Assembly (NCBI GenBank): GCA_036377595.1
Contig: DASUYB010000133.1
Span: 1-64,000 of the forward strand
Length of the DNA stretch: 64,000 nt
Source of the DNA: Longimicrobium sp.
GTDB lineage: Bacteria > Gemmatimonadota > Gemmatimonadetes > Longimicrobiales > Longimicrobiaceae
Direction: 5' to 3'
In this document: positions 1 to 64,000 of the stretch, piece by piece
Numbering within the stretch: the stretch's first letter is position 1
Layout: each line of letters begins with the position of its first letter
Made by a program: the position numbers and the translations under genes
The notes under the pieces: model-generated
The model's input: only the letters and a program-made list of their open reading frames with translations
What the model was told of the DNA's origin: nothing
The model's database searches: none

Positions 1-135
1 AGCTTCGCGTCGCTGGCCGAGCTCGAAGCGACGCTGAGCAAGCGTTGCTGCGAGCTCGGCGAGCAGACCGAAATCATCCGAAGTACCACCTGCTTCCGGT
101 GGTGGCCCACGGACGCAAATGCGTCAACTGTATAG
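1..135 (+). mobile_element. C-terminal fragment of an IS630-type transposase
   Basis: The window opens inside a plus-strand frame that ends at TAG 133-135. The 44 visible residues include LAELEATLSKRC and, near the end, IRSTTCFRWWP. An IIRS.T.F.WWP ending is typical of IS630-superfamily (DDE) transposases. Only the tail lies in the window, so intactness and the left inverted repeat cannot be judged. No clear terminal inverted repeat was identified just downstream. This could be a remnant or the end of a complete insertion sequence. Confidence 0.6.
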
Positions 136-197
136 CCGGATCTGGTATGAGAGATTCGAAGCATTCAGGACACCGCGCTCATTCGCGCCGAACGAGA

Positions 198-231
198 ACG
201 GGCCGCGCCTCCGTCGGGAAGCGCGGCCCGT
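198..231 (-). terminator. Hairpin terminator after the response regulator
   Basis: A perfect 11-bp stem (ACGGGCCGCGC at 198-208 with GCGCGGCCCGT at 221-231) lies 25 bases past the stop of the minus-strand sigma-54 regulator. The minus-strand flank after the stem is TTCTCGTT, a weak U-rich tail, so intrinsic termination is likely but not certain. Confidence 0.55.
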
Positions 232-255
232 CCATCTTTGCCGAATCCGTGACCG

Positions 256-1620
256 TCAGCCGGCGGCGACGGGCTCGGGGGCGACGGCGCGGTTCAGGCG
301 GTTGCGCAGCTCGTCCTCCTCGATCCCCAGCATCGTGGCGGCGCGGCCGTGGTCGCCGTCCACGAAGGAGAAGGTCTTGAGCACCAGCGTGCGCTCGGCC
401 TGCTCCAGGCTGGTGCCCACGGGCAGGCGCACCTCGCGGTCGTCGCTGGTGATCAGCTCGTGCGCGCGCAGGTCGCCCAGCGTCACCTGGTCGGTGCGCG
501 CCAGGATCACCGCGCGCTCGATGGCGTTCTTCAGCTCGCGGACGTTCCCCGGCCAGCGGTAGGTGTTGATGAACTCCAGCGCCTCGGCCGCGAACCCCTT
601 GAGCGGCTTCTGGTTCTCCTCGGCGAAGCGGCGGAGGAAGTGCTCGGCCAGGATGCGCACGTCGCCGCGGCGCTCGCGCAGCGGCGGCAGCTGCAGCGGG
701 ATGACGGCCAGGCGGTGGTAGAGGTCGTCGCGCAGGTCGCCGTCCTCCAGCGCCTTCTGGATGTTCTTGTTGGTGGCGGAGACCACGCGGATGTCCACGT
801 GGATCTCCTTCTTGCCGCCCAGGCGGCGGAAGGAGCGCTGCTCCAGCGCGCGCAGCAGCTTGACCTGGATGTCGGGCTCCATCTCGGCCACCTCGTCCAG
901 GAAGAGCGTGCCGCCGTCGGCCAGCTCGAAGCACCCGGGCTTTTCGTTGATGGCCCCGGTGAAGGCGCCCTTCTCGTGCCCGAACAGCTCGTTCTCCAGG
1001 ATCTCGCGGGGAAACGCGGCGCAGTTGATGGCGATGAACGGCCCCTTGGCGCGCCCGCTCTTGTCGTGGATGGCCCGCGCGACCAGCTCCTTCCCCGTGC
1101 CGCTCTCGCCCACGATGAAGATGCTGGCGGCGCTGGGGGCGGCGGCCTCGACCATCGAGTAGATCTCGCGCATCTCCTCGCTCTGGCCGATCAGGTCGCC
1201 GAAGCGGGTGAGGTTCTTGAGCTTCTCCTCGAGCTGCTTGTTGGCCTGCTTGACCCGGTACGCCTCGAGCGCCTTGGGCAGGAGCGCCTTCAGCCGCTCC
1301 ACGTTCAGCGGCTTCTCCAGGTAGTCGTACGCGCCCTGCCGCATGGCCTGCACGGCCGTGTCGACCGAAGCCGAGCCGGTGATGATGATCATCTCCGAGG
1401 GCACGCCGGCCTCGCGCATCTTGCGGAACAGCTCCAGCCCGTCGAGCTCGGGCATGCGCAGGTCGGCCAGCACCACGCCGTAGCCGCCCTGGCTCACCAT
1501 CTCCCACGCCTTCTTTCCGTCGGTGGCCGTGTCGACCTCGAAGCCGTCGTCGGCCAGGAGCATCTGCAGACCATCAACGATGTGGCGCTCATCGTCCGCC
1601 ACGAGGATCTTTTCTGCCAT
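256..1620 (-). CDS. Sigma-54-dependent response regulator (NtrC family)
   Basis: A 454-residue protein with the full NtrC-class layout. Receiver domain at about 4-118 with the acidic pocket near D9-D10 and phospho-acceptor D53 in LADLRMPE. AAA+ domain at about 142-375 with Walker A GESGTGKE at 171-178, the sigma-54 contact loop GAFTGA at 218-223, and LFLDEVAEM as Walker B. A Fis-type helix-turn-helix is at the C-terminus. It should activate RNA polymerase-sigma54 at distant enhancers once phosphorylated. The small histidine kinase just upstream (stop at 1748) is the obvious partner. A sigma-70-like promoter is visible at 1664-1693. Length is normal for the family; target genes cannot be read from this window. 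Confidence 0.95.
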   Translation of the reverse strand: MAEKILVADDERHIVDGLQMLLADDGFEVDTATDGKKAWEMVSQGGYGVVLADLRMPELDGLELFRKMREAGVPSEMIIITGSASVDTAVQAMRQGAYDYLEKPLNVERLKALLPKALEAYRVKQANKQLEEKLKNLTRFGDLIGQSEEMREIYSMVEAAAPSAASIFIVGESGTGKELVARAIHDKSGRAKGPFIAINCAAFPREILENELFGHEKGAFTGAINEKPGCFELADGGTLFLDEVAEMEPDIQVKLLRALEQRSFRRLGGKKEIHVDIRVVSATNKNIQKALEDGDLRDDLYHRLAVIPLQLPPLRERRGDVRILAEHFLRRFAEENQKPLKGFAAEALEFINTYRWPGNVRELKNAIERAVILARTDQVTLGDLRAHELITSDDREVRLPVGTSLEQAERTLVLKTFSFVDGDHGRAATMLGIEEDELRNRLNRAVAPEPVAAG

Positions 1621-1663
1621 TGCGGGCCGTGCTTCAGCTGGGTGGTTTGTGACTGAGACGTGT

Positions 1664-1693
1664 AGTATACCCGCCGCCGCCGCAAAGGGTCAA
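1664..1693 (-). promoter_or_regulatory. Sigma-70-like promoter of the response regulator
   Basis: On the minus strand TTGACC (1693-1688) and TATACT (1669-1664) are separated by 18 bases. They sit 44 bases upstream of the regulator's ATG at 1620, in the gap after the kinase gene. This would let the regulator be made independently of the kinase transcript. Confidence 0.5.
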
Positions 1694-1747
1694 CCCGTTG
1701 CGGCGGAAGCATCTGCGCGGCGCGTGGAGCGCCGCGCGACCGTCATT

Positions 1748-2470
1748 CTACGCCCGCGCGAGCGGAAGCGCGAACACCAGCGCCGGCGCGCCCTCGGCCT
1801 CGCCGGCGTCGACCCGCCCGCCCACCGATTCGGCCAGCGTCCGCGCGGCGGCCAGCCGCGTGGCGGCGGCGTCGCCGTTCAGCGCGGCCACCACGGAGCC
1901 GCTGTCGGCCAGCGCCAGCCGGCTCTCGCCGCCCTCCTCGGCCACGGTGATGCGCAGCGTGGCGCCGCGCTGCATCCGGTCGATCACCTCCAGCACCAGG
2001 TTCAGGATCACCTGGCGGCTGGGCTCGCGGGGGACGAACACGCGGGCCATCCCCCCCCGCGGGCGGTAGTCCACCTGGATGTCGCCATGGCGCGCCTCGA
2101 GGAGGATCAGCTCCATCACCTCCTCGGTGAGCTCGTTCAGCGTGGTGTTCTCGGCCCCGCGCCCGGGGCGCGACAGGCGCAGGAGGAGCTCGATGCGGCG
2201 GTTCACCCGCTCCAACTCGCCCGCCAGCACGCCGATGTAGCGCTGCACCTCGTCGGCGCTGTCGGCGCGCGCCACGCGCCGCTTGAGCACCTCCAGGTTG
2301 ATGACCATGGAGTGCAGCGGGTTCTTGATCTCGTGGGCCAGGTCGTCGGCCAGCCGCTCCAGCAGGTCGAGCTTGTTGGCGCGCAGCGTGGCCGGGTCCG
2401 CGGCGGTGCCGGGGTCCTGGGTCTGCGCGGGGGCGTCGGCCGGGTGGAGGCTGGGGGTTTCGGTGATCAC
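1748..2470 (-). CDS. Small cytosolic histidine kinase with degenerate ATPase domain
   Basis: A 240-residue protein, short for a kinase, with no membrane segment and no PAS/sensor domain. The dimerisation/phospho-acceptor helix is clear: LADDLAHEIKNPLHSM places the acceptor at H46. The C-terminal half aligns in order with a HATPase_c domain but its motifs are eroded. The N-box is NLVLEVIDRM instead of the usual NLxxNAxKF, and the G1 box reads ADSGSVVAAL instead of DxGxG. It could still be a phosphatase or phosphotransfer partner of the sigma-54 regulator encoded immediately downstream. Autokinase activity is doubtful from sequence. Confidence 0.8.
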   Translation of the reverse strand: MITETPSLHPADAPAQTQDPGTAADPATLRANKLDLLERLADDLAHEIKNPLHSMVINLEVLKRRVARADSADEVQRYIGVLAGELERVNRRIELLLRLSRPGRGAENTTLNELTEEVMELILLEARHGDIQVDYRPRGGMARVFVPREPSRQVILNLVLEVIDRMQRGATLRITVAEEGGESRLALADSGSVVAALNGDAAATRLAAARTLAESVGGRVDAGEAEGAPALVFALPLARA

Positions 2471-2872
2471 GGATCTCGGGTGTACGGCGCCCCGTGGCCG
2501 CGCACCCGTGAGGGTGCCCGACCGGCCGGACGTCGTCGTCAGCTCGTCTCAGGAGTTTCCCGCCGCCAACAAACGCCCGTTCACATCAGAATCGGGCTTT
2601 CCTGCCTGTCTAGCACAAACCGTTCCCACGGAACCCGCGTTTCCCGCGCCGGAGCAAACGGTCTCTGGTGGCGCCGCTACACTGCTTTCCCAGCTGCCCC
2701 CTGCGACCAGCTGAAGGACCTGGGGGGTTGCGCATCCGCCGGGCGAAGCGAATTCTATTCGCACCCCGCCAAGAAGTGCGCTTAGAATACATTTCATACC
2801 ATTAACTTGCTCTGAAATTAGTTCTAGAGCACGTGCTCGCCAATGGCCGTATGAATCCTGAAGCGAGGATCA
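2471..2872. other. Intergenic region with AT-rich promoter zone
   Basis: No convincing gene. The last 100 bases become AT-rich and include a perfect palindrome GAGCACGTGCTC at about 2827-2838, just upstream of the AAA+ gene start. This may be an operator or E-box-like site. No clear -35/-10 pair is assigned here. Confidence 0.4.
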
Positions 2873-4177
2873 ATGGGCGTAACGAACATCTGGCACGTGC
2901 TCAACCTCCGCTCCATGCCGTTCTTCCAGGACGCGCTGGAGCCGGGCACGGGAGTCCGCTATCCGCTGTCGCTGTTCGTGGGCCGCCGGCGCGAAGCGCG
3001 GACCGTGCTCAGCGAGATCGGCGGATCGCCGCACAGCCGCACGGCGGTGCAGGGTGCGCCCGGCGTCGGGAAAACCACGCTGGTGAACTACGTGAAGGCG
3101 GAGCTGACCGCCGACGCCTACATCGCGGACGCGAACCCGATCAGCGTGGTGAGCGCCGCGACCGCCGAACACCTCCTCCTGTCGATCCTCACCTCGGTTC
3201 ACGATGCCCTCGTGGCTCGCGACGAGACGCTGGCGTATCTCGAGCCCATGCGGAAGGTGAGGCAGCTCCTCGGCATCGAGCGGTCCCGCACCTTCAACCT
3301 GAACCTCGGGTTTGCGCACATCGGCACCGCCGGCGCCGGAACCGGGCAGCAGCGCCATACGGGGCCGGGGGCGCTCACCGTGCAGCCGCAGCGGCTCCTG
3401 CGGGAGCTCAGGGACGTCGCGACGGATCGGCTCCAGACGCCGGGCGTGCTCATCCACCTGAACAACCTCGAGAACGCATCCGAAGCGGACCAGGCGAAAG
3501 CGGCGCAGATCATCCGCGACCTGCGCGACACCGGCCTGATGTTCGACGGGTTCCACTTCCTCCTGGTGGGCACCGACGACGCGATCCGGACCGTGGTGGC
3601 CGCGCAGGAGCAGCTCCGCAGCGTGTTCTACAACCCCGGCGCGCTGCTCCCCCTCACTCCGGCGGAAGTGGACGAGCTCCTCGCCGCCCGCTACGAGCAT
3701 CTCCGCGTGGACCCGGACCGGCCCTGGCTCCCGCCGGTGGAGACGGAGGCGGTGCACGAGCTGTACGGCCTCTTCAGGGGCAACCTGCGGGGTACGCTCC
3801 ACGCGCTGAACCAGGCGGCCAAGGAGCTGGTGGGGCACGGGAACCGGCCGACCGACCCGATGACGGCGAAGGAGATGCGGCCCGTGCTCGCCGGGGTCTA
3901 CGCCCAGAAGATGGCCGCCGACCTCACGCCCGCCGAGCTGTCGTTCGTGGACCGCATGCTGCGCGGCGGCGTGCACTCCGCGGTCACCCAGGCACAGGTG
4001 GCGAAGGCGCTCGATACGAGCCAGAAGACCGTGTCGGAGATGTTCGGCGCGCTGCGGCGGAAGGGCTACATGATGGAGTCGGACGCACCCCGCGTCGCGC
4101 GGGGACCCGGCCGCCCCGCCCTGAGCTACGAGCTCACCGCCCCGGCCCGGATCGCGTTCGGCGAGTTCGCGGCCTAG
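2873..4177 (+). CDS. AAA+ ATPase with C-terminal winged helix (Orc1/Cdc6- or STAND-like)
   Basis: A 434-residue soluble protein. The N-terminal half is a P-loop ATPase: Walker A GAPGVGKTT near residue 62, a Walker-B-like strand GVLIHLNNLE near 200, and a sensor-1-like segment FLLVGTDDAI. The C-terminal part (about 340-430) has a winged-helix appearance, VTQAQVAKALDTSQKTVSEMFGALRRKGY, as in MarR-type DNA readers. The ATG has a GAGG ribosome-binding sequence 5 bases upstream. The gene stands alone between a palindrome-bearing promoter region and a convergent terminator. Function is unknown; replication-initiator-like, regulatory or defence-NTPase roles are all possible. Confidence 0.75.
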   Translation: MGVTNIWHVLNLRSMPFFQDALEPGTGVRYPLSLFVGRRREARTVLSEIGGSPHSRTAVQGAPGVGKTTLVNYVKAELTADAYIADANPISVVSAATAEHLLLSILTSVHDALVARDETLAYLEPMRKVRQLLGIERSRTFNLNLGFAHIGTAGAGTGQQRHTGPGALTVQPQRLLRELRDVATDRLQTPGVLIHLNNLENASEADQAKAAQIIRDLRDTGLMFDGFHFLLVGTDDAIRTVVAAQEQLRSVFYNPGALLPLTPAEVDELLAARYEHLRVDPDRPWLPPVETEAVHELYGLFRGNLRGTLHALNQAAKELVGHGNRPTDPMTAKEMRPVLAGVYAQKMAADLTPAELSFVDRMLRGGVHSAVTQAQVAKALDTSQKTVSEMFGALRRKGYMMESDAPRVARGPGRPALSYELTAPARIAFGEFAA

Positions 4178-4204
4178 GACGGAGGCGAGACGCCTGGTGA
4201 AAAA

Positions 4205-4239
4205 CGGCACCGGCACGCATGCGTTGCGTGCCGGTGCCG
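4205..4239 (-). terminator. Strong terminator of the aldolase gene
   Basis: A perfect 15-bp stem (CGGCACCGGCACGCA with its complement) and a 5-base loop. On the minus strand it is followed by a TTTTT run, so it terminates the aldolase transcript. On the plus strand it lies 27 bases after the AAA+ gene stop and may also act there. Confidence 0.8.
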
Positions 4240-4283
4240 TCGCGTCTCGCTGAAGAGCTGCCGATCGGCAGTGCCTCGCCCGC

Positions 4284-5756
4284 TCAGTCCGACAGGTCCC
4301 AGTCGTCGGCGGCGGCCTTCATGCGCATGGCGGCGGGGCCGCTGCGGCGGAACTCGGGGAGCGGCACGATGCGCTTCACCATCTCCTGCGTGTCGTTCAC
4401 GCGCAGCTGGCGGAAGAGGAAGGCGAAGGTCTCGCGCAGCACGCCGCGGATCTTCTCGCGGTCGCCCTCGGGGAGCTCCCACAGCTCGCGCTTGAACGCG
4501 CCCAGCGCCTTCTTGCGCGCCTTGTAGATGAACTGCTCCTCGGTGTCGCCCGACTTGCGCTCGTCCTGGAAGTTCTGGCGGCAGTGCTCGTACATCCGCT
4601 CGCGCAGCTCGGCGGGGACGGCGTCGTAGACCAGGTTCTGGAAGTTGGTGGCCAGGTGGATCTCGGCCGTCTCCACCTCGGGGAACTTGCCGAACGCGCT
4701 CTGCGGCAGGGTGCTGGCGCCGTGCTGCACCGCGCCCGCCATCCCGTACTCGTCGCGGGCGATCCGAGACAGCGTGCGCAGCGTCTCGAAGTCGATGGCC
4801 ACGTCGGCGATGCTCCCGTCGGCCAGCACCACGCCACCGTGCGTGGTCCCGCTCTGCACGCTGATCTTGCTCAGCCCGTCGATCTGCCCGCCCACCGTTT
4901 CCGCCAGCCGCGCCAGCTCGCGGTTGTAGCCGTCCATGTAGGCGCGCAGCTCCTCGGGGGTGCTGTTCTCCGTCCCCACCTCGCCGATCTCGCCGCCGAT
5001 GGAGACGGTGATGCCGTCCGGCTGGTAGTGGCGCACGTACGCGGTCAGCTCGGCCGAGAGGCGGTAGTTCGTCGCCTGCTGCGCGTCGAGCCCCTCCTGC
5101 GACAGGTCGACCAGCGTGGACGTGTCGATGTCGATGTTGTAGAAGCCGGCGTGCAGCGCCTCCTTGATGAGGTCCTTGACCGCGCGGACCTCGGCGTGGG
5201 CGTCGGCCTTGTACTTCTTGGCGTTCACCTGGAAGTGGTCGCCCTGCACGAAGAGCGGGCCCGTCCATCCTTCCTTGATGGCCGCCGCCGTCATCACCGC
5301 CACGTACTCGTGCGGGCGCTGGTCGGTGTAGCCGATCTCGCTGCGGGCGATCTCGAGGATCATGGCGCCCACGTTCAGCTCGCGCGCGGCGGAGAAGAGC
5401 GCCCGCGCGCTGTCGAACGAGCTGGCGCGGATGTTCATCGCGGGAACGGTGAAGCCGTGCACCTCGCCGCGGCCGCGCGCCATGTACAGCTCGTGGATCG
5501 ACGCGGGCGCCACGCCCACCGCGCGCCCGGCCTCGGCGATCAGCCAGCGGGCGGTGTCGCGCACGTCGGCGTCGGCCTCGAACACGGCGGCGTGCGCCAG
5601 CCGGTCGATGCCGCCCCGCCGCAGCGCGTCGGCGTCGACCAGCGAGAACGCGCCGTCGGCGACGCGCACGGAGCCGGCGACCTGCGCCAGCAGCGCCTGC
5701 ACCGCCGCGCCGGAGAGGATGGCGAGGTCGTCGGCGGGAGTCGTGACGGTGGCCAC
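4284..5756 (-). CDS. Class II fructose-bisphosphate aldolase-like protein
   Basis: A 490-residue protein whose central part carries the class II (zinc-dependent) aldolase signature: AMNIRASSFDSARALFSAA, then FVQGDHFQ near residue 174, where the conserved His binds the metal. SIGGEIGEVG and SVQSGTTHGG follow. The family condenses or cleaves ketose bisphosphates in glycolysis and gluconeogenesis. It is about 130 residues longer than usual class II enzymes, with extensions at both ends (an N-terminal ~85 residues and a helical C-terminal tail), so its substrate may differ from fructose bisphosphate. It is monocistronic with a strong terminator at 4205-4239. Confidence 0.8.
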   Translation of the reverse strand: MATVTTPADDLAILSGAAVQALLAQVAGSVRVADGAFSLVDADALRRGGIDRLAHAAVFEADADVRDTARWLIAEAGRAVGVAPASIHELYMARGRGEVHGFTVPAMNIRASSFDSARALFSAARELNVGAMILEIARSEIGYTDQRPHEYVAVMTAAAIKEGWTGPLFVQGDHFQVNAKKYKADAHAEVRAVKDLIKEALHAGFYNIDIDTSTLVDLSQEGLDAQQATNYRLSAELTAYVRHYQPDGITVSIGGEIGEVGTENSTPEELRAYMDGYNRELARLAETVGGQIDGLSKISVQSGTTHGGVVLADGSIADVAIDFETLRTLSRIARDEYGMAGAVQHGASTLPQSAFGKFPEVETAEIHLATNFQNLVYDAVPAELRERMYEHCRQNFQDERKSGDTEEQFIYKARKKALGAFKRELWELPEGDREKIRGVLRETFAFLFRQLRVNDTQEMVKRIVPLPEFRRSGPAAMRMKAAADDWDLSD

Positions 5757-5878
5757 GGGGATCTCCTTCGGTCTATGGATGAACGGAATTCGTCACTTGC
5801 GAATCTGCCGAGGATGCCTCGGGAGGGCGCCCAATCTGCACGCAATCGCCGTGCTGCGGCAAGTCGGGAAAGGGTCAA

Positions 5879-5958
5879 TCACACGGAGGGAACGGAGGGA
5901 GCGGAGGAACTCATCTCATCTCCATCATCCCTCCGTTCCCTCTGCTTCCTCCGTGTGA
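5879..5958. repeat. Long intergenic hairpin, CACACGGAG type
   Basis: Inverted arms begin TCACACGG and end CCGTGTGA; each arm is built of degenerate units such as GGGAACGGA. It lies between two divergent gene starts (aldolase and phosphoesterase), so it cannot be only a terminator. Confidence 0.8.
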
Positions 5959-6007
5959 CTTCCATGGTCAGGGAGATCTGGTCTGGCGATTGCTTTCTCT
6001 GCCGCGT

Positions 6008-6853
6008 ATGAGAATCGGGAGGATGGCGATGGGCGCCGCGGCGGCGGCCGGGGCGCTGGGGGCGTACGCGTTCCTCGTCGAGCCGCGCTGGCTGCAGGTG
6101 ACGCGGACGAAGATCCACGCGCGCGATCTCCCGCCCGCGCTGGAGGGCTTCCGCATCGCGCTGCTGACGGACCTGCACGCGGGGGAGGGAACGCCGCTGT
6201 CGGTGGTCCGCCGCGCCTGCCGGATGGCGGTGGCCGAGCGGCCGGACCTGATCGCCGTGACGGGAGACTTCGCCGCGGACGACGCGCCCGGGTTCCGCGA
6301 CGTGCTGTCGGCGCTGGCCTGCCTGGACGCGCCGCACGGGGTGTACGCCGTCCCCGGCAACCACGACCACATCGTGGGGATCGAGCGCTGGCACCAGGAC
6401 GTGGGCGAGCACCCCGTGGTGCGCGACCTCACCAATCGCGCCGTCATCCTCGACGTGGGCGGCGCGCGGCTGTGCGTGGCGGGGGTGGACGACTACTCGA
6501 TGGGCCAGCCGGACATGGGCGTGCTGCCGCCGCCGGACGAGCGCGACTTCACCCTGCTGCTGGCGCACGACCCCGACCAGGCGGAGCGCGCGCGCCGGGT
6601 TTGCGACGCGGTGGACCTGATCGTGAGCGGCCACACGCACGGCGGGCAGGTGCGACTCCCCTTCGTCGGCGCGCTGAGGAACTCGGCGGAACGCGAGGAT
6701 CTGTACGAGCAGGGGCTGCGCCGGAGGCCGTGGACGCAGGTCTACACCTCGCGTGGGGTGGGCACGGTGCACCTGCCCGTGCGCTTCCTCTGCCGGCCCG
6801 AGGTGGCGGTGCTGGAGCTCACCGGCCGACCGCGCCCCGCGCGCCACTTCTGA
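6008..6853 (+). CDS. Metallophosphoesterase (calcineurin-like), membrane-anchored
   Basis: A 281-residue protein. An N-terminal hydrophobic segment (about 6-22, AAAAAGALGAYAFLVEP) suggests an anchor or signal sequence. The metallophosphoesterase metal ligands are present in order: DLHAGE, TGDFAADD, GNHDH, a later AHDPDQ, and SGHTHGGQ. This matches YkuE/UDP-2,3-diacylglucosamine hydrolase-like phosphoesterases that use a two-metal site. I chose ATG 6008 over an upstream in-frame TTG at 5990 because the core begins soon after. The substrate is not evident. Confidence 0.85.
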   Translation: MRIGRMAMGAAAAAGALGAYAFLVEPRWLQVTRTKIHARDLPPALEGFRIALLTDLHAGEGTPLSVVRRACRMAVAERPDLIAVTGDFAADDAPGFRDVLSALACLDAPHGVYAVPGNHDHIVGIERWHQDVGEHPVVRDLTNRAVILDVGGARLCVAGVDDYSMGQPDMGVLPPPDERDFTLLLAHDPDQAERARRVCDAVDLIVSGHTHGGQVRLPFVGALRNSAEREDLYEQGLRRRPWTQVYTSRGVGTVHLPVRFLCRPEVAVLELTGRPRPARHF

Positions 6854-6963
6854 TCGGGAACACCTTTTGCTAGGCGGAAGGGTCCCAAACAGTTCCGGAG
6901 CGCCGTCGGACGGGACGACGCACCCGGCAGCCAAGGACCGGTTCCGTCCCCGCGGAGGCAGGC

Positions 6964-7221
6964 ATGGCAAGACAGACTGGGATCGTGGAGTTCTTCAAGG
7001 ACGACAAGGGGTACGGCTTCATCCGGCCGGATGGCGGCGGGAAGGACGTGTTCGTTCACCACTCCGTCATCCAGATGGAAGGCTTCAAGTCCCTGAAGCG
7101 TGGCGACCGGGTGGAGTTCGAGATCCAGGAGGATCCGAAGGGCCCCCGCGCCGCCGACGTCCGCCGGGTGGAGGACGACGGCAGCGGCGGCGCCAGCGAA
7201 GGTGACGACGTAGCCGCCTGA
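6964..7221 (+). CDS. Cold-shock domain protein
   Basis: An 85-residue CspA-family protein. Both nucleic-acid-binding motifs are intact: KGYGFI (RNP1) and DVFVHHS (RNP2). The five-strand core is about 70 residues, followed by an acidic and glycine-rich tail ([15 protein letters not shown]). CspA proteins act as single-stranded RNA/DNA chaperones. ATG is preceded by GGAGG within CGCGGAGGCAGGC. The gene is monocistronic with a GC-rich hairpin pair right after the stop. Confidence 0.95.
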
Positions 7222-7229
7222 GCCGTCCA

Positions 7230-7287
7230 CGGGCCCCGCAGCGGGCCCGGACCGGGATCGGCGCTGCCCCGAAGGGCCGGCGCCGAT
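7230..7287 (+). terminator. GC-rich hairpin pair after the cold-shock gene
   Basis: Two stems: CGGGCCC/GGGCCCG (7230-7249) and ATCGGCGC/GCGCCGAT (7257-7287). Neither has a good T-run on the plus strand, so termination may be partial. Confidence 0.45.
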
Positions 7288-7332
7288 TCGGCGTTCATGC
7301 GCCCCTTTGCAGCAGGTTTGTAGAGATACAAG

Positions 7333-8895
7333 TTACCTGTCGTATATCCGCTGGTCGCGCTTATCGGCCGCAGTCTTCGCAGCACTAATCGCTTCGCACA
7401 GCTGTTCCATTCCACCTTCACCATAAAGCATGATACAGTGCCACTTCGCCAATTGCCTTGGGATCTCACATTCTTCCAACATTACAGGAATGACGAATAT
7501 AGCACCGAAGGGTTGCCGGTCTGCAACTCGTAACGCCTTATGGATCTCCGTTTGTACAATTCCAACCTTTTCCGCACTTCTTCGGCTCAGACAAACTACA
7601 AAAGCGACAGAGGCTTCAATTGCCATTTCTATTTCCTCCCACCAGTCTTGACCACCGATTAGTTTCTTTTCATCCATCCATGGATCCAAATCACGCTCTG
7701 ACAGAAATTTATAAATATCGCGAACCTGTTCCTTGTCTTCAATAGCATGACAGAGAAAAGCGTAGTGCCGTTCTCTAGTATGGGAAATACGAAGAGGAGC
7801 AGCACGCAGGTTTTCACCATTGTTAAGCCGAGCATCTCCAACGGATTCTATGAGGCCAGAAGCTAGATTGTTATTGACCGGGGATTCCTCGGGTGACTTA
7901 GTGTGTAGCTTAGCTTCCAAATCAGACTTCTTAACTGATAGCAGGGGTGCACGTCGAACGCGAACCATCAACCAAGGTACTAGGATTCGGCGTACAGTTT
8001 CTAGCAACTCCCTCCGCAGTTTCGTGTATGATTCCACCGCAGCTTGCGCGCGGCTTCGTTCTCTAATCAACTGTTCATTCAACTCTTCCAAGAAGCGCAA
8101 TTGCTGTCCCAAGAGGTCTCCCCGCCCAAGGAAAGCCGCTGCTGCAATGAAAGTATTGAACGTATAAGCGATCACGGCACCTCGGATTAATGCACTCGCA
8201 GCCCAATAGGTAATTTTGATGTCAAACAACGCAAGAGTCACAGCAAACGATAGAACAACCACGAATAAGGTGGTGGGAAGGGCGAGCAAAAACAGCACGT
8301 TTCGAAGAACGCGATGACGTCGCGGGATTGTGAATTGCTCAGTGATAGCATTATAAGCAGCCCGATATGCCGGCTCGAAGGCTGTGTGGATATTGAGCTT
8401 CGCTGCTTTTACCACTTCAATTCCAGCCTCTATCTCCGCTAACTCGTTCTTTGCCTCCTTGCAGACCCGCTGCCGTAGACGTTCAGGAGTAATCCTCCTC
8501 CTATCGATTTCTGCAGCGAGAGTCTTTTGCAGCAATGCAAGGTTAATCAGCCGTGACAATGATGGAACCACCTCCGCCTGTGCACCACGACCGCTTAGTT
8601 CCACAACAGTTTTTTCCAACAGCGAGGGGGTGCTTCGGACGCTTTCACGTTCATTCCAGAGATCAACCAGAGCATTATTGTCTAATTCGTGCCAGTTATA
8701 TGGAGGACGCCCAAGATGGCGCTCATTAAAATACAACACTGCGACCACCAAAGGCCATCCAAAGAAAAGGATTACTCCGAGTCCCAAATACAACAGCCCG
8801 TTGAGAAGCCGCTGCCCTGAAGTAAGCAAAAACGCGCCAATCCAACGTAAGATTCTCCGGGCCTTTGAAGGGCGAGGGTCGATTCGTCTGAGCAT
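7333..8895 (-). CDS. Membrane protein with C-terminal TIR domain (candidate immune effector)
   Basis: A 520-residue protein from ATG 8895. Hydrophobic segments lie near residues 19-53 and 200-262, with helical, charged linkers between. A TIR domain occupies about 377-510: HYAFLCHAIEDKEQV (strand A and box 1), DPWMDEKKLIGGQDW, and SVAFVVCLSRRS. Helix VQTEIHKAL places the expected NADase glutamate at E450. TIR domains cleave NAD+ or signal by assembly; fused to a membrane region the protein resembles anti-phage or cell-suicide effectors. Base composition is clearly AT-richer than all neighbours, suggesting horizontal transfer. No partner gene is adjacent. A TTG at 8979 would add 28 residues, but it overlaps a promoter-like pair. 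Confidence 0.85.
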   Translation of the reverse strand: MLRRIDPRPSKARRILRWIGAFLLTSGQRLLNGLLYLGLGVILFFGWPLVVAVLYFNERHLGRPPYNWHELDNNALVDLWNERESVRSTPSLLEKTVVELSGRGAQAEVVPSLSRLINLALLQKTLAAEIDRRRITPERLRQRVCKEAKNELAEIEAGIEVVKAAKLNIHTAFEPAYRAAYNAITEQFTIPRRHRVLRNVLFLLALPTTLFVVVLSFAVTLALFDIKITYWAASALIRGAVIAYTFNTFIAAAAFLGRGDLLGQQLRFLEELNEQLIRERSRAQAAVESYTKLRRELLETVRRILVPWLMVRVRRAPLLSVKKSDLEAKLHTKSPEESPVNNNLASGLIESVGDARLNNGENLRAAPLRISHTRERHYAFLCHAIEDKEQVRDIYKFLSERDLDPWMDEKKLIGGQDWWEEIEMAIEASVAFVVCLSRRSAEKVGIVQTEIHKALRVADRQPFGAIFVIPVMLEECEIPRQLAKWHCIMLYGEGGMEQLCEAISAAKTAADKRDQRIYDR

Positions 8896-8951
8896 CAGCG
8901 GATCACAATCAGTCTTCGCCTGAGTAACGCCGAGGTAGCCTATTAGGCTAT

Positions 8952-8979
8952 AAAATAGTCTGTCGTACCCTGTGTTCAA
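8952..8979 (-). promoter_or_regulatory. Promoter-like pair for the TIR gene
   Basis: TTGAAC (8979-8974) and TATTTT (8957-8952) are separated by 16 bases on the minus strand, with a short palindrome TAGCCTAATAGGCTA just downstream. This predicts a start of transcription near 8945 and a ~50-base leader before ATG 8895. Confidence 0.45.
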
Positions 8980-9027
8980 GTAGCTGATGTGGGGTAACCA
9001 TGCTTTCTACGCCCAGTGGTATTCCGA

Positions 9028-10059
9028 TTAGACACTGGGATAAAGCACGATCTTCCCGAACTGGCCGCCGGCCTCCATGCGCTCGTGCGCGGCGCGCGCT
9101 TCGTCCAGTGGCATCACCGTGTCGATGATGGGGTCGAAGGCGCCGGAGAAGGCGGCCTGGAGCATCGCCTCGAACTCCGCCTTCGAGGCCATGGTGGAGC
9201 CGAGGATGGACACCTGCTTCCAGAACACCGCCCGCAGGTCGATCTCCACCTTCGGCCCGGTCGTCGCTCCGTAGGTGACCAGGCGCCCGCCCTGCGCCAG
9301 CGAGCGCAGGCTCCCCTTCCACGTCGCCGCGCCCACGTTCTCCACCACCACGTCGACGCCGCGCTTGCCGGTGTCGGCGTGGACGGCGGCGGCCCAGTCC
9401 TGCTCCGCGCGGTCGTATACGAACGACGCGCCCAGCGCGCGCACCCGCTCCATGTTCTCCGCGCCGCTGGTGACGGCGAACACCCGCGCCCCCATCCCCA
9501 CCGCGATCTGCACGGCGGCCACGGCGGTGCCGCCGGACGCGCCGAGAATCAGCACGTCCTCCGCCGGCTGCAGGCGCGCGCGGGAGTGGAGCGCGCGCCA
9601 CGCGGTCATGTACGAGATCGGCAGCGCGGCCGCGGACGCGAACGAGTAGCCGTCCGGCAGGCGGTAGACGTGGTCGGCCGCGGCGGCCACGTACTCGGCG
9701 AACCCGCCGTTGGTGTGCTCGCCCAGGATGCGGAAGCCGACGCACATCGATTCCTGGCCGCGCCGGCACCACTTGCAGGTGCCGTCCCACAGCGACGGGT
9801 TGATCACCACGCGCTCGCCCACGCGCGCGGCGTCGACGCCCGCGCCCACCTCGGCAATCACCCCGGCGATGTCGGAGCCGCCGATGTGCGGCATGGTGGT
9901 GTCGATCGGCAGGCCGCGGCGGATCCACAGGTCCAGATGGTTCATCGCCGCGGCCTTCACCTGCACCAGCACCTCGCCGGGGCCGGGGCGCGGCGTGGGA
10001 ACGTCTTCGATGCGGACCACCTCGGGGCCGCCGTGCTCGTGGAAGATGGCTGCGCGCAT
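9028..10059 (-). CDS. Zinc-type medium-chain alcohol dehydrogenase / quinone oxidoreductase
   Basis: A 343-residue MDR-superfamily protein. The catalytic-domain start is MRAAIFHEHGGPEVV, and the segment CKWCRRGQESMC resembles the structural zinc lobe with three of the four usual cysteines. The nucleotide-binding motif is VLILGASGGTAVAAV near 166-180, followed by the Rossmann domain. The usual catalytic-zinc Cys-His is replaced by MNHLDLW, so it may be quinone-oxidoreductase-like rather than a true alcohol dehydrogenase. The 88-base 7-bp tandem repeat begins 9 bases upstream of the ATG and takes the place of a normal ribosome-binding site. Confidence 0.88.
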   Translation of the reverse strand: MRAAIFHEHGGPEVVRIEDVPTPRPGPGEVLVQVKAAAMNHLDLWIRRGLPIDTTMPHIGGSDIAGVIAEVGAGVDAARVGERVVINPSLWDGTCKWCRRGQESMCVGFRILGEHTNGGFAEYVAAAADHVYRLPDGYSFASAAALPISYMTAWRALHSRARLQPAEDVLILGASGGTAVAAVQIAVGMGARVFAVTSGAENMERVRALGASFVYDRAEQDWAAAVHADTGKRGVDVVVENVGAATWKGSLRSLAQGGRLVTYGATTGPKVEIDLRAVFWKQVSILGSTMASKAEFEAMLQAAFSGAFDPIIDTVMPLDEARAAHERMEAGGQFGKIVLYPSV

Positions 10060-10067
10060 GACTGACG

Positions 10068-10155
10068 GTGCTGAGTGCTGAGTGCTGAGTGCTGAGTGCT
10101 GAGTGCTGAGTGCTGAGTGCTGAGTGCTGAGTGCTGAGTGCTGAGTGCTGAGTGC
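10068..10155. repeat. 7-bp tandem repeat (GTGCTGA), about 12.5 copies
   Basis: An uninterrupted array of GTGCTGA runs from GTG at 10068 to AGTGC at 10155. It occupies the expected leader and promoter region of the minus-strand oxidoreductase, whose ATG is at 10059. A two-copy version of the same unit occurs at 15025-15043. The unit is not a multiple of three, but it is outside the coding frame. Confidence 0.95.
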
Positions 10156-10236
10156 GAGGTGAAGGTAGCGGCCGCCGCCGCTCGCCGCCTCTCTCCGTCG
10201 ATGACAATCGACGCAAGTCGAAAGATCTGTTGCAGT

Positions 10237-10262
10237 TACCTCTCCCAGCAGTTTGGGAGAGG
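10237..10262. repeat. Short CCTCTCCC intergenic hairpin
   Basis: Arms CCTCTCCCA and TGGGAGAGG around a short loop. Similar small hairpins occur near 28588 and 61319, suggesting a dispersed palindromic repeat. Confidence 0.55.
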
Positions 10263-10263
10263 T

Positions 10264-10316
10264 CGAAAAAAGGAGCAGGCGAGACGGCAGTGTTGTCTCG
10301 CCTGCTCCTTTTTTCG
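10264..10316. terminator. Strong bidirectional terminator
   Basis: A 22-bp perfect stem, CGAAAAAAGGAGCAGGCGAG... with its complement ending CTCCTTTTTTCG, around a 9-base loop. The built-in A and T runs make it work on both strands. It follows the cupredoxin gene on the minus strand. Confidence 0.9.
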
Positions 10317-10339
10317 GGTGAGGGCCCAGCGCGCCGGAG

Positions 10340-10675
10340 CTACTTCCCCGCCATCGTGATGCTCCCCGTCATCGTGGGGTGATAGGCGCACTTGTAGGTG
10401 CCTGCCTTGCCCACCCGCACCACCGCGGACCCGTTCGCGGGGATGTTGCCGGTGTCCCACGACCGGTCGGCCGCGGTGGCGGTGTGCGGCACGGCGTCGT
10501 GGTTCAGGAAGAGCACCTCGTCGCCCTCGCGCACCGCCTCCGCCGCGGGGACGAAGAGGAAGTTGCGGATCACCACCGTGTGGCGCTCGGGCTGGTGCTC
10601 GCGCGCGCCGCACCCGGCGAGCGCCAGCAGCGCGGCCGCCACGAGCGCCGGGTGCGGGCGCGGCGTGCGCATCAT
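10340..10675 (-). CDS. Plastocyanin/azurin-like cupredoxin lipoprotein
   Basis: A 111-residue protein with lipobox LLALAGC, so exported and lipid-anchored. The type 1 copper ligands are visible: His in DAVPHTA, then Cys and His in YKCAYHPTM, with the Met after. This predicts a small blue-copper electron carrier in the periplasm. The start overlaps the stop of the DUF4142 gene (ATGA), indicating translational coupling. The upstream regulator at 11508 is divergent. A strong terminator follows at 10264-10316. Confidence 0.88.
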   Translation of the reverse strand: MMRTPRPHPALVAAALLALAGCGAREHQPERHTVVIRNFLFVPAAEAVREGDEVLFLNHDAVPHTATAADRSWDTGNIPANGSAVVRVGKAGTYKCAYHPTMTGSITMAGK

Positions 10676-11304
10676 CCCCCCGCCAGCTGCGTCTGCAGGT
10701 CCTTCGCCATCTGCAGGTGCGCGGCGACGGCCGGGCGTACCTGCTCCAGCAGCGCCTTCAGCTCCGCGTTCTGCGCGCTGGGGATCAGGGTGCTGTCGAT
10801 GGCCTGCAGCACCGTCTCGTGGTACTCCACCTCGCTGTCGATGTAGGCGCGGTCGAACGCCGTCGGCGCCAGCTCGTTCAGCCGCTGCCGCGTCTGCTGG
10901 CCGCCCGCCGCCAGCTGCCGGCTGGTGTTGTTCTCCTCCGGCGTCAGGTTCAGACGCCCCGCCAGCGCCACCGCCTGCTGATTGACGCCGCCGTGGTCCG
11001 TCACCATCCGTTGCGCGAACTCCTTCACCTTCGGGTTCTGCCCCTTCTCGCGCGCCAGCTCGCCCGCGGCGCTGTCCGTGGCGTTCGCGGAGACGACGAT
11101 CGCCGCGATCTGCGCGTCGCTCACGGTGGACGGCTGCACCCCCGGCGGCACGCCCGGGGCGGCCGGCGGCGGGGGCGGCGGGGCGACGGCGGTGGTGTCG
11201 GTGCCGCCGGTGTCGTTGCCGCCGCTCTTGGCGCACGCGGCGGCCAGCGCCACCAGCGCCGGCGCGGCAAGGGTCAGGGCGATCATCCGGGTGCTGCGGC
11301 TCAT
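10672..11304 (-). CDS. DUF4142 lipoprotein
   Basis: A 210-residue protein beginning MSRSTRMIAL with a lipoprotein-type signal (LVALAAACAK), then a Pro/Thr-rich linker (~30-55) and a DUF4142 helical domain: DAQIAAIVVSANATDSAAG, VKEFAQRMVTDHGGV, and a second repeat near EYHETVLQAIDSTL. DUF4142 is a ferritin-like four-helix family, often periplasmic and of unknown function. GGAGG lies 9 bases before the chosen ATG at 11304; a longer frame starts upstream but lacks signal-peptide sense. It is the first gene of a two-gene unit with the cupredoxin. Confidence 0.85.
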   Translation of the reverse strand: MSRSTRMIALTLAAPALVALAAACAKSGGNDTGGTDTTAVAPPPPPPAAPGVPPGVQPSTVSDAQIAAIVVSANATDSAAGELAREKGQNPKVKEFAQRMVTDHGGVNQQAVALAGRLNLTPEENNTSRQLAAGGQQTRQRLNELAPTAFDRAYIDSEVEYHETVLQAIDSTLIPSAQNAELKALLEQVRPAVAAHLQMAKDLQTQLAGG

Positions 11305-11429
11305 CTGCGTTTTGCCTCCGTCTGGCGTGGTGCTGCGTGGGAACGGCTGTGATACGGGACCAGCATGCCGGCCGGATCTCCCCTGCACCACGCCCGGCGT
11401 GCGTGGAGATGAAAGTAATCGCCCCTCCG

Positions 11430-11500
11430 AGTTTGTCAACAATACCCTTGACTTACTAGACAAGATCGGGAGATTGGATTAGACTTGAAGGTGGAAAGGA
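11430..11500. promoter_or_regulatory. Divergent promoter region between regulator and DUF4142 genes
   Basis: This AT-richer stretch contains TTGTCAACAATACC and CTTGACTTACTAGACAAG; the latter has CTTG/CAAG ends facing each other. It is a plausible operator for the adjacent HTH protein. A clear -10 could not be fixed. Confidence 0.35.
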
Positions 11501-11507
11501 GGGTGAT

Positions 11508-12134
11508 TTGCAGCCGAACCGGTGGAACGAACGGCTCCTGGGGAGCACGCGCGGCCGCGTGATCACGCTGCTGCGGCGGCGCGAGCGCACGGTCAACGAG
11601 CTGGCCGACGAGCTCGGGCTGACCGACAACGCCGTGCGCACGCACCTGGCCGCGCTCGAGCGCGACGGCCTGGTGGCGCTCGTGGGCGTGCGCCGGGCGA
11701 TCGGCAAGCCGGCGCACGTGTTCGCGCTGACGCCCGACGCGGATTCGCTCTTCCCCCGCGCGTACGGCGTGGTGCTGCGCACGCTGCTCGACGCGCTGCG
11801 CCGCTCGCTGCCATCCGAGCAGGTGGACGCGCTGATCGCAGAGGTCGGGCGGATGCTCGCCGCGCCCTTCCCGCGCGCGGACGGCGGGCTCGCGGATCGC
11901 GCGGAAGCGGCGGTCGCGGCGCTGTCCGCGCTCGGCGGCGTGGCCGAGGCGCGGGTGGACGGCGCGCTGGCCACCATCCGCGGCTTCGGCTGCCCCCTGC
12001 GCGAGGCGGTGGACGACCATCCCGAGGTCTGCCGCATCGCCGCCGCGCTGCTCAGCGAGATCGTGGGCCGCGAGGTCACCGAATGCTGCGACCGCGGCGA
12101 GGCCCCGAGCTGCCGCTTCACCTTCGCGGCCTGA
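11508..12134 (+). CDS. HTH regulator with C-terminal cysteine cluster (SufR/ArsR-like)
   Basis: A 208-residue protein starting at TTG 11508 with an AAAGGAGGG ribosome-binding site. The N-terminal winged helix is VNELADELGLTDNAVRTHLAALERDGLV (residues ~26-53). The C-terminal part carries FGC, then C after 12 residues, then CC after 17, and C after 7. A spaced cysteine set of this kind in SufR binds an Fe-S cluster. It is divergent from the DUF4142-cupredoxin pair and may sense redox, iron or copper and control that pair. Cluster binding is inference. Confidence 0.75.
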   Translation: MQPNRWNERLLGSTRGRVITLLRRRERTVNELADELGLTDNAVRTHLAALERDGLVALVGVRRAIGKPAHVFALTPDADSLFPRAYGVVLRTLLDALRRSLPSEQVDALIAEVGRMLAAPFPRADGGLADRAEAAVAALSALGGVAEARVDGALATIRGFGCPLREAVDDHPEVCRIAAALLSEIVGREVTECCDRGEAPSCRFTFAA

Positions 12135-12162
12135 AGTCTTCAAGAAAAGGACGAAAAGACTT

Positions 12163-12257
12163 GGTCTCACGCAGAGTTAGCAGAGTCAGCAGAGAGAACA
12201 GCCGCAGCCAGCCGCAGTTCTCTGCTAACTCTGCTAACTCTGCGCCTGCGTGAGACC
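12163..12257. repeat. Long intergenic hairpin, CACGCAGAG type
   Basis: Arms start GGTCTCACGC and end GCGTGAGACC; units read AGTTAGCAG/AGTCAGCAG. It lies between convergent genes. The downstream flank on the plus strand is AGATCTTTTTC and the minus-strand flank is also T-rich, so it may terminate both transcripts. The right arm has an extra 6-7 bases (CGCCTGCG). Confidence 0.85.
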
Positions 12258-12289
12258 AGATCTTTTTCTGAATCTGGTACTACCGCAGG

Positions 12290-13591
12290 TCAGTCGCGGT
12301 AGAGCCGATACCGCTCCTGCGTCTGGCGCCACGCCCGCAGCTCGTCGTCCCAGCGGCGCTGGATGGTGCGGGGATCGTCGCCGCGCTGGAAGGCGGCCAT
12401 CGCCCACTTCGATCCCAGCATCTGCGTCATCCCGGGCGGGTCCTCGATCTTGAACTGCTGCGGGTGCAGGCGCTTGATCTCGGTCAGCAGCGCCAGCGTG
12501 GTGAACGGGGCGTCGAAGCGCTCGCGGTCCGTCACCGTCAGCCGGACCATGTGGTGCGGCTGCGAGCCCTGCGGCGTCACCGTCACCGAGTCCAGCCGCA
12601 CGCCGGCGAGGTCGTACTTCCGCACCGCGGCCAGGACGGCGCCCGCGTTCATCCACGGCGCGCCCAGGTAGCTGAACGGCGCGTCCGTCCCCCGCCCCAC
12701 GGCCAGGTTCGTCGCCTCCGCCAGCACCAGCCCGCTGTACTTCAGCGCCGCGTCCAGCGAGCGGATGTTGGGCGACGGGTTGATCCATGGCAGCCCCGTG
12801 CGGTCGAACCACTCGTCGCCCTCCCAGCCGTCCGCGCGGATCACGTGCAGGTCGGCGCCCACGCGGAAGCGGTCGTTCACGTAGCGCGCGACCTCGCCCA
12901 CCGTCATCCCGTGGCGCAGGGGGACGGGATAGAGCCCGGTGATCGCTTGGCCGATGTGCTCCGTCCTGATCTCCATCGCCATCATCGGCCCCTGCGCCCT
13001 GGCGGTGATGGGGTTCGGCCGGTCGAGCACGACGAAGGGGATCCGCTGCGCCGCCGCGGCCTCCATCGCCAGCGCCATCGTCCACACGAAGGTGTACGGC
13101 CGCGCGCCGATGTCCTGGATGTCGAAGAGCAGCACGTCGATCCCCCGCAGCATCTCGGGCGTGGGCTTCTGCGTGCGCCCGTAGAGCGAGAAGACGGGGA
13201 TGCCCGTGGCGCTGTCGACCTGGTTCTCCACCCGTGCGCCGCCCTCGTACGTCCCCCGCACCCCGTGCTCGGGGCCGAACAGCGCGACGAGACGGATGCC
13301 CGGCGTCCGCGCGAGGAGATCGACCGCGTGCTGCCCGCGCGAGGTGACGGCGGTCTGGTTGGTGATGAGCCCCACGCGCTTCCCCCGTACCAGCGCGAGC
13401 GAGTCGCGCACCAGCACCTCGAGTCCGGGAAGGACGGGGGACGCGGCGGTCCGCGCGGATCCCGCGGCCGGCGCGGGCGCGGGGAGGCTGTCGGCGCCGG
13501 CGTCGCGCTGCGGCGGCCCCGCGCTGCGGCACGCGACGGCGACGGTGACGGCGAGGGCCGCGAACAGGCGGTGGGCGTGTTGGCGTTGCAT
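12290..13591 (-). CDS. NamZ-like exo-beta-N-acetylmuramidase (DUF1343) lipoprotein
   Basis: A 433-residue protein starting MQRQHAHRLF with a lipobox-type signal ending VAVACR. The DUF1343 signature is clear: GKRVGLITNQTAV, LFGPEHGVRGTYEGG, VFSLYGRTQKPT, LLFDIQDIGARPYTFVWTM and LDRPNPI. Characterised members release MurNAc from peptidoglycan ends, pointing to wall recycling in the periplasm or outside the cell. The in-frame frame extends 30 residues upstream but without a signal sequence, so the start at 13591 was preferred. It is convergent with the HTH regulator and divergent from the acetyltransferase. Confidence 0.88.
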   Translation of the reverse strand: MQRQHAHRLFAALAVTVAVACRSAGPPQRDAGADSLPAPAPAAGSARTAASPVLPGLEVLVRDSLALVRGKRVGLITNQTAVTSRGQHAVDLLARTPGIRLVALFGPEHGVRGTYEGGARVENQVDSATGIPVFSLYGRTQKPTPEMLRGIDVLLFDIQDIGARPYTFVWTMALAMEAAAAQRIPFVVLDRPNPITARAQGPMMAMEIRTEHIGQAITGLYPVPLRHGMTVGEVARYVNDRFRVGADLHVIRADGWEGDEWFDRTGLPWINPSPNIRSLDAALKYSGLVLAEATNLAVGRGTDAPFSYLGAPWMNAGAVLAAVRKYDLAGVRLDSVTVTPQGSQPHHMVRLTVTDRERFDAPFTTLALLTEIKRLHPQQFKIEDPPGMTQMLGSKWAMAAFQRGDDPRTIQRRWDDELRAWRQTQERYRLYRD

Positions 13592-13773
13592 CTGTTCCGC
13601 GATAAGTTGGGCGCCCGTCCGCGGCGTCCGGCGCCGCGGCGGCTGGCACGTTCCACGCAGGTGCCGGGGCCGCCGGCCCATGGCACGTCACGGAGCGGGC
13701 GGCGCTGCGAAACGCGGGCCACGCGCGGGCCGCGACGATTCCACGGGCCGGGGCACACGGGGAGAGGGTCGGC

Positions 13774-15024
13774 TTGAGCGAGACGTACCGTCCGGCGCGG
13801 CCGGACGAGCTCGAAGAGGTGGCGCGGCTGGAGGCGCACTCGTTTCCCGCGCCGGGGCGCGGCCACCGCTGGTGGATGGAGTTCCTGCGCAACGGGCCGC
13901 ACGGCGGCCTGGAGGCGCTGTGGGTGGCGGAGGAGAGCGGCCGGCTGGTGGGCGCCTGCCAGCTGCTGTGGCTGCGCCAGTGGATCGCCGGCGCGGCGCT
14001 GCCGGTGATGGGGCTGGCCGGCGTCGCCATCTCGCCCACGCACCGCCGGCGCGGGCTGGCGCAGCGGATGCTGACGGCGGGGTTCGAGCACGCCCGCGAG
14101 CGCGGCGACGTGGCCTCGGCGCTCTTCCCGTTCCGCGCCTCGTTCTACGAGGACCTGGGATACGGGCTGGCCGGCGAGGCGCACCAGTACCAGCTCCCCC
14201 CCGCACTGCTGCCCGACGACAAGACGGAGCGGCTGAAGGTGCGGCTGGTGGACACGCCCGACGACCTGGTGGCGATGAAGGCCGTCTACGCCGAGGCCGC
14301 GCGCCTCCTGCAGACCGGGCAGCTGGACCGCAGCGACCGGAGCTGGCGGGGATCGTGGGGCGACGACGAGCAGGCGGCGGTGGTCTACTGGAACGACGAC
14401 GGGGTTCCGGAGGGATACTGCATCGTCCGCTACCGCGCCGACCTGCCGCTGGACCGTCGCTACCTGGAGGTGGAGGAGCGCGCCTGGCTGAGCATCGCGG
14501 CGCAGCGGGGGATCTACGGGTGGCTGAGCACGCTGGGCGACCAGTGGCGCGAGATCGCCTACCGCGCGCACCCCGAGGAGGGGTTCGGGGACCGGATCAA
14601 GGAGCCGCGGCTCCCCCTGCTGCAGGCGCCCAGCTGGCGGCTCTGGTTCCCCTCGGCGACGCTGGTGCGCGGGCCGATGTTCCGCGTGCTGGACGTGAAG
14701 GACGCGCTGGAGGCGCGCGTGCTGGCCAGCGAGGCGGAGCTGACGCTGAAGCTGGAGGTGGAGGACGCGCACATCCCCGAGAACCGCGGGCCGTGGCGCG
14801 TGCGCATGGAGGGCGGGGCGATGCGGGTGGAGCGCTGGATCTCCGGCCGGTGCGACGCGGAACTGGCCATGCCGGTGCAGACGCTGTCGCGGATCTACAT
14901 CGGCGCCATCGCGCCGTGGCAGGCGCTGTCGGGCGGGCTGGCCACGCTGAACGGCGCCGACATCGTGAAGATGCTGGACCGCGCGTTCGAGGTGCCGAAG
15001 CCGTGGACGTTCGACCGGTTCTGA
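13774..15024 (+). CDS. Eis-like GNAT N-acetyltransferase
   Basis: A 416-residue protein from TTG 13774, length and layout of the Eis/enhanced-intracellular-survival family. First GNAT domain: residues 1-150 with the acetyl-CoA loop AISPTHRRRGLAQRM. A divergent second GNAT region follows, and a C-terminal SCP2-like segment ends near IAPWQALSGG. Eis-type enzymes acetylate amines, including aminoglycosides and protein lysines; the substrate here is unknown. GGGAGAGG lies upstream of the TTG. Confidence 0.85.
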   Translation: MSETYRPARPDELEEVARLEAHSFPAPGRGHRWWMEFLRNGPHGGLEALWVAEESGRLVGACQLLWLRQWIAGAALPVMGLAGVAISPTHRRRGLAQRMLTAGFEHARERGDVASALFPFRASFYEDLGYGLAGEAHQYQLPPALLPDDKTERLKVRLVDTPDDLVAMKAVYAEAARLLQTGQLDRSDRSWRGSWGDDEQAAVVYWNDDGVPEGYCIVRYRADLPLDRRYLEVEERAWLSIAAQRGIYGWLSTLGDQWREIAYRAHPEEGFGDRIKEPRLPLLQAPSWRLWFPSATLVRGPMFRVLDVKDALEARVLASEAELTLKLEVEDAHIPENRGPWRVRMEGGAMRVERWISGRCDAELAMPVQTLSRIYIGAIAPWQALSGGLATLNGADIVKMLDRAFEVPKPWTFDRF

Positions 15025-15043
15025 AGTGCTGAGTGCTGAGTGC
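15025..15043. repeat. Short GTGCTGA repeat
   Basis: Two to three copies of the same 7-base unit seen in the long array at 10068-10155, directly after the acetyltransferase stop. Further on, about 15090-15120, GCTGCGGCTTCAGCCGC forms a small hairpin. Confidence 0.7.
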
Positions 15044-15209
15044 GGGATCCGTGGTTCAGCCTCGCGCAGTTTGCGAGGCTTCCCAGGGTTGTAGCTGCGG
15101 CTTCAGCCGCCCGTGACGATGGCGGCCGCGCGCAGCCGCCCAGATCCTGCAGTGGGAAGCAGTTCCGTAGGTGGTCACCGACGTGGGGAACCGGATGGGA
15201 GGAGCGACG

Positions 15210-16892
15210 ATGCGGAGATCCGGCGGGACCTGGGCGGCGCTGGCGGCACTGGCGCTCACCGCGTGCGGAGGCGGCGGAGACGCGAACCGCCCGCAGGGGG
15301 GCGACGAGGCGCCGCCCCCGGGCAACTACAACACCTTCGGCGGCGGGCCCGTCGGCGGCACGCTGGTCGTCCTCAGCGAGGGCGACGCCGACAACCTCAA
15401 CCCGCTGACCTACGACAGCAACCCGGCCTATCAGCTCGTCCACCTGATGTTCCGGGCGCTCGGCCGGCGCGACAGCACGCTCAGCAACTACACCCCCGAC
15501 TTCCTCGAGCGCTGGGAGCAGCGGGATCCGACGACGGTCGTCCTGCACGTCCGCCCCGGCATCAAGTGGCACGACGGCGTGCCCACCAGCGCGGCGGACG
15601 TGGTCTACACCATCCAGATGCAGAAGGACTCCACCGTCGCCTCCACCCGCCAGCAGGACGTGGAGGCGGTGACGTCCGTCCGCGCGCTGGACAGCATGAC
15701 GGTGGAGGTGAAGCTGGCCAAGAGCGGGCCGTCCACCTTCAACTCGCTCCTCGAGGTCGTCCCCGTCCCCAGGCACCTGCTGGACAGCATCCCGCCGGAC
15801 CGGATGCGCTTCGCGTCGTTCAACACGCGGCCGGTGGGGAACGGGCTGTTCACCTTCGTGCGCTGGAACAAGGGGCAGGAGGTGGTGGTCGACGCCAACC
15901 GCTCCGCGCCGCAGCGGCCGTCACTCGACCGCATCATCGTGCGCGTCGTTCCCGAGCCCAGCGCGCGGCTGACGGCGCTGATCAACGGCGAGGGCGACCT
16001 GGACAAGGTCACCGCCGACCAGCGCCAGCGGCTGCAGAGCGCGCCGAACGTGCGCCTGGCCAGCGCCGCCCGCGTGCGCCCCGGGTGGATCGTGTGGAAC
16101 CAGGACAAGGCGCCGGGGAACGATTCCATCGTCCGCCGCGCCTTCCTGATGTCCATCAACCGCCAGCAGCTGGCCCAGGCGATGTTCGGGCCCGACGGCG
16201 AGCCGGCGCTCTCGCCCATCCCCGCCAAGCTGCGCGAGCACAGCGCCGACGTGCGGCCGATCCCGTACAACGTCGCGCAGGCGGGGCAGCTGCTGCAGCA
16301 GGCCGGCTGGGTCGACGGCAACGGCGACGGCGTGAGGGAGAAGAACGGGCAGCCGCTGCGGCTGGAGATCGAGTACAGCTCGGCCGACCCGGTGCGCTCG
16401 GACATGCTGGTCGCGATGCAGGCAATGGCCAAGCAGGCGGGGATCGCGCTCGTCCCCCGCGCGTACGAGCGCACCACCTGGGTGGAGCGGCTGCGCCAGC
16501 GCCAGTTCGTGGGCTCGTTCTGGGGATGGGGATGGGGACCGGGGGTGATGGGGCCCAACGCGCGCGTGGTCTGGCACTCGGCCAGCATCCCGCCGGGCGG
16601 GGCCAACTTCGCCGGGTACCGCAACCCCAGGCTCGACGTGCTGATCGACTCGGTGATCGTGGAGGCCGACACCACGCGCTACCACGCCATGTGGCGGCAG
16701 ATCGAGCAGACGGTGATCGACGACGCCGTCTACGCGCCGATCTTCTTCGACCCCGAGTACTACGGCGTGAGCTCGCGCTTCCGCGGCGTGAAGTTCCGCG
16801 GCCCGGAGTGGTGGGAAGACGTGATCTACTGGTGGATCCCGCCCAACCTGCTCACCGCCCGCGACCGCCAGACCGGGCAGCCGGCGCGCTGA
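15210..16892 (+). CDS. Family 5 peptide/oligopeptide ABC transporter substrate-binding lipoprotein
   Basis: A 560-residue lipoprotein: signal with lipobox ALALTACGG, then an SBP_bac_5 (DppA/OppA) domain with RPGIKWHDGVPTSAADVVYT, the family signature region, and IDDAVYAPIFFDPEYY near the C-terminus. It should bind peptides, nickel or other small ligands outside the inner membrane. No permease or ATPase genes are adjacent, so it is an orphan binding protein. ATG 15210 has GGGAGGAGCGAC before it; an in-frame GTG at 15171 lacks this. A clear terminator follows. Confidence 0.9.
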   Translation: MRRSGGTWAALAALALTACGGGGDANRPQGGDEAPPPGNYNTFGGGPVGGTLVVLSEGDADNLNPLTYDSNPAYQLVHLMFRALGRRDSTLSNYTPDFLERWEQRDPTTVVLHVRPGIKWHDGVPTSAADVVYTIQMQKDSTVASTRQQDVEAVTSVRALDSMTVEVKLAKSGPSTFNSLLEVVPVPRHLLDSIPPDRMRFASFNTRPVGNGLFTFVRWNKGQEVVVDANRSAPQRPSLDRIIVRVVPEPSARLTALINGEGDLDKVTADQRQRLQSAPNVRLASAARVRPGWIVWNQDKAPGNDSIVRRAFLMSINRQQLAQAMFGPDGEPALSPIPAKLREHSADVRPIPYNVAQAGQLLQQAGWVDGNGDGVREKNGQPLRLEIEYSSADPVRSDMLVAMQAMAKQAGIALVPRAYERTTWVERLRQRQFVGSFWGWGWGPGVMGPNARVVWHSASIPPGGANFAGYRNPRLDVLIDSVIVEADTTRYHAMWRQIEQTVIDDAVYAPIFFDPEYYGVSSRFRGVKFRGPEWWEDVIYWWIPPNLLTARDRQTGQPAR

Positions 16893-16909
16893 ACTGCAGA
16901 GATGAGAAG

Positions 16910-16946
16910 ATCCGCCGCCCGCCTGGCATCCAGGCGGGCGGCGGAT
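16910..16946 (+). terminator. Terminator of the substrate-binding protein
   Basis: A 17-bp perfect stem (ATCCGCCGCCCGCCTGG with its complement) with a CAT loop and TCTTGTGT after it, 17 bases past the stop. Confidence 0.8.
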
Positions 16947-16979
16947 TCTTGTGTATTGCCAAGGAGGAAACAGCAAGCC

Positions 16980-17049
16980 TCACGCAGAGTCAGCAGGGTC
17001 AGCAGAGAACAACAGCTGTTTAACTGCTGACCCTGCTGACTCTGCGTGA
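16980..17049. repeat. Long intergenic hairpin, CACGCAGAG type
   Basis: Arms TCACGCAGAGTCAGCAGGG... with matching complement ending CTGCGTGA. It lies between convergent genes; the plus-strand flank is ATTCTGTTTT, seen beside several other members. Confidence 0.85.
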
Positions 17050-17087
17050 GATCATTCTGTTTTCCGGATCTGGGCATGCACTGTGGC

Positions 17088-17705
17088 TTACCGCCCCGTC
17101 AGCCCGCTGGACGGCGTACGGTCGCGGCGGTCGCGCGGGGCGCGGGCGCTGCCGAAGCGCAAGTACAGCTGCGGCGGGCCGTCCTGCACCCCGAACCGCC
17201 GCTCCACCACCACCTCGAGCGTCGACAGGTCCACGTTCCACTTGTCGCGGAACACGCGGAAGCCGAGCCCGGCCGACACCGCCGGCGCCCCTCCCCACCG
17301 CGAATCGCCCTCGAAGCTGCCCGACAGGTACATTCCCGCCGTGGCCACCAGGTACGGCTCCGCGCGAGACTCCCTGCCGATCCCCACGAACTGCCCCGGG
17401 AACGCGCGCGCGAGCGTCAGCCGCGGCCCGGTCGCCACGCCCTCGACCACCTCGCGGGTGCCGGGGCTCACGCCGCCGCCCAGCTCCAGCCGCGGCATCC
17501 ACTCGCCGCGGCCGCCCAGCGCCAGCATCCGCCCCCACGACACCATGATCTCGCGCCCGCGCTCGGGGTCGCCGGTCAGCTGCAGCGCGATGTTGACGGT
17601 GGAGTAGCGCGGCGCGGGCTCGTACTCGCCGACCGCGCGCTGGCCGTGCGCGGCGGCGGGGATCGCGAGCAGGAGGGAGAGGATGGATGCGCGGCGGAGA
17701 TGCAT
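17088..17705 (-). CDS. Secreted protein, probable outer-membrane beta-barrel
   Basis: A 205-residue protein not assigned to a family. It has a signal peptide (MHLRRASILSLLLAIPAAAHG). The rest has alternating strands rich in Gly, Tyr and aromatic residues: YSTVNIALQLTG, WMPRLELGGGV, PYLVATAGMYLSGSFEGD, AVSAGLGFRVFRDKWNVDLS, and a final VVERRF...LYLRF. Such alternation is common in small outer-membrane barrels. It is convergent with the binding-protein gene. Confidence 0.65.
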   Translation of the reverse strand: MHLRRASILSLLLAIPAAAHGQRAVGEYEPAPRYSTVNIALQLTGDPERGREIMVSWGRMLALGGRGEWMPRLELGGGVSPGTREVVEGVATGPRLTLARAFPGQFVGIGRESRAEPYLVATAGMYLSGSFEGDSRWGGAPAVSAGLGFRVFRDKWNVDLSTLEVVVERRFGVQDGPPQLYLRFGSARAPRDRRDRTPSSGLTGR

Positions 17706-17793
17706 CGTTTCCGGGCTGCGTCCGCGGGCGTTCGGGCGTGGGCTCGGCGGTGGGTGCCGCCGAGCGCGTTCTACACGCGCCGGCGGCGAAAGA

Positions 17794-17976
17794 TCACTCC
17801 TCCGGAACGTCCCAGAAGCGATGGAGCTGACACGGCTGCTCGCCGCCCATCTCCTCGTCCTCCGGCGTCGTCTCCACGCGCACGGCCGGCTTCGGCGCGG
17901 CATCGCCCCGCTCGTCCTTCGACGCGTCTGGTGCGTCGGCGGGCGACGAAGCGCGAGTTTCTCGATCGTCCTGCAT
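17794..17976 (-). CDS. Small acidic hypothetical protein
   Basis: A 60-residue ORF: MQDDRETRASSPADAP... ending CQLHRFWDVPEE. It is strongly hydrophilic and probably disordered; no family recognised. GAGGG lies about 7 bases upstream of the ATG. A longer frame begins at 18066 but this start has the better ribosome-binding site. It sits between secreted-protein genes on the same strand. It may be a genuine small protein or a chance ORF. Confidence 0.4.
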   Translation of the reverse strand: MQDDRETRASSPADAPDASKDERGDAAPKPAVRVETTPEDEEMGGEQPCQLHRFWDVPEE

Positions 17977-18106
17977 CTCCAACCCTCGATTCCGTAAGCG
18001 ATGGTGGGTGATGCAGGAAAATACGCGCCAAAGGCCGGGATGATGACACGCGAAAGGGCCCGGCACCCTCCGCCGGACCCTCGGATTCGCGTCTCCGGGT
18101 GATGCG

Positions 18107-18745
18107 CTACGCGTTGCCGGTTGCGATCGGAGCCGGCGCGGCCCGTTTCGGGCACCGCGGAGACGAGTAGCGCAGCAGGTCCTGGATCACCGGGTCGCCG
18201 GGGACGAGCGCCTGGTAGGCGCGGCTCACGTCGAGTGGGTGCGCGTTGAAGAGCGTCCGGCGAAGCTGGGTCACCGTCTGCCGCCCCTGCTCGTCGTAGC
18301 GCACCACGAACATGTTCCCCCTCGACAGCGCGAACCGCCGGCCGCCGATGTGCACGCGTTTGCGCAGTGGGTCGTAGTCCGACGCGAAGGTGCGCTGCAC
18401 GGTCTTCCGCCCGCCCGAGAACAGCTCCCACTCGTTCGTCAGCGCATACGCCACGTCGCCGACGGTCGACACGCGCTCGACGTTGCGGACCGAATCCGCG
18501 GGGAAGATGACGAGCACGTGGTACGCCGCCGCGTTGGGAGGATCCGACGGCCTGTCGGCGTGATGCCCGATGACGCTGAGCATGCGCGCGGGCTTGCCGC
18601 CATACTCCATGTTCGACGTGCCGTCGGGCACCACCGCGCCGTTCATCCGCATCAAGGCACTTTGCGCGTGCGGCGCGGCAATCCGCCCGAACACCAGGAG
18701 CGACACCGCCAGCACGATCAGCGCGGGCACCTTCGACCTGTTCAT
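18107..18745 (-). CDS. Secreted protein of unknown function, paralogue A
   Basis: A 212-residue protein with an N-terminal hydrophobic anchor (VPALIVLAVSLLVFG). The conserved core MRMNGAVVPDG, YHVLVIFPADSV, ALSRGNMFVVRYDEQG and LVPGDPVIQ is shared with the protein encoded just upstream (18827-19462). The family is not recognised; the pattern suggests a membrane-tethered, exported protein. GGGAGGT lies 4 bases before the ATG. It reads as a two-gene tandem with its paralogue. Confidence 0.8.
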   Translation of the reverse strand: MNRSKVPALIVLAVSLLVFGRIAAPHAQSALMRMNGAVVPDGTSNMEYGGKPARMLSVIGHHADRPSDPPNAAAYHVLVIFPADSVRNVERVSTVGDVAYALTNEWELFSGGRKTVQRTFASDYDPLRKRVHIGGRRFALSRGNMFVVRYDEQGRQTVTQLRRTLFNAHPLDVSRAYQALVPGDPVIQDLLRYSSPRCPKRAAPAPIATGNA

Positions 18746-18826
18746 CAGCACCTCCCTGCGGGGTGGCGGAACGTTGGACGCATCTCCATACGTCGGCACG
18801 CGTTGCGCCGTTTCATCGGCACGCCG

Positions 18827-19462
18827 CTACGCGCGCCCCGCGGGCGTGGGCCGGCGCGCGCATGCGATCGCCGGCTGGGCGACGTGCGCGATCACCGGAT
18901 CGGAGGGGACGAGCTGCTGGAAGGCGCGGAGGGCGCAGCGCGGGCTGATCGCGGTGAGCGTGCCCGCAAGCTGGCGGACGGCCAGGTGCCCCTGCTCGTC
19001 GAACCGCGCCACGAACAGGTTGCCGTGCGAGAGCGCGTACGACCGCTCCTCGATCCATACCCGCTGCGTCACCGCGTCGTACTTCGACGTGAGGGGGCGG
19101 TTCACGCCGTGCGGTCCCCTCCACGCCTGCACCTGGTAGACGGCGGTGTGCGTCAGCTCGTTGCCACCCGACGACGTGAGCACGTCCGACACCGAGTCGG
19201 CTCCGGGAAACACCAGCATCACGTGGTACGCCGCCAGGTTCGCCTGGCCAGACAGCCTGCTCCCCGCGCGGACGCCCTCGACGGTGAGCAGCCGCACCGG
19301 CTCGCCCTGGAAGAACGCCGTCCCCGAGCCGACCGGCACCACCGCGCCGTGCATCCGCATCCACTGCATCCGCAGCTGCGTCCGCAGCGGATCGCGCGCG
19401 CACCACACGGCGAACAGCAGCCCTGCCCCGATCACGAGCGCCGCCTTGGTCGACGCCTTCAT
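18827..19462 (-). CDS. Secreted protein of unknown function, paralogue B
   Basis: A 211-residue protein. N-terminal hydrophobic segment ALVIGAGLLFAVWCA, then MRMHGAVVPVG, YHVMLVFPGADSV, ALSHGNLFVARFDEQG, and LVPSDPVIA, aligning end to end with 18107-18745. The two probably arose by tandem duplication and then diverged. GGAGGT lies 4 bases before the ATG. Both have a fixed YDxVxxRVxI/R motif in the middle. Function unknown; no enzyme motif seen. Confidence 0.8.
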   Translation of the reverse strand: MKASTKAALVIGAGLLFAVWCARDPLRTQLRMQWMRMHGAVVPVGSGTAFFQGEPVRLLTVEGVRAGSRLSGQANLAAYHVMLVFPGADSVSDVLTSSGGNELTHTAVYQVQAWRGPHGVNRPLTSKYDAVTQRVWIEERSYALSHGNLFVARFDEQGHLAVRQLAGTLTAISPRCALRAFQQLVPSDPVIAHVAQPAIACARRPTPAGRA

Positions 19463-19988
19463 CCGCACCTCCGAGTGGGTGGAGAACGACCGGACGCACG
19501 GACTACGACAGCACACCTCGCGCCGTTTCATCCCGGAAAGATGAACCGGCGATCTTCGAGATGTAGCGCGGTGATTCGGAGATCGAGGGGATCGCGGGGA
19601 GATGCGGAGGAGTGGAGATGGGACACGCGTGGGACTGCGGCGGTGGAGGACGCGCCCCGGTCCCGGGGACGGCATCCGAAGCGATGCGGAGGTCGCGGCG
19701 TATCCCGGGGGCGGATGGTCGGACTGTTTCGGACTCCGCTCCCGCAAAATGCGAGAGAGCGCACCCAAGTCGATGCGGATCAATGTGTTAAGTCGCTGCA
19801 ATAGCGCGACATTGATCCGGTGTGCATAATGCCCGCGCGGACGGCGTGAACACGGCTCCACGCCTGCAACATCGTCCTCTCCGCAGGACGGTCAAGAATC
19901 TCCTAAGTCGTGGTTGTTGACAGGGATCGCTCAATGGAGTTACACTGGAAATCCCCCACACCGTAGTACTCCACGCCACACGTAGTGC
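19463..19988. other. Intergenic region with promoter
   Basis: No convincing gene. The stretch divides two divergent genes. A clear sigma-70 pair for the beta-lactamase-fold gene is annotated separately at 19917-19946; the remainder shows only chance ORFs. Confidence 0.5.
19917..19946 (+). promoter_or_regulatory. Sigma-70 promoter of the serine hydrolase gene
   Basis: TTGACA (19917-19922) and TACACT (19941-19946) with an 18-base spacer; predicted start near 19953, about 36 bases before ATG 19989. Confidence 0.65.
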
Positions 19989-21218
19989 ATGCTCATGGCC
20001 TTCCCTGCCATCCTCCTGGTGGCGGCGTCCCTGTACGCCGTGCCGGGAACCGACTCGATGCGTTCGCCCGCTCCGGGGGGTGTGGGGCGCAGCGCGTCGC
20101 ACGCGCTGACACCCGCCAACGAGGTGGGGATGAGCGCGACCGCCCTGATCCACGCCGAGGACGAGGTGTGGGAGGAGATGCAGCGCGGCGCCTTCCCGGG
20201 CGCGGCGCTGGCCATCGGCCGCGGAGGCAAGGTGGTGATGGAAGACGGCTTCGGCCGCCTGGGCCGCGGCGTGCTGGGCGACGAGGTCGACCCCGACCGC
20301 TCGGTGTACGACCTGGCCTCGCTGACCAAGGTGGTGGGCACCACCACGGCGGTGATGCTGCTGGTGGAGGACGGGAAGATGCGGCTGGACGACCCGGTCG
20401 CCACCTACCTCCCCGAGTTCTCGGGCTACGGCCGCGAGCGCGTGACCGTCCGCCACCTCCTCACCCACACCTCCGGGCTCCCGGACGGCATCGACGTTCC
20501 CGACGGGCTGACGCCGGTGCAGGCGCTGCGCTACGTGCTCGGCACCCCGCTGCGCTCCAGCCCCGGGATGCGGGTGGACTACTCGGACCTGGGCTTCGTG
20601 ATCCTGTACGCCGCGGCCGAGCGCGCCGCCGGCGAGCCGCTGTACCGCTTCCTGGACCGCCGCGTGTTCGGCCCGCTGCGGATGCGCTCGACCACCTACT
20701 GGCCGGGCGAGGGGTGCATTCGCTGCGCGCCCACGTCGCGCGACATGGGCGACGCCTTCCGCGGCCACGTGCACGACCCCATCGCCCGGCGCCTGGGCGG
20801 GATCGCGGGGAACGCGGGGCTGTTCAGCACGGCGCACGACCTGGCGCGCTTCGCGGCGATGCTGGCGAACGGGGGCGAGCTGGACGGCGTGCGGGTGCTG
20901 CAGCGGAGCACCATCCGCACGTTCACGCAGCGGCAGCCCGGCACCGGCACCCGCGCGCTGGGGTGGGACACGCCCGGCCGCCCGGGGACGAACATGTTCG
21001 GCAACCGCGTTTCCGACCGCTCGTTCGGCCACACCGGCTATACGGGGACGTCGATCTGGATCGATCCCGACCTGGGGACCTGGGTGGTGCTGCTGACCAA
21101 CCGCACCTACGACACCGAGGGGAACAACCGGATGCAGGCGCTCCGCCGCACGGTCGCCGATCACGTCGTCGCGGCGGCGGAGTACGGGCGGATGGCGGCG
21201 TCCGGCGGCGGGAACTGA
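19989..21218 (+). CDS. Serine hydrolase, beta-lactamase (class C/EstB) fold
   Basis: A 409-residue exported protein. The Ser-x-x-Lys motif is SLTK near residue 111, the Tyr motif is in VDYSDLGFVI, and a third-box candidate GHTGYTG is in SFGHTGYTGTSIWID. It fits the serine beta-lactamase/penicillin-binding-protein-like family (esterase, D-Ala-D-Ala peptidase or beta-lactamase). A hydrophobic N-terminus (MLMAFPAILLVAASLYAVPG) acts as a signal. No strong ribosome-binding site; the promoter is at 19917-19946. It is convergent with the YaiI/YqxD gene. Confidence 0.88.
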   Translation: MLMAFPAILLVAASLYAVPGTDSMRSPAPGGVGRSASHALTPANEVGMSATALIHAEDEVWEEMQRGAFPGAALAIGRGGKVVMEDGFGRLGRGVLGDEVDPDRSVYDLASLTKVVGTTTAVMLLVEDGKMRLDDPVATYLPEFSGYGRERVTVRHLLTHTSGLPDGIDVPDGLTPVQALRYVLGTPLRSSPGMRVDYSDLGFVILYAAAERAAGEPLYRFLDRRVFGPLRMRSTTYWPGEGCIRCAPTSRDMGDAFRGHVHDPIARRLGGIAGNAGLFSTAHDLARFAAMLANGGELDGVRVLQRSTIRTFTQRQPGTGTRALGWDTPGRPGTNMFGNRVSDRSFGHTGYTGTSIWIDPDLGTWVVLLTNRTYDTEGNNRMQALRRTVADHVVAAAEYGRMAASGGGN

Positions 21219-21283
21219 GTTCTCCGCGACCAGACATCGCGTCCCTCCGCGCAGGCATCGGCGCGGAGGGACGCTCTCTTTTG

Positions 21284-21359
21284 CCTCACGCGGAGACGCG
21301 GAGGCGCGGAGAACTCAGCGTCGCCTCTGTTCTCCGCGGCTCCGCGTCTCCGCGTGAGG
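21284..21359. repeat. Long intergenic hairpin, CACGCGGAG type
   Basis: Arms CCTCACGCGGAGACGCGG with complement ending CCGCGTGAGG. Located between convergent genes. Confidence 0.85.
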
Positions 21360-21368
21360 TCCACCCGG

Positions 21369-21830
21369 CTATGATCGCGCGCGGAGGAGGCGCGTGAGCG
21401 TGCGGTCCAGCGCCGCGGCGAAGGCCTGCTTGTCGCGGTCGCCGTAGGGGCGCGCGCCGCCGGTCTCCACGCCGGCGCCGCGCAGGCCGTCCATGAAGTC
21501 GCGCACGGCCAGCCGCTCGCCGACGTTCTCGGCGCTGTACTCCTCGCCGCGCGGGTCCAGCACCTTCACGCCCTTCTCCACCAGCGCGGCGGCCAGCGGG
21601 ATATCGGCCGTCACCGCCAGGTCGCCGGGCGCGGCGTGCTCGGCGATGTGGCGGTCGGCCACGTCGGGCCCGCCCTCCACCCGCACCGCGCTGACGAACG
21701 GGTTCCCCGGCGGCGGCGCCAGCCGCTGGTTGGCCACCAGCACCGCCTCCACCTGCAGCCGCCTGGCCGCGCGGAAGACGATCTCCTTCACGTCGCGCGG
21801 CGCCGCGTCCGCGTCGATCCACAGCTTCAT
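21369..21830 (-). CDS. YaiI/YqxD family protein
   Basis: A 153-residue protein with the conserved start [22 protein letters not shown] and the motifs [26 protein letters not shown] and [16 protein letters not shown]. This PIN-like family is widespread and its biochemical role is uncertain; a nuclease fold is predicted. Length is typical. It is convergent with the serine hydrolase and separated from the toxin gene by about 30 bases, so it may share a transcript with the toxin-antitoxin pair. Confidence 0.9.
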
Positions 21831-21860
21831 TGTTGCTCGAGGCGGAAATGCGCAGGCGGG

Positions 21861-22208
21861 TCAGGAGAGATCCAGGATCAGTTTGAGACCGGCATCCACC
21901 GCAGCCATCAGCCGCTCTGGGAGGCGGCCGATCCGGACGCCGAGGAACTCACGATCAACTGTGACGAGCTGCGACACGTTGATCACGGAGTCCTTCCGCA
22001 GACCGGCTGTCCTTGCGGGGACAAAGACGTTCCCCGGGACATCCGCGAGGCGGAGGCTACTCGTGAGTACGGCTCCGAGAACCGTCGCGATGTTGCTCCG
22101 ATTGAAGGGGTCGGATTGGATGATGACGATCGGGCGTCGGTATCCCGGTTCGGAGCCACGTGGCTCCTCGAGGTCGGCCCACCAGACCTCTCCACGGTGA
22201 ATCTCCAT
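21861..22208 (-). CDS. mazF: MazF/PemK-type mRNA interferase toxin
   Basis: A 115-residue protein starting MEIHRGEVWWADLEEPRGSE. It has the MazF core: PIVIIQSDPFNRSNIATV, TSSLRLADVPGNV, and DSVINVSQLVTVDREF. MazF toxins cut mRNA at short motifs and halt growth. A GTG 15 bases upstream is in frame but lies inside the antitoxin's last codons; the ATG 22208 start gives the family's usual N-terminus. The gene follows the antitoxin stop by 8 bases, as expected for a toxin-antitoxin operon. Confidence 0.9.
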   Translation of the reverse strand: MEIHRGEVWWADLEEPRGSEPGYRRPIVIIQSDPFNRSNIATVLGAVLTSSLRLADVPGNVFVPARTAGLRKDSVINVSQLVTVDREFLGVRIGRLPERLMAAVDAGLKLILDLS

Positions 22209-22216
22209 CGCCGCTG

Positions 22217-22453
22217 TTACCACTCTTCGCGGAGTAGCGTCCGCCGCTGCGCCCGTCGCATCGCGGGGTCGAGTGCGCTCGGCTCGGATGCATACACCTC
22301 GTTGATCCGCGCGGTTATGTCCTCAGCGATGTGCCTTGAAAGGTACTCGGCTACAGCGTTGGCGTAGAGTTCGCTTCGGCTCATACCGAGACGACCGGCG
22401 AGGGCATCGGCCGCGGAGAAGAGTTCGTCGGGAACGGAGATAGCGGTTTTCAT
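22217..22453 (-). CDS. Ribbon-helix-helix antitoxin
   Basis: A 78-residue protein: AISVPDELFSAADALAGRLGMSRSELYANAVAEYL is a ribbon-helix-helix DNA-binding unit (MazE9/CopG type). The remaining ~40 residues form a flexible toxin-binding tail. It should neutralise the MazF product and repress its own promoter. A palindrome overlaps the promoter just upstream and would suit autoregulation. No ribosome-binding site precedes the ATG; see the promoter entry. Confidence 0.88.
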   Translation of the reverse strand: MKTAISVPDELFSAADALAGRLGMSRSELYANAVAEYLSRHIAEDITARINEVYASEPSALDPAMRRAQRRTLLREEW

Positions 22454-22459
22454 GAGTGA

Positions 22460-22488
22460 AGTATAACTGAGTTATACCGCTGGTTCAA
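22460..22488 (-). promoter_or_regulatory. Toxin-antitoxin promoter and operator
   Basis: On the minus strand TTGAAC and TATACT are separated by 17 bases. A perfect 8-bp inverted repeat, GTATAACT/AGTTATAC around one base (22461-22477), covers the -10. The predicted transcription start coincides with the antitoxin ATG at 22453, so the message would be leaderless. Confidence 0.7.
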
Positions 22489-22667
22489 TCTGCCACCCGA
22501 GATCATGCACCGGCGTTCCCACCTTCTCACGAACGGGCGTTTCTTGCATCTTAGGGGATACGACCTCCGGGCGTAATCCGCCCCCGCGGGTGCGTCCCGC
22601 CTGCGTCCTCGAATTCGCGTGGACGGACGGGCGCCGCCGCGGTGTCGTGCTCCCCCGCATCTTCCGC

Positions 22668-25583
22668 ATGACCGACCTCGCCGCCGCGCCGGCGCCCGCC
22701 CTCTCCCTCCTCGCCGCGCTTCCCGACGGCGTGGCGGCGTACGACCGCGAGCTGCGCATCTCCTTCTGGAACGCCGCGATGGAGCGCCTTACCGGCATCC
22801 CCGCCGCCGGGGCGCTGGGCCGCCGCGCCACCGCCTTCATCCCCCATCTCCCTGACCCGCGAGACGAGGAGACGGCGCCGCGGGAGATCTCCATCTCCCT
22901 GAACGGCAGCGACTTCCGTGTCGAGGTGCGCACGGTGCCGCTGCGCGGCGAGGCGGGCGAGGTGTGCGGGGGGATGGCGATCGTGCGCGAGATCGCCGCG
23001 GGAGACGGGGAGACGGAGCAGGCGCTGCGGCGGTCCGAGGAGCGCTACCGCTCGCTGGTGGAGGCGGGGACGCAGATGGTGTGGACCACCGACGCGCGCG
23101 GGATGGTCGTCGACATGCCCTTCTGGCGCCACCTCACCGGGCAGACGGTGGAGGAGGTGCGCGAGGAGGGATGGTCGTGGGCGGTCCACCCCGACGACCG
23201 CGAGCGCGTGCTGGACGCCTGGTACCGGGCGCAGGAGGGGCGCACCGTCTACGAGGCCGAGTACCGGCTGCGGCTGCAGGACGGCTCGTACCGCTGGTTC
23301 ATCGCGCGCGGGGTGCCCGTGCTGGAGCCGGACGGCGGCGTGCGCGAGTGGGTGGGCGTGTTCAACGACATCCACGACCGCCGCATGGCCGAGGCGGCGC
23401 TGCGCGAGAGCGAGGAGCGGTACCGCCTCGCGACTCTGGCCACGCGCGACGTGGTGTGGGACTGGGACCTGGCGACGGACGAGGTGCGCTTCGGCAACTC
23501 GATCCGCCAGGTGCTGGGGTTCCGCCCCGACGACGTGGACCCCGACGCGAACTGGTGGTACGACCACATCCACCCCGACGACCGCATGCGCGTGGTCGAC
23601 GGCGTGCACGAGGCCATCCGCCGCCGCGCCGAGGTGTGGACCGACCGCTACCGCCACCTGCGCGCCGACGGCAGCTGGGCGCAGGTGGAGGACCGCGCCT
23701 ACCTGCTCTATGGAGACGACGGGCGCCCGGTGCGGATGGTGGGCGCCACGCAGGACGTGACCGAGCGCGTGCGCGCCGAGGCCGCGCGCGAGAGCGAGCG
23801 CGTGCGCCTGCGCCGGGTGCTGGCGCAGATGCCCGCGGCCGTCTCGGTGCACGAGGGCCCGGAGCTCGTGTTCGTGGCGCTCAGTGATGCCATGGGCCGG
23901 CTGATCGGCCCGCGCGAGGTGATGGGGATGCCGGCGCGCGACGCGCTTCCCGAGCTGGCCCGGCAGGGGTTCGTGGACGAGCTGGAGCGCGTCTACCGCA
24001 CCGGCGAGCCCGTCTCCTCCGCCGGCGTCTCCGCGTGGTGGGACGCGGACGGCGACGGCGAGGCAGAGGAGCACGTGGTGGACTACGCCTACGAGCCGCT
24101 GCTGGACGGCGAGGGGCGCGTGTACGGCGTGGTCAGCCACGTGGCCGAGGTCACCGGGCGCGAGCGCGCGGCCCGCGAGCTGGCCGACGCCCGCCGCGAG
24201 GCCGAGGCCCGCGCCGACGAGGCCGCGGGGCTGGCCCGCCAGCTGGCCGAGAAGGCCGAGGCGCTGCAGGTGCGCGTGGACGAGTCGCGCCGGCTGGCCG
24301 CGGAGCTGCGCACGGCCAACCTGGAGCTGCGCGGCGCCAGCGACCGCGCCGAGGAGGCGCGCCGGCGCCTGGCCGTGCTGGCCGAGGCCAGCAGCCGCCT
24401 GGCCGCCTCGCTCGACCATCGCGAGACGGTGCGCACCCTCTCCGCGCTGGCCGTGCCCGCGCTGGCGGACTGGTGCTTCGTGGAGGTGAAGGACGACGAC
24501 GGCGGCATCCGGCTCCTCGCGGCCGGGCATTCGGACCCGGAGATGGTGGCGCTCGCGGCCGAATCGCTGCGGAAGCACCCCGTGGACCCCGCCGCGCCGC
24601 ACGGCACCGCGCAGGTGCTGCGCACGGGCGAGCCCGAGGTGGTGTTCGACATCCCCCCGGAGTTCGCCGACCTGATGGCGCAGAGCGACGAGCATCGCGA
24701 GACCCTGCTCCGCGTCGGTTTCCGCTCGTACATCTCCGTCCCCCTGTCGGCGGCGGGGCGCACGTTCGGCGTGCTCTCGCTGGTACAGGCCGAGTCGGGA
24801 CGCCGCTTCACCCCCGACGACGTGCCGCTGGCGAAGGAGCTGGCGCACCGCGCGGCCACCGCGATCGAGAACGCGCGGCTGTACGAGGAGGCGCTGGCCG
24901 CCAACCGCGCGAAGGCGGGCTTCCTCGCGACGATGAGCCACGAGCTGCGCACGCCGCTGAACGCCATGATCGGCTACGTCGACCTGCTGCTGATGGGGAT
25001 CCCCGACCCGATCCCGGTCAGCGCGCAGGGGCACGTGGAGCGCATCCGGCTGGCGTCGCGCCACCTGCTGTCGATCATCGAGGAGATCCTCACCTTCTCG
25101 CGCCTCGAGGCCGGGCGCGAGCGGCCGGAGCTGGAGGAGGTGGACCTGGCCTCGCTGGCCAGCGAGGTGAGCGCCATCATCGAGCCGCTGGCGCGCGAGA
25201 AGGGGCTGCTCTTCCACGTCCCCGCCGAGATCGACCCGCCCACGCTGCGCACCGACCCGCGCAAGCTGCGGCAGATCCTGGTGAACCTGCTGGGGAACGC
25301 GGTGAAGTTCACCCCCGGCGGCAGCGTGTCGTTCGCGGTGGAGCGGGCGGACGGCGCGGTGCTGCTGCACGTGCGCGACACGGGCGTGGGCGTGGCGCCC
25401 GAGCACCACGAGCTGATCTTCGAGCCCTTCCGCCAGGTGGACGACGCCAAGACGCGCACCGTGGCGGGCACCGGCCTGGGCCTCACCGTCAGCCGCGAGC
25501 TCGCGCGCCTGCTCGGCGGCGACGTGACCATCGCGCCGGCGGAGGGGTGTGGGAGCGTATTCACGGTGCGTCTGCCGGTGTGA
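22668..25583 (+). CDS. Multi-PAS/GAF sensor histidine kinase
   Basis: A 971-residue soluble kinase. PAS-like segments run from about residue 13, 127, 250 and 380; clear PAS signatures include VVWDWDLATDEVRFGN and TTDARGMVVDMPFWRHLTG. A coiled coil lies near 505-570 and a GAF domain near 575-735. HisKA follows with ATMSHELRTPLNAM (acceptor H757). The HATPase domain has the N-box VNLLGNAVKFTP (~871), G1 DTGVGV (~903) and a final GTGLGL. No transmembrane segment, so it senses an intracellular signal. No receiver or response regulator is adjacent. ATG 22668 starts at the first PAS; an in-frame GTG upstream is less likely. Confidence 0.9.
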   Translation: MTDLAAAPAPALSLLAALPDGVAAYDRELRISFWNAAMERLTGIPAAGALGRRATAFIPHLPDPRDEETAPREISISLNGSDFRVEVRTVPLRGEAGEVCGGMAIVREIAAGDGETEQALRRSEERYRSLVEAGTQMVWTTDARGMVVDMPFWRHLTGQTVEEVREEGWSWAVHPDDRERVLDAWYRAQEGRTVYEAEYRLRLQDGSYRWFIARGVPVLEPDGGVREWVGVFNDIHDRRMAEAALRESEERYRLATLATRDVVWDWDLATDEVRFGNSIRQVLGFRPDDVDPDANWWYDHIHPDDRMRVVDGVHEAIRRRAEVWTDRYRHLRADGSWAQVEDRAYLLYGDDGRPVRMVGATQDVTERVRAEAARESERVRLRRVLAQMPAAVSVHEGPELVFVALSDAMGRLIGPREVMGMPARDALPELARQGFVDELERVYRTGEPVSSAGVSAWWDADGDGEAEEHVVDYAYEPLLDGEGRVYGVVSHVAEVTGRERAARELADARREAEARADEAAGLARQLAEKAEALQVRVDESRRLAAELRTANLELRGASDRAEEARRRLAVLAEASSRLAASLDHRETVRTLSALAVPALADWCFVEVKDDDGGIRLLAAGHSDPEMVALAAESLRKHPVDPAAPHGTAQVLRTGEPEVVFDIPPEFADLMAQSDEHRETLLRVGFRSYISVPLSAAGRTFGVLSLVQAESGRRFTPDDVPLAKELAHRAATAIENARLYEEALAANRAKAGFLATMSHELRTPLNAMIGYVDLLLMGIPDPIPVSAQGHVERIRLASRHLLSIIEEILTFSRLEAGRERPELEEVDLASLASEVSAIIEPLAREKGLLFHVPAEIDPPTLRTDPRKLRQILVNLLGNAVKFTPGGSVSFAVERADGAVLLHVRDTGVGVAPEHHELIFEPFRQVDDAKTRTVAGTGLGLTVSRELARLLGGDVTIAPAEGCGSVFTVRLPV

Positions 25584-25607
25584 GGAAAAACGGCGAACTT
25601 GAAGGGG

Positions 25608-25670
25608 CTCACGCAGAGGAGCAGAGGCAGCAGAGAACTCACCTCCGCTGCCTCTGCTCCTCTGCGTGAG
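25608..25670. repeat. Long intergenic hairpin, CACGCAGAG type
   Basis: Arms CTCACGCAGAGGAGCAGAGG with complement ending CTGCGTGAG; between two plus-strand genes. The plus-strand flank GCAAAGCAGTTTTTG is T-rich. Confidence 0.85.
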
Positions 25671-25714
25671 GCAAAGCAGTTTTTGACCTTGAAAGCGATG
25701 AACGGAGGGCTTGG

Positions 25715-26428
25715 ATGAACGCCGGGTTTCTCGATCTCCACCCGTGGGACTTGAAGGTGGCCGAGGCGCGCGAGGTGCAGATCGCGCTGTGCGAGCGGCT
25801 GGTGATGGGCGCGCCGGCGGGGTTCGCGCCGCGGCTGGTCGCGGGCGCGGACGTGTCGGCGGACCGCTTCAGCCGCGTGGGGTTCGCGGGCGTGGTCACG
25901 CTCGACCTGGAGACGATGGAGACGGTGGAGGAAGCGAGCGCCGTCGTCGATCTCCGCTTCCCGTACGTTCCCGGCTACCTCTCCTTCCGCGAGCTGCCGG
26001 CGCTCGCCGCCGCGTGGGAGAAGCTGGAGCGCCGCCCCGACGTGGTGGTGTTCGACGCGCACGGCTACGCGCATCCGCGGCGCTTCGGGCTGGCGTGCCA
26101 TGGCGGCGTGCTGCTGGACCTGCCCACCATCGGCTGCGCGAAGACGATGTTCATCGGCGAGCACGGGCCGCTGGGCGAGGCACGCGGATCGACCGCGGAG
26201 ATCGTCGACAAGGGCGAGACGGTCGGCGTGGCGCTGCGCACGCGCGACGGGAAGCACCCGGTCTACGTCTCCGCCGGCCACCGGATGGATCTCGGCACCG
26301 CGGTGGAGCTGATCCTGCGCCTCAGCCGCTTCCGCCAGCCGGAGACGACCCGCCGCGCGCACCAGCTGGTGAACGACGCCCGCCGGGCGCACAAGCGGGC
26401 GGTCAAGGCGGACTCCCCGGTGGGTTGA
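25715..26428 (+). CDS. nfi: Endonuclease V
   Basis: A 237-residue protein with all endonuclease V landmarks: AGADVS (catalytic Asp D46), YVPGYLSFRE (Tyr wedge and Glu near 93), and VVVFDAHGYAHPRRFGLACH (second catalytic Asp near 115). The enzyme nicks DNA near deaminated bases (inosine), and in some bacteria RNA too. Length is normal. It follows the kinase and a hairpin and stands alone. Confidence 0.92.
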   Translation: MNAGFLDLHPWDLKVAEAREVQIALCERLVMGAPAGFAPRLVAGADVSADRFSRVGFAGVVTLDLETMETVEEASAVVDLRFPYVPGYLSFRELPALAAAWEKLERRPDVVVFDAHGYAHPRRFGLACHGGVLLDLPTIGCAKTMFIGEHGPLGEARGSTAEIVDKGETVGVALRTRDGKHPVYVSAGHRMDLGTAVELILRLSRFRQPETTRRAHQLVNDARRAHKRAVKADSPVG

Positions 26429-26521
26429 TCGCCGGTGGATTGAGGATGATGGCCGATCCGAGACCGTGAGCAGCAGTCCGCCATCTCCGGTGGGTTGAAA
26501 CCCCCCGCTGGAAAATCGAGA

Positions 26522-26539
26522 AGTCCGCCTTCGCGGACT
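26522..26539. repeat. REP-like palindrome
   Basis: AGTCCGCCTTCGCGGACT, an 18-base hairpin within a stretch that also holds GGTGGGTTGAAACC-type sequence twice. This resembles a repetitive extragenic palindrome; no gene is seen between 26429 and 26836. Confidence 0.5.
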
Positions 26540-26836
26540 GCATCCGTACGGAACGAGTGTCGGTGTGTCGCGCCAGCATGGATCCCCGATCTCCCGATCC
26601 TCCAATCTCCCTCTCCCCTGTTCCCGCATCCCCTGCCGTTCGCGCGCGGGGCGTGGTATTGTAGAAGAGCAGGCCCCGCGGACCCTTCCCCACATCCCCG
26701 TCAACCGCCCCCTCGCGACCGCGCCGCATCGGTCAGAAACGAGCAGTCCGGCTCGTTCCAGTGCGGTCCCCGGAAGCGCACGGCAGCAACGGACGCTTCA
26801 GAATTGTCATCAGGAACACCTTCCCCGGAAGAGCGC

Positions 26837-27334
26837 TTGAACGTTACCCAGCTCTTCCTGCAGCACTACGATGGGCTGTACAGGTACCTCGTGCGGCTCA
26901 CGGGCGACGCGGACCTGGCGGCCGACGCCGCCCAGGAGGCGTTCGTCCGGCTGGTCGAGCGCCCGCCGCAGGACCGGCACGTGCGGGCCTGGCTCTTCGC
27001 CGTGGCCACCAACGTCGTGCGCGACACCGCCCGGGCGCGCGCCCGGTGGATGACGCTGCTCATGGGATCTCCCGACCGCGCGCCGATGGGCGACGTGGCG
27101 CAGGGGCCCGACGACGCGGCCGAGAGCGCGGAGCGCCGCAAGCTGGTGCGCGCGGCGCTCGACCGGCTGAGCTGGAAGGAAAGGACCGTGCTCCTGATGA
27201 GGGAAGAGGGTGTCGCCCACCACGAGATCGCCGACGCGGTCGGCACCACGACGGGGTCGGTGGGCACCATGATCGCGCGCGCGCTGAACAAGCTCGCGGG
27301 CGAGCTCGCTCCAACCTCGGAGAGCCTGAGATGA
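26837..27334 (+). CDS. ECF sigma factor
   Basis: A 165-residue protein with sigma region 2 (FLQHYDGLYRYLVRLTGDADLAADAAQEAFVRL) and region 4 (LDRLSWKERTVLLMREEGVAHHEIADAVG). It lacks regions 1 and 3, so it is an extracytoplasmic-function sigma-70. TTG 26837 with GGAAGAG upstream gives the family length; a far upstream ATG would add ~110 unrelated residues. The stop overlaps the ATG of the anti-sigma gene (ATGA), so the two are coupled and the sigma is presumably held by that protein. Confidence 0.88.
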   Translation: MNVTQLFLQHYDGLYRYLVRLTGDADLAADAAQEAFVRLVERPPQDRHVRAWLFAVATNVVRDTARARARWMTLLMGSPDRAPMGDVAQGPDDAAESAERRKLVRAALDRLSWKERTVLLMREEGVAHHEIADAVGTTTGSVGTMIARALNKLAGELAPTSESLR

Positions 27335-28269
27335 GTCTGTTCGCAGCGTCCCGCCACCCCGGTGACGAGGACCTGATCCGATACATGGACCACCAGCTGG
27401 ACCGCGAGGCGCACCGCATCATGGGCGCGCACCTGCGGACCTGTGCCGAGTGCACGGCCCGGCTGGAGGCCTATCAGCAGAAGAACGCGGTGGTGAAGGA
27501 GTGGCTGAGCCTCCTCCCCGCCGCCATGCCCGACGACGGCAAGCGCGCGGTGGCGCTGGCCGCCGTCGACCGCGCGCGCTTCCGCCGCCGGCGGATGGCG
27601 CCGCTCACCTCGCCGTCGCTGCGCGCCGCCGCGGCGGTGCTGCTGCTGCTGGGCGTGGGGCTGGGCACCGAGCCCGGCCGCGCCTTCGTGGCCGGCGGCG
27701 TGGTGCGCCTGGCCGGACGCGAGCCGGGCCCATTGGCCACGCGCCTGGTGGAATGGCTGGGGGAAGAGAGGGTGCTCCCCGCCGAGACGCCCACGCTGGC
27801 GCAGGCGCCCCAGCCGGTGATGGCCGCCCCGCCCAGCACCGACGCCGCCACGCGCACCGCGCCCGAGGTCACGCGGAGCGCGTCGCGCGCGGCGGAGGCG
27901 CCGCCCATCAAGCCGGGGATGTCGGCGCCGGTCACCTTCACGCCGCGCGGGCCCGACGTGACGCTGGTGTTCCACTCGGTGCAGGCCTTCGGCGGGGCCA
28001 CGCTGCATTTCCGCCGGACGGCGCCGCGCGCCAGCGGCCAGGTGTGGGCGCACTACCGCGGCGAGGGGCTGATCCCCACGGCCGACGGCCTGGAGATCCG
28101 CAACACCCCCGAGTCGCGCGCCGACTACATGATCGTCATCCCCTCGCGCTACCGGATGATCCGGGTGCGCGTGGCCGACGGGCCCGAGGTGCGGGTGGCC
28201 ATCTCCAAGAGCAAGCAGGAGTGGATCTGGACCATCCCGCTGCAGCTGTCGGTGCTGGAGGACCAGTAG
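27331..28269 (+). CDS. Membrane anti-sigma factor with zinc finger
   Basis: A 312-residue protein. The N-terminal zinc-finger anti-sigma motif is HLRTCAEC (HxxxCxxC) within residues ~33-45. A single transmembrane segment, AAAAVLLLLGVGLGTE, lies near 90-106. The extracytoplasmic part has an Ala/Pro-rich linker and a beta-rich C-terminal domain ending ADYMIVIPSRYRMIRVRVADG. It should sequester the co-transcribed sigma factor until an envelope signal arrives. Start codon overlaps the sigma stop. A terminator follows. Confidence 0.88.
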   Translation: MSLFAASRHPGDEDLIRYMDHQLDREAHRIMGAHLRTCAECTARLEAYQQKNAVVKEWLSLLPAAMPDDGKRAVALAAVDRARFRRRRMAPLTSPSLRAAAAVLLLLGVGLGTEPGRAFVAGGVVRLAGREPGPLATRLVEWLGEERVLPAETPTLAQAPQPVMAAPPSTDAATRTAPEVTRSASRAAEAPPIKPGMSAPVTFTPRGPDVTLVFHSVQAFGGATLHFRRTAPRASGQVWAHYRGEGLIPTADGLEIRNTPESRADYMIVIPSRYRMIRVRVADGPEVRVAISKSKQEWIWTIPLQLSVLEDQ

Positions 28270-28294
28270 CCACATCCCCTCACGAACAACCCAC

Positions 28295-28325
28295 CCGCCC
28301 GGCGCGATTCCACCGCGCCGGGCGG
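28295..28325 (+). terminator. Terminator of the sigma/anti-sigma operon
   Basis: Near-perfect stem CCGCCCGGCGCG/CGCGCCGGGCGG with a short loop, followed by TTCTTC, 25 bases past the stop. Confidence 0.75.
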
Positions 28326-28671
28326 TTCTTCATGTCCGACGAAAACCTTATCGACTGCGCGGCGAACGACGGCGCGGCCGCGGCATCCCTGCCCCCCACC
28401 CCCGCGCTGCGCGCGACCCTCCCCCCAAAACCGGCTGGGGGGAGGGTGAAAGGACATGGTTTTTCGCGCCGAACTCGCGTCCGCGCTGAGGTCTCCCCTC
28501 CCCTGCGCAGCGGGAGGGGCCGGGGGAGGGGGCCAGCCGGGCGGGCAGGATGCCCGTCGAAGCCGCGCAGATGCCGGAGCGACTACCTCTCCCGGTACGG
28601 GAGAGGTGGCGAGCCCAGGCGAGCCGGAGAGGGCGCCACGTCGGTCCGCGACTTCGCGTCCCGTCGCAACG

Positions 28672-28700
28672 AAGCCCCGCCGGTCGACCCGGCGGGGCTT
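28672..28700 (-). terminator. Terminator after the PPC-domain gene
   Basis: AAGCCCCGCCGG and CCGGCGGGGCTT around a TCGA loop, 40 bases past the minus-strand stop. It has T-rich flanks on both strands. Confidence 0.75.
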
Positions 28701-28739
28701 TCGTCATGCCGACTGGAATCAGAGGTCGAGCCTCGGCGC

Positions 28740-29885
28740 TTACCGCTGCGGCTCGACCTTCAGGTGGTACTCGCCCTCGTTCTCGCCGCTGAGCGCCTTC
28801 GCGCGGATGGTGAAGGTGCCGGTGGAGGGGAGCGTGACCTCCAGCAGCGAGTTGGTGCCCTCGGGGCCGTCGTCGTTGGAGCTGATCTCGTTGAAGGTGC
28901 CGCCCTGCACCGTGCCGATCGACACGTAGGTGTCGAAGTCCTCCGACGACATCGTGATCTTCAGCCGCTCGCCCGAGCGCCCGTGGTAGGTCCAGTAGTC
29001 GTAGTACGAGCCGTCCTCGCCGGTGGGGTCGCTGTCGTCGAGGTTGCCGGTGACGTCGGTGTTCGGCTCGATCTCGCGCGGGGTGGCCGTGGTGGGGCCG
29101 GCCTCGCGCTCGGTGACCGCCAGCGTGTACGGGCCGGTCTCGCCCGCGTGCACCGAGTTGGCGCGGATCACGTACTCGCCGTCCTCGGCGATGGTGGCGC
29201 GGATGCGCGAGTTGGTGCCGCCGCCGCCGTCGTCGTCGGTCTGCAGCGACTTGAACTCGCCGTCCTCCATCTTCCCGAAGTGCAGGAAGGTGTCGAACGA
29301 GTCGGCCTGCATCTCGATCTGCAGCCGCTGACCGTGCGTGGCGCTGATCGTCCAGGTGTCGTAGTACGAGTCGTCGTCGAGGAGCGCGTCGGTGTCGGCC
29401 AGCCGCCCGCTCACGCTCTGCCCCACGCGGATGGGGCGCGGCGCCGCGGTGGTGGGCTGGGCGGCCGCCTCGAGCGACAGCGTGTACGCGCCCTTGCCGT
29501 CCTCGGACAGCGACTGGGCCACGATCATGTAGTTGCCGTCGTCGGGCACCTCGAAGCGCACGCGGGCGTCGGTGTCGCCGCCGCGGTCGTCGTCGGTGGC
29601 CAGCGCGTCGGTGATGCCGCCGATCGTCCGCGCGATGGTCAGGTAGGCGTCGAAGTCCTTGGAGCGCATGGTGGCCACCAGCCGCTGCCCCTTGCGCGCG
29701 GTGAAGTTGTAGACGTGGAAGCGGCCCTTCTCCGTCGTGTTGGGGTCGGTCTCGGCCAGGGTGCCGTTGATCGTCTGGCCCACGCGGATCTGCCGCGGGG
29801 GGGCCGAGCGCTGGGCGTGCGCGGGCAGGGCAGCCAGCACCGCGCACGCGGCGGCAGCCGCCGCCACGCACTGCATCCGTCTCAT
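28740..29885 (-). CDS. Secreted protein of three PPC (pre-peptidase C-terminal) repeats
   Basis: A 381-residue exported protein. A signal peptide (MRRMQCVAAAAAACAVLAALPAHAQ) is followed by three tandem PPC-like domains of about 115 residues. Each has a YYDxW or VYNFTA core and a DFDAYL/SFDTFL/DFDTYV strand, then a DDDxG... loop and a YxLxxxE end. PPC domains are small beta-sandwiches usually attached to secreted peptidases; here they stand alone. They may bind surface polymers. The start is ATG 29885; a GTG three codons upstream (29894) is the alternative. Confidence 0.85.
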   Translation of the reverse strand: MRRMQCVAAAAAACAVLAALPAHAQRSAPPRQIRVGQTINGTLAETDPNTTEKGRFHVYNFTARKGQRLVATMRSKDFDAYLTIARTIGGITDALATDDDRGGDTDARVRFEVPDDGNYMIVAQSLSEDGKGAYTLSLEAAAQPTTAAPRPIRVGQSVSGRLADTDALLDDDSYYDTWTISATHGQRLQIEMQADSFDTFLHFGKMEDGEFKSLQTDDDGGGGTNSRIRATIAEDGEYVIRANSVHAGETGPYTLAVTEREAGPTTATPREIEPNTDVTGNLDDSDPTGEDGSYYDYWTYHGRSGERLKITMSSEDFDTYVSIGTVQGGTFNEISSNDDGPEGTNSLLEVTLPSTGTFTIRAKALSGENEGEYHLKVEPQR

Positions 29886-30204
29886 GGAGCTCACCGTTGT
29901 GGGAAGGGGTGTCTGGAGGGCGGAAGGGAGAGCCGGCGCCTGCCGGCTTCGTGTCGGGTCCTCGGTGTTGTACCCGGCGCCGCGCCAGTGTTGCCGCGCC
30001 GGGCCCGCGGTCCGGCAATCTATCGTTCAGCGTTGAAAAGAAAAGACTTTCATCCGTCGGCGCCCCCCGTGAAAACGCGAAAATGCGAGTCCCGGCGCCG
30101 CCTCGGTCTGCCGGGAGAATAGCGGTCGGCTGCACGGGGTGGCATCGGAACATCGCACACCGCGGCGCATCCACGAGATCGGCCGGGCGTGATGAATCGC
30201 GCCC
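29886..30204. other. Intergenic region, nothing recognised
   Basis: Between the PPC protein start and the M15 gene end. It has no gene, repeat or clear promoter that I can support. Confidence 0.5.
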
Positions 30205-30882
30205 CTACTTGTGGGATCGGGTGATTTTCCCGATTGCGGGACCTCTGGATGGAGCCGGGACGCCGCTGGCCCGACAGGGAAATGAAGCACTGCGACGATC
30301 GGCGCCCCAACCGCGATAGCTGCGCGCGTCGATATGAAAACGCCGGCCGCCATAGATTCCAAGGCCGATCCTGGCGCGCGCGCCTTCTCGCTGGTGAATG
30401 GCGCACAATGTGGAAATCAAACGATCACGCGTGACCGCGCGGTCCACGGGAAGCAGATCGATGGCATGGAATTCCTTGTGTGTACTGGCCGGCGCCCCGC
30501 CCACGCAGGTATTGAACGCCGGATCGCGATAAGCCGAAACGACGCGCACATCACCAATCGCGGGCTTGACGTGATCGCGGATGAAGCGCAACACCGGGAC
30601 AATGTTCGCCCAGTCCCTGTCGGGTGGAGCGACAAAGGGCTCGACGAGGCACTTCGGTCTTAAACGGTCGGCGATCCACAGATCGTACGCAGGAACGACG
30701 CCTCCCACGCCAGCGGTGCTCAGCATTGCCTCGAAACGAGCAAAGGCTTCGGCCCTGGCGGGGGCCTCACTGCTCCATCGGCGGAACTCGGCCTCGGTCG
30801 CCACGGGACTGCGCGCCGCGACACACCCTGCGGCGAGCACCGTGAGCGACACGACCCATCGGGACCATCGGCGTTCGCGCAT
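30205..30882 (-). CDS. M15-like peptidase / peptidoglycan carboxypeptidase
   Basis: A 225-residue lipoprotein (MRERRWSRWV..., signal ending LAAGC). The M15/VanY-like core is visible: RVVSAYRDPAFNTCVGG, ASTHKEFHAIDLLP (metal-binding H-x6-D), and GIGLGIYGGRRFHIDARSYRGWG (last metal His). It is likely a D-Ala-D-Ala-type carboxypeptidase acting on the cell wall. It is divided from the next gene by an orphan arm of the hairpin repeat. The start at 30882 has AGGGGG upstream. Confidence 0.8.
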   Translation of the reverse strand: MRERRWSRWVVSLTVLAAGCVAARSPVATEAEFRRWSSEAPARAEAFARFEAMLSTAGVGGVVPAYDLWIADRLRPKCLVEPFVAPPDRDWANIVPVLRFIRDHVKPAIGDVRVVSAYRDPAFNTCVGGAPASTHKEFHAIDLLPVDRAVTRDRLISTLCAIHQREGARARIGLGIYGGRRFHIDARSYRGWGADRRSASFPCRASGVPAPSRGPAIGKITRSHK

Positions 30883-30960
30883 CAAATCCCCCTGTTCCAG
30901 CCGCTCCACGTTTCGCGCGAGCCACATCTGACGCGTCAGCCGTTCCGCCGCCCGCCGCCG

Positions 30961-30975
30961 TTCCCTCCGTGTGAT
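30961..30975. repeat. Orphan arm of a CACACGGAG-type hairpin
   Basis: TTCCCTCCGTGTGAT matches the right arm of the hairpins at 5879 and 42201, but no left arm is nearby. It is probably a decayed half of an element. Confidence 0.6.
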
Positions 30976-30996
30976 GCTGTTTTGTCGAGATCGGGA

Positions 30997-31632
30997 TCAC
31001 TCCTCGTCTTCGTAGATCGCGCGCTCCTCGGCCTGCAGCACCTCGCGCAGCGCCTGCTCCCACGACACGCCCTCGTCGAAGGCGCGGGCCTGCGCGTCGT
31101 TCCAGATGCCGCGCAGCACCACGTCGGCCAGGGACACGGCGAGCCCCTCGCGAGTGCGCCGCAGCTCGGCCGCGCGCGTGGCGACGGGGAGGAGCTCGGG
31201 CGGGATGTCGGCCTGCGGGGGGAGGTACTTCGCGCCCGCGGTCTCCGGCGTGCGCCCCTCGCCCTTCTTGGCCTCGGGCGTCTTCACCGGCGACGTCCAC
31301 CGCCGCGGCTCGCGGGCGATGCGCAGCGCCAGGCTCCCGTCCGCGAAGGGCTGCCACCACTCGATCAGCCCGCCCTCGAGCTCCTTCAGCAGCTTCTCCA
31401 CCTCCAGCCGCACGGGCCCCTTGTGGTGCCCCGCGCGGCGGGCGCGCTCCACGATCAGCAGCAGGTCGGCGCCGGGCTGCTCGTGCGCGAAGGTCTGGAT
31501 CCAGCGCAGCGCGCGGTCGCGGGCGGTCTGCGGCCCCTCGCCGTGCAGGTCCAGCCGCCGCGTGGGCGGGTAGTGCCGCTCCTCGTACTCGCGCGCGAGC
31601 TCGTTCAGCCGGGTCATGGACTGAACGTACAT
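30997..31632 (-). CDS. Smr-domain-like protein
   Basis: A 211-residue protein. RRLDLHGEGPQTARDRALRWI resembles the Smr (small MutS-related) LDLHG start, followed by LLLIVERARRAGHHKGPVRLEVEKLLKEL in place of the usual GxGxH loop. It may therefore be a weak or degenerate nuclease fold. The C-terminus is helical and acidic. Either ATG 31632 or the in-frame ATG 31617 could be the start; no strong ribosome-binding site helps. Flanked by a nested hairpin on the upstream side. Confidence 0.6.
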   Translation of the reverse strand: MYVQSMTRLNELAREYEERHYPPTRRLDLHGEGPQTARDRALRWIQTFAHEQPGADLLLIVERARRAGHHKGPVRLEVEKLLKELEGGLIEWWQPFADGSLALRIAREPRRWTSPVKTPEAKKGEGRTPETAGAKYLPPQADIPPELLPVATRAAELRRTREGLAVSLADVVLRGIWNDAQARAFDEGVSWEQALREVLQAEERAIYEDEE

Positions 31633-31661
31633 GCACGGACAGGACCGACAAGAACAGATGG

Positions 31662-31829
31662 CTCACGCGGAGGCGCGGAGACGCGGAGAGCGCGAACTGC
31701 CAACGATTGAATCACACGGAGGGAACGAAGGAAACGGAGAACTGCGATGAGTTCCTCCGTTCCCTCCGTTTCCTCCGTGTGATTCAGTTCTGTTGGGGTG
31801 TTCTCCGCGGCTCCGCGGCTCCGCGTGAG
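31662..31829. repeat. Outer CACGCGGAG hairpin split by another element
   Basis: Left arm CTCACGCGGAGGCGCGGAG and right arm ending CCGCGTGAG are about 110 bases apart, with a complete CACACGGAG hairpin (31711-31783) between them. Located between divergent genes. Confidence 0.8.
31711..31783. repeat. Inner CACACGGAG hairpin
   Basis: Arms ATCACACGGAGGGAACGAAGG and a matching right arm ending CCGTGTGAT. It lies entirely inside the loop of the outer hairpin. Confidence 0.85.
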
Positions 31830-31911
31830 AAATCGAATCCCTGGAATCTCATGGGAACGGGGATTGCGCCTCCCGCCCGGCCTCTGGCAACCGGACGAAG
31901 GAGGAAGGGCG

Positions 31912-32346
31912 ATGCGAGGCTACGACCGGGGATACGACTACGGGCTGCGGGGATGGCCGCAGGCGTCGCGCTGGCGCGAGCCGGTGCGGACGCGCTTCGC
32001 GGGCGGCGGCTACGGGCGCGACTACGGCACGCACGACTACGGCGGGCGAGGGGTGGGATACGATTCGCCGTACCGGCCGACGCCGCTCCCTAACCGGGTG
32101 ACCGCGCGCTACAACCTGGACTACGTGCGCGAGCAGCATCCGGGCGAGCGGCCCGTCAACTACGTGCCCTACGGCGGCGACCGCATCGGCCGGATCGGCG
32201 ACATGCGCGCGTACCACGGCCCGTACCAGACCGTCGGCGGCACGCGCACCTGGCGCGGCGAGTGGCCGATGGACTGGGAGCGCCACCACGACCGCTACGA
32301 CTGGGGCTTCCCCAACTACCGCGCGGGCTACGGCCGCTGGTTCTGA
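31912..32346 (+). CDS. Gly/Tyr/Arg-rich low-complexity protein
   Basis: A 144-residue protein with repeated GYDRGYDYG, GGYGRDYGTHDYGGRG and a C-terminal GFPNYRAGYGRWF. No recognised domain and no signal peptide. Tyr/Arg/Gly-rich sequences of this sort are typical of disordered, phase-separating or surface proteins. A good GAAGGAGGAAGG ribosome-binding site sits 7 bases before ATG 31912. Followed by a hairpin shared with the next, convergent gene. Confidence 0.7.
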   Translation: MRGYDRGYDYGLRGWPQASRWREPVRTRFAGGGYGRDYGTHDYGGRGVGYDSPYRPTPLPNRVTARYNLDYVREQHPGERPVNYVPYGGDRIGRIGDMRAYHGPYQTVGGTRTWRGEWPMDWERHHDRYDWGFPNYRAGYGRWF

Positions 32347-32384
32347 GCTGCGGAATCCGGGAGAGATGGGCGAAGTGCGGAAAG

Positions 32385-32410
32385 GCGGGCGACGCGCCAT
32401 CGTCGCCCGC
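32385..32410. terminator. Convergent hairpin terminator
   Basis: GCGGGCGACG and CGTCGCCCGC around a 6-base loop, flanked by TTC on the plus side and CTTTCC on the minus side. It lies between two genes facing each other. Confidence 0.65.
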
Positions 32411-32433
32411 TTCGGCGTGTGGTCCCGTGGACG

Positions 32434-32610
32434 CTACTTGCGGTGGGAGAAGTGCAGGTCGTTCACGTCCGACTTCTCGCGGCCGCTCCAGTGCACGTAG
32501 AAGCGCCAGGCCGCCACCAGGCTGAGGACGACCAGCACCGCCAGGATCGCGATTTCCGCGATCGACGCCCGGCCGCCGAGTGCGCTGGGTCCGGTGTTGA
32601 CGATCTGCAT
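32434..32610 (-). CDS. Small single-pass membrane protein
   Basis: A 58-residue ORF on the minus strand, starting MQIVNTGPSALGG. It has one hydrophobic segment IAILAVLVVLSLVAAW (~21-36) and then FYVHWSGREKSDVNDLHFSHRK, a charged tail. GGGAGGG lies 4 bases before the ATG, which supports it. No family recognised. It could be a cytochrome-associated or regulatory micropeptide. Confidence 0.65.
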   Translation of the reverse strand: MQIVNTGPSALGGRASIAEIAILAVLVVLSLVAAWRFYVHWSGREKSDVNDLHFSHRK

Positions 32611-32680
32611 CTACCCTCCCGTGCAGAGGTGCCCCTCATCCCGCCAGAGGATGTCCGGCGGGTAAAAAACGCCGCATTTC

Positions 32681-33568
32681 TCACGCCGCGCGGCCGCGCC
32701 TCCGGCTCACACCCCGCCCGCCGCGCTGGTCCACGCGCGTCCTGCGCCTCCGGCCGCGCCGCCGCTTCCACCCGTCCAGCGACAGCACGCCGTCGATCTC
32801 CACCTCTTCGACGTCGGTCGCGTCCGAATCGTTGGATCGGGCGGTCGCGCCGTCGTCCCGCTCGGCGCGCCGGGCGCGCGCCGCGGAGGCCGCACGCTCG
32901 CGCTCGCGCTCCAGCTCCTCCAGCACGCGCTCGGCCGAGACGTCCCACGCGAGCGAGAGCGTGCTCAGGAGCGTGGCCATCGCGCGCGCCAGCGGCTCGT
33001 CCAGCCGCGGCGGCGCGGGCGAGCGCACCACGGCGGGAAGGAGGCAGCTGGGCCCGTCGCCCGCGGCGCCGCGGTCGCGCCCGCGCTCCAGGCGCGAGCC
33101 GACGGCGGCCACGATGCGCCGCGCCGCGTACCGTCTGCGGTGCAGCCGGCGGCCGGAGCAGAGGTGCCGCAGCCGGTCGCGCCACGCGGGGCCGGCCGCC
33201 GCCGCGCTGTCGGCCAGCAGCCACAGCGCCGCGTACAGCTCGGCGAACACGCGCAGGTCGATCTGGCGGACGGTCTCGGGCGGAAGGGTGCCCAGGTACT
33301 CGAGGAAGGCGGAGATCCGGCGGGGCCGGTCGAGCAGGAAGAGAACGATTTCGCGGGAGCCGCGCCGGTGGTTGCAGCGGGCGCAGGCGGGAACGATGAT
33401 GCGGAGGTCTTTTCTGCGGCCCCCTCGCGCCCGCGGGATCACGTGCTCGCGGGTGAGGGGGCGGTCCGGGGCGGCGGGTGCGCGGCAGTAGACGCAGCTT
33501 CCGCTTCGGATGCGCTCCTCCAGCTCGCGCTGGAGTGCGCCGCTGTGGTGCTTTCTCCTCACGTACAC
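32681..33568 (-). CDS. HNH endonuclease
   Basis: A 295-residue protein. The N-terminal zinc-binding and HNH core is CVYCRAP (CxxC), LTREHVIPRARGGRRKDL, and ACARCNHRRG, with the catalytic His-Asn in a beta-beta-alpha metal site. The C-terminal ~170 residues have no recognised domain and end in a very basic Arg-rich tail. It starts at GTG 33568 with a GGGGGA upstream. HNH proteins of this kind are restriction, mobile-element or housekeeping nucleases; no partner is seen. Confidence 0.85.
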   Translation of the reverse strand: MYVRRKHHSGALQRELEERIRSGSCVYCRAPAAPDRPLTREHVIPRARGGRRKDLRIIVPACARCNHRRGSREIVLFLLDRPRRISAFLEYLGTLPPETVRQIDLRVFAELYAALWLLADSAAAAGPAWRDRLRHLCSGRRLHRRRYAARRIVAAVGSRLERGRDRGAAGDGPSCLLPAVVRSPAPPRLDEPLARAMATLLSTLSLAWDVSAERVLEELERERERAASAARARRAERDDGATARSNDSDATDVEEVEIDGVLSLDGWKRRRGRRRRTRVDQRGGRGVSRRRGRAA

Positions 33569-33959
33569 TCCCCCGGTGAGGGTGCGGCGGACGGAGCCCG
33601 CGGGCTCCCGACGCGGCGATCAGGGACCGGTCAGTCCAATAGAGAATCGCGGCCCGTCACGCGCTTGTGACGGCCGGGACCCGGTCCTCGCTCGCAAAGG
33701 TCAGGAAACAGTGCAGGGCTCCCGGACAGGAGACGTGCGGTGTGCCGGGTGGGGGATTCCGGCCGGGGCGGGTGGGCCATGCTGTGGCACGACGACCGCT
33801 GCATCGCAATATGTGGGGGTCGCCTCCGCGAGCGCCAGTGTTTTGTCCGACACCGGAAACGGAGTCTCTCACAGAGGGCACGGAGGCCACGGAGAACTGA
33901 TCTCATCCTCCGTGGCCTCCGTGTCCCTCTGTGAGAGAAATACGAGAGGAGCCGGGACG
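33569..33959. other. Intergenic region with hairpin, no gene seen
   Basis: The stretch 33569-33860 has no convincing coding sequence; only the hairpin repeat at 33865-33938 is clear. Confidence 0.5.
33865..33938. repeat. Long intergenic hairpin, CACAGAGG type
   Basis: Arms TCTCTCACAGAGGGCACGGAG with a complement ending TCTGTGAGAGA. It separates two same-strand genes. Confidence 0.85.
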
Positions 33960-35060
33960 CTACTCCAGGTCGATCCGCATCTTCACGCCCGCCTCGCCCA
34001 CGGCGAAGCCGCTGTAGAACTCGCCGAACTCGCCCTCCAGCGCCGCCGCCACCTCCTCCGCGCGCCCGCGCCCCTCGGCGATGGCGAAGACCGACGGGCC
34101 GGCGGAGCTCATCATCGCGTACAGCGCGCCGTTCTCGCGCGCCACCCGCATCAGCCCCCGCACCACGTCGCGCCGCCAGAGGTCCTCCATGATCCGGTAG
34201 GTGCCGACCTCGTTCAGCTCCCAGCCGTGGGAGAGGAAGGCGCGCGCGTCGTTGCGCAGCAGCGCGGGCTTCATCCGCCGCTCCAGGAAGGCCACCACCC
34301 GGTCGTGGTACTCGCGCTGGTAGTCGATGCAGAACTGCAGGCTCTCGCGCTCGTCCGCGTCGCCGATGCCGTGCTGGCCGCCCTGCCCGAACCCCTTCAC
34401 CCGGTCGCTCGCCAGCGCCGCCGTGTCGCCGCCCGCCGTCACCACGAACAGGCCGGCAGTGTCGGCGCTTCCCACGAAGCGCGCGAACTGGTCCACCCAC
34501 ACCAGCCCGCCGTACTGCAGGCACGCCTCGCCTACGCCGGTGTCGAACCCCCAGTAGATGTGCTGGTCGTCGATGTCGGCGTTCTCCACGAAGTTCTGGG
34601 TCAGGATGTCCCAGATCTCGGGGACGGAGAAGGGCGTGCCGAAGAGCGCGTTCAGCGCGGAGAGGACGGCGGTGTTGAAGGTGACGTTGGAGCCGAAGCC
34701 GCCGTGCACCCGGCCCACGCGCTGCGCGACCGACACCGACACGTCCGCGGGATCGTGCCCCACCAGCTCGCAGAAGAGCGCCGCCAGGTGCCGCGCCGTC
34801 GGCCGCATCCCGTCGCCGCCGCCCCCGCCCAGCGCCACCTCCACCTCGCTGCACACCCCCGAGGTGGAGAAGCCGAACCCCCCGCCGCCGGGGAGCATCG
34901 GCTGCATCTGGAAGAAGTCGATCACGTTGAAGTGCAGCCGCGCCGGCGCCCACACCCGCGCGCGGCCGTGCACCGGCGCCGCGTTCCGCCCCCGCCACTC
35001 GTCGCGGATGCGGAACTGCTCGCCGGGAAGGAAGTAGTCCATCGCGGGACCGTCGCCCAT
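33960..35060 (-). CDS. GHMP-family kinase, beta-RFAP synthase-like
   Basis: A 366-residue protein. The ATP-loop candidate is GGGGFGFSTSGVCSEV near 57-73 and the second conserved segment is GFGSNVTFNTAVLSALNALFG, as in GHMP kinases. ARLHFNVIDFFQ recalls archaeal beta-ribofuranosylaminobenzene phosphate synthases. GHMP enzymes phosphorylate small substrates or transfer phosphoribosyl-like units; the substrate is unknown. It follows the CYTH-like protein by about 60 bases with a ribosome-binding GAGG, forming a likely two-gene operon. Confidence 0.75.
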   Translation of the reverse strand: MGDGPAMDYFLPGEQFRIRDEWRGRNAAPVHGRARVWAPARLHFNVIDFFQMQPMLPGGGGFGFSTSGVCSEVEVALGGGGGDGMRPTARHLAALFCELVGHDPADVSVSVAQRVGRVHGGFGSNVTFNTAVLSALNALFGTPFSVPEIWDILTQNFVENADIDDQHIYWGFDTGVGEACLQYGGLVWVDQFARFVGSADTAGLFVVTAGGDTAALASDRVKGFGQGGQHGIGDADERESLQFCIDYQREYHDRVVAFLERRMKPALLRNDARAFLSHGWELNEVGTYRIMEDLWRRDVVRGLMRVARENGALYAMMSSAGPSVFAIAEGRGRAEEVAAALEGEFGEFYSGFAVGEAGVKMRIDLE

Positions 35061-35123
35061 GGGATTTCGCCTCGCGGGTGGATTCCGGGTGATGATTCGG
35101 GAGATGGGGAACGGGACGATCGC

Positions 35124-35894
35124 TCAGCCGGGGAGGAGGGCCAGCTTGCTGGTGGTCTTGTCGCGCAGCGCCGGGCCCAGCGCGGCGCGGATCGCCTCCA
35201 CGATGGGGGTGGCGCGGTCGTCGTGCGCCGAGTCGTAGTCCACCTCGATGATCGCCGGCTCGGGGAAGGGGGTGTGGCGCAGCTGGTCGACCTCCACCTT
35301 CACCCCGAAGTCCAGCACGCGCAGGAACCCCCGCGCGCCGCCCACGCCCTTCAGCTCGCCCGACTGCACGTGCGTCCCGCTCGCGTCCATGCTCTGGCCG
35401 GGGAGCACGGGAAAGGTGTGGCGCACCTTGTCGAAGCAGGCCACCTGCCCGTATCCCGCGTCGGCGTAGCGCGCCAGGAGACGCGCCAGGTCCGACTCGC
35501 GGTTCCGCTCGAAGGTCTGCACGTAGCCGCTCACCCGGCGCGGGGTCGACGGCTCGCCCCACCCCGTGGCGATGATCTCGAAGGCGATCTCGCGGCGGGG
35601 GTGCACGTGCTGGCGGACGCGGACGGAGACGCGGCGGCGGAGCAGCGCGCGGTCGGGGGTGTCGAAGTAGCGGTCCACCACCCGGCGCACCCGCGGCTCC
35701 ACCCCCGTGGCCGCCCTGCACGCCTCGACGGCGCGCGCCACCGGCACCGCGGCGAACCAGGAGATCTCCTCCGGGCTGATGCTCACGAACAGGCTGGGCA
35801 TCCAGTCGTCGGGCACCAGCAGCGCGTCCGGCAGCGCCATGCCGTTCACGGACGCGGTGCCGCGCTCGATCGGTGGCGCGCCGGACGGACTCAT
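35124..35894 (-). CDS. CYTH/VTC-like triphosphate tunnel protein
   Basis: A 256-residue protein with a pattern like CYTH/VTC domains: VVDRYFDTPDRALLRRRVSVRVRQ, IAFEIIATGWG, FDKVRHTF, DFGVKVEVDQLRHT, PAIIEVDYDSA and TTSKLAL. These alternating charged beta strands build an eight-stranded tunnel that binds triphosphate or inorganic polyphosphate. It could be an adenylate cyclase-, polyphosphate- or triphosphatase-type enzyme. The partner GHMP gene is downstream. GGAGAAGG immediately precedes the ATG. Confidence 0.75.
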   Translation of the reverse strand: MSPSGAPPIERGTASVNGMALPDALLVPDDWMPSLFVSISPEEISWFAAVPVARAVEACRAATGVEPRVRRVVDRYFDTPDRALLRRRVSVRVRQHVHPRREIAFEIIATGWGEPSTPRRVSGYVQTFERNRESDLARLLARYADAGYGQVACFDKVRHTFPVLPGQSMDASGTHVQSGELKGVGGARGFLRVLDFGVKVEVDQLRHTPFPEPAIIEVDYDSAHDDRATPIVEAIRAALGPALRDKTTSKLALLPG

Positions 35895-35960
35895 CCTTCT
35901 CCGGGGAACGGAGTGCGCGTGGATTGTCGCCTGGTTTGCGCCATCATAATCGCAAAAAGC

Positions 35961-36743
35961 TCAACAGAACAGGGGGACGGCGGACTCCTCGCCGCCGCTC
36001 CACACCCGCTTGAGCAGACCGCCCTCTCCCGAGCCCGATGCGCGCAGGTGGTTCTGCACGTATCGCACCCCGCCGATCACGCGGTCGTCGGGGATGTGCG
36101 TGTGCCCGAAGACGTGCACCGACGACCCCGCGCGCCGGAGCTGCGCGTCGATCTCCTCGCTTCCCGCCACCAGCGGCAGCCCCTTGAAGCGGAGCCAGCG
36201 CACCGGGGGAAGGAGGTCGGGGCGGGGGACGAAGTGCGAGAAGGTGACGACGGGGCCGTCGAAGTCGCGCAGGTGCGGCTCGTTCATCTCCGCGAACAGC
36301 CGGTCGATGCGCTCGGCGCCGCCCGGCCAGCGGCAGAAGTACAGGTCCGACCACGCTTCGAGCGAGTCGTGGTCCGCCTCGCCGGCCACGTCGAAGGCGG
36401 CGTCGTACCAGGAGAAGAGGGGGACGACCCAGGCGCCGCCCACCCGCGCGGGGGCGGTGCGCACGCCGATCGTCCGGCAGGCGTCGAGGACGGCGTGGAA
36501 CTTCTCCACGCTGTCGCGCGGGTCGCCGCGCACCCACAGCTCGTGGTTGCCGGGGACGAAGAACACCTCGGCGAAGCGGGCGCGCAGCGACCCCAGCACG
36601 TCGGTGACGATGGAGAGGTCGTCGGCCACGTCGCCCGCCACGATCAGCGCGTCGCCGCGGTGCTCGTCGGCGGGGATGCGCTCCAGCAGCGCCCGGTTCT
36701 CGCGGAAGTCGGCGTGCAGGTCCGACACGGCCCAGATGCGCAT
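35961..36743 (-). CDS. Metallophosphoesterase
   Basis: A 260-residue calcineurin-like phosphoesterase. Motifs in order: DLHADF, VAGDVADD, VPGNHELW, TFSHFVPR and FGHTHIPDD. It has no signal peptide, so it is cytosolic. The family cuts phosphate mono- or diesters, including nucleotides; the substrate is unknown. GTG-ATG double start; ATG 36743 taken. It lies upstream of the CYTH-GHMP pair on the same strand, but about 65 bases apart, so co-transcription is uncertain. Confidence 0.88.
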   Translation of the reverse strand: MRIWAVSDLHADFRENRALLERIPADEHRGDALIVAGDVADDLSIVTDVLGSLRARFAEVFFVPGNHELWVRGDPRDSVEKFHAVLDACRTIGVRTAPARVGGAWVVPLFSWYDAAFDVAGEADHDSLEAWSDLYFCRWPGGAERIDRLFAEMNEPHLRDFDGPVVTFSHFVPRPDLLPPVRWLRFKGLPLVAGSEEIDAQLRRAGSSVHVFGHTHIPDDRVIGGVRYVQNHLRASGSGEGGLLKRVWSGGEESAVPLFC

Positions 36744-36762
36744 CACCCGCCCGCCGTTCGCG

Positions 36763-37128
36763 TCAACGGCCCAGCGTCGGCGGGATGGTCAGGCTCACCT
36801 CCTGCCCCGGCGTCACGTAGATCTCGCTGATGGTGGTGCCGGTGCGGCTGCTGCCCACGGGGTCGACCAGGAACGCCAGCGCGCGCCCGATCCCCACCAC
36901 GCTGTCGGGGATGCGCAGCGTGGTGGTGCTGTTGCCGTTGACCATCCCCAGGCGCCGGCGCGTGCCGCCGTACAGCGCGAAGACGTCGACGTCCAGCCAG
37001 GCCTGGTTCTCCACGCGCACGTAGGTGGCGGCGCGCGGGGCGGGCGCGTTGTTCCCCTTCCCCACGCAGGCGGCGGCGCCCAGCGCGGCCAGGAACAGGG
37101 CGAGGGTCAGCTTCACGGCGCGGCTCAT
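36763..37128 (-). CDS. Lipoprotein of unknown function
   Basis: A 121-residue protein beginning MSRAVKLTLAL with lipobox LGAAACVG. The mature part is beta-rich: VRVENQAWLDVDVFALYGGTRR, LGMVNGNSTTTLRIP, and ISEIYVTPGQEVSLTIPP. It may be a small immunoglobulin-like or adhesin-like surface protein. No family recognised. Confidence 0.7.
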   Translation of the reverse strand: MSRAVKLTLALFLAALGAAACVGKGNNAPAPRAATYVRVENQAWLDVDVFALYGGTRRRLGMVNGNSTTTLRIPDSVVGIGRALAFLVDPVGSSRTGTTISEIYVTPGQEVSLTIPPTLGR

Positions 37129-37175
37129 CGGTCTCTGGCTCCTTCTCCGGATACGGGGGGTGATGGCGCGCCGGC

Positions 37176-37370
37176 CTACGGCGCGACCACCGGCGTCTGC
37201 CACGGGCGGAAGAGCGCGAGGGCCACCATGGCCAGGAGCAGGAGCGCGAACAGTGCCACCGCCGCCACCATGCATCCCCGCGCGCCGCAGCCGGAGCGCG
37301 GGTCTGCGGGCTCGGGCGGGAGCTTCACGATCCCGTCGGGAAGGTTCGGGTCCCGCTCCATCCTGGCCAT
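37176..37370 (-). CDS. Small membrane protein
   Basis: A 64-residue ORF starting MARMERDPNLPDG. It has one hydrophobic segment, CMVAAVALFALLLLAMVALALF (~34-55), preceded by CGARGC. A weak GGAG lies upstream. A longer frame begins at 37529 but reads through the hairpin repeat, so this shorter start is preferred. Function unknown. Confidence 0.55.
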   Translation of the reverse strand: MARMERDPNLPDGIVKLPPEPADPRSGCGARGCMVAAVALFALLLLAMVALALFRPWQTPVVAP

Positions 37371-37503
37371 CCGCTCGCTCCGTGGTCGTGGCTCGATGCC
37401 GGATGGTAACCATCCATCAAGACGTTCGACAAGCCGCGATTGTTCCCCGGCGCTCCGGTCCGCGGCCTCCGACCTGTGTTCATCCCCCGATCTGGAAAAG
37501 AAT

Positions 37504-37577
37504 GCTCTCACAGAGGACACGGAGGTCACGGAGAACCGAATCGAGTCCTCCGTGACCTCCGTGCCCTCCGTGAGAGC
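37504..37577. repeat. Long intergenic hairpin, CACAGAGG type
   Basis: Arms GCTCTCACAGAGGACACGGAG with complement ending GTGAGAGC. The right arm has a mismatch (CTCCGTGAGAGC where CTCTGTGAGAGC is expected). It lies upstream of the small membrane-protein gene and downstream of the larger gene at 37603. Confidence 0.85.
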
Positions 37578-37602
37578 CGTTTCCGTTCTCTCCGGGGTGA
37601 TG

Positions 37603-39252
37603 CTACCAGGGCTGCGGGCGGACGGCGCGGACCACCACCTCGCGCTCGGTGGGCGAGAGCGCGACGGCGGAGATCACCCCGTGCCACGTCTCGCCCTTCG
37701 CGTCGCGCAGCTCGGCGGAGGCGGTGGCGCCGGTCTCGTCGCCCGGTGACGGGCGGACGGTCCAGCCGGCCTGGCGCAGGAGCCCGGCGTAGTACTCCAC
37801 CAGCGCGGCGGGGGTGAGCGCGGTCTCCAGCCGCCCCGACGCCTCCCAGTCGTACTGGCTGCCGCCTCCGCCGCCTCCCGAGGTCTGCCGGGCGCCATCG
37901 GGAGCGGGGAGCGCCGGCAGCGGGATCTCGCGGAACGCCTCGACCCACTCGCGCCTGCACGACCCCGCGGCGCCGTTGCTCTCCAGCGTCAGATAGCCGC
38001 CTCCGTCGCGAACCGGAATCGCGGTCACGTGGACGGAACGGCCTTCGGGGGTGCAGAACTCCGTGGGAAACGCGGGGGCCGGCCGGCCGAGGAAAGCCAG
38101 TCGGTCGCTGGAGTTGGGCAGCCATCCGGCGCGCTGGAGCGCCTCGGAATACGCGGCGAGCACCCCGTTCACGTCGCCGGGGACGAACGCCACCCCCGTG
38201 GCCTCGTCGGCGTACGATGCGCCGCCCAGGACGCGCGCCCCGGGCGGGAGCGGCGCGGAGGCCAGCTCCGGCGGCAGCCGTCCGGCCGTGAACACCGGCT
38301 CTTCCACCTCCCCGTTCCCGCGGGGGTGCACCAGGAGCGCGCGGGCCAGCCGGCCGGGCACCGGCGGCCCCTGTGCGCGCGCGGCGGGGCCCCATTCCAC
38401 CTCGCCGTGCCGCGGTTCCGTCGACGCGCCCGACACGCGCACCACGTAGAAGCGCTGGCCCTCGTCCACCTTTAGCACTGCCACCAGCGCGCGCCAGCTC
38501 CTCCCCCCCGCGTCGCGCATCTCCGCCCACGCGGTGGCGCCGCCGGCGTCGCCGCGAGGGTCGGCGGCAGTCCACCCCGCCTTGCGCAGCTGCCCGACGA
38601 GATCCGCCGCGAGCTCGGCGGGCGCCCGGGTGGAGCGCATCCGCCCTTCGGCATCGTGGTAGTCGGCGGAGCCACCGCCCCCGCTCCCCATCATCTCCAC
38701 CCCCTCGGGCGCGTGGATCGGGGGGAAGGGCACGTCGCGGGGGAGCGGGCGCCGCACGCCCGAGCAGGGGAGCTCAGGCACGTTCTCCAGGACCGCCGAC
38801 AGCTGGATCTCGCTCCCGCCCTGCGGGCGGGGCGTGGCCCAGGCCGTCAGCATCTCCCGGCCCGGCCCGCACAGGGCGAGCGTGGGCATCGCCGGGGAGG
38901 GGCGCAGCGACGGATCGTCGCTCGCGTGCCACCCCGCGCGCTCGAGCTGCGTCTTCCAGCCGGCGATCGCCTCGGCGGGCGGCTGGGGAACGGTGAGGAG
39001 CAGCCGGCCGCCGCTCCGTCCCGGCACGCCGCCCACCACCGTGGCCGCCGGGGGGAGGAGGCTGGCGGGGAACGACGCCGGCCGCCGGCCGACCACGATC
39101 TCCGGCTCTGGCTGGCCGCGTATCGTGAATGGAAAGAGCAGCGCGTGCAGCAACTCGCGGGGAACCGTGTTCCCGCCGCCCTGCGCCGACGCGGCGGGGG
39201 CGGCGGAGATGCCGAGCGCGAGGAGGGGAAGGAGGGCGATGCGTCTGCGCAT
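37603..39252 (-). CDS. Secreted protein with four internal repeats
   Basis: A 549-residue protein with a signal peptide (MRRRIALLPLLALGISAAPAA). The body holds four repeat units, each with a helix ending in (K/R)AGW or ERAGW: WKTQLERAGWHAS, LVGQLRKAGWTAAD, YSEALQRAGWLPN and YYAGLLRQAGWTVRP. A Gly/Ser-rich linker and a beta strand with GxTAxAELRD or TAWAEMRD follow some of them. No known domain. It could be a surface or cell-wall-associated protein. Its stop lies near a hairpin repeat. ATG 39252 is preceded by GGAG. Confidence 0.75.
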   Translation of the reverse strand: MRRRIALLPLLALGISAAPAASAQGGGNTVPRELLHALLFPFTIRGQPEPEIVVGRRPASFPASLLPPAATVVGGVPGRSGGRLLLTVPQPPAEAIAGWKTQLERAGWHASDDPSLRPSPAMPTLALCGPGREMLTAWATPRPQGGSEIQLSAVLENVPELPCSGVRRPLPRDVPFPPIHAPEGVEMMGSGGGGSADYHDAEGRMRSTRAPAELAADLVGQLRKAGWTAADPRGDAGGATAWAEMRDAGGRSWRALVAVLKVDEGQRFYVVRVSGASTEPRHGEVEWGPAARAQGPPVPGRLARALLVHPRGNGEVEEPVFTAGRLPPELASAPLPPGARVLGGASYADEATGVAFVPGDVNGVLAAYSEALQRAGWLPNSSDRLAFLGRPAPAFPTEFCTPEGRSVHVTAIPVRDGGGYLTLESNGAAGSCRREWVEAFREIPLPALPAPDGARQTSGGGGGGSQYDWEASGRLETALTPAALVEYYAGLLRQAGWTVRPSPGDETGATASAELRDAKGETWHGVISAVALSPTEREVVVRAVRPQPW

Positions 39253-39474
39253 GGAGATCTCCTGTCCAAGGAGCGGTGGTGGGATCACGTCACCGTGAGC
39301 ATCCCCTTGGGCGCACGGACCGCGCCATTCCGCTCCGGATCTCCCCATCTCCCGAAAGACCGCGCCGCGCCTGCGATTCTCCCGTCCCTCCTCTCGATCC
39401 CCTCCCCCGTCGACCTCACGTTCCGGGACAGGAGATGGACAGCGTGCGGCGCTCGCTCCCCACGCGCCCTCGCG

Positions 39475-42078
39475 TCAACCCCGGCGGAAGATGCGGCGGT
39501 AGCCGCCGGCGATCAGCGCGGAGACGTCGGCCATGATGCGCGGGAGGTTGAGCCCACCAGGATACGCCAGGTATCTCGGCTCCCACTGCGGGTGGAATTT
39601 CTCCTTGTAGAGCCGCAGCCCCTGGAAGTTGTAGAGCGCGCCGCCGCGCTCGAACAGCCAGTTGCCCATGCGCGTCCACACCGGGGCCACGGCGCTCATC
39701 TCCAGCCCGGAGAGCGGCGCCATCCCCAGGTTGAAGCGCCGGTAGCCCTGCTCCTTCCCCCACAGCATCACCTGCAGCAGCAGCACCTCCATCACGTTCT
39801 TCGGCGCGGTGGAACGGTAGCGCATCAGGTCCACCAACAGCTCCGTCCCGTCCGCCCCCGGCCACACCGTCGCGAAGGCCTCCACCCGCCCCTCGCTCTC
39901 GATCACCGCCACGGGAAAGCGGCGGACGAACCCCTCGTCGAAGAAGCCGAGCGAGAAGCCCTTCTCCGCCACCGCCTTGTGCGCCAGCCAGTCGGCCGAC
40001 ACGCGGCGGATCTCCGGCAGCACCGCCTCCACCTCGCCGCGCGGGACGATGCGGAAGCGCATCCCGCTGCGCGCGAAGCGGTTGAGCACCAGCCGCAGCG
40101 GCTTCCGCTCGGCCCCCTCCAGCCCGAACGCGTCCAGCGAGACGAAGGCCTCTTCCCCCAGCTTCACGAAGGTGAGGCCGAAGTCGGCGTACTGGTGCAG
40201 CCGGTCCTTCCCCACCTGGTAGAACACGGGGATGCCGCCGAAGTCGTCGCAGCGGCCGAAGAACTGGCGGATGAGCGCACTGGTGCACGCCGGGTCGCCG
40301 ATGGGGTCGCCCAGCGCCACCCACGTCTTCCCCTGCACGCCGTACATCAGGAACGCCTCGCGGCCGGGGCTGAAGAGCAGGCTCTTGTCCCCGAGGTAGA
40401 CGAGATACGGCTGCGTGTGCGGCTGCGCGGCGACGAGCGTCCCCGCGTCCTCCAGGTCCTCCTGCGACGGCTGCACGACCTCGGGCGGCGCGGGGCGCAT
40501 CAGCCGCAGCACACCGAAGGCGAGGAGAGCGACGAACGCGCCCACGGAAGCGCGGAGGAAGCGCGGCGCGTCGGCGCTGGCCGCGAAGCGCCACCACAGC
40601 TCGCTGCTGTACTCCACGTGGCGGAAGGCGAAGAACCCCAGCCAGATGGACGCGCCCACGACGGCCACCACGGAGGCGAACCAGCCGGGGGAGAAGCGCG
40701 CGGCGAAGAAGGCCGCGCGCCGGTCGAACGCCGGGCGGCTGACGCCGAGCGCGGCGAGGAGCGCGGCGAGGAAGAAGGCTTCCTCGTAGTCCACGCCCTT
40801 CAGCAGGCTCGCCGCGATCCCCAGCGCCAGCGCGCCGCCCGCCACGTACCAGGCAAAGCGCAGCCGCCGATAGACGCCGTTGGAGATGAACAGCAGCCCC
40901 ACGCCGAGGACCGATCCCAGGAAATGCGAGGTCTCGATGACGACGAGGGGGATGTAGCGCGCCAGCCAGTGCACCCGCTCGCGCTCCACGGGCGTGGCGC
41001 CGGAGAGGAGGAGGACGACGCCCGCGAGGAAGGTGAAGACGGCCAGCACCTTCGGCGTCACCTGCCCGGTCAGCGCCCCGAACGCGCCGCCGATGCGCGC
41101 CAGCGCGTCCCTGCGCAGCCGCAGCTCGTCCGCCACGAGGAAGATCAGCGCGAGCGCGAGGGGGACGAGGTAGTAGATCAGGCGGTAGAGGAGGAGCGAC
41201 GACACCAGCTCCGCGGGGACGCCGTAGCCGCGCAGCAGGAACGCCATCGTCCCCTCGAACACCCCCACGCCGCCGGGAACGTGGGAGATGAGCCCCAGCA
41301 GCTGCGCGGCGATGAAGGCCGACAGCACCTCGGCGAAGTCCAGCCCCGTGTGCGGGATGATGACGTACAGCACCGCGCCCGCGAGCGCCCAGTCCACCGT
41401 GCTGAGCACGAACTGCAGCAGCACCGTCCCCGGCGGCGGGATGGGCGCGCGGAAGCCGCCCAGCTTCACCGGCTTGCGCCAGAACACCGCCGCCAGCAGG
41501 TACGCCGCGGCGATCACCAGCATCAGCGCGCCGAGGGCGTGGACGACGAAGGGCCCGAGGAGCGAGACGATGTCGGGGTGGGGGTCGAACGCCATGCTGT
41601 AGCCGCCCAGCACCAGCAGCCCCAGCCAGAACGTCCCGTTGTAGAAGATGATGATGCGGGAGATGTCGCCCGCGGTGAGCCCCCAGCGCGAGTAGAAGCG
41701 GTAGCGCACGCTGGTGCCGCTGATCACCGCCCACCCCACGCTGTTGCTGATGGCGTAGCCGGTGAACGAGGCCAGCGCCACCTTCCACCACGCCTGCTTG
41801 CGCCCGATGTAGCGGAAGGCCAGCAGGTCGTACAGGCAGAGCACCGCGTAGTTCAGCAGCGTGAACGCCACCGCCCACCAGAGCGCGCCGTGCGGGAGCG
41901 ACTTGAGGGTGGCGCGGATGGTGGCGTAGCTCACGCGCCGCAGGTCCGCCTGCAGCACCGCGATCCCCGCCGCGAACAGCGCCAGCGCGATCAGCGGCTG
42001 CACCCAGCGCCACACGCGCGAGCGGGTGCCGGCGTCGGACGCGGGCGGTTCGGCGGACGGCGCGGTCGGATCGGTCAC
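39475..42078 (-). CDS. mprF: MprF-like phosphatidylglycerol lysyltransferase
   Basis: An 867-residue membrane protein from GTG 42078; a TTG at 42183 would add 35 unlikely residues. The N-terminal two thirds are a string of hydrophobic helices (flippase part). The C-terminal third is a soluble GNAT-like (DUF2156) domain with WVALGDPIGD, FYQVGKDRLHQYADFGLTFVKLGEEA and NVMEVLLLQVMLWGKEQGYRRFNLGMAPLSGLE. MprF adds lysine or alanine to phosphatidylglycerol and flips it, so the cell resists cationic peptides. No aminoacyl-tRNA partner is needed nearby. Confidence 0.9.
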   Translation of the reverse strand: MTDPTAPSAEPPASDAGTRSRVWRWVQPLIALALFAAGIAVLQADLRRVSYATIRATLKSLPHGALWWAVAFTLLNYAVLCLYDLLAFRYIGRKQAWWKVALASFTGYAISNSVGWAVISGTSVRYRFYSRWGLTAGDISRIIIFYNGTFWLGLLVLGGYSMAFDPHPDIVSLLGPFVVHALGALMLVIAAAYLLAAVFWRKPVKLGGFRAPIPPPGTVLLQFVLSTVDWALAGAVLYVIIPHTGLDFAEVLSAFIAAQLLGLISHVPGGVGVFEGTMAFLLRGYGVPAELVSSLLLYRLIYYLVPLALALIFLVADELRLRRDALARIGGAFGALTGQVTPKVLAVFTFLAGVVLLLSGATPVERERVHWLARYIPLVVIETSHFLGSVLGVGLLFISNGVYRRLRFAWYVAGGALALGIAASLLKGVDYEEAFFLAALLAALGVSRPAFDRRAAFFAARFSPGWFASVVAVVGASIWLGFFAFRHVEYSSELWWRFAASADAPRFLRASVGAFVALLAFGVLRLMRPAPPEVVQPSQEDLEDAGTLVAAQPHTQPYLVYLGDKSLLFSPGREAFLMYGVQGKTWVALGDPIGDPACTSALIRQFFGRCDDFGGIPVFYQVGKDRLHQYADFGLTFVKLGEEAFVSLDAFGLEGAERKPLRLVLNRFARSGMRFRIVPRGEVEAVLPEIRRVSADWLAHKAVAEKGFSLGFFDEGFVRRFPVAVIESEGRVEAFATVWPGADGTELLVDLMRYRSTAPKNVMEVLLLQVMLWGKEQGYRRFNLGMAPLSGLEMSAVAPVWTRMGNWLFERGGALYNFQGLRLYKEKFHPQWEPRYLAYPGGLNLPRIMADVSALIAGGYRRIFRRG

Positions 42079-42200
42079 GCGCGGCGGGGTTGCGGAGTGT
42101 ACGCCCTGCGGTGGGCCGACGAATGTACGCCCGGCGCCGGAGCGGCGGAAGCGGGATGTTCCGCCAGGCTTTGGCGACAGCAATCAGACAAACAGAATGA

Positions 42201-42272
42201 CTCACACGGAGGGAACGGAGGGAACGGAGGATGATGAGCAGTCCTCCGTTCCCTCCGTTTCCTCCGTGTGAG
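42201..42272. repeat. Long intergenic hairpin, CACACGGAG type
   Basis: Arms CTCACACGGAGGGAACGGAGG with complement ending CCGTGTGAG; between divergent genes, minus-strand flank ATTCTGTTTG. Confidence 0.85.
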
Positions 42273-42444
42273 ACCATTCCCGTAGGATCAGATCGAATGC
42301 ACAGGCGTCCGTGCAATTCGCACGAAACCTCTACCAGCCCTCATCGTAGGCATGCTGAAGCTTCTTTCGGCGGCGCTGCACGAAGGGAATAACGTGCGGC
42401 GCAAGAATTGGCGATCGACTCCACCCAGGCTGGGAGACATACGA

Positions 42445-42621
42445 ATGTCGTGGAGCCCCGTTCTCGACGCCGTCCCTCCGAAGAAGCGTGACCGCCGTCC
42501 GCTCGCGGTCAGGATGCGCGAACGCGTTCGCCAGATCGACGAAGCGGCCAGCCGGCGCGACGAGACCTACGCCTCGAAGGAAAACGGAGCCATCGTATTC
42601 CGGACGAGGCGAGTGGCATAA
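42445..42621 (+). CDS. Small basic hypothetical protein
   Basis: A 58-residue ORF, MSWSPVLDAVPPKKRDRR...KENGAIVFRTRRVA. It has no hydrophobic segment and no recognised domain. A longer in-frame start exists at 42352. Support comes from a strong plus-strand terminator 25 bases after the stop, which would otherwise have no gene to serve. May be a short regulatory or stress protein. Confidence 0.45.
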   Translation: MSWSPVLDAVPPKKRDRRPLAVRMRERVRQIDEAASRRDETYASKENGAIVFRTRRVA

Positions 42622-42646
42622 AGCCTTGCAGGACAGCCAAACCCGT

Positions 42647-42682
42647 CCGGGCAGAGCATCAGCTCTGCCCGGGTTTTCTTTT
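42647..42682 (+). terminator. Strong terminator of the small basic gene
   Basis: CCGGGCAGAGC and GCTCTGCCCGG around ATCA, followed by GTTTTCTTTTT on the plus strand. Confidence 0.85.
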
Positions 42683-42689
42683 TGGCACC

Positions 42690-43724
42690 TCAGGAGAGAG
42701 ATCCGGCCGCCACGCGCTTGCCGTCTAGGGTGAGCCCGAGTGTGCCCAGCTCCGCCGCCAGCACGGGATCGGCGACACGGATCTGGCCGGCGACGACGAC
42801 GAGCGCGACGTCGTCCTCCGTCGCTTCGAGGACGGGGCGGCGGAAGACGGCGAGGTCGGCGGGGCTACCGACGGTCAGTGAGGGGATCGGGAGGCGCAGG
42901 CGGCGCGCGGCGGTGGCGCCGACGGCGTCGAGGAGGCGGGCGTCGTCCACCAGGCCCGTCGCACGGGCGGCGCGGAGCTCGTCGAGCAGGCTGCCGTCGC
43001 CGCTCAGCAGCGAGTCGCTGCCGAGCAGGACGTCCACACCGGGCGCGAGCAGCTCCGCCGGCGCGGTGCGGCCGAGGAGGAAGGCGTTGCTTGTCGGGCA
43101 CCAGACGAGCGCCGCGCCCGACGCACGGAAGCGCGCGATCCCGTCCGCGTCGGGGCCGACGACGTGGACGGCGAGCAGGTTCTCGTCCAGCAGCCCCAGC
43201 CGGTCGATCTCGCGCACCTCGGCGGCGGAGAGCGCGTCGGTACCCTCGGCCAGGTGGATGGTGAGTGGCCGCGCCGGATCGGAGGGATCGGGCGCGGCCG
43301 CGCGGGTGAGATCGGGCTCGAAGCCGAGCGAGTGCGCGGTGCGGACGCGGGCGACGCGGATGGGGAAGCCGCGCTCGATATCCGGCTCCCACGCGTCGTG
43401 GTGGACGACGGTGGTGACGCCCGCGAGCAGGTTCTTCCACGCGCCGCGCAGCAACGCCTCGCGCCGCGGCACGGCGCGCGCCGCGGCGATCTCGTCCGCG
43501 AAGCGGCGGTGGATGTCGCGGCCCCACTCGTACGCGTTCGGATACGGCCCCGCGCCCAGCCGGCCGTAGTGGTTGCGGTGGAGATGGTCGTGCGCGTTGA
43601 TCAGCCCCGGCCGCACCTCGCCGTCCGGGATGCGCAGCGTCACGTCGAACCGCCGGTCCGCGGGGACGATGACGCCGCCGTCCACCCCCACCGCCACGTT
43701 CGCCGCCTCGATGCGGAAGCGCAT
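42690..43724 (-). CDS. Amidohydrolase-family protein
   Basis: A 344-residue protein. The metal-binding signature is INAHDHLHRNH, with later VTTVVHHDAWEPD, LAVHVVGPDADGI and LLGSDSLLSGDGS, followed by a C-terminal SLTVGSPADLAVFRRPVL. This is an amidohydrolase-superfamily TIM-barrel enzyme, similar to deaminases and guanine deaminase-like hydrolases. GTG-ATG double start; ATG 43724 taken. The substrate is not evident. It is convergent with the small basic gene. Confidence 0.85.
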   Translation of the reverse strand: MRFRIEAANVAVGVDGGVIVPADRRFDVTLRIPDGEVRPGLINAHDHLHRNHYGRLGAGPYPNAYEWGRDIHRRFADEIAAARAVPRREALLRGAWKNLLAGVTTVVHHDAWEPDIERGFPIRVARVRTAHSLGFEPDLTRAAAPDPSDPARPLTIHLAEGTDALSAAEVREIDRLGLLDENLLAVHVVGPDADGIARFRASGAALVWCPTSNAFLLGRTAPAELLAPGVDVLLGSDSLLSGDGSLLDELRAARATGLVDDARLLDAVGATAARRLRLPIPSLTVGSPADLAVFRRPVLEATEDDVALVVVAGQIRVADPVLAAELGTLGLTLDGKRVAAGSLS

Positions 43725-43751
43725 CACCGTGCGCAGGCGCGACGACCGGAA

Positions 43752-43815
43752 GCCTCACGCGGAGACGCGGAGGCGCGGAGTGCTCTCTCCGCGTCTCCGC
43801 GTCTCCGCGTGAGGC
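43752..43815. repeat. Long intergenic hairpin, CACGCGGAG type
   Basis: Arms GCCTCACGCGGAGACGCGG with complement ending CGCGTGAGGC. It lies between the amidohydrolase start and the end of the next operon, both minus strand. The flank CCTTCTGTT resembles other members. Confidence 0.85.
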
Positions 43816-43830
43816 CTTCTGTTCTCGCCA

Positions 43831-44532
43831 TCAGGCGTCGAGAGCGCGGCGGAAGGAGAGGGCGAGGACCACGGGGAGGCCTTCGTCCGCGGCGTAGCGG
43901 TCGAGGCGGCCGGCGGCGGCGTAGAAGGGGCGCAGCTCGGGGCCGATCACCCCGTCGCGCCAGTCGGCCAGCTCCAGCCCGGCGTCCGCCGCCGCGCGGA
44001 CGTGATCGTCCAGCTCGTGGACGTGGTGCTCGATGTCGTGCACCGCGCCGCCTGCGTCGCGGAACGAGCGGGTGTGCCCCGCGCGCGCCGCGTCGGGGTG
44101 GAAGTCGGTGACGACCACCGTGCCCCCGCGGCGCACCACGCGCCCCAGCTCCGCGTACGCCGCGTCGAGCGCGGGGAGATGGCCGACGACCAGGCGGCAC
44201 CACGCGACGTCGAACGTCCCTGCCGCGAAGGGGAGCGCGCGCACGTCCGCGGCGGCCAGCAGCGGGCGCATCGTCTCATCCTCCCGCGCCCCCGCGGCCA
44301 GCATCTCCCAGGTCAGGTCGGCGCCGGCGAGGAGCGCGGCGTCGGCGTGCGCGCGGAGGCGGCGGGCGGTGCCGCAGCCGGCGTCCAGCAGGCGCAGCCC
44401 GGCCGGCGGCGGCGTCAATTCGCTCACCAGCCGGTCGTCCACGAAGCTGATGGCCGTCTCGGCGTCGTAGCTGGGCGCCCACAGGCGGTACGCCTCGCGC
44501 GGGGCGAGCGGCGGCGCGACAGACGTGCTCAC
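43831..44532 (-). CDS. SAM-dependent methyltransferase (class I), last gene of the radical SAM operon
   Basis: A 233-residue protein from GTG 44532, which overlaps the stop of the upstream radical SAM gene by 4 bases (GTGA). Motif I is LRLLDAGCGTARRL; ADVRALPF and RLVVGHLPALDAAYAELGRVVRRGG match later class I methyltransferase motifs. It is a type 11-like small-molecule methyltransferase. The overlapping start argues for a single polycistronic message with 44529-49196. Confidence 0.85.
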   Translation of the reverse strand: MSTSVAPPLAPREAYRLWAPSYDAETAISFVDDRLVSELTPPPAGLRLLDAGCGTARRLRAHADAALLAGADLTWEMLAAGAREDETMRPLLAAADVRALPFAAGTFDVAWCRLVVGHLPALDAAYAELGRVVRRGGTVVVTDFHPDAARAGHTRSFRDAGGAVHDIEHHVHELDDHVRAAADAGLELADWRDGVIGPELRPFYAAAGRLDRYAADEGLPVVLALSFRRALDA

Positions 44533-46052
44533 GCCATCACCGGCTCGGGCGCGGCGGGCGGGCGCAGGTGCCCGTACGCCTGCGTGTCTTCCGGCGCGGT
44601 CTGCGACCAGCGGCGGACGGTCCTCAGCAGCGCGGCGTCGCTGAAATCGCCCTTCTCCCAACGCCTCCGCGCCAGGATCCTGCCGAGCGCCTTCCCCCAG
44701 TCGCGCGTGCGGCGGTCGTGCAGCGAGGGAAAGCGGCTGTCCAGCACCAGCCGGAAGTTCTCCACCCGCGTCCGCAGGCTCCCGTTCATCCAGGGGACGT
44801 GCGGGTCCTCGTGCGTCATCCACTTCACCCACTCCGGCTGCGTCCACTCCTCCAGCGTGTCGGGCGTCATCGACACCGCGTCGACGTTCCCGTACGTCCC
44901 CCGGCGCTGCGGGGTAGGCGTGTAGAAGTAGGTGATCAGCTCCATTGACGGGTTGATCGCCTTCAGCCTGCGGATGAAGCCGAGCGTGGTGTCGATCTCC
45001 GACGCGGGGTCGTCGGGCCCGCCCAGGACGAACGAGAACTCGGGGATGATCCCGTGCTCGCGCGTCCTGGCGGCGATCTCCAGCGTCTGCGCGATCGTCA
45101 GCGTCTTGTTCATCTTCTTCAGCACCTCGTCGCTCCCCGACTCGGCGCCGTAGAACACCATCGTCAGCCCCGACTTCTTCAGCGCGCGCCAGGTGTCGTC
45201 CGACAGCCGCAGCATCAGGTCGACGCGCGCCTCGCACCACCAGCGGATCCCCAGCGGCGTCAGCCGTTCCGCGATCTCCAGCGCGTGGTCTTCCTTGAGG
45301 AAGAAGTTGTTGTCGTAGAAGTGCACGGCGTCCATGCCGTGGTTCTTCACCAGCCATTCGAGGTGCCGCGCGGTGCGCTCCGGGCGCCCCTGCTTCTCGC
45401 GGCTGCCGAACACGGAGATGACCCCGCAGAACTTGCAGCCGTACGGGCACCCGATGGACGCCTGGTACACCCCCGTCCGCCGCCCCAGGAAGGTGGGGAG
45501 GAGGTAGTCGTCGATCGGGATCTTGTGGTACGGGGGATCGGGAAGCTCGTCCGGCCCCACCCACGGGCGCTCCAGGTTGATGCGGTTCTCGCCGGACGCG
45601 TCGCGGTACATCAGCCCGGCGACGGTCTTGGGATCGCGCTCGCCGTCCATCACCTCCAGCAGCTCGCGGAAGGCGTGCTCGCCCTGGCCGCGGATCGCCC
45701 AGTCGATGTAGGGGGCGGAGATCACGGGCTGGGGATAGAGGGAGGGAAAGTTGCCGCCCCAGACGATGGGGATCTCGGGGAAGCGCGCCTTCACCTGCTT
45801 CGTCAGCGGCACGGCGGCGACCAGCTGCGGCCCCGGCATCACGGTGAAGGCGATCACCCGCACCGGGTCCGGCCCCCCGCGGCGCGCCTCGACGTGGCGC
45901 GTGATCTCGGCCAGCGGATCGATGCTGGGGCGGTTGCCGTCCACGATCTCCCACTCCGTCCCCTCCGGCAGCGCGGCGCCGATTGACATCACGGAGAGCG
46001 GGAAGCGGCGGTTCTTCGGTGCGGTGGCCCGCGGGTTCACGAACAGGATCAT
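44529..46052 (-). CDS. B12-binding-type radical SAM enzyme 2
   Basis: A 507-residue protein. The N-terminal Rossmann-like region resembles a cobalamin-binding domain but lacks a DxHxxG motif (DGNRPS instead). The radical SAM cluster motif is CPYGCKFC, preceded by YQASIG and followed by IIPEFSFVLGGPDDP. Such enzymes often methylate unactivated carbon or phosphorus. The start ATG 46052 overlaps the upstream methyltransferase stop (ATGA). The surrounding genes suggest a tailoring role in a biosynthetic pathway. Confidence 0.88.
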   Translation of the reverse strand: MILFVNPRATAPKNRRFPLSVMSIGAALPEGTEWEIVDGNRPSIDPLAEITRHVEARRGGPDPVRVIAFTVMPGPQLVAAVPLTKQVKARFPEIPIVWGGNFPSLYPQPVISAPYIDWAIRGQGEHAFRELLEVMDGERDPKTVAGLMYRDASGENRINLERPWVGPDELPDPPYHKIPIDDYLLPTFLGRRTGVYQASIGCPYGCKFCGVISVFGSREKQGRPERTARHLEWLVKNHGMDAVHFYDNNFFLKEDHALEIAERLTPLGIRWWCEARVDLMLRLSDDTWRALKKSGLTMVFYGAESGSDEVLKKMNKTLTIAQTLEIAARTREHGIIPEFSFVLGGPDDPASEIDTTLGFIRRLKAINPSMELITYFYTPTPQRRGTYGNVDAVSMTPDTLEEWTQPEWVKWMTHEDPHVPWMNGSLRTRVENFRLVLDSRFPSLHDRRTRDWGKALGRILARRRWEKGDFSDAALLRTVRRWSQTAPEDTQAYGHLRPPAAPEPVMA

Positions 46053-46861
46053 GGGACGGTGCACTCCCAGAGGTCGAAGCGCGACGGCGCGCGCCGCCGC
46101 CGGACGAAGGCGACGAGCGGCCGGATCTCGTAGGCCAGCGGATAGCGGACGCGGTGCCGGCGCCAGTGCAAGCCCAGCGGCGCCGACGCGGCGGCGAGCG
46201 AATCCGCGGTCAGGTACTCGATGAACGGCAGCGCGGTGAGCGCGTCCGCGCGCCCGCCGAAGCGCGCCGCGGCGTGGCGGCGCTTCTCCTCCACCATTGC
46301 CCTCCCGTCCTTCTCATGGCGATAGAAGGGCGAGTCGAGGATGACGATGCGCCCGCCCGGCCGAACCACGCGCTTCGCCTCGGCCAGCGCGGCGCGGAGG
46401 TCGAGCGCGTAGTGCAGCGCCGCGTTGAACACGGCGACGTCGAAGCTCGCGTCCGCCGCGGGGATGGCCTCGAAGCTCGCCGCCACCCGCCCGAACAGCT
46501 TCGGGAGATGGGGATCGTACCCGGCGGCGGCGCCCAGCCCGTCGACCGCGTCGTCGCGCACGTCCATCGCCGTCGCCGCGTGGCCGAGCAGCGAGGCGCG
46601 GTAGCAGAGCCAGCCGTTCCCCGCGCCGAGGTCGAGGAGGCGGAGGGGACGTCCTGCCGCGCGCGCCATCGGCCGCAGGACGCGGCGCTCGAACGCGTCG
46701 TAGGTGCGCGAGCGGATGGCCCACTGGCTCGCTGTCGGCCCCTCCGCGAGGTACGGCAGTGCCAGCAACTCGGCGACGCCGCCCGCACCGCGCCCCTCGG
46801 CCGCGCGGTGGGCGCCGTACTCCGCGCGGAAGCGGGCGAGCGCCTCGGCCTGCGCCGTCAT
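46049..46861 (-). CDS. SAM-dependent methyltransferase (class I)
   Basis: A 270-residue protein with motif I LRLLDLGAGNGWLC and post-motif steps DVRDDAVDGLGAA, ASFDVAVFNAALHYALDL and VVRPGGRIVILDSPFY. The N-terminal helical cap is atypical of simple type 11 enzymes. Start ATG 46861 overlaps the upstream stop by 4 bases. Its substrate is unknown; in this operon it probably methylates the pathway product or an intermediate. Confidence 0.85.
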   Translation of the reverse strand: MTAQAEALARFRAEYGAHRAAEGRGAGGVAELLALPYLAEGPTASQWAIRSRTYDAFERRVLRPMARAAGRPLRLLDLGAGNGWLCYRASLLGHAATAMDVRDDAVDGLGAAAGYDPHLPKLFGRVAASFEAIPAADASFDVAVFNAALHYALDLRAALAEAKRVVRPGGRIVILDSPFYRHEKDGRAMVEEKRRHAAARFGGRADALTALPFIEYLTADSLAAASAPLGLHWRRHRVRYPLAYEIRPLVAFVRRRRAPSRFDLWECTVP

Positions 46862-47703
46862 CGCGAGTCCTCCGCCGGCGCGGGCGCGTCCGTCCGCTCC
46901 AGGTGGAAGAGGACGTGGTCGCCCAGCAGCGCGAGCGGCGCCTCCACCGCGCGATCCATCATCTCCAGAAATGAAAGGAGATGGGGATGTCGGGAGATCC
47001 ACGGCTCCGCGGCGCTGGGGGGAACGAAGACGCCGATGCCGCGCGTACGCCGCCGCCGGAACCAGGGCGCGAACGCGCGCGCGATCTCCCGCGGGCGGTG
47101 ATAGCGCACGGTGAACTCGCGCCCGCCCAGCCGCGCGGCCACCTCCCCGCGCGAGAGGCGGCGGAATCCCGCCCGCGGGCGGCCGAGGATCGTCTCCGTC
47201 ACTATCTCCCCCGGCGGGAAGGGGCCGAAGAGCACCAGCAGCGCCGGCGCGCCGGGCCGCAGCAGCCGCGCCAGCCCCCGCGCGACGGGGCGCAGGTCGG
47301 TCACGCAGTTCAGCGCGGCGAAGTTGGAGAACGCGCCGTCGAACGGCACCTCGCCCGCGGCCTCGCGCGCCGCGGCCAGCGCCTCCATCTCCTCCGCGGG
47401 ACACACCTCCGCCGTCGCGGGGGCGGCGCGGCCGGCCAGCTTCCGCGCGGCGATCTCCACCATCGCGGGCGAGGCGTCGGTCAGGTGGACCGAACGCCCG
47501 TGGTCCGCGAGGTACGACGCATCCTCCCCCGTCCCCCCGCCCAGCTCCAGCACGCGCGCGCCGGCCGGGAAGGCGCGCAGCAGTTCGCGCCGCACCGCGC
47601 GGCGCTGGGCCGCGACGCTCAGCCACGCGCCGAAGCGCTCGTCGAACTTCGGCGCCACGGTGTCGAACGCCGCCGCGGCGGGCGGCAGCGCGCGCGTCTC
47701 CAT
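46858..47703 (-). CDS. SAM-dependent methyltransferase (class I)
   Basis: A 281-residue protein with motif I ARVLELGGGTGEDASY, FDGAFSNFAALNCVTDLRPVARGLARLLRPG and a GRPRAGFRRLS insert. The C-terminal region contains RGIGVFVPPSAAEP, common in methyltransferases that act next to radical SAM proteins. The ATG at 47703 overlaps the upstream radical SAM stop by one base. It is the third operon methyltransferase counted from the promoter. Confidence 0.85.
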   Translation of the reverse strand: METRALPPAAAAFDTVAPKFDERFGAWLSVAAQRRAVRRELLRAFPAGARVLELGGGTGEDASYLADHGRSVHLTDASPAMVEIAARKLAGRAAPATAEVCPAEEMEALAAAREAAGEVPFDGAFSNFAALNCVTDLRPVARGLARLLRPGAPALLVLFGPFPPGEIVTETILGRPRAGFRRLSRGEVAARLGGREFTVRYHRPREIARAFAPWFRRRRTRGIGVFVPPSAAEPWISRHPHLLSFLEMMDRAVEAPLALLGDHVLFHLERTDAPAPAEDSR

Positions 47704-49196
47704 CACGCCGGCGCCCCCGCCAGCTCGGGCGCGCGCTCCCCGGGCTCGTCCGCCGTCAACTGTGCCCACACGAGCTCCATCGCCGCGCGGTCGGCGCCGG
47801 GGCGCGCCTCGTCGTGCAGCGCGTCGCGCAGGCGGCGGTAGAAGGCGGTGGAGTAGGTGCCGTGGAAGAGCATCGCCAGGTCGTTGGTGTCGCTCCAGTT
47901 CTGCTTCACCCCCAGCTGCGCCTGCACCTTCTGGTGGAACTTGGTCCCCGGGAGCGGATAGGCCACCGACACGCCGATGTCGTCGGGGCGCTCGTCGCGC
48001 ACCAGGTCGCGCGTCATCAGCACGTCCTCCCACTCCTCGCCGAGATAGCCCAGCTGCAGGAACCAGCAGGCGCGGATCCCGTGCTCCTTGAGCGTCCGCG
48101 TAGCGGTCCGCACCTGCTCGATCGTCGACCCCTTGTCCATCGCGTCGAGGATCTTCTGCGACCCCGACTCCACGCCCAGCCACACCTCCTCGGCCCCGGC
48201 GGCCTTGAGCGCGGCCACGGTGTTGGGGCGCATCAGGTTGACGCGCGTCTGGATCATGAAGGGGATGCGCGCGTCGCGGATGCCGATCTCCTCCGCGAAC
48301 TCGGCGATCCACTCCGCCGTCAGCCCCCAGATGTCATCCGCGAACCAGAGGTGGTCGGGCGCGACGCTCTCCTTCAGCCGGCGGATCTCCTCCGCGGCGC
48401 TGGCGGGCGAGCGCTGGTCGTAGCGGCGGCCGAAAAGGGGCTTCGCGCACCAGTTGCAGCCGTACGGGCACCCGCGCGAGGTCACCACGTTCCACGACAG
48501 CCGCCCGTGCGCCCCGGTCCACGCGCGGCGGTAGACCTCGGCGTCGACCAGGTCCCACGCGGGGAACGGCAGCGCGTCCAGGTCGCGCACGGCCGGACGC
48601 GGCTTGGTCCGCCACGCGCGCGCGTCGCCGTTCGCCAGCGCCAGCCCGGCGACGTCGCCCAGCGGCGCATCGGGGTCGGCGAGCCACGCCTCGGCCAGCT
48701 CGGGAACGCCGCTCTCCGGGTCCCCCAGCAGCACGGCGTCGGCGCCCGCCGCGAGGTAGATCTCCGGGTGGTCGCTGGGGTCGGAGCCGTTGATCACCAC
48801 GCGGGCGCCGGCGGCCTTCGCGGCGCGCACCATCTCCAGCGCCGCCTCGCGCATCCGCAGCGTGCACATCTTCGTGAGGAAGTTGAAGCTGTCCTCGACG
48901 ATGGCCACGACGCGGGGCCGCACCGCATCCACCATCTCCGCGAACTCGTGCGGGCCGGCGGAGAGCATGGCGTCGAACAGGGCGACGCGGTGGCCGCGCT
49001 CGCGCAGCACGGCCCCGGTGATGAGCGTGGCCAGCGGCGAGTAGGGCTTCATCTTCTCGACCTGCTTGGGGTCGAGGAGAAGGAAGTACGAGTGGGCGAC
49101 GAGGATCGGAGCGTTCTGGGCCAACGCGGCCTCCCGGAAGTGGACGGATCGCAAGGCGGTCTTGGAGAACGGTTCCGGCGCGCGGCCGGACATCAT
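47703..49196 (-). CDS. B12-binding-type radical SAM enzyme 1
   Basis: A 497-residue protein with a Rossmann-like N-terminal part (PILVAHSYFLLLDPKQVEKMKPYSP, ARVVINGSDPSDHPEIYLAAGADAVLLGDPE). The radical SAM motif CPYGCNWC follows SRG, and IQTRVNLMRPNTVAAL matches the barrel. It lacks DxHxxG (DAMLSAG). A double ATG at 49196/49193 starts the chain; the frame extends further upstream but without coding sense. It is the first gene of the five-gene operon and faces the glycosyltransferase operon across a 466-base gap. Confidence 0.88.
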   Translation of the reverse strand: MMSGRAPEPFSKTALRSVHFREAALAQNAPILVAHSYFLLLDPKQVEKMKPYSPLATLITGAVLRERGHRVALFDAMLSAGPHEFAEMVDAVRPRVVAIVEDSFNFLTKMCTLRMREAALEMVRAAKAAGARVVINGSDPSDHPEIYLAAGADAVLLGDPESGVPELAEAWLADPDAPLGDVAGLALANGDARAWRTKPRPAVRDLDALPFPAWDLVDAEVYRRAWTGAHGRLSWNVVTSRGCPYGCNWCAKPLFGRRYDQRSPASAAEEIRRLKESVAPDHLWFADDIWGLTAEWIAEFAEEIGIRDARIPFMIQTRVNLMRPNTVAALKAAGAEEVWLGVESGSQKILDAMDKGSTIEQVRTATRTLKEHGIRACWFLQLGYLGEEWEDVLMTRDLVRDERPDDIGVSVAYPLPGTKFHQKVQAQLGVKQNWSDTNDLAMLFHGTYSTAFYRRLRDALHDEARPGADRAAMELVWAQLTADEPGERAPELAGAPA

Positions 49197-49662
49197 TGTC
49201 GCGCTGTCGCGGGGCGGGACAGCTCCCCCGCGCGGATGTGCCACGCCGCGACGGGTGCGGGCGGAGAGGAGACGACGGCCCCGCTCGCGCCCAGGCACGC
49301 AGGGGCCGGGTGCGGGCCGCGCGTCGGTCTCCCCCGACGGAGCGGAGAAAGGAGCCAACTCCTTGTCCGGCAGCCGCTTGGGCTGCCGTGGCGCAGCGCC
49401 GTCCGGGCCGCCGGCGCCTGGATCGGGTCACCTCCGGGCGATGGCCGTTGTCACGGGCATTCGATGTGACGTAGATCGGTTCGAACACCCGAACAAGGCA
49501 ACCGCCGCGCCCGGCACCCTTCCCCCGCCCGCGACCCATGCCCCGCGTCTCCCGCCGACGTAGCAGGCACGTAGCACCTACGGTTCGCGTGCGCGGGGCC
49601 GCCGTCAAGGCTCTTGAAACGTCCGTGGCACGAAGCGGGGTCTCATCGCACGGAAGGGGACG
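49197..49662. other. Divergent intergenic region of the biosynthetic locus
   Basis: No gene of useful length is seen and no riboswitch is convincing. Both operons probably start here. CTTGAAACGTCCGTGGCACG at about 49613-49632 and TTCGAACACCCGAAC at about 49480-49495 are minor candidates for regulatory sites. Confidence 0.4.
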
Positions 49663-50781
49663 ATGCGTGTCGTCCAGGTGAGCTGCCACCGCGATCCGCT
49701 GCGCCGCGGCGGCGCGGAGCTGCTGGAGACGTGGACGGCGCTCCCGCTGGCCGCGCGCGCCGCCGCGGACGCCGGGTGCGACGTAACCGTGGTCCACGCC
49801 GCGTGGCGTGACGAGGAGATCACGCGCGACGGCGTGCGCTACCGCTTCGTGGCCGAGCCGGAGCTCCCTCCGCGCGTTTCCCGCCGCCTCCAGCCCCGCC
49901 TCGTGGCCGCCGTCCGCGCGCTCCACCCCCGCGTGGTGCACCTGCAGGGGATGGGGATGCCGCAGGCGCGCTGGCTGTGCGGCAACGGCGCGGCGGTGGT
50001 GGTGCAGGACCACTCCGAGCCGCCGAAGACCGGGTGGCGCGGCGCGGTGCAGCGCTGGGCGCTGGCGCGGGTCGACGGCGTGCTCTTCACCGCGCGCGAG
50101 CAGGCCGAGCCCTTCTTCGCCGCGGGGGCGCTGCGGGCCGAGACGCCGGTGTTCGAGGTGCTGGAGTCCACCACCGCCTTCACCCCGGGCGACCGCGAGG
50201 CGGCGCGGAGGGAGACGGGGATCGGCGGCGACCCGTGCCTGCTCTGGCTGGGGCACCTCGACGCCAACAAGGACCCGCTGACGGTGCTCGAGGCCGTCGC
50301 CCGCGTCCGCGAACGGCTCCCCGCGCTGCGCCTGTGGATGTGCTACGGCACCGCGCCGCTGGAGGCCGCGGTGCGCGCGCGCCTGGCCGCGGAGCCGGAG
50401 CTGGCCGCGCGGGTGGCGCTGCTGGGGCCGGTGCCGCACGCGCGGGTGGAGCAGCTCTGCCGCGCGGCCGACCTGTTCGTGCAGGGGAGCCGCCGCGAGA
50501 GCTGCGGCTACGCGGTGCTCGAGTCGCTGGCCTGCGGCGCCACTCCTTTGGTGACCGACATCCCCGCCTTCCGCCGGCTGACGCGCGGCGGCGCCGTGGG
50601 CGGCCTCTTCGCGCCGGGCGACGCGGACGGGCTGGCGCGGCTCATCCTGGCCTTCGCCGCGCGGTCGCAGGCGGAGTTGCGGGCGCGGGCGACGGCGCAC
50701 TTCGCGGCGCACCTGTCGCCCGCGGCGCTCGCGCGCGAGCTGGGGGCGGCGTACGCCGCGGTGGCCGGGAGGCGGCCGTGA
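49663..50781 (+). CDS. GT4-family glycosyltransferase 1
   Basis: A 372-residue protein with the GT-B fold pattern. The N-terminal acceptor part is MRVVQVSCHRDPLRRGGAEL. The C-terminal donor part has LLWLGHLDANKDPLTVLEAV and the family E-x7-E-like segment SRRESCGYAVLESLACGATPLV. It should transfer a sugar from an NDP-sugar onto a lipid, peptide or carbohydrate. GGAAGGGGACG precedes the ATG. It is the first gene of a three-gene operon; the second start overlaps its stop. Confidence 0.9.
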   Translation: MRVVQVSCHRDPLRRGGAELLETWTALPLAARAAADAGCDVTVVHAAWRDEEITRDGVRYRFVAEPELPPRVSRRLQPRLVAAVRALHPRVVHLQGMGMPQARWLCGNGAAVVVQDHSEPPKTGWRGAVQRWALARVDGVLFTAREQAEPFFAAGALRAETPVFEVLESTTAFTPGDREAARRETGIGGDPCLLWLGHLDANKDPLTVLEAVARVRERLPALRLWMCYGTAPLEAAVRARLAAEPELAARVALLGPVPHARVEQLCRAADLFVQGSRRESCGYAVLESLACGATPLVTDIPAFRRLTRGGAVGGLFAPGDADGLARLILAFAARSQAELRARATAHFAAHLSPAALARELGAAYAAVAGRRP

Positions 50782-51893
50782 AGGTGGCGATGGTGGTGCC
50801 CGGCGGGGTGGACCGCGGCGGCACGGAGCGGGTGATCCCCGTGCTGCTGGGGATGATCGGCCGGGTGGCGCGCGAGCACGAGCTGCACGTCTTCGCCTTC
50901 CACCAGGAATCGGAGGCGGGGACGTGGCCGCTACGGGGCGCCACGGTGCACAACGCGGGGCGGCCGCGCTCCGCCGCCCGCGCGCTCCGCGACCTGGTGG
51001 CCGAGCACCGGCGCAGGCCGTTCGCGGTGATGCACGGCGTGTGGTGCGGCCCCGGGCTGGTGGCCGCGGCGGCCGGGCGGCTGCTGCGCCGCCCCGCCCT
51101 CGTGCACCTGGTGGGCGGCGACGCGGCCGCGCTCCCCGAGATCGGCTACGGGCTCCTCCGCACCCCCGGCGGGCGGCTGCGGCTGCGCACGGTGGCCGCG
51201 CTGGCCGCGCACCTGACCGCCAACAGCGACTACAACGTGCGCCTGATGGCCGCGCGCGGCGTCCGCGCCGAGCGGGTTCCGTACGGCGTGGGCGTGGACG
51301 AGTGGCCCCCGCTGCCCCCGCGGCGGCGACGCCCCGGCGCGGAGGCGCGGCTCCTCTTCGTCGGCTCGCTGAACCGGGTGAAGGACCCCTGCACGCTCGT
51401 CCGGGGGATGGCCGCGCTCCGCGCCCGCGGCGTGGCCTTCCGCCTGGACGTGGTGGGCGAGGACCTGCTCGGCGGCGAGGTCCACCGCCTGGCGGCGGAC
51501 CTCGGCCTCTCCTCCATCGTCCATTTCCACGGCTTCCTCCCCCAGGCGCGACTCCGGCCGCTGATGGAGCGCGCCGACGCGCTGCTGGTCACCAGCCGCC
51601 ACGAGTGCGGCCCCATCGTGGCGCTCGAGGCGGCGCTCTGCGGCGTGCCCACGCTGGGGACGCCGGTCGGGCACCTGGCCGACTGGGCGCCGGAGGCCGC
51701 CGTCCCCTTCCCCGCAGGCGACGCGGACGCGCTGGCGGAGACCGCCGCCGCGCTGCTGGGCGACGAGGAGCGCCGCCTGCGCGTGGCCTTCGCGGCGCAG
51801 CGGCGGGCGCTGCACGACGACGCCGACCGCGCCGCCGCGCGCGTGCTGGACATCTACCGCGAGCTCACCCGAACCCGGGAGCGCACGTCGTGA
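50778..51893 (+). CDS. GT4-family glycosyltransferase 2
   Basis: A 371-residue protein from GTG 50778, overlapping the previous stop (GTGA). It has VKVAMVVPGGVDRGGTERVIP, LLFVGSLNRVKDPCTLVRGMAAL, LDVVGEDLLGG, and the E-x7-E segment SRHECGPIVALEAALCG. This again is a retaining GT4-type glycosyltransferase. Coupled by overlap to both neighbours. With the first enzyme it probably builds a disaccharide or acts on successive sugars. Confidence 0.9.
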   Translation: MKVAMVVPGGVDRGGTERVIPVLLGMIGRVAREHELHVFAFHQESEAGTWPLRGATVHNAGRPRSAARALRDLVAEHRRRPFAVMHGVWCGPGLVAAAAGRLLRRPALVHLVGGDAAALPEIGYGLLRTPGGRLRLRTVAALAAHLTANSDYNVRLMAARGVRAERVPYGVGVDEWPPLPPRRRRPGAEARLLFVGSLNRVKDPCTLVRGMAALRARGVAFRLDVVGEDLLGGEVHRLAADLGLSSIVHFHGFLPQARLRPLMERADALLVTSRHECGPIVALEAALCGVPTLGTPVGHLADWAPEAAVPFPAGDADALAETAAALLGDEERRLRVAFAAQRRALHDDADRAAARVLDIYRELTRTRERTS

Positions 51894-52885
51894 GTCCCGA
51901 GCCCACCCTCCTGGCCATCCGCCTGGCGCCCGCGCGCCACTTCGCCGCCGTCACCCTGCCCGTGCTGGGGGTGCCGGTGCGCTTCGAGTCCAACTCGCCC
52001 GAGGTGGTGCGGGTGGCCGAAGAGTCGTTCGGGTGGTGGCGCGTGCTGGAGCGCGACCCGTCGCTGAGCGTGGGCGGCGGGCGCGCGTGCATCCGCATCC
52101 GCGTGCGGCCGGGGGGGCGAGGGGTGGGGATGGGATGCGAGGTGGACCACGGCGTCCCCCGGCGCGACCTGCTGATCGTCTCGGGCCCCGCCGTGCGCGG
52201 CTACGCGGATGCGCTGCGGCGCGAGGCCGTGGCCGAGGTGGACGAGGCGCTGGTGGCCGAGGGGCGCCACTTCCGCACGCTGGTGCTGGAGGCGATGGCG
52301 CTGTTCCTGGTGACGCGGCAGGACCGCGAGCCGCTGCACGCCGCGGCGGTGGTGCGTGGGGATACGGCGCTGCTGCTGGCCGCGCCCAGCGGCGTGGGGA
52401 AGAGCACCACGGCCTACGCCGCGCGGCGGGCGGGGTTGAGGGTGCTGGCGGAGGACGCCGTCTTCCTGCAGCTGCGCCCCTTCCGCGTGTGGGGGATGCC
52501 CGGCGCGATGAACCTGCACCCCGCGTCCGCGCGCTTCTTCCCCGAGCTGGCGGGCGTGCCGCCGACGCGGATGGTGAACGGCAAGCACAAGCTGGCACTG
52601 TCGCTGCGCGGCACCGACGGCGCGGCGGAGTGGCCGCTGGCCGGCCCCGTCGGCGTCTGCCTGCTCGCGCGCGGCGGGGAGGCGGAGGTCGAGCGGGTCG
52701 GCGCGGAGGAGATGACGCGGCGGCTGACGTCGGGGCTGGAGCCGGGGTTCAGCCACTTCACGGGGACGATCCGCCCCCGCGTGCGCCGGCTGGTGGAGCG
52801 CGGCGGCTGGCGGATGACGCTCCCCCCGCACCCGGCGGATGCGATCCCCCTGCTCCACCGCATGCTGGACGAGATCGACGCGTAG
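51890..52885 (+). CDS. HPr-kinase-like ATPase (HprK-related)
   Basis: A 331-residue protein from GTG 51890, which overlaps the previous stop. The P-loop is LLAAPSGVGKSTTAYAA near 162-178, with LRVLAEDAVFLQLRPFRVWGMPGAMNLHP after it as in HprK-related kinases. LEAMALFLVTRQDREPLHAAAVV precedes the P-loop. These kinases accompany glycosyltransferase or peptide-modification loci and their substrates are mostly unknown. It lacks PTS partners here, so a role in carbon catabolite control is unlikely. Confidence 0.8.
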   Translation: MSPEPTLLAIRLAPARHFAAVTLPVLGVPVRFESNSPEVVRVAEESFGWWRVLERDPSLSVGGGRACIRIRVRPGGRGVGMGCEVDHGVPRRDLLIVSGPAVRGYADALRREAVAEVDEALVAEGRHFRTLVLEAMALFLVTRQDREPLHAAAVVRGDTALLLAAPSGVGKSTTAYAARRAGLRVLAEDAVFLQLRPFRVWGMPGAMNLHPASARFFPELAGVPPTRMVNGKHKLALSLRGTDGAAEWPLAGPVGVCLLARGGEAEVERVGAEEMTRRLTSGLEPGFSHFTGTIRPRVRRLVERGGWRMTLPPHPADAIPLLHRMLDEIDA

Positions 52886-52924
52886 GGCCGGCCACCGAAA
52901 ACTCAAGTATCCAAAACAGAAAGT

Positions 52925-53007
52925 CTCACGCAGAGTTAGCAGAGTCAGCAGAGAACTGCAGTTTCCTGCAGCTTTTTCTCTGCTAACCCTGCTAACTCTG
53001 CGTGAGA
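52925..53007. repeat. Long intergenic hairpin, CACGCAGAG type
   Basis: Arms TCTCACGCAGAGTTAGCAG with complement ending CTGCGTGAGA; between convergent operons, with flanks CTTTCTGTTTT (minus) and AAGTCTTTTAG (plus). Confidence 0.85.
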
Positions 53008-53023
53008 TCAAGTCTTTTAGAAT

Positions 53024-55693
53024 CTACATCCCCGACCCCGTCATCCTCGGCCGCACCTGGGCGAGGACGCCGGGGACGTCGTCGGCCAGCACCACCGCCA
53101 GCTCGCCCTCGCCCAGCAGCGAGAGGGCGCGCGCGACGGCGTCGGCCTCGGTCTCCACCTGCTCGATCTGGTCGCCGCGCAGGCCGGCCTCGCGCAGCCC
53201 CTCCACCAGCAGCCCGGCCACCTCGCCCGGACGGCGGCCGCGCAGGTCGTAGTCTTCCTTGACGATGGTGTAGTCCAGCCCGCTGCAGAGCGCCGCCACC
53301 GCGCGGATGTCCTCGTCGCGCCGGTCGCCGGGGACGGCGATCACCCCGATGCGGCGGCGCGCGGGGATGTCGGCCACCATCTGCATCAGCCCCGCGACCG
53401 CGGCGGGGTTGTGCGCGTAGTCGACCAGCACGCGGGTCTCGCCCACGCGCAGCAGGTTTAGGCGGCCGGGGGTCATCGACGGGCTGGGGAAGAACGACAG
53501 CAGCCCGGAGCGGATGGTGTCGTACCGCACCCCCTGCACGTACGCGGTGGCGATGGCGGCCAGGATGTTTCCCTGCTGGAAGCGCGCGGCGCCGCCCATC
53601 ATCAGCGGCACCTCGTTCACCCCGGCGATGGGGATGCGCAGCCGGCCGCGGCGGATCACGAACGTCCCCTCCTCGATCCGCGCCCCGATCCCCCCGCGCG
53701 CGATGTGCTCCTCGAACTTCTCGTTCCCGCCCTCCGGCATCACCGAGAAGAAGACGATGTCGGCCCCCGTGCGGTCGCGCATCGCGTAGACCAGCGGGTC
53801 GTCGGCGTTCAGCACCGCGTGCCCCTCGCGCTTGACGACGGCGGGGATCACCGCCTTCACCTCCGCCAGCTGCTCCAGCGTGTTGATCCCCCGCAGCCCC
53901 AGGTGGTCGGCCGAGACGTTGAGGACCACGCCCACGTCGCACTCGTCCCACCCCAGCCCCGCGCGCAGGATCCCGCCGCGCGCCGTCTCCAGCACCGCCA
54001 CGTCCACCGTCGGGTTGGAGAGGATGATGTTGGCGGAGAAGGGGCCGGTCATGTCGCCCTCCATCACCAGCCGGTTCTGGAGATAGACGCCGTCCGTCGT
54101 GGTGAACCCCACCGTCTTCCCCGTCTGCCGGAAGAGGTGCGCGGTGAGACGGGTGGTCGTGGTCTTCCCGTTCGTTCCCGTGATGGCGATGACGGGGATG
54201 GTGTAGCCCGCGCCCGGCGGGTAGAGCATGTCGATGATCGGCGCGCCCGGGTTGCGCGGCTTCCCCTCGGTGGGATGCGTGTGCATTCGCAGTCCCGGCG
54301 CGGCGTTGACCTCGATGATCACCGCCCCGTTCTCGCGGAAGGGAACGGAGATGTCGGGGGAGAGCACGTCGATCCCCGCGATGTCGAGCCCCACGATCCC
54401 CGCCGCCATCTCGCACGCGGTCACGTTGTCGGGATGGATCTCGTCCGTGCGGTCGATCGACGTCCCGCCGGTCGACAGGTTCGCCGTCGCGCGGAGATAG
54501 ACCTGCGCCCCCGCCCCGGGGACGGAGTCGAGCGAGAGCCCGCGCGTGCGCAGATAATCCTCCGTCACCCCGTCGCTCGGCAGCCTTGTGAGCGTCTTGG
54601 TGTGCCCCCGTCCCCGCCGGGGGTCGCGGTTGGCCTCGTCGATCAGCGCGCGGATGGAGCTGCGCCCGTCGCCGATCACGTGCGCGGGCACCCGCTCCGC
54701 CACGGCGACGAGCCTCCCGTCGACGACCAGGATACGGTAATCGCGCCCGCTGACGTACTGCTCGACCACGACGCGGCGCCCGTACGCACTGGTGACCGGC
54801 CAGGCGGCGCGCACCGCCTCCTCTCCGTCCAGCCGCCCGGAGATGCCGCGGCCGTGGCTGGCGTCGAGCGGCTTCAGCAGCACGGGGTAGCCGATCTCGC
54901 GGGCCACCTCGATCGCCCCGTCGAGCGTGGACGCCGTGTCGCCCTGGGGGACGGGGAGGCCGATGTTGCCGAGGACGCGGCGCGTGTCGTCCTTGTCCTG
55001 CGCGATCTCCACCGCGATGGCGCTGGTGTAGTCGCTCATGGCGGCCTGGATGCGCCGCAGGTTCTTCCCCAGCCCCAGCTGGACGAGGGAAAAGGAGTTG
55101 AGGCGGCGGACGGGGATGCCGCGCCGCACCGCCTCGTCCACGATGGCGGCGGTGGACGGGCCCAGGCGCACGGCCTCGAGCAGGTCGTGCAGGTCGTGCA
55201 CGGTGCCGTCCACGTCGAACGGCTCGCCCGCGATGCAGGCGCGCACCAGGCGGACGGCGTCGCGCACCGCCTGCATCCCCACGTCCTCCTCCTCGTAGGC
55301 CACGATCAGCCACCACACGCCGGGGTCGCCGCTCTCCACCACGCGGCCGAAGGAGACGTCGCACCCGGCCAGCGTCTGCAGCTCCAGCGCGACGTGCTCC
55401 AGCACGTGGGGGAGATGCGTGCCTTCGTGGAGGCGGGCGAGGAAGCCGCCCTCGCCCGGGCGCGAGCAGGGATGGTCGCGCAGCGTGGGGACCAGCTCCA
55501 CCAGCCGTTCGTTGAAGCCTGGGAGGTCGGTCGACGGGACGTCCTCGAGCGCGCCCAGCGTCAGGTCGCAGGCGATGACGGGGGCCAGGCGCCAGAAGTT
55601 GGGCCCGCGCAGCGGCCGCAGCCGCGAGATGCGCAGCTCTTCGGGGTCGAAGGCGGCCAGGCCGGCCGCGGACTGCGTCTGTGTGTCGGACAT
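53024..55693 (-). CDS. cphA: Cyanophycin synthetase
   Basis: An 889-residue protein with CphA architecture. The N-terminal region is followed by an ATP-grasp domain (GYPVLLKPLDASHGRGIS, NAAPGLRMHTHP). A C-terminal Mur-ligase domain holds the P-loop GTNGKTTTTR near residue 505, VLNVSADHLGLRG and VLVDYAHNPAA. It polymerises aspartate and arginine into cyanophycin storage granules. A matching cyanophycinase lies at 60312-61208. The start at 55693 lacks a strong ribosome-binding site. Confidence 0.93.
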   Translation of the reverse strand: MSDTQTQSAAGLAAFDPEELRISRLRPLRGPNFWRLAPVIACDLTLGALEDVPSTDLPGFNERLVELVPTLRDHPCSRPGEGGFLARLHEGTHLPHVLEHVALELQTLAGCDVSFGRVVESGDPGVWWLIVAYEEEDVGMQAVRDAVRLVRACIAGEPFDVDGTVHDLHDLLEAVRLGPSTAAIVDEAVRRGIPVRRLNSFSLVQLGLGKNLRRIQAAMSDYTSAIAVEIAQDKDDTRRVLGNIGLPVPQGDTASTLDGAIEVAREIGYPVLLKPLDASHGRGISGRLDGEEAVRAAWPVTSAYGRRVVVEQYVSGRDYRILVVDGRLVAVAERVPAHVIGDGRSSIRALIDEANRDPRRGRGHTKTLTRLPSDGVTEDYLRTRGLSLDSVPGAGAQVYLRATANLSTGGTSIDRTDEIHPDNVTACEMAAGIVGLDIAGIDVLSPDISVPFRENGAVIIEVNAAPGLRMHTHPTEGKPRNPGAPIIDMLYPPGAGYTIPVIAITGTNGKTTTTRLTAHLFRQTGKTVGFTTTDGVYLQNRLVMEGDMTGPFSANIILSNPTVDVAVLETARGGILRAGLGWDECDVGVVLNVSADHLGLRGINTLEQLAEVKAVIPAVVKREGHAVLNADDPLVYAMRDRTGADIVFFSVMPEGGNEKFEEHIARGGIGARIEEGTFVIRRGRLRIPIAGVNEVPLMMGGAARFQQGNILAAIATAYVQGVRYDTIRSGLLSFFPSPSMTPGRLNLLRVGETRVLVDYAHNPAAVAGLMQMVADIPARRRIGVIAVPGDRRDEDIRAVAALCSGLDYTIVKEDYDLRGRRPGEVAGLLVEGLREAGLRGDQIEQVETEADAVARALSLLGEGELAVVLADDVPGVLAQVRPRMTGSGM

Positions 55694-55731
55694 GGGGGAG
55701 GTGGAGAAGCCGGGGGGTGGCCGCGCGCGCG

Positions 55732-55926
55732 TCAGCCGCGCGCGCTCCGGAGCTGCCGCCACTCCTGCGGATCGCGCACGCCGCCGCCGCGCGCGGGCGC
55801 CGCCTTCTCCGGCGCGCTCGCCTTCTCCGGCTCGCAGTCGATGCGGCGCGGGGCGGCGCGGCCCGCGTCGGCGTGCGCGGCCTCGGAGGCGGCCTGCGCG
55901 CGGGCTCCCGGCTGGGTGGTGTTCAC
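55732..55926 (-). CDS. Small Ala/Arg-rich hypothetical protein
   Basis: A 64-residue ORF from GTG 55926 with AGGA upstream. It reads MNTTQPGARAQAASEAAHADAGR and ends RDPQEWRQLRSARG. It has no hydrophobic or catalytic motif and may be disordered. It lies 38 bases upstream of cphA on the same strand, so could be co-transcribed; I cannot tell if it is a real gene. Confidence 0.4.
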   Translation of the reverse strand: MNTTQPGARAQAASEAAHADAGRAAPRRIDCEPEKASAPEKAAPARGGGVRDPQEWRQLRSARG

Positions 55927-56056
55927 GGAGATTTCCTGCGGCTGCTTGGCGCCAGCGTGGGGCGTAAGACGTTGCCCCGATTCAGGGTGCGCGAAGGGCG
56001 CAGAGAGCATGCCACCCCCGGCGCACTCCGTCGCCTTGCACGAAGAAAACGATGAA

Positions 56057-56120
56057 ATCACACGGAGGAAATGGAGGAACTCAGGTCAGTCCTCCGTTCC
56101 CTCCGTTTCCTCCGTGTGAT
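56057..56120. repeat. Long intergenic hairpin, CACACGGAG type
   Basis: Arms ATCACACGGAGGAAATGGAGG with complement ending CCGTGTGAT, between two minus-strand genes. Confidence 0.85.
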
Positions 56121-56159
56121 CACTGCCGTTGGAATGGCTAGGGATGCACGGAAACACGA

Positions 56160-56186
56160 AGGGCGGCCCGATGCCGGGGCCGCCCC
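56160..56186 (-). terminator. Terminator of the subtilase gene
   Basis: AGGGCGGCCC and GGGCCGCCCCT around a 7-base loop; on the minus strand TTCGTGTTTCC follows. It lies about 28 bases after the protease stop. Confidence 0.7.
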
Positions 56187-56213
56187 TCGATCTTCATCTC
56201 CCGAAAAGAACGC

Positions 56214-57842
56214 TCAGCGGCGCGCGGCCGCCCGCTGCTGCGCCAGCTGCACCGCGTTGAAGACGTTCACCACGCCGCCCGAGACGGAAAGGCTGGCGAA
56301 CGGCACGCGCGAATCGCCCTCGCCCGGCCGCACCACGTTCTGGTTGGGGAAGCGCGTGGAGGACTGGATGATGATGTCCTTCACGTCCGCGGCGGTCAGG
56401 CTCGGGAAGTACGACAGCAGCAGCGCCGCCACGCCCGTGACCACCGGCGCCGCCATGCTTGTGCCCTGCAGCCGCTCGTACCGGTTGTTCGGCACCGTCG
56501 ACCAGATCGACACGCCCGGCGCGAACACGTCCACGCCCGTGCGGCTGTAGTTGGAGAAGTCGGCCGCCAGGCTGTCGGCCCCCGCCGGCGTCGACGCGCC
56601 CACCTCGATCCAGCTGCGCGCGGTGCCGCCGTTCAGGAAGGTGCGCGTGGGGTAGCTGGGCGAGGTGTCGAGGTTGGCGCCCTCGTTCCCCGCCGCGTGC
56701 ACGATCAGCACGCCCTTGCCCTCGGCGTAGCGCACCGCCTCGTCCACCGCGCCCTTCTGCGGCGAGTAGGCCTTGCCGAAGCTCATGTTGATGATCTGCG
56801 CGCCGTTGTCGGCCGCGTAGCGGATGGCGTTGGCGATGTCCTTGTCGCGCTCGTCGCCGTCGGGCACGGCACGCAGGATCATCAGCCGCACCGCCGGGGC
56901 GATCCCGTTCAGCCCCGCGTTGTTGCCACGCACCGCGCCGATGATCCCCGCCACGTGCGTGCCGTGGGTGGCGTCGGGGCCGGTGACCTCGGCGTTGCCG
57001 TAGCCGCGCTCGTTCAGGTTGGTGGTGTCGTCGCCCACGATGGGGCGCGGGTTGAACGACGGGTTCAGCCCGTACTGCAGCTTGTTCTCCTGGTCGCGCT
57101 TGTACTCCGAGAGCGATTCCACCGTCCACCCCTGCTCGGCCGCCGAGAGCCAGCGCTCGCGGGCCTGCTGCACGTCGAGCCGTACCGAGCGCAGCCGCCG
57201 CACGTTCTCCTCCGTCAGCGAGTCGCCGTTCAGCGCGGGGCGGATGACCGCCTCCAGCTGCTGCAGCTGCGGGAGGATCTGCTTGACCGCCGCCAGCTCC
57301 TGCGCCGCCCGGGCGCGGTCGGCGTCGAGCTTGCGCTTGGCGTCCTGGAAGAGCTGGTACTCGCGCCGGCCGGCGGCGTCGAGCGTGGCGGGATTCACGT
57401 TCTCGTACTTCGCGCGCAGGCGGGCGTAGATGCGCACCGACTCGTAGGTGTCGTGGTCCACGTCACGCCCGTCGCGGCCGCCGATGAAGTCCCACCCGTG
57501 CACGTCGTCGACGTAGCCGTTGTTGTCGTCGTCGCGGCCGTTCCCCGCCACCTCGCGCGGGTTGGTCCAGACATTGGGCGCGAGATCGGGGTGGGCGATG
57601 TCGACGCCCGAGTCGATGATGGCCACCACCACCGGGCGCGCCGTCTTCCCCGGCAGCAGCTCGGCATAGGCGCGGTCGAGCCCGATCCCGTTGACGTGGT
57701 TGGAGACGGGGTCCAGCTGCCACCAGTTCCGCGGCGGCTCGTTGGTGGTGGTGTCGGCGGGCGCGTCCTGCTGCGCGAGGCCGAGCGAAGGGGCAAGGAC
57801 CAGCGCGAGCGCCGGCACGAAGAGACGGCGGAAAGGCTTCAT
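56214..57842 (-). CDS. Secreted S8 subtilisin-like peptidase with helical insert
   Basis: A 542-residue exported peptidase. Signal peptide MKPFRRLFVPALALVLAPSLGLAQ. The catalytic triad is complete: D77 in IIDSGVDIAHPD, H about 296 in THGTHVAGI, and S about 460 in GTSMAAPVVTG. Between D and H lies an unusual insert of roughly 150 residues (about 135-260), mostly helical and charged (RARAAQELAAVKQILPQL), which suggests a coiled coil. It should act outside the inner membrane. The gene is divergent from an ArsR-type regulator. Confidence 0.9.
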   Translation of the reverse strand: MKPFRRLFVPALALVLAPSLGLAQQDAPADTTTNEPPRNWWQLDPVSNHVNGIGLDRAYAELLPGKTARPVVVAIIDSGVDIAHPDLAPNVWTNPREVAGNGRDDDNNGYVDDVHGWDFIGGRDGRDVDHDTYESVRIYARLRAKYENVNPATLDAAGRREYQLFQDAKRKLDADRARAAQELAAVKQILPQLQQLEAVIRPALNGDSLTEENVRRLRSVRLDVQQARERWLSAAEQGWTVESLSEYKRDQENKLQYGLNPSFNPRPIVGDDTTNLNERGYGNAEVTGPDATHGTHVAGIIGAVRGNNAGLNGIAPAVRLMILRAVPDGDERDKDIANAIRYAADNGAQIINMSFGKAYSPQKGAVDEAVRYAEGKGVLIVHAAGNEGANLDTSPSYPTRTFLNGGTARSWIEVGASTPAGADSLAADFSNYSRTGVDVFAPGVSIWSTVPNNRYERLQGTSMAAPVVTGVAALLLSYFPSLTAADVKDIIIQSSTRFPNQNVVRPGEGDSRVPFASLSVSGGVVNVFNAVQLAQQRAAARR

Positions 57843-57865
57843 CGAGGGACCGGGGTTGAAGAACA

Positions 57866-57892
57866 GCCGCCGCGCTCGGGGCGCGCGGCGGC
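57866..57892. other. GC-rich hairpin in the subtilase leader
   Basis: GCCGCCGCGC and GCGCGGCGGC surround a 7-base loop, 24 bases upstream of the protease ATG on its minus strand. TGTTCTTC follows on that strand, so it might attenuate the transcript or just be a stem in the leader. Confidence 0.35.
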
Positions 57893-58060
57893 CTTGTGTG
57901 CTCAGTACATCCGATGCGCCGGAGGGGTTCCGGCCGGCAGGGAGATGGGACGAACCTCGCACGTGGCGGGATCAGGCGTTCCCCGCCCCATCCCTCTCCT
58001 TCCCGATCATCAAAACCGGGAACGACGATACCGCCCGGAGACGCCCGGGGCCAGTCCGGG

Positions 58061-58090
58061 TTGACATGCAACCGCGCGGTTGCATATTGA
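58061..58090 (+). promoter_or_regulatory. ArsR promoter with palindromic operator
   Basis: TTGACA (58061-58066) lies directly beside a perfect 20-base palindrome, ATGCAACCGCGCGGTTGCAT (58066-58085). CATATT (58083-58088) is 16 bases after the -35. The palindrome thus fills the spacer, where a repressor would block RNA polymerase. The predicted start of transcription is close to GTG 58096. Confidence 0.75.
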
Positions 58091-58095
58091 GAGGC

Positions 58096-58419
58096 GTGGA
58101 TGCCGACATGGACGCCGTCTTCCGAGCGCTGGCCGATCCGGGCCGCAGGCGGCTGCTGGACCTGCTGCACGCCCGCAGCGGCCAGACGCTGGGCGAGCTG
58201 TCGGCGCAGATGGAGGTGACCCGGCAGGCGGTCTCCAAGCACCTGGGCGTGCTGGAGGCGGCCGGCCTGGTCGTCACCCGGTGGAGGGGGCGCGAGAAGC
58301 TGCACCACCTCAACCCCGTGCCGATCCACGAGATCAGCGAGCGGTGGATCGGCAAGTACGAGCGCACCCGGCTGGATGCGCTCGGCGCGCTGAAGCGGAG
58401 CCTGGAGGAGGAGCGATGA
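58096..58419 (+). CDS. ArsR-family transcriptional regulator
   Basis: A 107-residue winged-helix protein from GTG 58096, or 103 from ATG 58108. DAVFRALADPGRRRLLDLLHA is the ArsR N-terminus and GELSAQMEVTRQAVSKHLGVLEAAGLV is the recognition region. The ArsR metal cysteines ELCVCDL are absent, so it is not an arsenic sensor; the pattern fits ArsR regulators paired with SRPBCC proteins. Its stop overlaps the next gene's start. Its operator is visible immediately upstream. Confidence 0.88.
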   Translation: MDADMDAVFRALADPGRRRLLDLLHARSGQTLGELSAQMEVTRQAVSKHLGVLEAAGLVVTRWRGREKLHHLNPVPIHEISERWIGKYERTRLDALGALKRSLEEER

Positions 58420-58895
58420 CCCTGACCACGCAGAGCACCATCTACGTCACCTACATCGCCACGAGCCCGGAGCGGGTGTGGGAGGCGCTGACCAGCGCGG
58501 AGTACACGCGCCGCTACTTCTTCGGCCGGAGCGTGGAGTCGGAGTGGAAGCCCGGCTCGGAGTGGGCGCTGCGGATGGAGGACGGGCGCGTCGACGTCGC
58601 CGGGAAGGTGCTGGAGGCGGACCCGCCGCGGCGGCTGTCGCTGAGCTGGCGGGTGGAGTGGATCGAGGAGATGCGGCACCTGCCCGAGGCCGTCGTCACC
58701 TACACCATCGAGCCGGTGAGCGACGGCCTGGTGCGGCTGACGATGGAGGAGGCGCACCCCACGCCCATCCCCGAGGAGCTGCTGGAGGGTGGCCGGCAGG
58801 GGTGGCCGATCATCCTGAGCGGCCTGAAGACGCTGCTGGAAACGGGCCGGCCGCTGCCGCCCTTCCCTGTCCCCGAGCCGCCGAAGTCATCCTGA
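58416..58895 (+). CDS. SRPBCC/AHSA1-family protein
   Basis: A 159-residue protein with the START/AHSA1 fold pattern: STIYVTYIATSPERVWEALTSAEYTRRYF, KPGSEWALRMEDG, PPRRLSLSWRVEW, and a final helix GGRQGWPIILSGLKTLLETG. It starts at ATG 58416, overlapping the regulator stop (ATGA), with GGAGGAGGAGCG before it. This ArsR-SRPBCC pairing is common; ligand and role are unknown. It may bind a hydrophobic small molecule that the regulator senses indirectly. Confidence 0.85.
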   Translation: MTLTTQSTIYVTYIATSPERVWEALTSAEYTRRYFFGRSVESEWKPGSEWALRMEDGRVDVAGKVLEADPPRRLSLSWRVEWIEEMRHLPEAVVTYTIEPVSDGLVRLTMEEAHPTPIPEELLEGGRQGWPIILSGLKTLLETGRPLPPFPVPEPPKSS

Positions 58896-58903
58896 AAAGA
58901 CCG

Positions 58904-58977
58904 GGCTCACGCAGAGGAGCAGAGGCAGCAGAGAACCGATCGGTGTCCTCTGCTGCCTCTGCTCCTCTGCGTGAGCC
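58904..58977. repeat. Long intergenic hairpin, CACGCAGAG type
   Basis: Arms GGCTCACGCAGAGGAGCAG with complement ending CTGCGTGAGCC; between convergent genes, with ATTCAGTTTAG on the plus flank. Confidence 0.85.
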
Positions 58978-59015
58978 ATTCAGTTTAGATCGTCTGGACT
59001 GCGCCAGCCGCGGCC

Positions 59016-60293
59016 TCACCGCTCCGCCAGGTACTCGTGGATGGAGGTGATGGCCACGGAGCCGTCGCCCACGGCCGAGCCCACGCGCTTGACGGCGCCC
59101 GCGCGCACGTCGCCAGCGGCGAACACGCCGGGGCAGCTGGTCTCGCGCGGCAGCGGATCGCGCTCCAGCGGCCAGCGCCCGCGCACCTGCGATCCGGTCA
59201 GCAGGTAGCCCGCGTCGTCGCGCATCACGCCATCCCCCAGCCACTCCGTCTCCGGCGCGGCGCCGATGAACACGAACAGCGCCTCGCAGGCGGCCTGGCG
59301 CGTCTCGCCGGTGCCGACGTTTTTGATCGTGATCTCGTGCAGCCGCTCGTTTCCGCGCGCCGACTCCACAGTGCAGCACGGGCGCATGGTCACGTTCGGC
59401 GCCGCGCGGATGCGGTCGAGCAGGTACTGCGACATCCGCTCGCCGAAATCCTCCTCCAGCGCCAGCATCGTCACCGACTTCGCGTAGCGGGCGAGGAGGA
59501 GCGCGGCCTGTCCGGCGGAGTTCCCCGCGCCCAGCATGTACACGTCGCGCCCGCGCACCGCCGCCGCCTCGGCCGCCGCGGCGCCGTAGTAGACGCCGCG
59601 CCCCAGGTACTGGCCGCACCCGGGTGCGTCGATCGTCCGCCAGGCGACACCCGTCGCCACGAGCACGGCCTTGGCGCCCAGCTCGCCGCCGTCGTCCAGC
59701 CGCACGCCGCGGTAGTCGCCCTCGGCGTGCAGCCCCGCGGCCGCGCGGGTGACCACGATCTCCACCCCGAACGCGCGCGCCTGCTCCATCGCCCGCTCCG
59801 TGAGCTCGGCGCCGCTGATCCCGCCGGGAAAGCCGAGGTAGTTCTCGATCCGGGCGCTCTGCGCCGCCTGCCCGCCGGGCGCCTCGCGCTCCACGATCAC
59901 CGTCCGCAGCCCCTCCGATCCCCCGTAGACCGCCGCCGCCAGCCCCGCGGGCCCGCACCCGGCGATCACCAGGTCGTAGAAGGGCGCCGCGGGCTCCGTC
60001 CGCATCCCCACCTTCTCCGCCAGCGCCTCGGGAGAGGGGTTCGCCAGCCGCGAGCCGTCGGGGAAGAGGAGGAGGGGAAGGCGCGCGCGCTCGTCTTCGG
60101 GAAGAGACGCGAGGATGCGCCGGCCCTCGGGCGAGACCGCGGGATCGTACCAGTGGTAGGGGATGCGGCTGCGCGCGAGGAAGTCCTTCACCTCGTGCGT
60201 GCGCGCGCTCCAGCGGTCGCCCACCACGCGCACGGGCGGGCGGTGCGGCAGGCGCGCGTGCGGGCCGTCGGGCGGCGGCGGGTGGGTGGCCAT
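59016..60293 (-). CDS. Thioredoxin-reductase-like flavoprotein lacking the redox cysteines
   Basis: A 425-residue protein. An N-terminal glutaredoxin-like segment (residues ~25-85) has no CxxC. The FAD domain starts with DLVIAGCGPAGLAAAVYG and the NADPH domain with DVYMLGAGNSAGQAALLLA, then GDVRAGAVKRVGSAVGDGS. Where thioredoxin reductase has CATC, this protein reads GAAAAEA. It should reduce a different acceptor. It lies 18 bases downstream of the cyanophycinase stop, so the two are probably co-transcribed. Confidence 0.85.
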   Translation of the reverse strand: MATHPPPPDGPHARLPHRPPVRVVGDRWSARTHEVKDFLARSRIPYHWYDPAVSPEGRRILASLPEDERARLPLLLFPDGSRLANPSPEALAEKVGMRTEPAAPFYDLVIAGCGPAGLAAAVYGGSEGLRTVIVEREAPGGQAAQSARIENYLGFPGGISGAELTERAMEQARAFGVEIVVTRAAAGLHAEGDYRGVRLDDGGELGAKAVLVATGVAWRTIDAPGCGQYLGRGVYYGAAAAEAAAVRGRDVYMLGAGNSAGQAALLLARYAKSVTMLALEEDFGERMSQYLLDRIRAAPNVTMRPCCTVESARGNERLHEITIKNVGTGETRQAACEALFVFIGAAPETEWLGDGVMRDDAGYLLTGSQVRGRWPLERDPLPRETSCPGVFAAGDVRAGAVKRVGSAVGDGSVAITSIHEYLAER

Positions 60294-60311
60294 CGCGTTG
60301 GAGGATGGAGA

Positions 60312-61208
60312 TCAGACCGACTGCCGCTCGCGCGCGCGGCGGCTGGGCTGCGCGTTGGCGGTCAGCGGCTCCTCGATCGGGTCGCCGCTCGGGAAGAGCG
60401 GGCGCCCGGTTTTGAGATCGAACCCGTAGCCGTCCGGCAGGATGTGCACCAGCGCGTCGGTGATGGCCAACGTGTCGTCGTCGCTCGCGCTCGGCGCGTT
60501 GGTGTGGGTGACGCGGCCGCCCAGCACCATCACCGCGCCCTCGCCGAGCACGGTCAGGCGCTCGCCGGGCTCCACCTCGACGGCGGTGTTCTCGTCGATC
60601 CCGATCCCCAGCACCTGCGGGTTGTGGGCGAAGATGGTGAACAGCCGGCTGGGGCGGCCGCGCTGGTTGAAGTGGGTGTCGACCACGGTGTCGCGCCAGT
60701 AGCCCAGCCCGGGCGCCAGGGAGACGTCGGCGCGGCGCACGGTGCCCTCCTCGCGGCCGCCGATGATCATCACCCCGCTCATCGCCGCGGCGCCCGCGCT
60801 GGTGCCGGCGACCACCAGCCCCTCGCCGTACAGCCGCTCGCGGATGCGCTCGCACATGTCGGTGCCGGCCATCAGCGCCGTCAACCGCAGCTGGTCGCCG
60901 CCGGTGAAGAAGATGGCGGTGGCGCGCTCCACGCCCTGCAGGATCTCCTTCGTGGCGGCCTCGTTGCGGTTGGTGATGGGCGCGGGGATGACCTCGGCGG
61001 CGCCCAGCTTCCGGAACAGCGGCCCGTAGCTGCGGATCTTGTCGTGCGGCTCCTCCGACGGCGACGAGCAGACCAGGATCCGCGCCGACTTCCCCCCGGC
61101 CAGCTTCACCAGCCGGGGGAGGATGCACATGTCCTTCTCGTCGGGGTCCTCCGCCCCGCCGATCACCAGCAGCCGCCCGATCCGCCGCTTGCCGTTCGTG
61201 CCTGCCAT
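60312..61208 (-). CDS. cphB: Cyanophycinase
   Basis: A 298-residue serine-type (S51) peptidase. GTSAGAAAMSGVMI holds the catalytic Ser near residue 136; RRIGRLLVIGGAEDPDE, IFFTGGDQLRL and THFNQRGRPSRLF match the family, whose catalytic residues act on cyanophycin dipeptide chains. With cphA on the same strand (53024-55693), it completes a synthesis-degradation pair. The cytosolic location is expected since no signal peptide is seen. Confidence 0.92.
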   Translation of the reverse strand: MAGTNGKRRIGRLLVIGGAEDPDEKDMCILPRLVKLAGGKSARILVCSSPSEEPHDKIRSYGPLFRKLGAAEVIPAPITNRNEAATKEILQGVERATAIFFTGGDQLRLTALMAGTDMCERIRERLYGEGLVVAGTSAGAAAMSGVMIIGGREEGTVRRADVSLAPGLGYWRDTVVDTHFNQRGRPSRLFTIFAHNPQVLGIGIDENTAVEVEPGERLTVLGEGAVMVLGGRVTHTNAPSASDDDTLAITDALVHILPDGYGFDLKTGRPLFPSGDPIEEPLTANAQPSRRARERQSV

Positions 61209-61315
61209 CGTGATCCGATCCGGTTCATCACTCCGTTCGCTCGGTCCACGGCACAGGTCTCAAGGATCACGCCAAGGGTGACGCACTTCGGTGCACACCG
61301 CGGAGACCCTCACCC

Positions 61316-61346
61316 CCCGGCCCCCTCTCCCGACAGCAGGAGAGGG
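61316..61346. repeat. Short CCCTCTCCC intergenic hairpin
   Basis: CCCCCTCTCCC and GGAGAGGGGG around GACAGCA, resembling the small hairpins at 10237 and about 28588. Confidence 0.55.
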
Positions 61347-61379
61347 GGTGACGCGGGGGAGATGACGGTCTTCTACATG

Positions 61380-61497
61380 TAGATCACCGTGCACCTGCGC
61401 GGCGACGTGCGGGCCGCCGCCGGTGTAGGCGCCGTTGTCGAGGATCGAATCGCCCAGCAGCACCACGCTCCGCCGCGCCTCCGCCATCTCCCTCCAT
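61380..61497 (-). pseudogene. Remnant of an SGNH/GDSL hydrolase
   Basis: On the minus strand from ATG 61497 the frame reads MAEARRSVVLLGDSILDNGAYTGGGPHVAAQV, the usual start of an SGNH hydrolase whose Ser nucleophile is in GDSI. After about 30 residues the similarity stops and the region merges into the short hairpin. The rest of the enzyme is missing, so this is a truncated copy. Confidence 0.65.
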
Positions 61498-61558
61498 CCT
61501 GTTTTCAGTCGATGCGCGGCCCACTCCAGCCGACGAGCCGGAGCGGTCCGCGGACAGG

Positions 61559-62137
61559 TTACTTCTTCACCTTGTGCGCGATCTCGGCCACCTTGCGGCC
61601 GATCCCCTCCATCGTGGCGGCGGTGGCGCCGTGCACGGCCTCGCCGACGGCTTCCGCCTTGCCGAGCAGCGTGTCGGGGCCGGCATCGAGCCGCTTGAGC
61701 CGGCTCTCGGCCCACTCGTAGTGCTTCTCCTCGTCGCGGGCGGCGCGGCGGAGGACGCCGGCCACGTTCTCGGCGTGCGGGCGCGCGGCCGCGGCGGCGT
61801 ACTTGGCCACGGACTCGCCCTCGTTGGCCTTGAACGCCAGGATCAGCGCGCGATCGCTCCCCGCGAGGGCGCCCAGCCCCTGCACCGCCAGCTTGAAGGG
61901 GCTGCTGGAGGCGTGCGGCGCCTCGGCGGGGGTGCCGCCGGCGGCGCGCACCAGCTCGGTCAGCTCGCGCACGTGGCGCTCGTGGTCACGGCGGAAGCCC
62001 TCCAGCGTCTCGCGGTAGGTGACGCTCTCGAAGTTCTCGATGGCGATGGTGTACGCGCCGATCGCGTCGAAGTCCAGCCGCAGCAGGTCGTTCAGCTCGG
62101 CGATCAGTGCCGCGCCGCCCATGGGTTCGTCGGCCAT
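61559..62137 (-). CDS. Ferritin-like helical protein
   Basis: A 192-residue protein. Helices containing LNDLLRLDFDAIGAYTIAIENF, YRETLEGFRRDHERHVREL and HAENVAGVLRRAARDEEKHYEWAESRL carry the ferritin-like E-x2-H pattern (RRDHERHV, RDEEKHYEW), suggesting a di-iron or metal-binding four-helix bundle. The C-terminus is a lysine-rich helical tail. GTG-ATG double start; ATG 62137 taken. No close partner. Confidence 0.75.
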   Translation of the reverse strand: MADEPMGGAALIAELNDLLRLDFDAIGAYTIAIENFESVTYRETLEGFRRDHERHVRELTELVRAAGGTPAEAPHASSSPFKLAVQGLGALAGSDRALILAFKANEGESVAKYAAAAARPHAENVAGVLRRAARDEEKHYEWAESRLKRLDAGPDTLLGKAEAVGEAVHGATAATMEGIGRKVAEIAHKVKK

Positions 62138-62244
62138 CACTCTCCTCCACGTTGGGGTTCACCGGGAGGCGGTGGGGCTGGCGAATCCCGTGCCGCACCG
62201 GACGCACCGTCCGTATTCCAGGCTATACGACGGAAATCGCTGGT

Positions 62245-62325
62245 TCTCACGCGGAGACGCGGAGACGCGGAGAAACTCAGCCCATTGCGGTGAGTTCTCC
62301 GCGTCTTTCGCGTCTCCGCGTGAGA
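62245..62325. repeat. Long intergenic hairpin, CACGCGGAG type
   Basis: Arms TCTCACGCGGAGACGCGG with complement ending CCGCGTGAGA, between divergent genes. Confidence 0.85.
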
Positions 62326-62363
62326 TTTCTTTCCATGTAAGCACTCGCCTTTCCTGCCCTTCC

Positions 62364-62391
62364 CTGCTGACTCTGCTAACTCTGCGTGAGA
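62364..62391. repeat. Orphan arm of a CACGCAGAG-type hairpin
   Basis: CTGCTGACTCTGCTAACTC then TGCGTGAG matches the right arm of hairpins at 12163 and 52925; no left arm is next to it. Confidence 0.6.
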
Positions 62392-62426
62392 AAAAAGCAA
62401 TGTCGGACGACGGCAACGATGCAATG

Positions 62427-62441
62427 GTTTACGCTGTAAAC
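62427..62441. promoter_or_regulatory. Palindrome upstream of imuA
   Basis: GTTTAC-GCT-GTAAAC is a perfect inverted repeat with a 3-base centre. A weaker match (GTTTACCGTAATAAC) lies at 62528-62542 and a half-site GTTTAC at 62571-62576. It may be a regulator site, possibly of the SOS response, though it does not match the CTGT-N8-ACAG or GAAC-N4-GTTC LexA boxes. Confidence 0.4.
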
Positions 62442-62730
62442 AGCATCTGCAGAACCCGATCAACCGCGCTCCGCGTGCACTTCCCGGCCCTCTCCCGCCG
62501 CGGCGTCGAAGTGATCGGAGTAGGAATGTTTACCGTAATAACTTTCACGCCGTAGACGCATTTCTCCAGAGTTTACACTCTCCTAAACTGCCACTACATA
62601 ACGAGATACAAACTTATACGGTGTGTGCGGCCCCGGCAGCTTGCTTCGGAAAATATTCGGTATTACTCTTGCTTCGGAGGCGCACCGATGAGGCCGCCGC
62701 TGGAACGGAGAAAGATACCGAAGGGCCACC

Positions 62731-63474
62731 GTGGGAACAGCAGCCGCACACGACCTGGACCGGCTCCGCGTGGAGCTGGAGAAGCGCTTCGGCACCGCCA
62801 TCCGCCCGCTGCCGGGGCTGGAGCAGGCGCCGGAGCGCGGCTTCCGCACGGGCGTGCGCGCGCTGGACCAGCTCCTTCCCGGCGGCGTGCCCCGCGGCGC
62901 GGCCACGCTGTGGAGCGGCCAGCCCACCTCCGGCCGCACCGCCGCCGTGCGCGCGCTGGTGGAGGCCGCCACCCGCGAGACCCTCGTGGCCCTGGTCGAC
63001 GCCACGCGCACGCTCGATCCCGCGGCGTGGTGCGGCCCGGACGGGCACTCCGCGCCGGGGCTGTGGGTGGCCCGGCCGCCCACGCCCGACCGGGAGATGG
63101 AAGGCGCGTGGGTGGCCGAGGCGCTGCTGCGCACCGGCGCCTTCGGCCTGGTGGTGCTCGACGGCCCCGCGCCCGACCCCACCGAGGCGCACCGGCTGCG
63201 CGCGCTGGCCCGCGAGACCGACGCGGCGCTGCTGGTCTCCACCGAGGACCCCAACCCCGGGTGGCGCGCCGACGTGCGGCTGGAGTTCCGCCGCGCGGGC
63301 GAGGGCGCGGGGCTGGGCACCGGCGGGCGCTTCCGCCGGCGCTCGGGGGTGCGGCTGGCCCGGTCCGCGGGCGCACGCACGGGAGAACGCCACGTCGAGC
63401 TCGTCCATGAACCGCCGAATCGCCTGCATACGGCTCCCCGCGCCGCCGACCGGCGCGCCGCAGCCCGGCGCTGA
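62731..63474 (+). CDS. imuA: ImuA-like RecA-related mutasome protein
   Basis: A 247-residue protein from GTG 62731. GVRALDQLLPGGVPRGAATLWSGQP resembles the RecA/SulA-type N-terminal region and P-loop position, with a degenerate Walker A (GQPTSGRTAA). FGLVVLDGPAPDPTEAHRLRALARETDAALLVST fits the RecA core. ImuA works with ImuB and DnaE2 in error-prone repair synthesis. The imuB start lies inside its 3' end, so the two overlap by about 68 bases. No strong ribosome-binding site was found. Confidence 0.8.
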   Translation: MGTAAAHDLDRLRVELEKRFGTAIRPLPGLEQAPERGFRTGVRALDQLLPGGVPRGAATLWSGQPTSGRTAAVRALVEAATRETLVALVDATRTLDPAAWCGPDGHSAPGLWVARPPTPDREMEGAWVAEALLRTGAFGLVVLDGPAPDPTEAHRLRALARETDAALLVSTEDPNPGWRADVRLEFRRAGEGAGLGTGGRFRRRSGVRLARSAGARTGERHVELVHEPPNRLHTAPRAADRRAAARR

Positions 63475-64000
63475 GGCGCGCGCCGCGCTGGCCGGCGCCC
63501 TGCTGCGCGCCGCCCCGCGCGTGACCCCCGTGCGCGAGCACCCCCGCGCGCTGTGGGCCGACGCCGGCGGGATGGAGCGCCGCGGCGGCGACGCGGCCGT
63601 GGCGCGCGCGCTCCTGGCCGCCGCGCACGAGGCCGGCTTCGAGGCGCGCGTCGGCATCGCCGGCACCTGCATCGCCGCGGCGGCGGCCACGCGCGAGCGG
63701 GGGGCCGAGGCGCGGGTGGTGCCCCCCGGCGCCGACGCACGCTATCTCCGCCGCCGCTCGCTGGCCATCCTCCCCATGCCCGGCGACCTGCGCGAGACGC
63801 TGGGGCTGCTCGGCATCTCCACCTGCGGGCAGCTGGCGGAGCTCGGCGCGGCCGACGTGGAGCTGCGCTTCGGCTCGGCCGGGCTGGCCGCGTGGCGCCT
63901 GGCGTCGGCCGTCGACCCGCGCTGGCCCTTCCGTCCCCCCGCGCCCGGGCTGGTGACGGCGGAGGCGGAGTTCGAGCCGGCGATCGAGTCCACCGAGCCG
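63407..64000 (+). CDS. imuB: ImuB-like Y-family polymerase homologue (5' part)
   Basis: The first 198 residues of a gene that runs off the window. Start MNRRIACIRLPAPPTGAP; ADAGGMERRGGDAAVARALLAAA, ARVGIAGTCIAAAAATRE and LGLLGISTCGQLAELG match the Y-polymerase palm/fingers and helix-hairpin regions. The catalytic acidic residues are not preserved (ALWADAGGM instead of an SxDE motif), as in ImuB, which acts as an adapter for DnaE2. It overlaps imuA and is likely co-transcribed with it; the remainder is outside the window. Confidence 0.85.
   Translation, partial: MNRRIACIRLPAPPTGAPQPGAEARAALAGALLRAAPRVTPVREHPRALWADAGGMERRGGDAAVARALLAAAHEAGFEARVGIAGTCIAAAAATRERGAEARVVPPGADARYLRRRSLAILPMPGDLRETLGLLGISTCGQLAELGAADVELRFGSAGLAAWRLASAVDPRWPFRPPAPGLVTAEAEFEPAIESTEP

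Follow-up and report, generated by a model that had tools for sequence, protein, structure and literature searches.

A horizontally moving cassette of predicted B12-type radical SAM, methyltransferase and glycosyltransferase genes in Longimicrobium sp.

Gene content of the locus

The window analysed here is a 64,000-nucleotide stretch of Longimicrobium sp. DNA (contig DASUYB010000133.1, positions 1 to 64,000). Between positions 43831 and 49196 its minus strand carries five tightly packed genes. The first, rS1 (47703..49196, ATG start), codes for a predicted B12-binding-domain/radical SAM protein of 497 amino acids with CPYGCNWC at residue 243. It is followed by MT1 (46858..47703) and MT2 (46049..46861), both with ATG starts and predicted to encode class I SAM-dependent methyltransferases of 281 and 270 amino acids; by rS2 (44529..46052, ATG start), whose 507-amino-acid product is a second predicted B12-binding-domain/radical SAM protein, with CPYGCKFC at residue 202; and by MT3 (43831..44532, GTG start), coding for a predicted class I SAM-dependent methyltransferase of 233 amino acids. 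As read directly in the sequence, the rS1/MT1 junction is TGATG (1-base overlap), the MT1/MT2 and MT2/rS2 junctions are ATGA and the rS2/MT3 junction is GTGA (4-base overlap each). The coordinates, order and strand given in a preliminary description of the locus, as well as overlaps of 1-4 bases, are thus right.

That description had overlooked members of the same cassette on both sides of the five genes. Directly downstream of MT3 lies AmHyd (42690..43724, minus strand), a gene for a predicted amidohydrolase of 344 amino acids that is a cassette member in relatives. A palindromic element (43739..43828) with 42-nt arms that are 86% complementary separates the two genes in this genome; judging from gene spacing, MT3 and the amidohydrolase gene are not set apart in this way in several relatives. 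Upstream of the five genes and divergent from them, the plus strand (49663-52885) carries GT1 (49663..50781) and GT2 (50778..51893), which code for GT4-type glycosyltransferases of 372 and 371 amino acids, and the gene for an HprK-like kinase (51890..52885, 331 amino acids). No sigma-70-like promoter was found at 43000-53100. In the window and six scanned relatives, no Rfam family reached its gathering score, hence no cobalamin or SAM riboswitch was detected.

Linkage and distribution in relatives

A synteny check showed that the five genes remain linked in relatives, and their unlinking was not observed. Since the linkage is kept across families, classes and phyla, the proposal that they form one functional unit holds. 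They are the core of a larger accessory cassette of about 9-11 genes, whose set comprises rS1, MT1, MT2, rS2, MT3, the amidohydrolase, two GT4 glycosyltransferases and the HprK-like kinase, with an NTP_transf_5 nucleotidyltransferase in many relatives and a SPASM radical SAM protein and an ABC exporter in some. Among 21 close loci, rS1 and MT1 were each present in 19, rS2, MT3, AmHyd and the HprK-like kinase each in 18, and MT2 in 17; GT1 and GT2, lying close to the core, were each found in 13, as was the nucleotidyltransferase, and the ABC exporter in 7. In one finished genome (L142) the order on a single strand is HprK-GT2-GT1-AmHyd-SPASM-MT3-rS2-MT2-MT1-rS1-NTP5, followed by a bacterial sugar transferase gene.

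The distribution of the cassette is patchy. Within the order, 8 of 146 genomes bear rS2, and in all eight rS1 and MT1 share its contig; an MT1 orthologue is present in 10 of the 146. The cassette was found in none of nine other genomes of the same genus. Since rS2 has no match at E 1e-80 in 378 of the 395 Gemmatimonadota genomes (it is present in 17), it is not a housekeeping gene. Sphingomonas and Caulobacter carry the cassette as a block, the carriers including Sphingomonas sp. Root241 (L037) and S. kyeonggiensis DS2008 (L035), and Chloroflexota, Acidobacteriota and Bacteroidota have diverged versions. In the rS2 tree the alphaproteobacterial sequences form one clade (support 98/97) inside a clade shared with gemmatimonadotal sequences (100/98), and the rS1 tree agrees, less strongly. 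We conclude that the cassette moves horizontally between phyla. A tblastn search of a plasmid collection gave no rS2 match at 1e-40.

Predicted activities of the cassette proteins

By their domain content rS1 and rS2 are assigned to the radical SAM superfamily: both pass the Pfam Radical_SAM cut-off of 29.5 bits (73.5 and 65.0 bits, respectively). The B12-domain-like N-termini that had been noticed earlier pass the PF02310 cut-off of 32.1 bits, barely in rS1 (33.4) and more clearly in rS2 (45.8), and a motif check bore out the presence of CxxxCxxC and the absence of DxHxxG in both proteins. The cluster motif is kept in 82/82 rS2-family and 72/72 rS1-family proteins, while DxHxxG occurs within the first 200 residues of 0/82 and 1/72 of them. 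An AlphaFold model of rS1 (pLDDT 88.5) has AprD4 (Z 30.0), OxsB (28.6), MgmA (26.9) and TsrM (26.0) as its nearest folds, and this predicted structure aligns over its whole length with all four (with AprD4, over 426 residues at 22% identity). AprD4, the apramycin radical SAM diol dehydratase, is also the best solved sequence match of both rS1 and rS2. Both proteins thus appear to have the class B layout, with a B12-binding-type domain before the barrel, as judged from the rS1 model compared with OxsB, TsrM and MgmA and from Pfam domains for rS2; cobalamin binding and methyl transfer are putative. While rS1 shares the two-domain layout and CxxxCxxC with all four solved proteins, identity to them is only about 20%, and its reaction and cobalamin use are likewise putative.

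No curated cut-off of the named NCBIfam radical SAM models compared (BchE, HpnJ, MJ_0865, ApyD, PhpK and others) was reached by either protein. The best such model was BchE (125.1 bits for rS1 and 102.7 for rS2, cut-off 481), and scores against the AprD4 family NF033070 were 70.5 and 62.1 bits, under the curated cut-off of 500. AprD4, which has the same fold, is a dehydratase that acts on paromamine. The class B enzymes GenK and GenD1 use cobalamin to methylate carbon atoms of aminosugars (PMC5461906).

The products of MT1, MT2 and MT3 all score above the generic class I Pfam cut-offs (Methyltransf_11/25) and are most readily taken as class I SAM methyltransferases. By sequence comparison, the nearest solved relative of MT3 is the D-glucose O-methyltransferase 6uv6 (E 1.5e-10); matches of MT1 and MT2 to solved structures are generic. 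The preliminary description had expected a heavily C- or O-methylated product. This is plausible: at the family level all three class I methyltransferases look intact, and one of them is nearest to a sugar O-methyltransferase. The solved structure nearest to rS1, however, belongs to a dehydratase and not to a methylase, so that rS1 and rS2 are not necessarily methylating enzymes; in addition, some cassettes lack single methyltransferases (MT1 and MT3 in L034, MT2 in L040).

AmHyd matches Amidohydro_1 with 50.0 bits (Pfam cut-off 25) and retains HDH, H109, HxxE (H157, E160), H187 and D237, and these HxH, His, HxxE, His and Asp positions are invariant columns in an alignment of 24 sequences, as expected for a member of the amidohydrolase superfamily. 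The folds nearest to its model (pLDDT 93.1) are adenosine/MTA deaminases 4gbd, 4f0s, 4f0r, 4dyk and 4dzh (Z 32.4-33.4 over 320-324 residues), with isocytosine deaminase and triazine hydrolases close behind (Z 30.4-31.2); by sequence, a triazine hydrolase is nearer to its N-terminal half. AmHyd is like the MTA/SAH/adenosine deaminases in fold and in metal-ligand and HxxE residues, but those enzymes have about 435 residues compared with its 344, and in profile alignments to 4dyk, 4gbd and 4dzh the ribose-binding region stays unaligned. The score against the 5'-deoxyadenosine deaminase model NF005557 was 23.6 bits (cut-off 522).

The HprK-like kinase of the window retains the His, the P-loop Lys and one of two Asp residues (Glu-Asp). 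Most relatives have Asp-Asp, and His-Lys-Asp-Asp is complete in most of 16 aligned copies. The window protein scored 32.6 bits, and three relatives at most 39.2, against HprK-related kinase A TIGR04352 (cut-off 200), and sequence comparison found no solved relative for the kinase. The score against the ScmC model of the SynChlorMet cassette was 18.5 bits (cut-off 125). Among the named families compared, no curated cut-off was reached by MT1-3, AmHyd or this kinase. An HprK-like kinase and a nucleotidyltransferase modify lasso peptides (PMC9266682). Most cassette kinases share His, Lys and Asp-Asp with the kinases of phosphorylated lasso peptides (PadeK, ThcoK, PsmK/PsmN), from which the window's Glu-Asp differs, and the NTP_transf_5 partner offers an analogue of the kinase-nucleotidyltransferase pairing in those loci that have it; however, the lasso cyclase and precursor of such systems were not seen in the cassette. 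In the window's genome, NTP_transf_5 genes sit on other contigs. One contig holds a lasso-like set of asparagine synthase, HprK-like protein, NTP_transf_5 and ABC exporter, which is separate and was rejected as a version of this cassette. Since kinase, nucleotidyltransferase and ABC exporter occur together there too, they are not sugar-specific.

Candidate product of the cassette

With about even odds, this is a mobile tailoring cassette that makes a sugar unit, methylated and perhaps also rearranged, for a glycoconjugate that is exported or sits on the cell surface. A sugar is suggested by the two GT4 enzymes, by AprD4, with its substrate paromamine, as the best solved match of rS1 and rS2, and by the nearness of MT3 to a D-glucose O-methyltransferase. 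GT1 and GT2 would attach sugars to a carrier. On a sugar, rS1 and rS2 would perform radical chemistry, be it C-methylation or else dehydration or rearrangement in the manner of AprD4 and OxsB, and MT1-3 would add O- or N-methyl groups. The kinase and nucleotidyltransferase may act as PsmK/PsmN do on pseudomycoidin and supply a phosphate or phospho-sugar link, and the amidohydrolase, whose substrate is putative, may deaminate an intermediate or clear the SAM by-products SAH and 5'-deoxyadenosine. Such a pathway would yield a methylated glycan or glycoconjugate that stays on the cell surface or enters the medium.

A surface glycan is suggested by the genes around the cassette. Of 20 genomes, 6 have Poly_export or Bac_transf genes within 25 kb of it, where 1.08 would be expected (P 0.00045 by simulation); such genes are absent from that distance in the window's genome and 13 more of the 20. 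One copy (L144) is flanked by dTDP-sugar genes and Poly_export, and others adjoin Wzy, flippase, pyruvyl transferase and UDP-GlcNAc epimerase genes. Several copies are adjoined by Poly_export, Wzz, Bac_transf, flippase and Wzy genes of Wzx/Wzy-type polysaccharide loci, whereas none of these stands beside the cassette in the window. To our knowledge, B12-radical SAM enzymes are not a defining feature of the known loci of that type. Searches of the open-licence literature found nothing that joins B12-binding radical SAM, HPr kinase, nucleotidyltransferase and glycosyltransferase in one gene cluster; nothing on cobalamin-dependent radical SAM with exopolysaccharide, methyltransferase and glycosyltransferase, on a methylcobalamin-dependent radical SAM genome neighborhood with polysaccharide, or on B12-binding radical SAM with polysaccharide biosynthesis, methyltransferase and amidohydrolase; and nothing on HpnJ, radical SAM and ring contraction, all of which is weak evidence of absence.

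The same enzymes could instead make a diffusible natural product of small size for release by a pump, such as a pseudo-oligosaccharide resembling an aminoglycoside or a nucleoside, and not a polymer or surface structure. The closest folds of rS1, AprD4 and OxsB, both come from antibiotic pathways, the amidohydrolase resembles nucleoside deaminases, a third of the close loci have the ABC exporter, and five Sphingomonas copies (L034-L037, L048) have no polysaccharide export genes nearby. Against this stand the enrichment of export markers and the fact that typical antibiotic scaffold-forming genes were not recognised among the proteins scanned, and we regard such a product as possible, if rather unlikely.

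A RiPP is a clearly poorer candidate. Here, B12-radical SAM and SPASM enzymes would methylate or cross-link a precursor peptide before the HprK-like kinase and nucleotidyltransferase phosphorylate and glycosylate it, and both the action of the latter pair on lasso peptides and sub-threshold matches of rS2 to the RiPP families ApyD and rSAM_ocin_1 are consistent with this. A precursor gene, for which the preliminary description had proposed a search beyond the window, was sought by clustering small ORFs of 20-130 amino acids around 19 close loci, but none was found there: judged by position, each group present in at least 3 loci either resembled a shadow or antisense reading of flanking genes or fell within the Sphingomonas flank. 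Asparagine synthase was not seen among the genes called beside cassettes.

Tailoring of a hopanoid- or ladderane-like membrane lipid, whose sugar head group would come from the glycosyltransferases, is highly improbable: HpnJ, HpnR and the ladderane-associated rSAM_ladder_B12 are among the matches of rS1 and rS2, but all fall far below their cut-offs (HpnJ, for example, 104.4 of 577.6 bits), and squalene cyclase, fatty-acid and acyl-carrier genes were not seen beside the scanned copies. Finally, although tight packing is common in bacterial genomes, a chance overlap of unrelated housekeeping enzymes is refuted by the synteny, kept across phyla in a block that moves, and by the patchy occurrence of rS2, and retains next to no probability.

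Returning to the glycoconjugate, a fuller version is speculative and, in our estimate, unlikely: a kinase and nucleotidyltransferase pair of the lasso-peptide type would anchor a phosphate-linked sugar, rS1 and rS2 would C-methylate it or rearrange its ring, MT1-3 would cap it and the amidohydrolase would clear SAM by-products, making this an undescribed cross-phylum class of cassettes for surface glycans of Gemmatimonadota, Alphaproteobacteria, Chloroflexota, Acidobacteriota and Bacteroidota. Many B12-type radical SAM enzymes are of unknown function, and here two of them, along with their partners, belong to a well-delimited set of genes that can move. Since the cassette is present in the cultured genera Sphingomonas and Caulobacter and, by inference, Gemmatirosa, deletion mutants offer a way to look for its substrate and product. 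Should the cassette make a surface glycan, the radical C-H chemistry on sugars that antibiotic pathways are known for would extend to the envelopes of several phyla.

The cassette in the window

The five core genes are located at positions 43831-49196 of the window on the minus strand and encode, in order, rS1 (a B12-binding-domain radical SAM protein), the class I methyltransferases MT1 and MT2, a second such radical SAM protein, rS2, and the methyltransferase MT3. Successive junctions overlap by 1, 4, 4 and 4 bases, in agreement with the gene order and small overlaps of the preliminary description. Both rS1 and rS2 exceed the Pfam cut-offs for the Radical_SAM and B12-binding domains, which bears out the B12-domain-like part proposed for them and, as was also claimed, they and nearly all of their relatives contain CxxxCxxC but not DxHxxG. 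MT1, MT2 and MT3 contain generic methyltransferase domains above Pfam cut-offs.

The five-gene observation thus stands, yet the cassette is larger than had been claimed. A sixth gene, coding for an amidohydrolase (AmHyd, 42690-43724), follows MT3 on the same strand after a 106-base gap occupied by a palindrome, and domain searches identified two GT4-type glycosyltransferases (GT1 and GT2) and an HprK-like kinase encoded divergently upstream of the core (49663-52885).

Near-perfect intergenic palindromes with arms of 21-42 nt and similar repeat units are present at 42201-42272, 43739-43828, 52924-53007 and 56057-56120; by appearance, these hairpins belong to a single dispersed family. The HprK-like gene is adjoined by a full cyanophycin synthetase gene (53024-55693, minus strand; 1110 bits against a cut-off of 850), and positions 39475-42183 encode a large multi-membrane protein whose C-terminal domain resembles, by eye, MprF (lysyl-phosphatidylglycerol synthase).

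Linkage and spread of the cassette

We scanned 146 genomes of the order (thresholds E 1e-50 for rS1 and rS2 and 1e-30 for MT1) and found rS1 in 11, rS2 in 8 and MT1 in 10. The core linkage seen in the window is kept in neighbouring genomes: rS1 and MT1 share a contig with rS2 in all eight rS2-bearing genomes. In G006 and G132, rS1 and MT1 are present but no rS2 was found at the threshold used; the G132 contig stops just past MT1, and the G006 genes are split over two contigs. G119 contains only a weaker rS1 relative, accompanied by an MT2-like gene. At the same thresholds, rS1, rS2 and MT1 were not found in any of the nine other genomes of the window's genus. Across the phylum, rS2 is present in 17 of 395 genomes (E 1e-80).

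Twenty-one close loci from 20 genomes (two from G006) were compared. Five loci were omitted: L025, L026 and L027, which are diverged, and L031 and L041, whose contigs, judged by length, are those already represented by L023 and L018. The core genes were present in 19 (rS1 and MT1), 18 (rS2 and MT3) and 17 (MT2) loci, AmHyd and the HprK-like kinase in 18 each, GT1 and GT2 in 13 each, an NTP_transf_5 nucleotidyltransferase in 13 (a count that omits the L018 copy, detected by Pfam), an ABC exporter in seven and a SPASM radical SAM protein in three. L034 lacks MT1 and MT3, L040 lacks MT2 and L029 lacks rS1; neither MT3 nor AmHyd was found within the examined stretch of L033. Eight more gemmatimonadotal stretches contain the same cassette genes, L149 being partial and L148, whose contig is as long as that of L038, probably being the L038 locus again; in L142, eleven cassette genes lie on one strand. 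We consider the evidence for a cassette strong.

A genome scan with rS2 retrieved at least 80 loci. Among the matches listed, rS2 is 63-68% identical in Sphingomonas, Caulobacter and other Alphaproteobacteria, with the same neighbours, and 34-43% identical in diverged cassettes of Chloroflexota, Acidobacteriota, Bacteroidota, Elusimicrobia and Nitrospirillum, which contain varying sets of rS1, MT1, MT2, MT3, AmHyd and SPASM genes. Many of the loci have rS2 without most cassette partners; rS2 alone therefore has other settings too. Clusters L055, L059, L089 and L100 (Acidobacteriota and Chloroflexota) each contain at least three B12-type radical SAM genes, drawn from an rS1-like, an rS2-like and one further family; they resemble the window's pair in denser form.

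In an rS2 tree of 25 rows (L048 and L022, with no usable gene call, were omitted), the alphaproteobacterial rows group in a single clade (98/97), which is nested in a clade of 13 rows (100/98), three of them gemmatimonadotal. A quick-method rS1 tree of 26 rows also contains a single alphaproteobacterial clade (99), whose nesting is supported by 90 only. The direction of transfer implied by the nesting is probable, not certain, because the outgroup attaches via a long branch.

Relatives of the cassette enzymes

The best solved structure by sequence profile is AprD4, the radical SAM diol dehydratase of the apramycin pathway, for both rS1 (E 2e-29) and rS2 (E 7e-19). The predicted rS1 model (pLDDT 88.5) is alike in fold, across more than 370 residues, to AprD4 (Z 30.0), OxsB (28.6), MgmA (26.9) and TsrM (26.0). 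In PMC5461906, AprD4 is described as a dehydratase of paromamine, and C-methylation of aminosugars with cobalamin is ascribed to GenK and GenD1; the predicted fold would therefore allow methylation or another radical reaction.

The nearest solved relative of MT3 is a D-glucose O-methyltransferase (E 1.5e-10); matches of MT1 and MT2 are generic. For the AmHyd model (pLDDT 93.1), the top structural matches are adenosine/MTA deaminases (Z 32.4-33.4); isocytosine deaminase and triazine hydrolases score only slightly lower. A 5'-deoxyadenosine deaminase cited in PMC6302742 may recycle the radical SAM by-product; AmHyd could hypothetically have such a role.

According to PMC9266682, a His-Lys-Asp-Asp motif is common to lasso-peptide kinases, and pseudomycoidin receives phosphate and hexose through the action of PsmK and PsmN together. 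The motif is kept in most of 16 aligned cassette HprK-like proteins, whereas the window's own copy has Glu-Asp. NTP_transf_5 occupies the nucleotidyltransferase slot in close relatives; in distant ones, a nearby protein without a Pfam match appears, by eye only, to carry a nucleotidyltransferase-like signature. Elsewhere in the window's own genome (L122, contig C112, 4703-10822), genes for an asparagine synthase, an HprK-like protein, a methyltransferase-like protein, NTP_transf_5 and an ABC exporter form a putatively lasso-peptide-like set.

Surface-glycan context and proposed product

Pfam searches revealed polysaccharide genes beside several cassettes: Poly_export, Wzz/GNVR, Bac_transf, flippase and Wzy_C at L019; Wzy_C, Poly_export and Wzz at L029; Wzy_C and Bac_transf at L032; polysaccharide dehydratase, reductase and UDP-GlcNAc 2-epimerase at L033; pyruvyl transferase at L038; Wzy_C at L050; flippase at L054; and Poly_export with dTDP-sugar-type enzymes at L144. 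The Wzy_C score at L030 was below the cut-off.

In a chance test, every Poly_export and Bac_transf gene was mapped in 20 genomes, G010 and G052 being excluded because their contigs are ca. 5 kb. In six genomes at least one such gene was no more than 25 kb from the cassette, against 1.08 expected (simulated P 0.00045). Of the 12 genomes that had been reached through loci, 8 had the identity of the cassette contig confirmed by its length, and the unconfirmed G147, G153, G154 and G155 were scored negative. The 14 genomes with neither gene within 25 kb include that of the window, whose own export genes are on other contigs. Arylsulfotransferase-type proteins are encoded in two gemmatimonadotal cassette neighbourhoods (L019, 13159-14589; L124, 7564-8634), hinting at sulfated products.

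The enzyme families of the cassette are already known; a search of open-licence papers retrieved no match to their combination, which is weak evidence of absence. Among several readings, the best is that the cassette makes a methylated sugar as one unit of a glycoconjugate, either surface-located or exported; we give this reading about an even chance.
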